The notes beneath the pieces were generated by a model. The model did not search any database. It saw only the letters and a program-made list of their open reading frames with translations, and was not told the origin of the DNA. A stretch of DNA of 23,793 nucleotides from a virus: the IMG/VR virus record IMGVR_UViG_3300025164_000564, positions 1-23,793 of that record; one strand, given 5' to 3'. Both the position numbers and the translations under genes were made by a program. How positions within the stretch are numbered: the first letter of the stretch is position 1; each line of letters opens with the position of its first letter. Shown here piece after piece: positions 1-23,793 of the stretch.

Positions 1-22
1 CAGATCAGAAAGGAAATAAATT

Positions 23-151
23 ATGTGTAATATCGAATTACTTGGATATTGTATTGTCACCGATAATTGTCCCCCGGAATGCATCCGGGAACATGAGGAA
101 AAGGAAATCGAAACATTGATAAATCAGGAATACCAGGAAAGGGAAGTATGA
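23..151 (+). CDS. small hypothetical protein (42 aa)
   Basis: I do not recognise this product. The ATG is preceded by AAGGAAA at a good distance, and the reading frame is open for 42 codons to a TGA. The product has an acidic C-terminal half rich in Glu (REHEEKEIETLINQEYQERE) and three cysteines in its first 20 residues. The next small ORF starts 3 bases after this stop and lies in the same frame, so readthrough of the TGA would fuse the two. It is probably an early or accessory phage gene. It could be a chance ORF, though the ribosome site argues against that. Confidence 0.5.
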   Translation: MCNIELLGYCIVTDNCPPECIREHEEKEIETLINQEYQEREV

Positions 152-154
152 TGT

Positions 155-259
155 ATGAAAATATATTATGGAAGGGAAGAAGTAAAGGTAATTAGATTAC
201 CAGATAAACAAAATTATAACCCTATGGTACATAAGATCTTGGGGAGATTTAATTTTTAA
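155..259 (+). CDS. small hypothetical protein (34 aa)
   Basis: This is an unrecognised 34-codon ORF (MKIYYGREEVKVIRLPDKQ...) ending in TAA. GGGAAG lies just upstream of the ATG, inside the end of the preceding ORF. It is in frame with that ORF and separated only by TGA and one Cys codon. The two may be coupled by translation, or they may be one gene broken by a TGA. Length and composition give no clue to function. Confidence 0.4.
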   Translation: MKIYYGREEVKVIRLPDKQNYNPMVHKILGRFNF

Positions 260-336
260 ATTGTAACCGTAAAAGAGATTAATATAAGTCTATAGATTTA
301 GTGGACATTTCTAACTTAAGGAGAGGAGAATGAGTT

Positions 337-570
337 ATGACTATTACAATAAATTATCAAGACCAAGTTAAGAGGATTAATCTTGATACCTTACAACAGT
401 ATCAGATTGACAACATAATACAATATCTGAGAGGACAGCGACAAGAGATACGAGACCAAATATTATTGGATAATCCACCAGTTGATCATCTGGTGTTTCT
501 GTGGGATCGGGTATCAACCCTTAATGGTACACTGGATACCATAATCAATTATCAATGTATTACCAGATAA
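337..570 (+). CDS. hypothetical protein (77 aa)
   Basis: The product is unknown. A strong purine tract (AAGGAGAGGAG) precedes the ATG, and the frame is open for 77 codons. The protein looks helical and is Gln/Asp/Ile rich (for example LDTLQQYQIDNIIQYLRGQR), with no Cys pair, membrane segment or catalytic motif that I can see. It lies upstream of the sigma-factor gene in the same direction and is probably in the same transcript. The 76 bases before it hold no gene. Confidence 0.6.
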   Translation: MTITINYQDQVKRINLDTLQQYQIDNIIQYLRGQRQEIRDQILLDNPPVDHLVFLWDRVSTLNGTLDTIINYQCITR

Positions 571-581
571 TCTTAACCATC

Positions 582-688
582 TAACCATTATAAGGAGTAA
601 TAATCATGAGTAAGACAATAGCAGATATAGCAATTGATACAGATGACCTGATCCATTATCCTTAATCATTAACCATTATAAGGAGTAA
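582..688 (+). repeat. duplicated 19-base translation-initiation leader
   Basis: The 19-mer TAACCATTATAAGGAGTAA occurs at 582-600 and again at 670-688, 88 bases apart. Each copy contains the AAGGAG ribosome site and lies five bases before an ATG, of the 19-codon ORF at 606 and of the sigma-factor gene at 694. It is therefore a duplicated initiation region. The small ORF may be a leader copy or a duplication scar. Confidence 0.75.
606..665 (+). CDS. tiny ORF (19 aa) behind a duplicated ribosome site
   Basis: Nineteen codons (MSKTIADIAIDTDDLIHYP) run from an ATG with an excellent AAGGAG site to TAA. The upstream 19 bases are identical to those before the sigma-factor gene, so the ORF probably is translated. 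It could be a leader peptide that affects the sigma gene, or the remains of a duplicated gene. No function can be assigned. Confidence 0.35.
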   Translation: MSKTIADIAIDTDDLIHYP

Positions 689-693
689 CAACT

Positions 694-1173
694 ATGTCTA
701 GTGCATGTCCCCATGATGGATTGATCCACAGCATTATTAAGAGGTATCACTATTTACCTTCCCAACGGGAGGATCTAGTCCAAGAGGGTCGTATTGGTGT
801 ATTGATTGCACAACGCCGTCATAGACCAGAGCTAGCCGCATTTACCACGTATGCTACATTGTGCATCCGGTCTAGGATTAACAATTACTTACGACGAGAT
901 AGACCGGGTAATGAGATTGCCTCAGACATTATTCGGGACTACCGGCGGGACGATGGTATCAATGATAGTGATACCCATACTATATTATTATCTGTATTGG
1001 ATAAGTTACCTGAGAGAAATAAGGAGATAATTATCCTAAGATATTATGAGTCACTATCATGTGATGATATAGGGATCAGGTTAGGTCTATCCCGACAACG
1101 GGTTCATCAGATCGAGCAGTGCACTCTTATTGTCATCCACAAGCGATTACATGCCACATCGGCACAAGTTTAG
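694..1173 (+). CDS. short sigma-70-family RNA polymerase sigma factor
   Basis: The protein would direct host RNA polymerase to a set of promoters. Its 159 residues hold a region 2 block at about 8-68, with DLVQEGRIGVLIAQ and the FTTYATLCIRSRINNYLRR core-binding and -10-reading stretch. Region 4 is at about 100-152, with LPERNKEIIILRYYESLS followed by the helix-turn-helix GIRLGLSRQRVHQIE. Region 1 is absent and region 3 is nearly absent (a short linker, 70-98), as in compact phage sigma-like factors. AAGGAG precedes the ATG. The gene ends with TAG at the edge of a repeat-rich non-coding region. Family assignment is firm. Which promoters it reads is unknown; the promoters visible in this window look like ordinary host sigma-70 sites. 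Confidence 0.85.
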   Translation: MSSACPHDGLIHSIIKRYHYLPSQREDLVQEGRIGVLIAQRRHRPELAAFTTYATLCIRSRINNYLRRDRPGNEIASDIIRDYRRDDGINDSDTHTILLSVLDKLPERNKEIIILRYYESLSCDDIGIRLGLSRQRVHQIEQCTLIVIHKRLHATSAQV

Positions 1174-1204
1174 TCATACTATTGAGTTTGTTTCATGGGT
1201 TCTA

Positions 1205-1232
1205 ACTTATGACTTAACCACAAGTCACAAGT
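1205..1232. repeat. inverted repeat, copy 1
   Basis: ACTTATGACTT at 1205-1215 and AAGTCACAAGT at 1222-1232 form 11-base arms with one mismatch around a 6-base spacer. The same palindrome family recurs at 1265-1288. The spacing and symmetry suit a dimeric protein site as well as a hairpin. Confidence 0.7.
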
Positions 1233-1264
1233 ATATGTAATCAAGCTATGTTGTTTTCAATTTT

Positions 1265-1288
1265 TTATGACTTATACACAAGTCATAA
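1265..1288. repeat. inverted repeat, copy 2, with DnaA-box-like centre
   Basis: TTATGACTT at 1265-1273 and AAGTCATAA at 1280-1288 are perfect 9-base arms around ATACAC. The centre reads TTATACACA (1272-1280), a DnaA-box consensus match. The arms match those of the repeat 60 bases upstream. Confidence 0.75.
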
Positions 1289-1753
1289 GTACCAGATTTA
1301 TACATTATCAGACGTAGTTTAGTCATACCTTCTAATTATCAATAGGATTGACTCTGACACAATTGGACAGGGTTATGTCCTTTAGTATGTCATAATCAAT
1401 CCTACAATCTCATAATCAATCCTACACACTGTCCATTAGTCCAGATTCTTACACACTATAGCATACATTCCACAGAGTATAGCATATATTCCATGCAGTA
1501 ACTTTCATGCAGATAATTTCATAATCCAATAGTCATGACTCTAATAGATGATTGAGACTAAGACTAATACACACCATTGATGCTACTGGTCGGAATATTA
1601 TGGGGATAGGGCAGGCATCATCTCATAGGTTTTAAACCATATTTTGAAATATTATACATAATTATAATAATTACTAGTATAAGTATATAACTTAATATTC
1701 ATAGGTACTTATTTAATTGTCAATGAGCAATGGGTTTGTTTTACAGGACAAAT

Positions 1754-1789
1754 ATTTAGAAATCGTTATATAGAAATCTAAATTTTTTT
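1754..1789 (+). terminator. possible weak plus-strand terminator
   Basis: ATTTAGA (1754-1760) pairs with TCTAAAT (1777-1783), and a run of T follows to 1789. The stem is short and all AT apart from one G-C pair, so the call is weak. Its place, between the plus-strand sigma region and the converging minus-strand operon end at 1788, suits a terminator. Confidence 0.25.
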
Positions 1790-1967
1790 AAAACTGATTT
1801 TTGGATATTTCTTTATTTGGCATATTATGTAATATTGCTTCTGAATAATCTTTTGTTGCCCAAATAGTTTCAACTATTAAATTAATCATATTTAATGAGA
1901 AGTCAAAATTATCCATTAGTGCATTACTTATTACTTCTTTATTTAGTGTTTTAAATTTTTCATTCAT
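1788..1967 (-). CDS. small hypothetical protein (59 aa)
   Basis: The product is unrecognised (MNEKFKTLNKEVISNALMDN...). It is amphipathic and probably helical, without Cys pairs or a clear membrane segment. The ATG lies three bases downstream of the previous gene's TAA on the minus strand. There is no strong ribosome site, so translation is probably coupled to that gene. It is the last gene of the minus-strand block. Confidence 0.5.
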   Translation of the reverse strand: MNEKFKTLNKEVISNALMDNFDFSLNMINLIVETIWATKDYSEAILHNMPNKEISKNQF

Positions 1968-1970
1968 AAT

Positions 1971-2108
1971 TTAGTTTATACTGATATGTAAAATTAACCA
2001 AAAGATAATATCTAATAATTTCCATATACCTAATGGAACAATAATTATTAATGTTATTACAAGCATTGTTATTAGATTACTAAAATCTTTACCAAAATTA
2101 TCTAACAT
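1971..2108 (-). CDS. small membrane protein (45 aa)
   Basis: This is a 45-residue ORF behind an AGAGGA ribosome site. Residues 13-44 are almost all hydrophobic (LITMLVITLIIIVPLGIW, then LLDIIFWLILHIS), which suggests one long or two short membrane helices after a short soluble N-terminus (MLDNFGKDFSN). The function is unknown. Phage peptides of this kind include holin-like and superinfection-exclusion proteins, but nothing here decides between them. Confidence 0.6.
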   Translation of the reverse strand: MLDNFGKDFSNLITMLVITLIIIVPLGIWKLLDIIFWLILHISIN

Positions 2109-2126
2109 TTATGAATCCTCTTATTT

Positions 2127-2303
2127 TTAATATGGAAATACGCTGCCATCACAATAATCAGTATTGTTAATTGCCGTTCTCCAAAAATCACTGTCTAACT
2201 CCATGAATGAATTAATTGCTTCTTGTTCAATAAAATGTGCTAAGATAAGTGCAGGATTATTTGATTCTGCTTTTATATTAGTTCTTGGGTCATATATTAA
2301 CAT
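2127..2303 (-). CDS. small hypothetical protein (58 aa)
   Basis: This is an open frame of 58 codons (MLIYDPRTNIKAESNNPALI...) with balanced charge and a soluble look. I recognise no family. The ribosome site is poor (no purine run close to the ATG), which lowers confidence in this start. It sits in line with the other minus-strand genes, 19 bases before the next start. Confidence 0.5.
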   Translation of the reverse strand: MLIYDPRTNIKAESNNPALILAHFIEQEAINSFMELDSDFWRTAINNTDYCDGSVFPY

Positions 2304-2370
2304 AAGTGTTTGTTTTATAAGTATTTATGTTTAAATTAATATATAATAATTTGAAATTTTTTTAAAACTA

Positions 2371-2643
2371 TTATTTTAGAAATAAATATTTTCTATAAAG
2401 TTTTAATATTTCTATGAATACTTTATAGAATACTTTTAATATAGCAGTAATTGATAAAATAGTATGTGTAAATAATCTTATACAGAATCTTATAACTTTT
2501 ATGGTCATACTTGGTTTTTTATTTAAAATATCTAATATTCCAGGTTTGCCTAAATCTTCAAATGTAACAAATCTTTTTTCTGATTTATCTGATAATTTAT
2601 TATATACTCTAATTAAATCTTCATATTTTATTTTTGTTTTCAT
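2371..2643 (-). CDS. hypothetical protein with C-terminal membrane helix (90 aa)
   Basis: The first 45 residues are soluble and charged (MKTKIKYEDLIRVYNKLSDK...). Residues about 47-80 are hydrophobic with basic flanks (VIRFCIRLFTHTILSITAIL), suggesting a membrane or membrane-associated helix. The ATG overlaps the TGA of the upstream minus-strand ORF (ATGA), typical of coupled genes. The function is unknown. The plus-strand ORF over the same bases has no ribosome site and is treated as a shadow. Confidence 0.6.
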   Translation of the reverse strand: MKTKIKYEDLIRVYNKLSDKSEKRFVTFEDLGKPGILDILNKKPSMTIKVIRFCIRLFTHTILSITAILKVFYKVFIEILKLYRKYLFLK

Positions 2644-2828
2644 ATTAATTTATTTTTCTCATAAGTTAAAGAGGATTCAGCTCCTTCTACTACATTCTTA
2701 ATACTTTTTAAAAGTTCTAAAGAAATAGTTAGAGTTTCTATGCCATTTGCATATTCTAGCAAATTTCTAACAGATTCAGTTAGTTTTATGATTTTTTCTA
2801 ACTATGTCTCATCGCCTGGTTTTAACAT
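2640..2828 (-). pseudogene. small coiled-coil ORF interrupted by an in-frame TAG
   Basis: An AAAGGAAAG site precedes an ATG, then eight codons (MLKPGDET), then TAG at 2802-2804. The same frame then stays open for 53 more codons (LEKIIKLTESVRNLLEYANG...). It ends in a TGA that overlaps the next gene's ATG. The continuation has heptad-like hydrophobic spacing and looks like a real protein. One base change would give a 62-residue gene. It is either a gene recently broken by an amber mutation, a frame read by TAG suppression, or a sequence error. There is no in-frame ATG after the TAG. Confidence 0.45.
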
Positions 2829-2840
2829 ATCTACTTTCCT

Positions 2841-2912
2841 TTATATAATATATCCTATAAATAAACATAAAATAAAACAACTTAATATAAGTAATGCCCA
2901 AATATAATTCAT
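2841..2912 (-). CDS. tiny membrane peptide (23 aa)
   Basis: Twenty-three codons (MNYIWALLILSCFILCLFIG plus YII) form a single hydrophobic helix. There is no convincing ribosome site, so this is tentative. It lies between tRNA-Gln and the amber-interrupted ORF, in the direction of the surrounding operon. Confidence 0.3.
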   Translation of the reverse strand: MNYIWALLILSCFILCLFIGYII

Positions 2913-2936
2913 TATGTAATTAATTGTTGTAAGTAA

Positions 2937-3007
2937 TTACCAGGGAAGGATTTGAACCTTCACAAAGGAATCCAAAGTTCCTTATGCTACCGTTACATTA
3001 CCTGGTA
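2937..3007 (-). tRNA. tRNA-Gln (anticodon UUG)
   Basis: The minus strand folds into a complete cloverleaf. The acceptor is TACCAGG/CCTGGTA with U1-A72, as in tRNA-Gln. The D stem is ATGT/GCAT with a GG in the loop. The anticodon stem is AGGAA/TTCCT with loop CTTTGGA (anticodon TTG), and the T stem is GAAGG/CCTTC with loop TTCAAAT. The discriminator is A and no CCA is encoded. It decodes CAA, a common codon in an AT-rich phage. Confidence 0.93.
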
Positions 3008-3016
3008 TAAATATGG

Positions 3017-3089
3017 CTGTGCTGGCAAGATTCGAACTTGCATATTATGAATTAACAGTTCATCCCATGACTAATTATGGTACAGCACA
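3017..3089 (-). tRNA. tRNA-Asn (anticodon GUU)
   Basis: The minus strand gives acceptor TGTGCTG/CAGCACA, D stem CCAT/ATGG, anticodon stem ATGAA/TTCAT with loop CTGTTAA (anticodon GTT), and T stem GCAAG/CTTGC with loop TTCGAAT. The discriminator is G, as usual for tRNA-Asn, and CCA is not encoded. It starts directly after the stop codon of the zinc-ribbon gene and lies nine bases before tRNA-Gln, so the two tRNAs and the proteins probably share one transcript. Confidence 0.93.
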
Positions 3090-3260
3090 TTATTCTAAAT
3101 AAAACCATCCCTGCTCCTCACCTGTTTCTGAATTGGATATTTCATCATAGCATAAAGTATAGCAATGGTGACAATCGGCACATTTAATTTCGTTCCCCAA
3201 AGAATCCCAACAATCATCTATTTCAATGTCGTAACCACAATTATTACAATTTAGTAACAC
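3090..3260 (-). CDS. small zinc-ribbon-like protein (56 aa)
   Basis: The GTG start is chosen because AAAGGAG lies at the right distance and no in-frame ATG precedes the cysteines. The 56-residue product has CNNC at 5-8 and CADCHHC at 27-33, with further Cys at 17 and 37, a pattern expected for a small zinc-binding ribbon. The C-terminus is acidic (SNSETGEEQ). It abuts tRNA-Asn with no gap. The partner and role are unknown; phage zinc ribbons often bind RNA polymerase or nucleic acid. Confidence 0.65.
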   Translation of the reverse strand: MLLNCNNCGYDIEIDDCWDSLGNEIKCADCHHCYTLCYDEISNSETGEEQGWFYLE

Positions 3261-3273
3261 TTTCTTTTCTCCT

Positions 3274-3396
3274 TTATTCTAATTTAAATCCATGAATTAT
3301 TGTTTTATCTGTAATAAGTTCCATTCCTAATAATTTATCAAATTCAAAAATTTTAGAAGTAAGGTCTTTACTATAGAATTTTACTTTTAACCCCAT
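3274..3396 (-). CDS. small hypothetical protein (40 aa)
   Basis: This is a 40-codon ORF (MGLKVKFYSKDLTSKIFEFD...) behind an AAGGA site. Its stop lies just ahead of the ribosome site of the zinc-ribbon gene, so the two are probably translated in series. The pattern of alternating beta-like segments gives no family. Confidence 0.55.
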   Translation of the reverse strand: MGLKVKFYSKDLTSKIFEFDKLLGMELITDKTIIHGFKLE

Positions 3397-3489
3397 ATAA
3401 TCCTTCTTAGAAATTGTAATTTTGTTAGGGAATTTATTATAATAGTTTCTAAAAGCAAGCCTTTAATTACAAATCCTGCACAGAAATAA

Positions 3490-3810
3490 TTAGACGTTAC
3501 TTGATATAATATCATTATATTTTTTCTGTACTTCTAGTAATAATTTAATTAATATGTCTATAGGGATAGCAATAATTATTGTTAGGCAATCTAATAAAAA
3601 AAGTGGAAAATTCTTTTTCTTTGTTTCATATAACTCTTTTAAGCTATAAGTTTTATTTAAATAGTTATATCTGATATTGTTTCTGATTTTAATTTTTTCT
3701 GGTTTGTTATGTATAATAACAATTATCTCATGTTTATCTCTCTTGCTATGTTCTATTTTAGCAAGTGCCTCAGCTATAGTTTTACAATTATAAGGAACAA
3801 TTATTTCCAT
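3490..3810 (-). CDS. hypothetical protein with hydrophobic C-terminal segment (106 aa)
   Basis: This is the first gene after the minus-strand promoter. Residues 1-65 are soluble and basic (MEIIVPYNCKTIAEALAKIE, then EIIVIIHNKPEKIKI). Residues about 69-92 (FPLFLLDCLTIIIAIPIDIL) look like a membrane helix. GGGGA precedes the ATG. No family is recognised. About 90 bases between it and the next gene hold nothing clear. Confidence 0.6.
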   Translation of the reverse strand: MEIIVPYNCKTIAEALAKIEHSKRDKHEIIVIIHNKPEKIKIRNNIRYNYLNKTYSLKELYETKKKNFPLFLLDCLTIIIAIPIDILIKLLLEVQKKYNDIISSNV

Positions 3811-3857
3811 GTTTAATCCCCAATTGTATTATTGTGATTAATCTAAATTAATATTGT

Positions 3858-3885
3858 ATTATATCTTGAAAGTTGAATTTGTCAA
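3858..3885 (-). promoter_or_regulatory. consensus sigma-70 promoter for the minus-strand operon
   Basis: On the minus strand TTGACA (3880-3885) is followed after 16 bases by TATAAT (3858-3863); both hexamers are perfect. It reads toward the gene starting at 3810 and the tRNA block. With the plus promoter 75 bases away it forms a divergent control region at 3811-4035. A perfect host-type promoter suggests early expression. Confidence 0.8.
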
Positions 3886-3960
3886 GCCAAAATCTTTAAT
3901 TTTTTTATTTTTAAATTATAGTTATTATTTTAATATAAGTTCTTAAATTATAAAAAGTTC

Positions 3961-3989
3961 TTGACATTTTGCATTTAAAGTGTTTAAAT
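3961..3989 (+). promoter_or_regulatory. sigma-70-like promoter for the dUTPase operon, repeated-block copy 1
   Basis: TTGACA at 3961-3966, a 17-base spacer, and TTAAAT at 3984-3989 form a good promoter facing the small ORF at 4036 and the dUTPase. The 19 bases at 3952-3970 (AAAAAGTTCTTGACATTTT) occur again exactly at 15495-15513, where they also form a promoter, so this is a repeated phage promoter type. Confidence 0.7.
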
Positions 3990-4035
3990 AGAAAAAAATT
4001 ATGTAAATATTTATATTAAAAGGAATAAGAATGTA

Positions 4036-4170
4036 ATGTGTAGAGCATGTGAAGAATTTACAGTTAGAAATTTAGAAGAAATTGATAAAGAGAGATTGGT
4101 TGCAAAAAGAACTAAAGCAGATTTAAAAAAATTAGTAAAAGGAAAAAAGATAAAAGTCAAACGTAAATAA
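4036..4170 (+). CDS. small basic protein (44 aa)
   Basis: This is a 44-residue ORF starting about 45 bases after the promoter, with AAAAGGA upstream. CRAC at the N-terminus (2-5) could be half of a metal site. The C-terminal half is Lys rich (KADLKKLVKGKKIKVKRK), suggesting nucleic-acid binding. The function is unknown. It is followed closely by the dUTPase ribosome site. Confidence 0.55.
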   Translation: MCRACEEFTVRNLEEIDKERLVAKRTKADLKKLVKGKKIKVKRK

Positions 4171-4184
4171 TAAAGGAGATTTAT

Positions 4185-4628
4185 TTGTATTTAAGAGTTT
4201 ATTATAAGGATAATGTAAAATCACTTAATTACCAAACAGATGGTGCAAGTGGGTTGGATTTAGCGTCTTATGATGATTGTATTGTTCCTTCTGGTAAAAT
4301 GGCTATGATTCCAACTGGTATTTATTGTATAATTCCAAATAACTATGAAGGTCAAATACGAATGCACAGTGGCTTAGCTTGTAAAGGAATTATGCTGGCA
4401 AATGGAGTTGGAACGATAGATGCTGATTTTCGTGGCGAATTGAAAGTATTATTGTATAATAACACTAATGAAAATTATAGAATATACAAAGGTGATAGAA
4501 TAGCTCAATTAGTTATTGCCCCAATAGTTAAGCCAGAGATAGTTGTATTTAAGGATTTTAATGAATTTCAAGAAGAAAGTATAACTTCCAGAGGTACAAA
4601 TGGCTTTGGGCATACAGGAGTACAATGA
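4185..4628 (+). CDS. dut: dUTPase (dUTP diphosphatase)
   Basis: The enzyme hydrolyses dUTP to dUMP and pyrophosphate, keeping uracil out of phage DNA and supplying dUMP. All five motifs of the trimeric family are present in 147 residues. Motif 1 is ASGLDLAS (21-28), motif 2 MHSGLA (60-65), motif 3 NGVGTIDADFRGE (73-85), motif 4 GDRIAQLVI (103-111) and motif 5 RGTNGFGHTG (136-145), so it looks active. Motif 3 has Phe where the family usually has Tyr (DADFRGE). The start is TTG, set by AAAGGAG nine bases upstream. The TGA stop overlaps the ATG of the next gene (ATGA), so the two are coupled. Confidence 0.93.
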   Translation: MYLRVYYKDNVKSLNYQTDGASGLDLASYDDCIVPSGKMAMIPTGIYCIIPNNYEGQIRMHSGLACKGIMLANGVGTIDADFRGELKVLLYNNTNENYRIYKGDRIAQLVIAPIVKPEIVVFKDFNEFQEESITSRGTNGFGHTGVQ

Positions 4629-5866
4629 CAGATAATCTAATAATTTCTGTTGAGCCAATGGAATTTGGATGGATAGATTATCGCCGACTAAAACCATTAC
4701 AAGGCAAACTTAAAAAGTTGCCAGATGAACTTTATGAAAAATTAAAGAAGTCATTTGAAAAGAAAGGGATGTTTGTTCCTTTTTTTGTTTGGAGAAAAAA
4801 TGATGATGAGTATTATATTTTAGATGGGCATGGAAGGGAATTATTACTTGAAAAAGAAAAAGTACAAATTAAATCAGGTAATGGGGGTATTTGGGATATA
4901 CCCTGTATTTTCATAGAGGCTAAAAATGAGAAAGATGCTAAAGAAAAGTTGCTTATTATTAATAGTAAGTATCAGGAGTTTGATGATTTTACCGATTTTA
5001 TTAATGATATTGATAAAGATATTCTTGAAGATGTTATTAATATTCCTGACATTAATATTGATATTGATGCTATTTCTGATTGCAGTAGTAATTCAGATGA
5101 GCAAGAGGATGATGAAGAAATAGAAGATAATAATGGTATGATAGGAAATATTTATGAACTAAATGATGCAATTTTATTTGAGCGTGGTTTAAATAATTAT
5201 GACATACCATGTTTAAAGAAAGAAATGTTAACAAGTGTTCCAGAGCCAATACAAGTTTATTGTGGAGATGGAAAAACAATTGATGAAACTTGGAAAGGAT
5301 TTTGGTTATTTCTCAAAGGATGTTACCATGAAAAAGTAAATTGTACACAAGGTATTTTAGGTTTTTATGCTTGGGATGATAAATTTGAAGCAGTGTGGGA
5401 TAAAACTATTGAATATGTATATAAAATAAAAGAAAAAGATTATATGGCTGTTATTACTCCTAATTTTACTATTATACCTGGTGAGCCTATGGCATGGCAA
5501 ATATGGCAAGTATATAGAGCTAGGTGGATAGGAAGATATTTACAAGAAGCTGGAATCTATGTTATACCAGATGTGACTTGGACAGATGAAAGATCATTTG
5601 ATTTTGCTTTTCTTGGCATACCAAAGGGCACTCCTTGCATTTCTATTCAAACTCAAAACATAGATATAGATAGTGCAATAGGAAGAGAACTACATGAAAA
5701 AGGCGTAAAAGAAATGGTCAAACAAATAGAGCCTGAACGAATTATGATTTATATATCACCCTCAAACAAAGCATATATTTTATCAACAATTCCGCAAGGA
5801 ATTAAAACAATTTGTGTGGACAGTTGGATCAGTCAACGGAGAGAAAAGGGGATGTATGATAAATAA
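4625..5866 (+). CDS. ParB-like N-terminal domain fused to DUF4417 domain
   Basis: The 413-residue protein has two parts. Residues about 15-120 resemble the ParB/sulfiredoxin nuclease fold, with ILDGHGREL (65-73) matching the family motif (I/V)DGHxR and a preceding VPFFVWRKND strand. An acidic linker (about 130-170, DEQEDDEEIEDNN) follows. Residues about 200-400 match DUF4417, a phage and mobile-element domain, with IPDVTWTDERSFDFAFLGIP and ISIQTQ as recognisable segments. ParB-like domains of this type accompany phage methyltransferases and packaging genes. DUF4417 has no settled function that I know of. AGGAG precedes the ATG, which overlaps the dUTPase stop. Domain assignment is from motif recall and not from a search. 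Confidence 0.7.
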   Translation: MTDNLIISVEPMEFGWIDYRRLKPLQGKLKKLPDELYEKLKKSFEKKGMFVPFFVWRKNDDEYYILDGHGRELLLEKEKVQIKSGNGGIWDIPCIFIEAKNEKDAKEKLLIINSKYQEFDDFTDFINDIDKDILEDVINIPDINIDIDAISDCSSNSDEQEDDEEIEDNNGMIGNIYELNDAILFERGLNNYDIPCLKKEMLTSVPEPIQVYCGDGKTIDETWKGFWLFLKGCYHEKVNCTQGILGFYAWDDKFEAVWDKTIEYVYKIKEKDYMAVITPNFTIIPGEPMAWQIWQVYRARWIGRYLQEAGIYVIPDVTWTDERSFDFAFLGIPKGTPCISIQTQNIDIDSAIGRELHEKGVKEMVKQIEPERIMIYISPSNKAYILSTIPQGIKTICVDSWISQRREKGMYDK

Positions 5867-5881
5867 GGAGGATTGTATTTA

Positions 5882-6211
5882 ATGCCATTATTAAAGGAAC
5901 AAGATGAATATAAGCCAGGAACATTTGTAATGAATAATTTACTTAAAAATAAAATAGATCATTTATTTAAGGGTAAAAATAATAGAAATGAAACTTGGTG
6001 TGATTTAGTAACAATGTTAGATTCTATAGTTACTAATTTAAAATTAAATTTTGATCAGGAAGTTTTATTGACAAAGATTATTAATAAATTAATTAGAATT
6101 AGAAATATATCTAAGGATTATTGTAAAGATATAGTCTATTTATTAAATAATAATGGATTAAATTTGTTTGAATCATTAAGTAAAGGAGAAATAATTGCAA
6201 ATACAGAATAA
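5882..6211 (+). CDS. hypothetical protein (109 aa)
   Basis: The ATG at 5882 is preferred over an in-frame TTG at 5873, because AAGGAGG ends only one base before that TTG but about ten before the ATG. The protein is mostly helical and basic in its first half (MPLLKEQDEYKPGTFVMNNL..., HLFKGKNNRNETWCDLV). I recognise no family. The composition resembles small replication or terminase-associated proteins, but that is only a guess. Its end overlaps the start of the next gene, whose ribosome site lies inside it. Confidence 0.6.
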   Translation: MPLLKEQDEYKPGTFVMNNLLKNKIDHLFKGKNNRNETWCDLVTMLDSIVTNLKLNFDQEVLLTKIINKLIRIRNISKDYCKDIVYLLNNNGLNLFESLSKGEIIANTE

Positions 6212-6371
6212 TTGTCCAAAGTGTGGCAGAAAAATAAGCGTGAATGATGATACAATTAATGGTGTTTTTCACTGTTATTTTTGTGATTGTGAGATAGAGT
6301 TAAATTATGATATGATTATACAAGAAAATGGAATTGAAACTGAAATTGTTACTTTTAAGGAGAAAGTTTAA
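6195..6371 (+). CDS. zinc-ribbon protein (58 aa, TTG start)
   Basis: The start is TTG, supported by AAAGGAG inside the end of the previous gene. CPKC at 7-10 and CYFCDC at 27-32 form the two knuckles of a zinc ribbon (CPKCGRKI...FHCYFCDCEIEL). The rest is acidic. Its stop overlaps the next ATG (TAATG). Small proteins of this shape in phages usually bind nucleic acid or a polymerase. The exact role is unknown. Confidence 0.65.
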   Translation: MQIQNNCPKCGRKISVNDDTINGVFHCYFCDCEIELNYDMIIQENGIETEIVTFKEKV

Positions 6372-6493
6372 TGAAAGATATTAAGTTATGTCTCTCGTGT
6401 GTAGATTTTCAGGATTGTAAGAATGCTTCAAAAAACAAAGTAAAGAGCAAAGTAATATTCTGTTCAAACAGAAATGAAAGGGCAAGTAAATAA
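6371..6493 (+). CDS. small Cys-rich protein (40 aa)
   Basis: Forty codons start in a TAATG overlap with the zinc-ribbon gene. Cysteines at 7, 10, 16 and 31 (CLSC...C...C) suggest a single metal site, and the C-terminal part is Lys/Arg/Asn rich. AAGGAG lies upstream within the previous gene. The function is unknown. Confidence 0.55.
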   Translation: MKDIKLCLSCVDFQDCKNASKNKVKSKVIFCSNRNERASK

Positions 6494-6496
6494 TGT

Positions 6497-6718
6497 ATGT
6501 CAAAACATACTGGAAAAAGGTCTGGAAATGTAAGCAAAAACGCATCTTGGGGGGGAAGAGTAAAAGCCACATTTCGTAGCATAGGTAATTGGTTGCTTAG
6601 GTTAGGGGGAAGAAAACCAGTAAGAACAGGGCGGGGAAGAAAACCCAAAGGAACAAGTGGACGTGCTGGTGGAAGTACATCAAGAAGAATGGCAAGCAGG
6701 GGAAGAGGCGGAAGATAA
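6497..6718 (+). CDS. small highly basic Gly/Arg-rich protein (73 aa)
   Basis: The product is very basic and low in complexity. It carries RGRKPKGTSGRAG and ends in RMASRGRGGR, with one amphipathic stretch (ATFRSIGNWLLRLGG, residues 24-38). It resembles small DNA-compacting or RNA-binding phage proteins, but no family is certain. The coding strand is rich in G runs, unlike its AT-rich neighbours, so it may have a different origin. GAAAGGG lies upstream. A shorter alternative frame starts at 6493 and stops after 28 codons. Confidence 0.5.
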   Translation: MSKHTGKRSGNVSKNASWGGRVKATFRSIGNWLLRLGGRKPVRTGRGRKPKGTSGRAGGSTSRRMASRGRGGR

Positions 6719-6720
6719 AA

Positions 6721-7353
6721 ATGTTTACTAAAAAATTATATCCAGAGATACTACTAAATATTGTATCAGTTCATGGGGTGTATTCCAAAGGTGGTGATTT
6801 AGCCACTCTTTGTGAACAAGTTTCAGGGGATGTAGGGTTATCTGCTGATAGAGTAAAAGTATCAACAATTGATTATGGCGTATTACTTTTAATTTTAGAG
6901 CGCATGCCTTTTGTAAGAAATCTTATTGCCATGATTGTAGCAAATAGATTAGCTGCCTGTAGTTATAAATATCCTAATGCGAAAACTGTAGTTGTAGCAC
7001 ATTCTTTTGGAACATGGGCAACTTGTGAAGCATTGCGAAAATGGGGTGAAGAGTTTCGTATGAATGCTTTAGTGCTTTTTGGTAGTGTTGTAAGTAGAAA
7101 TTTTGATTTTAGTAAATTTCCTGATGTTGAAGTACATAATATTATAGGAAAAAAAGATATAGTTGTTTTGAGTGGGGCTTTATGGGGGACGGGATGGTCG
7201 GGCATATTTGGGTTTAAAAAAGACTATAAACATATTAATGATAATCTTATCGAAATTAAAATTTCAAAGGGTCATTCAGGATATAAAGAAAGCTATTCTC
7301 ATTTATACAATATTATTAGAAATTTTATTGCTAGGACTATATTATGTCACTAA
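6721..7353 (+). CDS. alpha/beta-hydrolase-fold protein
   Basis: This is a 210-residue predicted serine hydrolase. It shows the oxyanion HG early (VHG, 18-20), the nucleophile elbow VVVAHSFGTWA with Ser95, a probable acid at Asp146 (IGKKDIVVL), and His185 (KGHSGY) near the end. That order and spacing are normal for the fold. There is no signal peptide. The substrate is unknown. Esterase or lipase activity in host lysis, or modification of a small molecule or cell component, are possibilities. It lies just before the packaging genes and overlaps the TerS start by 10 bases, so it is co-transcribed with them. Confidence 0.75.
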   Translation: MFTKKLYPEILLNIVSVHGVYSKGGDLATLCEQVSGDVGLSADRVKVSTIDYGVLLLILERMPFVRNLIAMIVANRLAACSYKYPNAKTVVVAHSFGTWATCEALRKWGEEFRMNALVLFGSVVSRNFDFSKFPDVEVHNIIGKKDIVVLSGALWGTGWSGIFGFKKDYKHINDNLIEIKISKGHSGYKESYSHLYNIIRNFIARTILCH

Positions 7354-7973
7354 CTACTGTTATCAAAGAAGAACAAAATGTTTATTCATTAGAATTAAAT
7401 AATATGCGGAAAAATGACGTAATGAATACATTACGAGAAAATATACCTGCTGTGGAAGATGCTATTCAGAAATCTGGTGGATGGTTGACCAAAGCAGCAT
7501 CTTTATTAGGATGTTCTTCTCTTGCTTTGGCTAAATTTGTTGCACAAAGTCCAGAATTATTAGAAATATATCAAGATATAAAAGAGAAATATCTTGATAT
7601 TGCAGAAATAAAGTTATTAACATTAGTTAAAAAGGGAGAATTAGAAGCAATAAAATATTGGTTAAATAATCAAGGTAAAAAAAGAGGATGGGGTGTTAAA
7701 GAAGAAGATTCTGGCAATAAAGGAAATACTATTATATTTAATATAGAGCCTGCTTTTACTATCAATGATGTAAAAAATCAAGCTGATGAGCGCATTAAAG
7801 AAATAGAGGCTAAAGAATACATTGATGTAAAAATTAAGGATGTTACATTACAAGAACAGAAAAAGGAAGAGGAAATAAAGGAAACTGTTCCTATAGATGA
7901 TAGAAATGGTATAACTAAAGATTTTATAGATGCTACAAATGAAGAGAACTGGGATAACACTTCTAACTTATAA
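7344..7973 (+). CDS. terS: terminase small subunit
   Basis: The small subunit recognises phage DNA and brings it to TerL for packaging. The 209-residue product has a DNA-binding helix-turn-helix at about 45-70 (GGWLTKAASLLGCSSLALAK) and a helical oligomerisation region (about 70-110, LLEIYQDIKEKYLDIAEIKL). The signature-like KYWLNNQGKKRGWG follows at 104-117, typical of many TerS proteins. An acidic C-terminal tail probably contacts TerL. Its position just ahead of TerL, with only the degenerate intein gene between, supports the call. The ATG at 7344 overlaps the hydrolase gene; an internal ATG at 7404 is the alternative. Confidence 0.8.
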   Translation: MSLTTVIKEEQNVYSLELNNMRKNDVMNTLRENIPAVEDAIQKSGGWLTKAASLLGCSSLALAKFVAQSPELLEIYQDIKEKYLDIAEIKLLTLVKKGELEAIKYWLNNQGKKRGWGVKEEDSGNKGNTIIFNIEPAFTINDVKNQADERIKEIEAKEYIDVKIKDVTLQEQKKEEEIKETVPIDDRNGITKDFIDATNEENWDNTSNL

Positions 7974-8938
7974 TGGAATTAACTGGATTTCATAAAGATA
8001 GTGATATATTTACTTTTGATGGGTGGAAAAATATAGCAGAAATAAAATCAGGAGATAAATTAGCCACATTAAATCCTTATACAAGAATAGCTGAATTTTT
8101 ACCCTGCAAAGATGTAAAAGAATTAGATTATTCAGGTAATATGATAGGTGGTGGTGTTAAAAAGGATGCAAAGGCTGGATTTTTTATTACACCAGAAAGT
8201 AAAGCATTAGTTTACTTGGAGAGTGATCCTTCTCCTGGTTTTTTAAAAGCTAAATATCTCCTTAACCAGAAATCTATTTTCTACATTGCACATATAAATA
8301 AATTTAAAGGAATAAATAAGCTAAAATATAAAGTCAAAGATGTGTCTGTGGAAGGACATGATGCTGCTTATTTACTTGGGATTATTTTTGCTAAAGGTAT
8401 TATAACAAGAAATTTTATTTATTTTCCATTATATCAAGAAGAAGAAACATCTCTTAAAATAAAAGAGCTATTAACTAAATTAGGAATAAAATTTTTAGCA
8501 AAAAAGAATGAAAATCTAAGTGTAGAAATTTATTCCCAGTCTTTTTGTGATTATATTGAAACTAATTTAGGAAAAAATAGATATGAAAGATTTATTAGTG
8601 ATAAAATTAAAAATTTAAGTAGTGAGTTGTTAAAAAGTTTTGTGCAAGGAATTTTTTTATGCACAAAACGCAATGCTGTTGCTGCTTATAAAAATAATAA
8701 TAATAAATGTATAAATGATCTTTATTATATATTAAACAAGGTTGGGTATAGATATATATTTTCATTTGTTGGTTATATGGGGTTGATTAGATGTTTTGCA
8801 AATAATGATTATTCTTATAATGTTGAAGAAATCAGATATAAGGATAAAATTTATTCTATAATCATAGAACCATATCATACATTATTAATTAGGCTTGGTA
8901 AACTTTGTGGGTTTTGGTGTGGGGATAGTAAACAATAA
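7973..8938 (+). CDS. free-standing degenerate intein / Hint-LAGLIDADG protein
   Basis: The 321-residue protein has the layout of a full intein. Residues 5-85 form an N-terminal splicing domain (FHKDSDIFTFDGWKNIAEI), 128-260 form a LAGLIDADG-type core, and 293-319 form a C-terminal block (YSIIIEPYHTLLIRLGKL). Every key residue is changed. Gly5 replaces Cys1, TPES (73-76) replaces TPxH, and LLGIIFAKG has Lys141 in place of the metal-binding acid. SFVQGIFL has Ile227 in place of the second Asp, and GD (317-318) replaces the terminal HN. A Ser still follows, as the +1 residue would. It should therefore neither splice nor cut DNA, yet the frame is intact over 321 codons. Its ATG overlaps the TerS stop (TAATG), and TerL follows after nine bases. 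It could be a relic or a recruited DNA-binding protein. Confidence 0.75.
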   Translation: MELTGFHKDSDIFTFDGWKNIAEIKSGDKLATLNPYTRIAEFLPCKDVKELDYSGNMIGGGVKKDAKAGFFITPESKALVYLESDPSPGFLKAKYLLNQKSIFYIAHINKFKGINKLKYKVKDVSVEGHDAAYLLGIIFAKGIITRNFIYFPLYQEEETSLKIKELLTKLGIKFLAKKNENLSVEIYSQSFCDYIETNLGKNRYERFISDKIKNLSSELLKSFVQGIFLCTKRNAVAAYKNNNNKCINDLYYILNKVGYRYIFSFVGYMGLIRCFANNDYSYNVEEIRYKDKIYSIIIEPYHTLLIRLGKLCGFWCGDSKQ

Positions 8939-8947
8939 TAAAATTAC

Positions 8948-11900
8948 ATGAATATTAAAGCTACAAAATTGTTCTATCTCAATAGGGAGTCTAAGGCTCA
9001 GATAGTTATAAATAGAGGGGGCTCAAGATCCTCGAAAACTTTTTCTATTGGGCAATTATTATTTTTAGAAAGATTTTTCACACAAAGAAATAAAAAAATA
9101 TTAGTTCTTAGAAAAACACTTCCATCTCTTAGAATATCTGTATATCAAGACTGGAAGAAGTTTATGGATCAATATGATTTATATAACATTGTTGAAGAGA
9201 ATAAACAAAATTTAGATTATTATTATAAACCAAATAATAATTATTTACATTTTGGTTCATTGGACTCCCCTGAAAAAATAAAATCTTCTGGATGGAATTA
9301 TATCTGGATGAATGAGGCCACTGATTTTGATAAAGATGATTTAATGCAGTTATTGCTACGACTTTCTGAGCCAATTGAAGAAGAATTGCGTAATCAATTG
9401 TTTATGTGTTTTAATCCTATAGATGAGTATCATTGGATTAAGACTGATATTTTAGATAAGAGAGAAAATTTTGATTTAGAAGAAATACATAGTACATATA
9501 AAGATAATCAATTTTTATCTAAAGATTATGTAAGGTTAGTAGAATCTTACCAGCACATTGATTTTAATAAATATAAAGTTTACGGTTTAGGTGAATGGGG
9601 TAAGTTAGAGAATTTAATATATAATAACTGGGACACAACTTCAGAATATATTACTACTGGTGAGACTATTTATGGATTAGATTTTGGTTTTACTAATCCC
9701 TCTGCTTTATTAAAAATGGTTATTAATGGTGATGATATATTTGAAGAAGAGCTTATATACAAAACTGAACTAACCAATGCTCAATTAATTGAAAAATGCA
9801 ATGAATTAAATGTATCTAAAACATTTCCTATTTATTGTTTTCATCCAAGTACATTAATTAGAATGCACGATGAGACAGAAAAAGCTATCAATAATGTAAA
9901 AATAGGAGATATTTTACATAATAATAAAACTGTTTTAAATGTGATGCGAAGAGAATATAATGGGGATTTATTAAAAATAAAAACTCAAAGTAATTTTGAA
10001 GCTTTAAAATGTACACCAGATCATAGAATTCCAATTATACCAGGAAAAACAGGCAGACAGGATAAACGAAGTGATAAAAAATTAATGGAATCCTTGAAAC
10101 TTGTTACTGCATCGGAAATAAAAGTTGGAGATTACTTATTAATTCCTATGGATGGTATAATAAAAGATATTAAATTAAAATTTGATGGTATAGGAAAAAA
10201 CAATAAGAGAAAAAAAATTGATTTTAAATTTACTTCATCAATTTTTCGTTTATTAGGGTATTATACTGCCGAAGGTAGCACTGGTAAGTGGGATACTAAG
10301 TTTTATTTTTCTTTAGATGAAACAGAAACTTGGGTTAAAGATGTAGTTGAAATTGTAAAAGAATGCTTTGATATTGATTGTTCTGTTTATTTAGATATGT
10401 GTCCTAGTGTTGCTGTTGTAGCTATTTTTTCTGTTGTATTATCTGAATTTTTTAAATATTACGTTAATGGGATAGCTAAGACTAAGGTTTTGCATAATGA
10501 TTTAATGACAATGTCTCCTGAGTATCAACGTGAATTGCTTATAGGATGGTTAAGGGGTGATGGTGGGTTAAGTATAAAACCAAGAAATTATAGTTTATGT
10601 GGTACTACTACAAGTTATAATTTATTTCGGCAAATGTATTTAATAGCTCTTAGATGTGGATTAAAGCCATCAACACAAAAAAGAATAAGCAAAGGTGGTA
10701 AAACTAGGGCTGGTACAGTAACTACTTGTTATGATGTTATTTTTTCATTAAAAGATATAAAATCATTAGGATTTTTTCAAATAAACACTAAACCATTATG
10801 TGTAAAAAGAATAATTAATGGAAATATGTTAGTTAGAGTCAAAAAAATAGATTTGGAAAAATATAATGGGGAAGTTATAGATTTAGATGTAGATGGGGAT
10901 AATTTGTTTGTTGCTGAAAATTTATTGGTACATAATTGTGACTCTGCTGAGCCAGACAGAATACAGGAATTTAGGGAAGCTGGATACAATGTTATAGAAT
11001 CTGTTAAAGATGTTATAAATTCCATAGATTTTGTGAAAAGATTCAAAATACATTGTTATAAAGCAAGTGCTAATTTAATTAAAGAAAAAATGGGATATAG
11101 TAGAAGAAAAGATAAAAATGGTAGAATATATGAAGAGCCAGCACCAAATATAGCTGACCATTGTTATGACAAAGAGACACAAATATTAACTAATTCTGGA
11201 TGGAAGTATTTTTATGATTTAACAGAATCTGATGAGGTAATGACATTAGATAAAAATAAAATTTTATATGAAAAACCTATAAAAATAATAAAACAAAAAT
11301 ATACAGGTAGTATGATTAGGTATGATAGTAAAAATTTAAATTTTTCTATCACTCCTGATCAATTATTATGGGTATCTAATCAATATTCTACTACGATTAA
11401 AAAACAACCTGTTTTTGATTTTTGTTCATTAAACAATCTTCCCCAAAAAAGTTTTATAAAACGTAATTGTTTTGAGTGGGTTGGGAAAGATATACCAGAA
11501 TTTAAATTTACTAAATATGCTAATAAATACAAAGGGGAATATGCAATCCCATCTATTATTTTTGGAAAGTTTTTAGGATTATGGTTAGCAGAAGGCTGTG
11601 TAAATAAAAATCATTATTCAGTAATAATTGATGGAAATGGTGATGATATTTTAAATATAATACAAAGTTTACAAGTGCCTTATAGTAAAATTATCACTAA
11701 ATGTAATGTAAACAGATATTATATTATGTCTAAGGATCTTTATAGTTATTTTATAAAATTAGGAAAATCTGATACAAAATTTATTCCAATTGAATATAAA
11801 AATGGAACAAAAGAAATTTTACAAGCTTTATGGGAGGGTTATTGGACTGGTGATGGAGCTAAAAAATCTTTAAATAAAGAAGTATCTAGTGTATCTTTCC

Positions 11901-12268
11901 AATTAGTTTCTGATTTTCAGGAAGTTTTATTTAAACTTGGCATAAGCTCTAATGTTTACAAAATACTTGATGCAAGAAGTGTAAAAATCATAAGAAAAAT
12001 TTATAACTGCCTCCCAGTATATAGACTTTCTTTATCTTATGAAACTAAAGGTGTTAATGGTCTAGGTTGTGTTGAGCTTGTTAAAAGTAAGTTATTTGCG
12101 GAAGAATATAATGATTTTGTGTATGACGTTAGAGTTACTTCTGGTATTATAGTGGTACGCAGAAATGGAAGAATAATGTGGACATCAAATTGTATGAATG
12201 CAGAGCAATATGCTCTATATACTCATCTTAGGCACAGATTTGGAGATTTGAGGTTAAGGTTTATTTAA
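8948..12268 (+). CDS. terL: terminase large subunit containing two inteins
   Basis: TerL is the packaging motor and nuclease. The 1106-residue precursor is interrupted by inteins at 297-663 and 739-1081; splicing would leave 396 residues, normal for the family. The ATPase has Walker A GGSRSSKT (24-31), Walker B IWMNEAT (119-125) and the CFNP coupling motif (154-157). The nuclease has Asp245 (GLDFGFTNP), Asp665 (CDSAEP) and a final motif HCMNAEQYALY, in which the usual Asp is Asn. Both inteins sit immediately next to nuclease motifs. The extein sequence is continuous and matches TerL on both sides of each intein, which fixes the splice points. No strong ribosome site precedes the ATG. The stop overlaps the next ATG. 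Confidence 0.92.
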   Translation: MNIKATKLFYLNRESKAQIVINRGGSRSSKTFSIGQLLFLERFFTQRNKKILVLRKTLPSLRISVYQDWKKFMDQYDLYNIVEENKQNLDYYYKPNNNYLHFGSLDSPEKIKSSGWNYIWMNEATDFDKDDLMQLLLRLSEPIEEELRNQLFMCFNPIDEYHWIKTDILDKRENFDLEEIHSTYKDNQFLSKDYVRLVESYQHIDFNKYKVYGLGEWGKLENLIYNNWDTTSEYITTGETIYGLDFGFTNPSALLKMVINGDDIFEEELIYKTELTNAQLIEKCNELNVSKTFPIYCFHPSTLIRMHDETEKAINNVKIGDILHNNKTVLNVMRREYNGDLLKIKTQSNFEALKCTPDHRIPIIPGKTGRQDKRSDKKLMESLKLVTASEIKVGDYLLIPMDGIIKDIKLKFDGIGKNNKRKKIDFKFTSSIFRLLGYYTAEGSTGKWDTKFYFSLDETETWVKDVVEIVKECFDIDCSVYLDMCPSVAVVAIFSVVLSEFFKYYVNGIAKTKVLHNDLMTMSPEYQRELLIGWLRGDGGLSIKPRNYSLCGTTTSYNLFRQMYLIALRCGLKPSTQKRISKGGKTRAGTVTTCYDVIFSLKDIKSLGFFQINTKPLCVKRIINGNMLVRVKKIDLEKYNGEVIDLDVDGDNLFVAENLLVHNCDSAEPDRIQEFREAGYNVIESVKDVINSIDFVKRFKIHCYKASANLIKEKMGYSRRKDKNGRIYEEPAPNIADHCYDKETQILTNSGWKYFYDLTESDEVMTLDKNKILYEKPIKIIKQKYTGSMIRYDSKNLNFSITPDQLLWVSNQYSTTIKKQPVFDFCSLNNLPQKSFIKRNCFEWVGKDIPEFKFTKYANKYKGEYAIPSIIFGKFLGLWLAEGCVNKNHYSVIIDGNGDDILNIIQSLQVPYSKIITKCNVNRYYIMSKDLYSYFIKLGKSDTKFIPIEYKNGTKEILQALWEGYWTGDGAKKSLNKEVSSVSFQLVSDFQEVLFKLGISSNVYKILDARSVKIIRKIYNCLPVYRLSLSYETKGVNGLGCVELVKSKLFAEEYNDFVYDVRVTSGIIVVRRNGRIMWTSNCMNAEQYALYTHLRHRFGDLRLRFI
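9836..10936 (+). mobile_element. TerL intein 1 with LAGLIDADG endonuclease
   Basis: This intein spans residues 297-663 of TerL (367 aa). It starts at Cys297 (CFHPSTLIRM), has block B CTPDH with His359, and ends in HN (662-663) followed by Cys664. All splicing residues are thus present. The endonuclease motifs LGYYTAEGS (Glu442) and GWLRGDGG (Asp538) keep their acids, so homing activity is plausible. It splits the extein as PIY | CDSAEP, right before a nuclease aspartate. Confidence 0.9.
11162..12190 (+). mobile_element. TerL intein 2 with LAGLIDADG endonuclease
   Basis: This intein spans residues 739-1081 of TerL (343 aa). It starts at Cys739 (CYDKETQILTNSGWKYF) and ends in VVRRNGRIMWTSN, followed by Cys1082. 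Endonuclease motifs LGLWLAEGC (Glu882) and GYWTGDGA (Asp969) keep their acids. Two splicing residues are atypical: block B is TPDQ with Gln805 instead of His, and the penultimate residue is Ser1080 instead of His. It separates NIADH from CMNAEQYALY at the last nuclease motif. Confidence 0.88.
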
Positions 12269-13038
12269 TGCAATATCCTGAAAATTTTATAAATAAAGTT
12301 ATACTTGGTGATTGTTTAGATATAATGCCAGGTATTCCAGATAAATCTATTGATATGGTGTTATGTGATTTGCCTTATGGAACTACTGCTTGCAAATGGG
12401 ATGTTATTATTCCTTTTAAAGCTTTATGGGAGCAATATGAAAGAATTATTAAAGATAATAAAGCAATTGTTTTGTTTGGAAATCAACCTTTTATTACAGA
12501 TTTAATAAATTCAAACAGAAAATTATTTAAATATTCAATGGTTTGGGATAAAGTAAAAACATCGCAACCACATCTTAGCAAAATAAAACCAATGCAAAGA
12601 CATGAAGATATTTTAATATTTGGAAACAAAAGGCTTATTTATAATCCAATAATGATTAAAAAGGGTGTTCCAAGAAAAGCTGGAGGGAAAAGAACTTGCA
12701 AGAACAATGAACATAAATTAGGATTAAAATCAACAAGTTGTTACCTGCTTACTCATAGCTATCCAAGCACTATTATTGTTGCAAGCAATGCAAACAATAA
12801 ATTTAGAGTTCATTCAACTCAAAAACCAGTGGCTTTATTTGAATATTTGATTAAAACGTACACAAATGAAAATGATATAGTATTAGATAATTGTGCGGGC
12901 TCAGGAACTACTGGAATAGCATGTATTAATACTAATAGAAATTATATTTTAATCGAAAAAAACGAAAAATATTTTGATACTTGTGTAAATATAATTAACA
13001 AACATAAAGAAATATTAAATTCACAATTTTTTAAATAA
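12268..13038 (+). CDS. DNA methyltransferase A (N4-cytosine/N6-adenine type)
   Basis: The enzyme would transfer a methyl group from S-adenosylmethionine to an exocyclic amino group of DNA. In 256 residues the catalytic motif IV DLPYGTT (34-40) comes before the AdoMet-binding motif I DNCAGSGTT (207-215), an order typical of the beta class. HSTQKP (182-187) is also a usual block in this family. The first Pro of the DPPY form is Leu, which is tolerated in many phage enzymes. There is no restriction partner nearby, so it is probably an orphan that protects phage DNA or alters regulation. Its ATG overlaps the TerL stop (TAATG). Confidence 0.88.
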   Translation: MQYPENFINKVILGDCLDIMPGIPDKSIDMVLCDLPYGTTACKWDVIIPFKALWEQYERIIKDNKAIVLFGNQPFITDLINSNRKLFKYSMVWDKVKTSQPHLSKIKPMQRHEDILIFGNKRLIYNPIMIKKGVPRKAGGKRTCKNNEHKLGLKSTSCYLLTHSYPSTIIVASNANNKFRVHSTQKPVALFEYLIKTYTNENDIVLDNCAGSGTTGIACINTNRNYILIEKNEKYFDTCVNIINKHKEILNSQFFK

Positions 13039-13076
13039 ACTCTTGGTAAAAGGAGAATACAGGAGTATTAAAAATT

Positions 13077-14432
13077 ATGGCATTATTAAAAGAAAAAAGA
13101 TTATCTAGTTTAGTATTAAAAGCAAAGAATAAACTCTCAAAAGATAATGATGATATTCCTAAGAAATATACAGGAGCAGTAGTATCTGCTTGGGAAGATG
13201 GGAGAGAATTATATCGTAGAGATGATTTAACAAGTCTTGTAAATGCTTTTAAGGACTGGGTTTTTATATGTGCATCCCGTAATGCTTCCTGTGTAGCCAA
13301 AGGAACATTTAAATTATTTGTAGCTACTAAAAAAGGACAAAGATTGATTGCCCCTACAAGAGATATTGATAAAATTACTTTAAAATGGTTAGAAAGTAAT
13401 GGTGGATTACATTCTTATCTACAAAAAGCTGTTTCTGTAAAAGAAGTTATAAATCACCCATTTATAGATTTAATTAAATCCCCAAATCCTTTTATGGATA
13501 GATATACCTTATTAGAGACGACAGCTTTATTTTTAGAATTAACTGGAAATGCTTATTGGTATATTTTTAAAGATAAATTAGGAGTTCCCAGACAAATATG
13601 GGTTATTCCATCACAAAATATGTTAATTGTCCCTTCTAAAGAAAAGTTCATAGCTGGTTACATATTTAAAAGAGGAACAGAAACAGTTCCTTTTGATTTA
13701 AATGAGATAGTGCATTTTAAATTTCCTAATCCACATAATTTATATTATGGTATGGCTCCTCATGCTTCAATTGTTAATGAACTTAATACTAAAGAAAATA
13801 TGGATAAATTTGAGAATGCTTTATACACTAATAATTGTAGAATGGAAGGTGTATTAGAGACAGATATGGAATTAAGTCAAACTACTTTTGATAGAATGAA
13901 AGAACAATGGAAACAGAATTATGGTGGAGTTAACAAAGCAGGTAAAACTGCTATATTAGAAAAGGGATTAAAATATCATAGTATAACATTTCCGCCTAAA
14001 GACTTAAATAATTTACAAGGCAGAAAAAATTATAGGGAAATAGTAGCTGCTGTATTTGGTGTTCCTATGTCAATGCTGACTACAGAAAATACGAACCTCG
14101 CCAATGCCTATGTAGGGGATAGGCAATATTATTCTAATACTATATTACCAAGAGATAAGAGATTAGAGGGGGGTATAAATACTAAATTATTATCATTATA
14201 TGATGATTCTATATTTTTAGCATTTGATAATCCTGTGCCTGATGATAATGAATTTTTATTGAGAAAGAATGTAGCTGAAGTTAAAGCAGGCATTAGAACA
14301 CGTAATGAAGTTCGTTTGGACGCAGGACTTGAGCCTAGACCAGAAGGAGACAAATTAGAGATTGGTAATACAGGTTTTGCTAAACAAGGTGCACCTATTG
14401 GAAATCAAAATGCTGAGGAAACGCCTGAGTAA
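13077..14432 (+). CDS. portal protein (HK97 type)
   Basis: The portal forms the dodecameric ring at one capsid vertex through which DNA enters and leaves. The 451-residue length fits the family. Recognisable parts are the N-terminal VFICASRNASCVAKGTFKLF, the central YGMAPHASIVNELNTKENMD, and the later KNYREIVAAVFGVPMSML stretch. NEVRLDAGLEPRPEGDKLEI, common at portal C-termini, closes it. It follows TerL with one methyltransferase gene between. Two AGGAG-like sites lie upstream of the ATG. Confidence 0.92.
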   Translation: MALLKEKRLSSLVLKAKNKLSKDNDDIPKKYTGAVVSAWEDGRELYRRDDLTSLVNAFKDWVFICASRNASCVAKGTFKLFVATKKGQRLIAPTRDIDKITLKWLESNGGLHSYLQKAVSVKEVINHPFIDLIKSPNPFMDRYTLLETTALFLELTGNAYWYIFKDKLGVPRQIWVIPSQNMLIVPSKEKFIAGYIFKRGTETVPFDLNEIVHFKFPNPHNLYYGMAPHASIVNELNTKENMDKFENALYTNNCRMEGVLETDMELSQTTFDRMKEQWKQNYGGVNKAGKTAILEKGLKYHSITFPPKDLNNLQGRKNYREIVAAVFGVPMSMLTTENTNLANAYVGDRQYYSNTILPRDKRLEGGINTKLLSLYDDSIFLAFDNPVPDDNEFLLRKNVAEVKAGIRTRNEVRLDAGLEPRPEGDKLEIGNTGFAKQGAPIGNQNAEETPE

Positions 14433-14444
14433 TTTTTAAAATTT

Positions 14445-15251
14445 ATGGAATATAATTATTTAATAAACAAAATATTTAATGAAAATTGTTTGGTAACAAT
14501 GAGTAAAATGCCAAATGATTTTATTAATTTGGTAGTTACTTCTCCATCCTATGACCAACTTCGTAAATACTCTGGTGATAATAAGTTAGATTGGGAGGAG
14601 CATGTGTGGAAACCCATTATTCAAGAATTATTTAGAGTTATCAGATTAGGTGGTATTGTAGTATGGGTAGTTGGTGATTCAGTTATTAATGGAAGTGAGT
14701 CAGGAACATCATTTAAACAAGCATTGTATTTTAAAGATGTTGGGTTTAATTTATATGATACAATGATATACCAAAAAGAGAATCCAGTACCTTTAACTCA
14801 TAATAGATATGAACAAGCTTTTGAATATATGTTTGTTTTTAGTAAGGGCAAACCAAAAACATTTAATCCAATATTAGAGGATTGTAAAACAAAAGGTTAT
14901 TATAAAACTGTAAGAAGTGCTGGGCGTGTAAAAGAAAATTCTTTTCGTAGTAGAGAAGAGATAGTTAAAACAAAAGATACCAAAGTACAAAGAAATATTT
15001 GGACTTATATTGTTGGAGGCAAAACAGATAATGGACGACACCCAGCAAGCTTTCCAGAAAAATTAGTAATAGATTATATAATATCTTGAAGTAATGTTGC
15101 TGATTTAGTTTATGATTCCTTCATGGGTAGTGGGACTGTGGCAAAATGTTGTAAATTACTAAATAGGAACTATATAGGATCAGAAATTAGTGAAGATTAC
15201 TGTAAAATAATAGAAGAGAGACTTAATTCCTTACATTCATTATTTTTTTAA
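14445..15251 (+). CDS. DNA methyltransferase B interrupted by in-frame TGA
   Basis: The first open stretch (14445-15089, 214 codons) carries the N-terminal part and motif IV TSPSYD (32-37), plus HPASFPEKLVIDYIIS. It ends in TGA at codon 215. The same frame then continues 53 codons with SNVADLVYDSFMGSGTVAK, which contains the AdoMet-binding motif I, and ends RNYIGSEISEDYCKIIEERL before TAA at 15251. Family members usually have Trp at this point (ISWSN), so TGG to TGA explains it. Without readthrough the enzyme lacks its cofactor site and should be dead. Possibilities are a recent nonsense mutation, leaky TGA reading, or a base error. There is no good ribosome site before the ATG. Confidence 0.8.
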
Positions 15252-15259
15252 TTTTTATA

Positions 15260-15388
15260 ATGGTTAAAACTAAACGCAAAAAATTAATAGATGAGAAAGA
15301 AAGAAAAGTAGAAGAAAATATTATAACTACTTATATGTCAGTAGTTGATAATTTTATAAAAAATAGAAAAAAGAAAATAACTTTATAA
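15260..15388 (+). CDS. small basic hypothetical protein (42 aa)
   Basis: This is a 42-codon ORF (MVKTKRKKLIDEKERKVEEN...) with charged, helical character and Lys-rich ends. There is no good ribosome site, only an AT-rich run before the ATG. The composition is of the sort that arises by chance in AT-rich DNA, so support is limited. It lies between methyltransferase B and tRNA-Thr. Confidence 0.35.
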   Translation: MVKTKRKKLIDEKERKVEENIITTYMSVVDNFIKNRKKKITL

Positions 15389-15396
15389 TAAATTAT

Positions 15397-15468
15397 GCTG
15401 GTGTATTTCAGTGGCAGAGAAGCAGTCCTGTAAACTGCATGTTGTAGGTTTAAGTCCTACCACCAGCT
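15397..15468 (+). tRNA. tRNA-Thr (anticodon UGU) with unusual loop bases
   Basis: The cloverleaf has acceptor GCTGGTG/CACCAGC (G1-C72 and C2-G71 suit Thr identity), D stem TTTC/GAGA with loop AGTGGCA, anticodon stem GCAGT/ACTGC with loop CCTGTAA (anticodon TGT), variable loop ATGTT, and T stem GTAGG/CCTAC with loop TTTAAGT. All stems pair. Two nearly invariant bases are changed: position 33 is C instead of U, and position 56 is U instead of C. The discriminator is U. It would read ACA if functional. Confidence 0.75.
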
Positions 15469-15503
15469 TTATATTATTTTAAAAATATTTTTAAAAAAAG
15501 TTC

Positions 15504-15532
15504 TTGACATTTTACATAACTTGTGGTAGAGT
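15504..15532 (+). promoter_or_regulatory. sigma-70-like promoter, repeated-block copy 2
   Basis: TTGACA (15504-15509), a 17-base spacer, and TAGAGT (15527-15532) face the gene at 15554. The 19 bases at 15495-15513 are identical to those at 3952-3970, and the match resumes with CAT after one difference. It would start a new transcript for the small genes after tRNA-Thr. Confidence 0.65.
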
Positions 15533-15553
15533 CTTATATTAAGGAGAAATATA

Positions 15554-15781
15554 ATGGCAGAATGTACAAATATAACAGATAGTAATACTAATTTTTATAT
15601 ACAACCTTTAGAGCCAAGTTTTTGGACTTACCCAACTAATAGTTATAATTATGTAATTGGGGAGGACAAGATAAAAAAAGCTATTTCAATTATACAATTT
15701 TTACGCAAAAATAAGAAAATAAAGATAGATTCCATAGATAATTTCATAGAACTAATAAAAGAAATTTCAGAAATATTATAA
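15554..15781 (+). CDS. small hypothetical protein (75 aa)
   Basis: This ORF has AAGGAG before its ATG and a promoter just upstream, so it is probably expressed. The 75 residues read MAECTNITDSNTNFYIQPLE..., then YVIGEDKIKKAISIIQFLRK, with a helical C-terminal half. I recognise no family. Its TAA directly precedes the ATG of the next small ORF. Confidence 0.6.
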   Translation: MAECTNITDSNTNFYIQPLEPSFWTYPTNSYNYVIGEDKIKKAISIIQFLRKNKKIKIDSIDNFIELIKEISEIL

Positions 15782-15949
15782 ATGACAGAAAATAGAGAAC
15801 AGTATAAGGAAGTGTTAAAATCTAAAAAAAAAGAATTATCTGAGTTTTTATTACAGAAAAAGATTACAATTAAAGAGTTTACAGGAAGAATCACTTTACA
15901 TGTAAATCAAGGTAGTATTTGTTCTATAGAGCAAACTATTTGTTATTAA
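15782..15949 (+). CDS. small hypothetical protein (55 aa)
   Basis: The ATG directly follows the previous stop (TAAATG), which suggests coupling. The product is a charged 55-residue protein (MTENREQYKEVLKSKKKELS..., then HVNQGSICSIEQTICY) with two Cys near the end. No family is evident. A strong terminator lies 50 bases downstream, so the promoter at 15504, these two genes and the terminator form a short transcription unit. Confidence 0.5.
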   Translation: MTENREQYKEVLKSKKKELSEFLLQKKITIKEFTGRITLHVNQGSICSIEQTICY

Positions 15950-16002
15950 ATATTTAGTAAATCATCTGGCAGTTTAAATACTTAGAAATAATAAGTAAAT
16001 TT

Positions 16003-16047
16003 AAGCCCAAATATATTGAGTTAAATCAATGTATCTGGGCTTTTTTT
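16003..16047 (+). terminator. strong intrinsic terminator
   Basis: AAGCCCAAATATATTGA (16003-16019) pairs with TCAATGTATCTGGGCTT (16026-16042) around GTTAAA, giving a 17-base stem with one mismatch and one wobble pair. Seven T follow (16041-16047). It closes the short transcription unit of the two small genes upstream. Confidence 0.9.
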
Positions 16048-16070
16048 ATTGGTATAAAAATTTGAAACTT

Positions 16071-16090
16071 AAGGTCAATTTTGTGACCTT
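16071..16090. repeat. short palindrome, possible operator or minor terminator
   Basis: AAGGTCA (16071-16077) and TGACCTT (16084-16090) are perfect arms around ATTTTG. GTTTTATTTT follows. It lies between the terminator and the beta-helix gene. It may be a regulator site for that gene or a second weak terminator. Confidence 0.4.
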
Positions 16091-16145
16091 GTTTTATTTT
16101 GATTAAAACTTCGTACTAATTTTGGTACAGAAAGGTTGGTGTTGT

Positions 16146-17087
16146 ATGGCGGGAGTTGGGAGAGCAAACTTTAATTCAGGATTTATTAATCAAGTTTTGA
16201 TCCGGGGAATTCCAATTGTGAATTCTTATTCAGGATCAGTGTTTTGGGTTCATAGTGGCACAGGAGCTTCCACTCACACAGGAAAAACTCCTTCAAAGCC
16301 ACTTTCAACAATAACACAAGCACTTGCAAAGTGTACTGCAAGTAAAAATGATATTATTCTGTGTATGCCAGGACATGCTGAGACTGTAGATGCTGCTGCT
16401 GATATTGTAGTTAATAAGATTGGTGTATCAATAGTTGGTATGGGCACTGGTACTCTTAGACCTACAATTACATTTGCAACAGATGTTTTAGCTGATATTG
16501 ATATTGATGCCGCAAATTGTTCATTAATTAATTTCAGATTTATTAGTAATATTGCATCTTTGGATGCTCCAATTGATGTAAATGCTGCTGGATTTGAAAT
16601 GGTTAATTGTGATTTTTATTGTACGACTGCTTCTACAGGATTTGATATTACCGTTATTACTGATGCTGCTGCTAATGATATGGTTATCACTGGCTGTCGT
16701 TTTTATTATGATTATTCATTAGCTGGAACTGCTGTTACTGACACAGCTACTGAGGTAGTAAGGCTTGTTGGTGCGGACAGAGCAGTAATTAGTGGTAATT
16801 ATTTTGCATCTGAGTCTACTACAGGAATAATTAATGGAATCACTACTGAATCTTTGAGTATTAATATTAGCAATAACCAGTTCATTCAGTTATCAACTGA
16901 TAAACATTGGATAGTTCTTGTTGCGTCAACGACAGGACGAATTGATTACAATGTAGGAACTGCAACATCTACTGCTGGTATTACTGATGGTAACATAATT
17001 AGTGCCGCTTCTTGTCAGCTTGCAGAGAATTTTGCCTCTGATGCGGCGGGTGAACAGGCGCAGGCCGTAGGTGTATTGTCTGCATAG
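16146..17087 (+). CDS. parallel beta-helix virion protein
   Basis: The ATG at 16146 is preferred over an in-frame TTG at 16122, because AAAGG lies about ten bases before it. The 313 residues start MAGVGRANFNSGFINQVLIR, then show a segment like other phage beta-helix proteins (THTGKTPSKPLSTITQALAK, followed by DIILCMPGHAETVD). Repeated short strands with Asn turns follow (CSLINFRFIS, FEMVNCDFYC, MVITGCRFYY, AVISGNYFAS, NISNNQFIQ), typical of a right-handed beta-helix. The likely role is a capsid-surface or head-associated structural protein. No enzyme residues are clear. The gene is bounded by terminators on both sides, so it is probably a separate, strongly expressed unit. Confidence 0.7.
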   Translation: MAGVGRANFNSGFINQVLIRGIPIVNSYSGSVFWVHSGTGASTHTGKTPSKPLSTITQALAKCTASKNDIILCMPGHAETVDAAADIVVNKIGVSIVGMGTGTLRPTITFATDVLADIDIDAANCSLINFRFISNIASLDAPIDVNAAGFEMVNCDFYCTTASTGFDITVITDAAANDMVITGCRFYYDYSLAGTAVTDTATEVVRLVGADRAVISGNYFASESTTGIINGITTESLSINISNNQFIQLSTDKHWIVLVASTTGRIDYNVGTATSTAGITDGNIISAASCQLAENFASDAAGEQAQAVGVLSA

Positions 17088-17104
17088 ACTTATGATAATA
17101 TTCT

Positions 17105-17149
17105 ATACTAAGCTGTATATTAAAAATGTACAGCTTAGTATGATTTTTT
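17105..17149 (+). terminator. strong intrinsic terminator
   Basis: ATACTAAGCTGTA (17105-17117) and TACAGCTTAGTAT (17129-17141) are perfect 13-base arms around an 11-base loop. TTTTTT follows at 17144-17149. It ends the beta-helix gene transcript, and the homing endonuclease gene starts 17 bases later. Confidence 0.9.
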
Positions 17150-17165
17150 AAATTAAACAGTAATT

Positions 17166-18062
17166 ATGAAAATTCAGGGAATATATAAGATAATTAATTG
17201 CATTAATGGTAAAATTTATATTGGACAATCTACTGATATAAAAACTAGATTTTCTTGTCACAAGCATAATGCTTTAGTAAAAAAGATAAATCGTCCTTTG
17301 TACACTTCTATAAGAAAATATGGAATAGAGAATTTTGAATTTATTATATTAGAAAAAGTAGATAATATTTTATTACTTGATCAAATAGAACAATACTGGA
17401 TGGATTTCTATAAAAGCTATGATAAAAAGTGTGGATATAATTTAAGTACAAATACATCTGTAAACAGAGGATATAAATTATCTGAAGAAACTCGTTTAAA
17501 GTTTTCAGAAAGACAAAAAAGATTATGTCAAAATCCAGACTATATAGAAAATTTATCCAATAAAAGTAAAGAATTATGGGAAAATCCAGAATTTAGAAAG
17601 AATTATTCTGAGAAGATAAAAATTAAAAATCAAGACCCTAAACGTAAAGAACAATTATCAAAACAAAGCAAAGAATTATGGCAAGATGAAAACTATAGAA
17701 AAAATATGTCAGAAGCTCGTAAAAATAGTGAGGAAAAAAGAATTGCTACCATAAATAATAAAAAAGAATCTGACCCTAATTATCAGAATAATATATTAGA
17801 AAAAAGAAAAGAAACTGGGATAAAAAATGGCACAACTAAAATTTATTCTATAGATAAAGATAAAGTTAAAAGATTATATATTGATGAGAATTATGAACTA
17901 AAAGATGTGGCTAGAATAATGAATCTGAGTTTTGGATTATTAGCTAAATTTGTTAGGTTAAATAATATAAAAAAGAGAAAAGGAAAGAGCAACAAAGTTA
18001 AGCCCATTATATCTGATGCTCAATTACATGAACTTTGTAATAGTGTAAATATGGTGGTATAA
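17166..18062 (+). CDS. GIY-YIG homing endonuclease (free-standing)
   Basis: The enzyme would cut one strand or both at a specific DNA site and spread its own gene. Residues 5-20 carry the motif pair GIY...YIG (GIYKIINCINGKIYIGQS). Arg28, Glu75 and Asn92 are at the positions expected for the catalytic site. Residues about 100-215 contain short helical repeats of the NUMOD3 type (LSEETRLKFSERQK and similar), which bind the DNA minor groove. A helix-turn-helix (DVARIMNLSFGLLAKFV) lies near the C-terminus. There is no ribosome site at the ATG, as is common for inserted endonuclease genes. It sits between structural genes just after a terminator, like a late insertion. Confidence 0.9.
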   Translation: MKIQGIYKIINCINGKIYIGQSTDIKTRFSCHKHNALVKKINRPLYTSIRKYGIENFEFIILEKVDNILLLDQIEQYWMDFYKSYDKKCGYNLSTNTSVNRGYKLSEETRLKFSERQKRLCQNPDYIENLSNKSKELWENPEFRKNYSEKIKIKNQDPKRKEQLSKQSKELWQDENYRKNMSEARKNSEEKRIATINNKKESDPNYQNNILEKRKETGIKNGTTKIYSIDKDKVKRLYIDENYELKDVARIMNLSFGLLAKFVRLNNIKKRKGKSNKVKPIISDAQLHELCNSVNMVV

Positions 18063-18082
18063 ATAAATAATAGGAGCATTAT

Positions 18083-18382
18083 ATGTCAGCAGATGAGATT
18101 ATAGATAAAAAACAAGATGAAATTATTGCTGAACTACAAGCAGAATTACTTGCTATAAAAAAAGATACAATAGAAACATCTGAGAAGCGTAGGGGATGGG
18201 TAAGAGCAGGTATTGTTTTTTGGTTTGTTCTTTTAATCTCTTATGTTGTTGTACGATATACAGGCACAGCAGATGGAGAAATTAAGCCTGAAATTATATG
18301 GTCATTTGCAACTGGTATCCTGGTAACAAAACTGATTGACCATTATATAAACCAAGCAACTAAATCAGATAGAGTGTTATAA
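18083..18382 (+). CDS. small membrane protein with coiled-coil N-terminus, holin-like
   Basis: The product has 99 residues. The first 35 form a probable coiled coil (DEIIDKKQDEIIAELQAELL). A membrane helix follows at about 44-60 (AGIVFWFVLLISYVVV), then a linker, then a second hydrophobic stretch at about 71-88 (IIWSFATGILVTKLIDHYI). Two helices and small size suit a holin, but no endolysin is next to it, so the role is open. AGGAG precedes the ATG. Confidence 0.6.
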   Translation: MSADEIIDKKQDEIIAELQAELLAIKKDTIETSEKRRGWVRAGIVFWFVLLISYVVVRYTGTADGEIKPEIIWSFATGILVTKLIDHYINQATKSDRVL

Positions 18383-18472
18383 ATTAGTTCAATATCAGGA
18401 AATAACCCAATATATGGATAATATAATTACAATAATTTTACGATGCAATAAAACAAATATAGGAGTCAATTA

Positions 18473-20491
18473 ATGAATTTAATTACTAAATACTTCAAGT
18501 TAGAATCACTGCCTATTTTAGTTAAAGACCAAATTGCAGAAATAGCAAAACAAAATGATATTGGAGCGGAATCTGTAACATACATAAGGAAAGGATTAGA
18601 TACTTATAAACAACCTGATTTTGTTCCTGGGGAGAAAGCTGTTGTTACTTATATATCAACAGGAAGTATGGATAGGGATTGTGATATTATAAAACCGGAA
18701 GGAGTTGATTTAACTCACTTTTTAAAACATCCTATTGTAATGTTTGGGCATGATTATAAACGACTTCCTATTGGTCGTGCGGCATGGGTAAAGATTGATA
18801 ATACAGGGCATGGTTTAATAGCAAAAACGATATACGCAAATACTCCTGAAGCTGATTTAGTTTATAATTATCGCAAGGACGGTTTTCCCTTAGCCGTATC
18901 GGTAGGATTTTTACCAACGAAATATATCTCAAAAATGGATATAAACAAGAAAGAAGAGTTTGATAATGAAGTAAAGAATGCTTTAAACAAAGGGTGGGTT
19001 AGTGAGGATAAAGTTAAGAGCATAAATAATATTGTGCAAAAATGGTCATTAATTGAATTTTCTGACACCTCAGTGCCTTCCAATCCCCAAGCTCTACAAA
19101 TCGCCTGCTCTAAAGGACTCATTTCTAAAGAGGAGTATGAGGAAGATATGAAAACAATAATTCAAATTGATGGTTTAAAAGATGAAGGTAAAAAAGAAAC
19201 TAAAGTAATTGTTCCTGAAGTTATTAATAAAGAAATAGAGAAATCTAATGATACCACTGAAGCAGTTATTGATAATAAAACTATAACTCCTCCATCTGAT
19301 TTGATTAATAAAGAAATTATAGAAAAAGTAGAACAGAAGAAAGTTGATAAGAAAGGAAATCCTAGTGTAGATGATATTAGGAGTGCAATTTATGTTAATA
19401 TGAAAAAGATGAGAGAAGATATGGATAAATTGCACATGGAAAAAGGAATAGAAATAAAATATGAGGATTCCATTTCTAATTCTTCATCTTATATGAATAT
19501 AGAAGATTTATATCCAATTGATTATCCTAATGGTCATGTTGTATGTGGGTACACTCCCAATTATAATTCCCCAGTAAAATATTGTGATTATAAATATAAA
19601 TATGACCAGGAATCAAAAACTGCTGAAATGGGAAAAATGATGGAGATGGAAGTTAGTTATACTTCTAAAGGAAATTGTGTGGCTGAAATAAATAAGATTA
19701 ATAAAATGAAAGAATTAAATAATAAATTTTGTGAAAGCACATTGAAACTAGAAGAATTGAAGAATGTTCCTAGTTTACCTTTAATTTTTCATGAGAATTT
19801 AATTGATGAACTTGGCAATTATATTGGTCTGGTATGTGACAAAAATGATAATTTATATCAAACCAGATTGTCAAGTATTTATGGAAAGGGTTCAAAATAT
19901 TATAAGTGCAAGACTACACAAGCAGACGAGCATTTTCCAAAGTTTATTGCTACAGAAGCTAAATCTATGGAGGAATGGCAAAAAATCAAAGAAGCTTTAC
20001 AAGAATTTTATCTTAAATCTGCTCCTGGGAAAGAAGAATTACTGACATTTTGTAAAGAGCATAAACTACAACACAAAGATTACTTAGAGAAGATAGAATC
20101 TGAAGATGATATTATTGAAAAAGGTGTGGATGAAACTGAAAACGAAATCAGAATTAGGGTCAAAGATCCAAGTTTATTTGACCAAGATTCATTTAGATAC
20201 AAAACTATAAAAAGTTCATATCCCAAAATAAAAGCGGTATTTGGGAAACTAAAAAGCAGTTCAACAATGGAATTGCAGTCTTACAGATTCCCCAAATCTG
20301 ATGGCTGGACAAAACAGAGTGCAAAATCTTGGATAAAAGAACATGGTAAGAAATCATTTGAATATGTTGAAGGTATTTCTGAAGAGGAAACAGCCACATT
20401 AGTATTAGAAGCTATAGAAAAAAGAAATACTGACTTATCTAAATTAATAGAGGAAGCTTTAAATAAAGCAATGGGAAAAGTACAAATGTAA
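18473..20491 (+). CDS. prohead protease, extended form
   Basis: The protease cleaves the capsid scaffold during head maturation. Residues about 30-210 match the HK97 prohead protease family, with His93 (MFGHDY), Ser143 (LAVSVGF) and Glu195 (LIEFSDTSVPSNP) as the probable triad. At 672 residues it is more than three times the usual length of about 200. The extension has an acidic linker (about 225-300) and a middle segment with DYPNGHVVCGYTPNYNSPVK. The C-terminal segment ends near QSYRFPKSDGWTKQSAKSWI, a motif seen at the end of other phage protease fusions. The extension may be the scaffold itself. AGGAG precedes the ATG, and the major capsid gene follows. Confidence 0.85.
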   Translation: MNLITKYFKLESLPILVKDQIAEIAKQNDIGAESVTYIRKGLDTYKQPDFVPGEKAVVTYISTGSMDRDCDIIKPEGVDLTHFLKHPIVMFGHDYKRLPIGRAAWVKIDNTGHGLIAKTIYANTPEADLVYNYRKDGFPLAVSVGFLPTKYISKMDINKKEEFDNEVKNALNKGWVSEDKVKSINNIVQKWSLIEFSDTSVPSNPQALQIACSKGLISKEEYEEDMKTIIQIDGLKDEGKKETKVIVPEVINKEIEKSNDTTEAVIDNKTITPPSDLINKEIIEKVEQKKVDKKGNPSVDDIRSAIYVNMKKMREDMDKLHMEKGIEIKYEDSISNSSSYMNIEDLYPIDYPNGHVVCGYTPNYNSPVKYCDYKYKYDQESKTAEMGKMMEMEVSYTSKGNCVAEINKINKMKELNNKFCESTLKLEELKNVPSLPLIFHENLIDELGNYIGLVCDKNDNLYQTRLSSIYGKGSKYYKCKTTQADEHFPKFIATEAKSMEEWQKIKEALQEFYLKSAPGKEELLTFCKEHKLQHKDYLEKIESEDDIIEKGVDETENEIRIRVKDPSLFDQDSFRYKTIKSSYPKIKAVFGKLKSSSTMELQSYRFPKSDGWTKQSAKSWIKEHGKKSFEYVEGISEEETATLVLEAIEKRNTDLSKLIEEALNKAMGKVQM

Positions 20492-20505
20492 TTTTTAGGC
20501 CAGAG

Positions 20506-20520
20506 ATGTTTCAGAAACAT
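20506..20520. promoter_or_regulatory. palindrome upstream of the major capsid gene
   Basis: ATGTTTCAGAAACAT is a perfect palindrome with one central base, placed 52 bases before the major capsid start. It could be an operator. It has no T-run, so it is not a terminator. The function is inferred from position only. Confidence 0.35.
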
Positions 20521-20571
20521 TAGGTCATAGAATATATAGATTATTTATTAACAATTACGGAGGAAATTTAA

Positions 20572-21756
20572 ATGGACGAAAAAGCGTTAAAAGAATTATT
20601 AGAAAAAATGAATGCTTCTACAGTTGATAGTTTAGAAAAGGTATTATCTAAAGTCTTTGCAGGTGGTGCAGTTAATCCATTAGCTGGCAAAGAGGAAAAG
20701 AAAAAGACTTTTGAAGGTGATATTAATAGGAAGCTTGGTGAGTTTGCGATTGCTGCAAAGAATGCCGTAGTATCAGGAAAGATTGACGAGAGGTTGATTC
20801 AGAAAGCTCCTACGGGTATGGAGGAATCTGATCCTGCTGCTGGTGGGTACTTAGTGGCAACAGATGTTTCTCAAGCACTGATTGAAGATACTATGGAGAC
20901 TGGTATTTTGTTACCAAGATGTAATAGGCTTCCTGTTTCTGCAACATCAAATGGTATGCGTTTTCACGCATTAGATGAAACAGCAAGAACGGATGGTAAT
21001 CGTCAGGGTGGAGTTCAGGCATATTGGGAGAATGAAGCTGACCAAATGACAAAGTCTAAGCCAAAGTTCCGTGAGGTTAACATGAGGTTGAATAAGTTAA
21101 CTGGACTTTGTTATGTAACTGATGAAATGTTGCAGGATGCTGCTTTCTTAGGTGCATATCTTTCTGGTAAATTTGTTAAAGAATTTGGCTTTAAGATTGA
21201 TGATGCTATTATAAATGGTCTCGGTGCTGGTCAACCTCTTGGGCTTTTAAGTTCTCCAGGTTTGGTTAGTGTTGCTAAGGAAGCAGACCAGGCTGCTGCT
21301 ACATTAGTATTTGATAATGTAGTAAAGATGTATAATTCTATGCCATTTAGGAACAGAGGTAATTCTATATGGTTAGTAAATTCAGAAGTAGAAGATCAAT
21401 TACCTTCCCTTAAATTAGAGGGTGATACTGGGATGTGGCCAGCTTACTTGCCTCCTGGTGGTTTGTCAACTGCACCTTATGGGTTGCTCAGAGGTCGTCC
21501 TGTGATTCCTATTGAACAATGTGCTGCTCTCGGTACAAAGGGTGATATTCTTTTTGTTGATCTTAGTGAATATTACATAATTGAAAAGGGTGGGGTTGAT
21601 TCAGCAGTGTCTATTCATCTTAGGTTTGATTATAATGAAACTGCGTTTAGGTGGACAGTTAGATTAGATGGTCAGCATATTAGAAATGCGTCTTTAACAC
21701 CTTATAAAGGTAGTAAGAAACTTTCTACTGCTATATCATTGGACACAAGAGCCTAA
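20572..21756 (+). CDS. major capsid protein (HK97 fold)
   Basis: The protein builds the icosahedral head. The first 70 residues are helical and charged (MDEKALKELLEKMNASTVDS...), like a scaffold (delta) domain that the upstream protease would remove. The body has family landmarks: PAAGGYLVATDVSQALIEDT, KLTGLCYVTDEMLQDAAFLG, IINGLGAGQPLGLL, LRGRPVIPIEQCAALGTKG and the C-terminal strand FRWTVRLDGQHIRNASLTP. The 394-residue length is usual. GGAGG precedes the ATG. Codons are less AT-biased than in the inteins, which fits high expression. Confidence 0.94.
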   Translation: MDEKALKELLEKMNASTVDSLEKVLSKVFAGGAVNPLAGKEEKKKTFEGDINRKLGEFAIAAKNAVVSGKIDERLIQKAPTGMEESDPAAGGYLVATDVSQALIEDTMETGILLPRCNRLPVSATSNGMRFHALDETARTDGNRQGGVQAYWENEADQMTKSKPKFREVNMRLNKLTGLCYVTDEMLQDAAFLGAYLSGKFVKEFGFKIDDAIINGLGAGQPLGLLSSPGLVSVAKEADQAAATLVFDNVVKMYNSMPFRNRGNSIWLVNSEVEDQLPSLKLEGDTGMWPAYLPPGGLSTAPYGLLRGRPVIPIEQCAALGTKGDILFVDLSEYYIIEKGGVDSAVSIHLRFDYNETAFRWTVRLDGQHIRNASLTPYKGSKKLSTAISLDTRA

Positions 21757-21772
21757 ATTTTTACTTATTAAT

Positions 21773-21807
21773 AAAGTAGGAGGAGTTTTAATAATTTCTC
21801 CTACTTT
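21773..21807 (+). terminator. hairpin after the major capsid gene
   Basis: AAAGTAGGAGGA (21773-21784) pairs with TTCTCCTACTTT (21796-21807), 12 base pairs with one wobble. The T-run after it is broken (GATATTTT), so it may be a partial terminator or an RNA processing or stability element that sets different levels of the capsid and the next protein. Confidence 0.6.
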
Positions 21808-21839
21808 GATATTTTAAATTTAATCGGAGGATACTAAAA

Positions 21840-22313
21840 ATGTACTTAGCAAAAGAAGCAAAAATTGTACTTGCTAATGTCCCTGTTGATATTAATAACT
21901 TAGCAGTGACAGGTGATTATGTTAGCATGAAGGGTTGGAGTCATTGCACAATGATATTGCAGTTTGGTGCAGTTGGCACTGGCACTGCATTAACATTGAA
22001 ACAGGCAACAGATGTTACAAACTCATTGTCGGATGAGAAGGCACTTAGTTATGATAAGATTTATATTAATGTTGGTCTGTCTACTACAACTTTGACAGAA
22101 ACTACAGTCACAAGTGATACTTATACTGTAGGATCAGACCCTAATAATCTTTATGTAATTGAGATAGATGCTGCGGAACTAGATGTAAACAATGGATTTG
22201 ATTGTGTGAGATTTAATTTAGCATCAGGAGCGGGCACGACACTTTTAGCAGCAACGTATATCCTCAGCGGCGCAAGATATTCAGGAAATGATGTTAACGC
22301 AATAATTGATTAG
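21840..22313 (+). CDS. virion-associated beta-rich protein (possible decoration or neck protein)
   Basis: The gene directly follows the major capsid gene with its own GGAGG site. The 157 residues are beta-rich and Thr/Val/Gly rich. Segments such as WSHCTMILQFGAVGTGTALT, LKQATDV and LYVIEIDAAELDVNNGFDCV resemble small phage structural proteins usually coded just after the capsid gene. The role, capsid decoration or head-tail joining, is inferred from position. Codon choice resembles that of the major capsid gene, which suggests high expression. Confidence 0.6.
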   Translation: MYLAKEAKIVLANVPVDINNLAVTGDYVSMKGWSHCTMILQFGAVGTGTALTLKQATDVTNSLSDEKALSYDKIYINVGLSTTTLTETTVTSDTYTVGSDPNNLYVIEIDAAELDVNNGFDCVRFNLASGAGTTLLAATYILSGARYSGNDVNAIID

Positions 22314-22325
22314 TAGTTTTTTATT

Positions 22326-22358
22326 TATGTAGTGAGGGGCAAGTTCCCTCACTACATA
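22326..22358 (+). terminator. perfect hairpin, possible terminator
   Basis: TATGTAGTGAGGG (22326-22338) and CCCTCACTACATA (22346-22358) are perfect 13-base arms with a 7-base loop. No T-run follows, only ATAATTTATT. It lies after the beta-rich protein gene, so it is a weak terminator or an mRNA-stabilising hairpin. Confidence 0.55.
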
Positions 22359-22404
22359 TAATTTATTAATCTTATGAAAATTAAATATTAAATTAGTAAT
22401 TTAA

Positions 22405-22593
22405 ATGTGTAAACTTATAAAAGTTGTAGTAGTAAAAGAATATTGGTATGAAGGAAAGCACTATCTCAATGGTGAATATCTTTTTTTACCAATTGAAACA
22501 TTAAATTTAATTGGAATGGAACATTTTATAATAATAAAAACTTTATCTGCTCCCCCAAAGGATAAAATGATAAGAGCATCAATTCAAAAATAA
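22405..22593 (+). CDS. small hypothetical protein (62 aa)
   Basis: Sixty-two codons (MCKLIKVVVVKEYWYEGKHY...) give a small, probably beta-rich protein with several aromatic residues. There is no clear ribosome site. Small proteins of this sort often sit among phage head genes, but no family is certain. Confidence 0.5.
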   Translation: MCKLIKVVVVKEYWYEGKHYLNGEYLFLPIETLNLIGMEHFIIIKTLSAPPKDKMIRASIQK

Positions 22594-22648
22594 TGAAAAT
22601 AAAATTATTTATAATTAAATAATTTATAATAAATAGGAGGATATTACA

Positions 22649-23014
22649 TTGGCGGGGACTTTGACATTTACTGACTCAAATGTACATCGTATAAAAAAAT
22701 ATTCTATTTCCTGGACGAGTGATGCCAGCGGAAATGCTACAGCAAATACTGCTTTTTTATCAGGGACACTTGAACGCATAAATTTCGTTCCAGGTGTAGG
22801 AGTAAGTGATTTATATGATGTTACTATAAAAGACTCAGATGGTGTAGATGTTTTACTTGGTGGTGGTGCTGATTTATCTAATGTAAATACAACTACTATG
22901 ATTCCATTAATATCATCTAATAAAATGGTAGTTAATGAAAAATTAGCCATTGCTGTTTCAAATGCGGGTAATGCTAAAACTGGAACTATAACTATTTACT
23001 TGAGTAGAAATTGA
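22649..23014 (+). CDS. small virion-like protein (121 aa, TTG start)
   Basis: The start is TTG, set by GGAGG eight bases upstream. The 121 residues are beta-rich: AGTLTFTDSNVHRIKKYSIS, then DLYDVTIKDSDGVDVLLGGG, then VNEKLAIAVSNAGNAKTGTI. This pattern recurs in short phage proteins coded between the capsid and tail genes, so a virion role is likely. It ends with TGA followed by TAA TAA, a triple stop. The exact role is unknown. Confidence 0.6.
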   Translation: MAGTLTFTDSNVHRIKKYSISWTSDASGNATANTAFLSGTLERINFVPGVGVSDLYDVTIKDSDGVDVLLGGGADLSNVNTTTMIPLISSNKMVVNEKLAIAVSNAGNAKTGTITIYLSRN

Positions 23015-23041
23015 TAATAATTTTAAGGAAGAGGATTAGAT

Positions 23042-23560
23042 ATGAACTTTAAACATTTTTATTTAAGAAATAGTATGAAATTATTTCTTATATTTTTAGC
23101 ATTATTTTGTTATTGTTCTTATATTAAAATAGTAAATGCTGACAACATAAGTGAAGGTGGTGCTACTTCTACAACTAAAGTTGTACGTGGTCACATGACT
23201 AAATCTATTTCAGAAATGTTTGTAGCCAAAGCTATTACAGGAACTTCTTCATATGTGTATAACCAGTCAGGAAGTTCTACAATTAATGATGGTTGGATAG
23301 ATTGTAGTGGTTATCAAAATAAAAGTTTTGCATTAGCTGTTCCTACTTATAGTTCTGGATCATTAACAGCTAGAGTAGAAATATTAGCAGGATCAAGTAC
23401 AATTAATACAGAAAGCGTATCAGTTACTTTTACAGCAATAACAACAGTTGGATATGCAGTATCAATAAGTGAAAGAGCAAGTAAAATACGAGTGGGATGG
23501 GTTGTATCCAGTCCAACAGGTTCTGGCTCTGTACATACTTCTGGTTATTTTGAGGACTAA
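23042..23560 (+). CDS. secreted virion-like protein with signal peptide
   Basis: The start at 23042 is chosen because GGAAGAGG lies upstream. The N-terminus is FYLRNSMKLFLIFLALFCYC, a hydrophobic core followed by a probable cleavage site after IVNA (about residue 33), that is, a Sec-type signal peptide. An internal ATG at codon 12 (MKLFLIF) would give a textbook signal but has no ribosome site. The mature part is Ser/Thr/Gly/Val rich and beta-like (SYVYNQSGSSTINDGWIDCS, ARVEILAGSST, VGYAVSISERASKIRVGWVV), as in phage structural proteins. Signal peptides are unusual on such proteins. The next gene has one too. Confidence 0.65.
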   Translation: MNFKHFYLRNSMKLFLIFLALFCYCSYIKIVNADNISEGGATSTTKVVRGHMTKSISEMFVAKAITGTSSYVYNQSGSSTINDGWIDCSGYQNKSFALAVPTYSSGSLTARVEILAGSSTINTESVSVTFTAITTVGYAVSISERASKIRVGWVVSSPTGSGSVHTSGYFED

Positions 23561-23566
23561 GTTATA

Positions 23567-23793
23567 ATGAAAAAATATTTATTTTTTATATTTCTACCAT
23601 TATTGTTAATTGTAACATTGGGGGCATCTAGTGCTCAATATTGGACAAGAGTCCAAGAAGCACTAAATAAAATGATTGATGCATCAACAGGAAAATTTGC
23701 ACGTGTTGATTATGTTGATAATACATCTATGTCTACGGCGGGATTACCATTAACTGGTGGAACTATTACTGGTAACTTAACTTTATCAAGAAA
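23567..23793 (+). CDS. tail-fibre-like protein with signal peptide (partial)
   Basis: This gene is cut off by the window end after 75 codons. The ATG follows the previous stop by six bases. Residues 1-21 (MKKYLFFIFLPLLLIVTLGA) and SSA form a classic signal peptide with likely cleavage before QYW. The mature start is WTRVQEALNKMIDASTGKFA, then LPLTGGTITGNLTLSR. The last segment matches the repeat often found near the start of phage tail-fibre proteins. A secreted fibre-like protein is surprising. A host-derived or membrane-exported adhesin is the alternative. Confidence 0.65.
   Translation, partial: MKKYLFFIFLPLLLIVTLGASSAQYWTRVQEALNKMIDASTGKFARVDYVDNTSMSTAGLPLTGGTITGNLTLSR

Follow-up and report, generated by a model that had tools for sequence, protein, structure and literature searches.

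The window analysed here, an environmental virus contig of 23,793 bases, raises the question of how a free-standing, intein-derived frame that has lost the residues for both splicing and DNA cutting could have kept its reading frame open in the middle of a terminase gene cluster. A preliminary description of this DNA had placed a frame of 321 codons on the plus strand at 7973-8938, between a TerS-like gene and terL, and this frame (hereafter the ORF) was confirmed to be uninterrupted. The features needed for the discussion are the following:

7344..7973, plus strand, TerS-like gene, 209 aa, with a layout resembling that of the TerS gene upstream of terL in locus L003
7971..7975, plus strand, TAATG, the terS stop overlapping the ORF start, without an upstream Shine-Dalgarno sequence
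7973..8938, plus strand, the ORF, 321 aa, free-standing and intein-derived, a Hint domain split by a two-motif LAGLIDADG domain, with splicing and nuclease residues lost
7985..8926, plus strand, intein-equivalent segment of the ORF, from Gly5 (the Cys1 position) to Asp318 (the last intein residue), delimited by sequence alignment and by structural alignment of residues 5..318 to intein residues 1 to the end
8948..12268, plus strand, terL, Terminase_3 / PBSX family, with two inteins, starting 9 nt past the ORF stop, without a Shine-Dalgarno sequence
9281..9286, plus strand, empty intein site in terL, KIK|SSGW, with the insertion point between 9283 and 9284
9836..10936, plus strand, TerL intein 1, 367 aa, Cys1 ... 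HN|C, residues intact
11162..12190, plus strand, TerL intein 2, 343 aa, Cys1 ... SN|C, only distantly related to the ORF (32 bits)

The ORF thus sits inside a tightly packed terS-ORF-terL unit, in which the TerS-like gene itself has no Pfam match. It is not an in-frame insertion in a host protein, as it has its own start and stop, and the only residues outside the intein-equivalent segment are MELT before and SKQ after it. No fragment of a terminase gene was seen adjoining it.

In regard to its origin, the sequence comparisons clearly point to descent from a phage intein. The best five matches among the collected inteins all reside in TerL (L007 with 96 bits, L005 with 85, L009 with 84, L010 with 80 and L012 with 79). 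The first of them (5e-26) is an end-to-end alignment with a true intein, and the second, at 25% identity (3e-23 to 4e-22), runs from ORF residue 6 to the last block. No Pfam family matches the ORF, so the intein assignment rests on intein relatives and not on a profile library; NCBIfam and PHROG gave only sub-threshold matches, and these were to intein-bearing genes. A PDB sequence search with the family alignment as query likewise returned inteins, while matches to GAF domains, obtained with the ORF protein alone, were set aside as chance only.

The intein of L005 lies just before the Walker B motif of TerL, in the context DPEKIK|C...WCGQ|STDW. This DPEKIK|S site is occupied in L005, L007, L014, L033 and L072, and most other TerL loci examined have it empty, including the TerL of the window, whose own two inteins occupy other sites and are much more distantly related to the ORF. 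Judging by BLAST rank, the ORF likely belongs to the lineage that inserts at this site, and the trees leave its placement open, since a clade with the DPEKIK|S-site inteins is neither supported nor rejected (AU p 0.42). The branch leading to the ORF is long (2.43), and its family-profile score of 110 bits lies below that of every active member (130-341). The intein of L014 (735-1157) is a mini-intein of 141 aa without a nuclease domain, which, together with the full inteins of L005 and L007, represents stages of the homing cycle at one TerL site. In loci L120-L125, a nearly identical intein (Cys1...GN|S) was found in a structural-looking gene whose host-protein sequences differ.

The full intein layout proposed beforehand, a Hint domain with a LAGLIDADG core, was upheld by the end-to-end intein alignment and by an AlphaFold2 model (pLDDT 84.8, pTM 0.84) built with 13 relatives in the alignment. 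Since the model obtained without an alignment is poor (pLDDT 37), this fold rests on homology together with the model. The model matches full-length inteins with a homing endonuclease (VMA-type) with a Z of 22.9 over residues 5-318, or 3-318 for the TliVMA intein, and mini-inteins are matched with a Z of 14-17; Foldseek gave 5.8e-17 against intein-homing-endonuclease structures. Residues 125-279 form a LAGLIDADG fold with two motif helices and match I-Tsp061I and I-DmoI with a Z of 13.6-13.7. There is also a weak match to the WhiA structure 3hyi (E 4e-4).

The catalytic residues are where the ORF departs from its relatives. Three of the losses described earlier were recovered: Gly5 stands at the Cys1 position in both the alignment and the structural alignment, the block B His is replaced by Ser76, and the Glu that ends the first LAGLIDADG motif has become Lys141. 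The second lost acid had been assigned to Ile227, which is not the acid position; the affected element is instead the second-motif GDG near 229-232, which one alignment shows as deleted after L229 and another as replaced by C230-T231-K232. The reported replacement of a terminal HN by GD needs a similar correction, as the family of the ORF ends in Gly-Gln or Gly-Asn before Ser, and not in HN: the penultimate Gly is ancestral, and only the step from Gln/Asn to Asp318 is a change. The Ser said to follow the C block is present (Asp318-Ser319, against GQ or GN and Ser in the family). Further losses, absent from the earlier account, include the conserved Cys of block F (Ser295) and the Lys of block D (Glu157 or Gln155, depending on the alignment), and a further nuclease feature, T241/S243, is changed to Asn. 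Block B still has its Thr73, and block F its His302. A charge swap between Glu141 and Lys157 was considered and, being alignment-dependent, is not claimed.

Taken against the requirements for activity, an active LAGLIDADG nuclease has an acid ending both motifs, and the ORF does not. Splicing calls for Cys, Ser or Thr at position 1, or for class 2/3 chemistry, together with the block B His, and the ORF has Gly5, Ser76 and Ser295 instead. At the C-terminus, where Asn, Gln or Asp should be followed by Cys, Ser or Thr, it still carries a suitable pair, Asp318-Ser319; splicing is possible for inteins with a terminal Gln or Asp (PMC4031507).

The preliminary description had also argued that the locus is not a product of simple decay, and several observations agree with it. 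Among the columns conserved in the family, radical loss affects 6/6 catalytic columns versus 4/~47 structural ones (one-sided Fisher 9e-6 with the larger family and 5e-4 with a smaller one), the columns having been grouped into catalytic and structural after the alignment was inspected. It is only radical loss that separates the two groups, as a test counting any change was not significant (p 0.09). Active members of the family show 0-11 radical structural changes, a range that includes the ORF. Fourteen of its structural changes were examined, and they are milder than expected from mutation at random (P 0.0002); its conservative changes, 18 in all, exceed those of any active member. The net charge, +12, is similar to that of the DNA-cutting relatives. 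Base composition gives a similar impression: GC at codon positions 1/2/3 is 0.349/0.293/0.137 in the ORF, a profile shared by the intact TerL inteins (0.365/0.324/0.139 and 0.338/0.306/0.140) but not by the stretch 1174-4184, mostly non-coding on this strand (0.241/0.281/0.227). The resulting skew of 0.21 compares with 0.15 after simulated drift at 0.2 substitutions per site.

Furthermore, the 321 AT-rich codons contain no stop. When neutral drift was simulated with substitutions only, the share of runs in which the frame stayed free of stops was 49% at 0.01 substitutions per site, 16% at 0.03, 5% at 0.05 and 0.7% at 0.08, and no run stayed free of them at 0.1 or more. Decay in this genome does leave stops, as a nonsense codon is present in its N6/N4 DNA methylase gene (14445-15089, continuing to about 15240), which has an in-frame TGA at 15087-15089 and its GSGT motif past the TGA in the same frame. 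A recoded genetic code, which this TGA brought to mind, was rejected, since TGA ends both the dUTPase gene and the gene at 22649. Decay alone is therefore unlikely to explain the ORF. Because the conserved structural columns are kept and drift above 0.05-0.08 would leave stops, the fold probably outlived catalysis, and the overall pattern, read from sequence, is the picture of a protein that evolved under constraint on its fold and not on its chemistry.

We tentatively propose, with a probability of about 0.4, that the ORF is a free-standing intein derivative of the HO/WHO kind turned non-cleaving protein, as WhiA did, with DNA binding as its presumed activity. According to this proposal, an ancestral intein would have left its host gene and become a free-standing homing nuclease, whose Hint part, comparable to that of yeast HO/WHO, was no longer needed for splicing. 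Cutting would have been lost later, and the fold would have been kept because the folded protein still does something. For a LAGLIDADG protein without its metal-binding acids, the residual activity would most likely be sequence-specific DNA binding, as in WhiA, and the binding target would probably lie at or near the old target in the terminase region. The protein is probably produced by ribosomes moving on from terS across the ORF and into terL. A recruited role, as suggested at the outset, is in this sense plausible, with a DNA-binding regulator or a factor acting on the terminase region as hypotheses for what that role could be.

A distinct, if doubtful, possibility is that the ORF is the relic of a free-standing homing gene without protein function, in which selection acts on nothing but an open frame, through coupled translation of terS, the ORF and terL. 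Ribosomes ending terS would restart at the TAATG, read through the ORF and restart at terL. The close packing of the three genes, with overlapping stop and start on one side and 9 nt on the other, fits such a passage, and so does the absence of Shine-Dalgarno pairing at the ORF and terL (+0.6 and +0.9 kcal/mol), whereas 14/20 window genes checked score -5 kcal/mol or lower and a recognisable site precedes 22/38 related terL genes. As terL has no Shine-Dalgarno site of its own, interrupting the ORF by a stop or a frameshift would have a polar effect on terL under this explanation, which thereby supplies a reason for the absence of stops; the open frame alone could also be explained by coupling to the essential terL, without any protein function. 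However, terL may start uncoupled, as a strong site is missing from 16/38 related terL genes too. Openness, moreover, gives no protection to the amino acids, yet the catalytic columns are lost and the conserved structural ones either unchanged or altered conservatively. The codon-position skew is also undiminished. With modest drift (about 0.1), this explanation would still fit.

A recent inactivation appears unlikely. In that scenario, the splicing residues would have been lost while a free-standing homing endonuclease was still active, and the nuclease itself too recently for stops to appear. The homing cycle usually ends with the loss of the nuclease, no new function is required, and drift of 0.03-0.05 substitutions per site keeps the frame open in 16-5% of the simulated runs. 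Against this, several nuclease features are gone (the first acid, GDG, the block D Lys, and T241/S243 to Asn), and since 0.05 substitutions per site alters only about 11% of the residues, drift is unlikely to have produced all these losses, while the nonsense codon in the methylase gene of the same genome speaks for decay that leaves stops. That the protein is still catalytic through unusual residues, for example in C-terminal cleavage at Asp318-Ser319 or in DNA nicking, is hardly credible, even though C-terminal cleavage is possible for inteins that end in Asp (PMC4031507) and Thr73 and His302 are kept, because Cys1, the block B His, the block F Cys and both nuclease acids are missing and exteins of 4 and 3 residues leave nothing useful to splice.

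Relatives of the ORF were sought with the ORF, TerS, terL, portal and family alignments as queries, and no orthologue was found in viral contigs, genome contigs or phage collections; a plasmid collection gave no match to the ORF. No free-standing copy turned up in about 80 TerL loci, for many of which over 1 kb of upstream sequence was available. All the relatives examined are inteins inside host genes (TerL, portal, MuF, DNA polymerase and others), and the ORF is, in the collections searched, a singleton as a free-standing form. The first base of the sole near-identical contig (L002/L021) lies 7 bases ahead of the ORF stop. This contig matches the window over about 14 kb (window positions 8932-22964) with 33 SNPs, all of them within 9532-9781. 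This 250-bp tract ends 55 bp upstream of TerL intein 1 and looks, from its sequence, like the trace of homing or recombination next to an intein present in both phages.

If the proposed non-cleaving protein is functional, the locus would represent a dead intein recruited within a phage packaging operon. One specific version, which we regard as very improbable, is that the protein acts as a shield, binding the empty terL site, about 350 bp downstream of the ORF, without cutting it and thereby blocking homing by intein-bearing competitors at coinfection. Such a selfish element would have been domesticated against its own kind. With its vacant matching site, the terL next door offers a direct way to see whether dead homing proteins guard against live ones. 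On the other hand, if the ORF is a translation bridge only, coupling to an essential gene would be what keeps a dead mobile gene open, a caution against equating an open frame with function.

Other parts of the window carry features of their own. A GIY-YIG homing-type gene without a Shine-Dalgarno sequence is located at 17166-18062, and a long inverted repeat was seen by eye upstream of it, at about 17100-17140. The gene at 4625-5866, which adjoins a phage dUTPase, fuses DUF4417 to an N-terminal part that resembles, by eye, a ParB-type domain. Genes for tRNA-Gln, tRNA-Asn and tRNA-Thr were found at 2937-3089 on the minus strand and 15397-15468 on the plus strand.

Among known systems, the closest comparison is with the TerL inteins of the DPEKIK|S site near Walker B (L005, L007, L014, L033 and L072), to which TerL1-e of mycobacteriophages can be compared (PMC5050341). 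The ORF shares with them the same Hint and two-motif LAGLIDADG arrangement from end to end and a C-terminal block of the GQ/GN type. However, these inteins sit in frame inside TerL while the ORF stands alone outside terL, and the full-length inteins that could be read to their ends (L005, L007 and L033) keep Cys1, the block B His and GDG, which the ORF does not.

Free-standing intein derivatives and LAGLIDADG proteins left with DNA binding only are each known separately, and no case of both traits combined in one phage protein was found in the literature searched. The yeast HO/WHO proteins are free-standing and intein-derived, without exteins, and WHO genes lie beside the gene that they target (PMC7282813). 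The ORF is likewise a stand-alone Hint and LAGLIDADG gene without exteins, but HO/WHO proteins are active in DNA cutting and have a zinc finger at the C-terminus, whereas the ORF protein ends three residues past the intein end, with only two Cys nearby (CGFWC) and no zinc-finger domain. Tests for the residues or domains that define splicing inteins, active homing endonucleases and the HO/WHO family did not find them, so the ORF belongs to none of these three groups.

WhiA (DUF199) resembles the ORF in being LAGLIDADG-derived and devoid of nuclease activity, in line with the weak structural match to 3hyi. WhiA is a conserved bacterial regulator that has no Hint domain and has an added DNA-binding domain (see PMC3781837), whereas the ORF is a single phage sequence. 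Finally, free-standing homing genes near phage terminase genes are known from collaborative homing, where they encode HNH or T5orf172/GIY-YIG nucleases (PMC10448857). The ORF, a dead intein-type protein, differs from them in kind, but resembles them in its setting, as it adjoins terL and has many mobile nuclease genes around it, represented here by the two TerL inteins.
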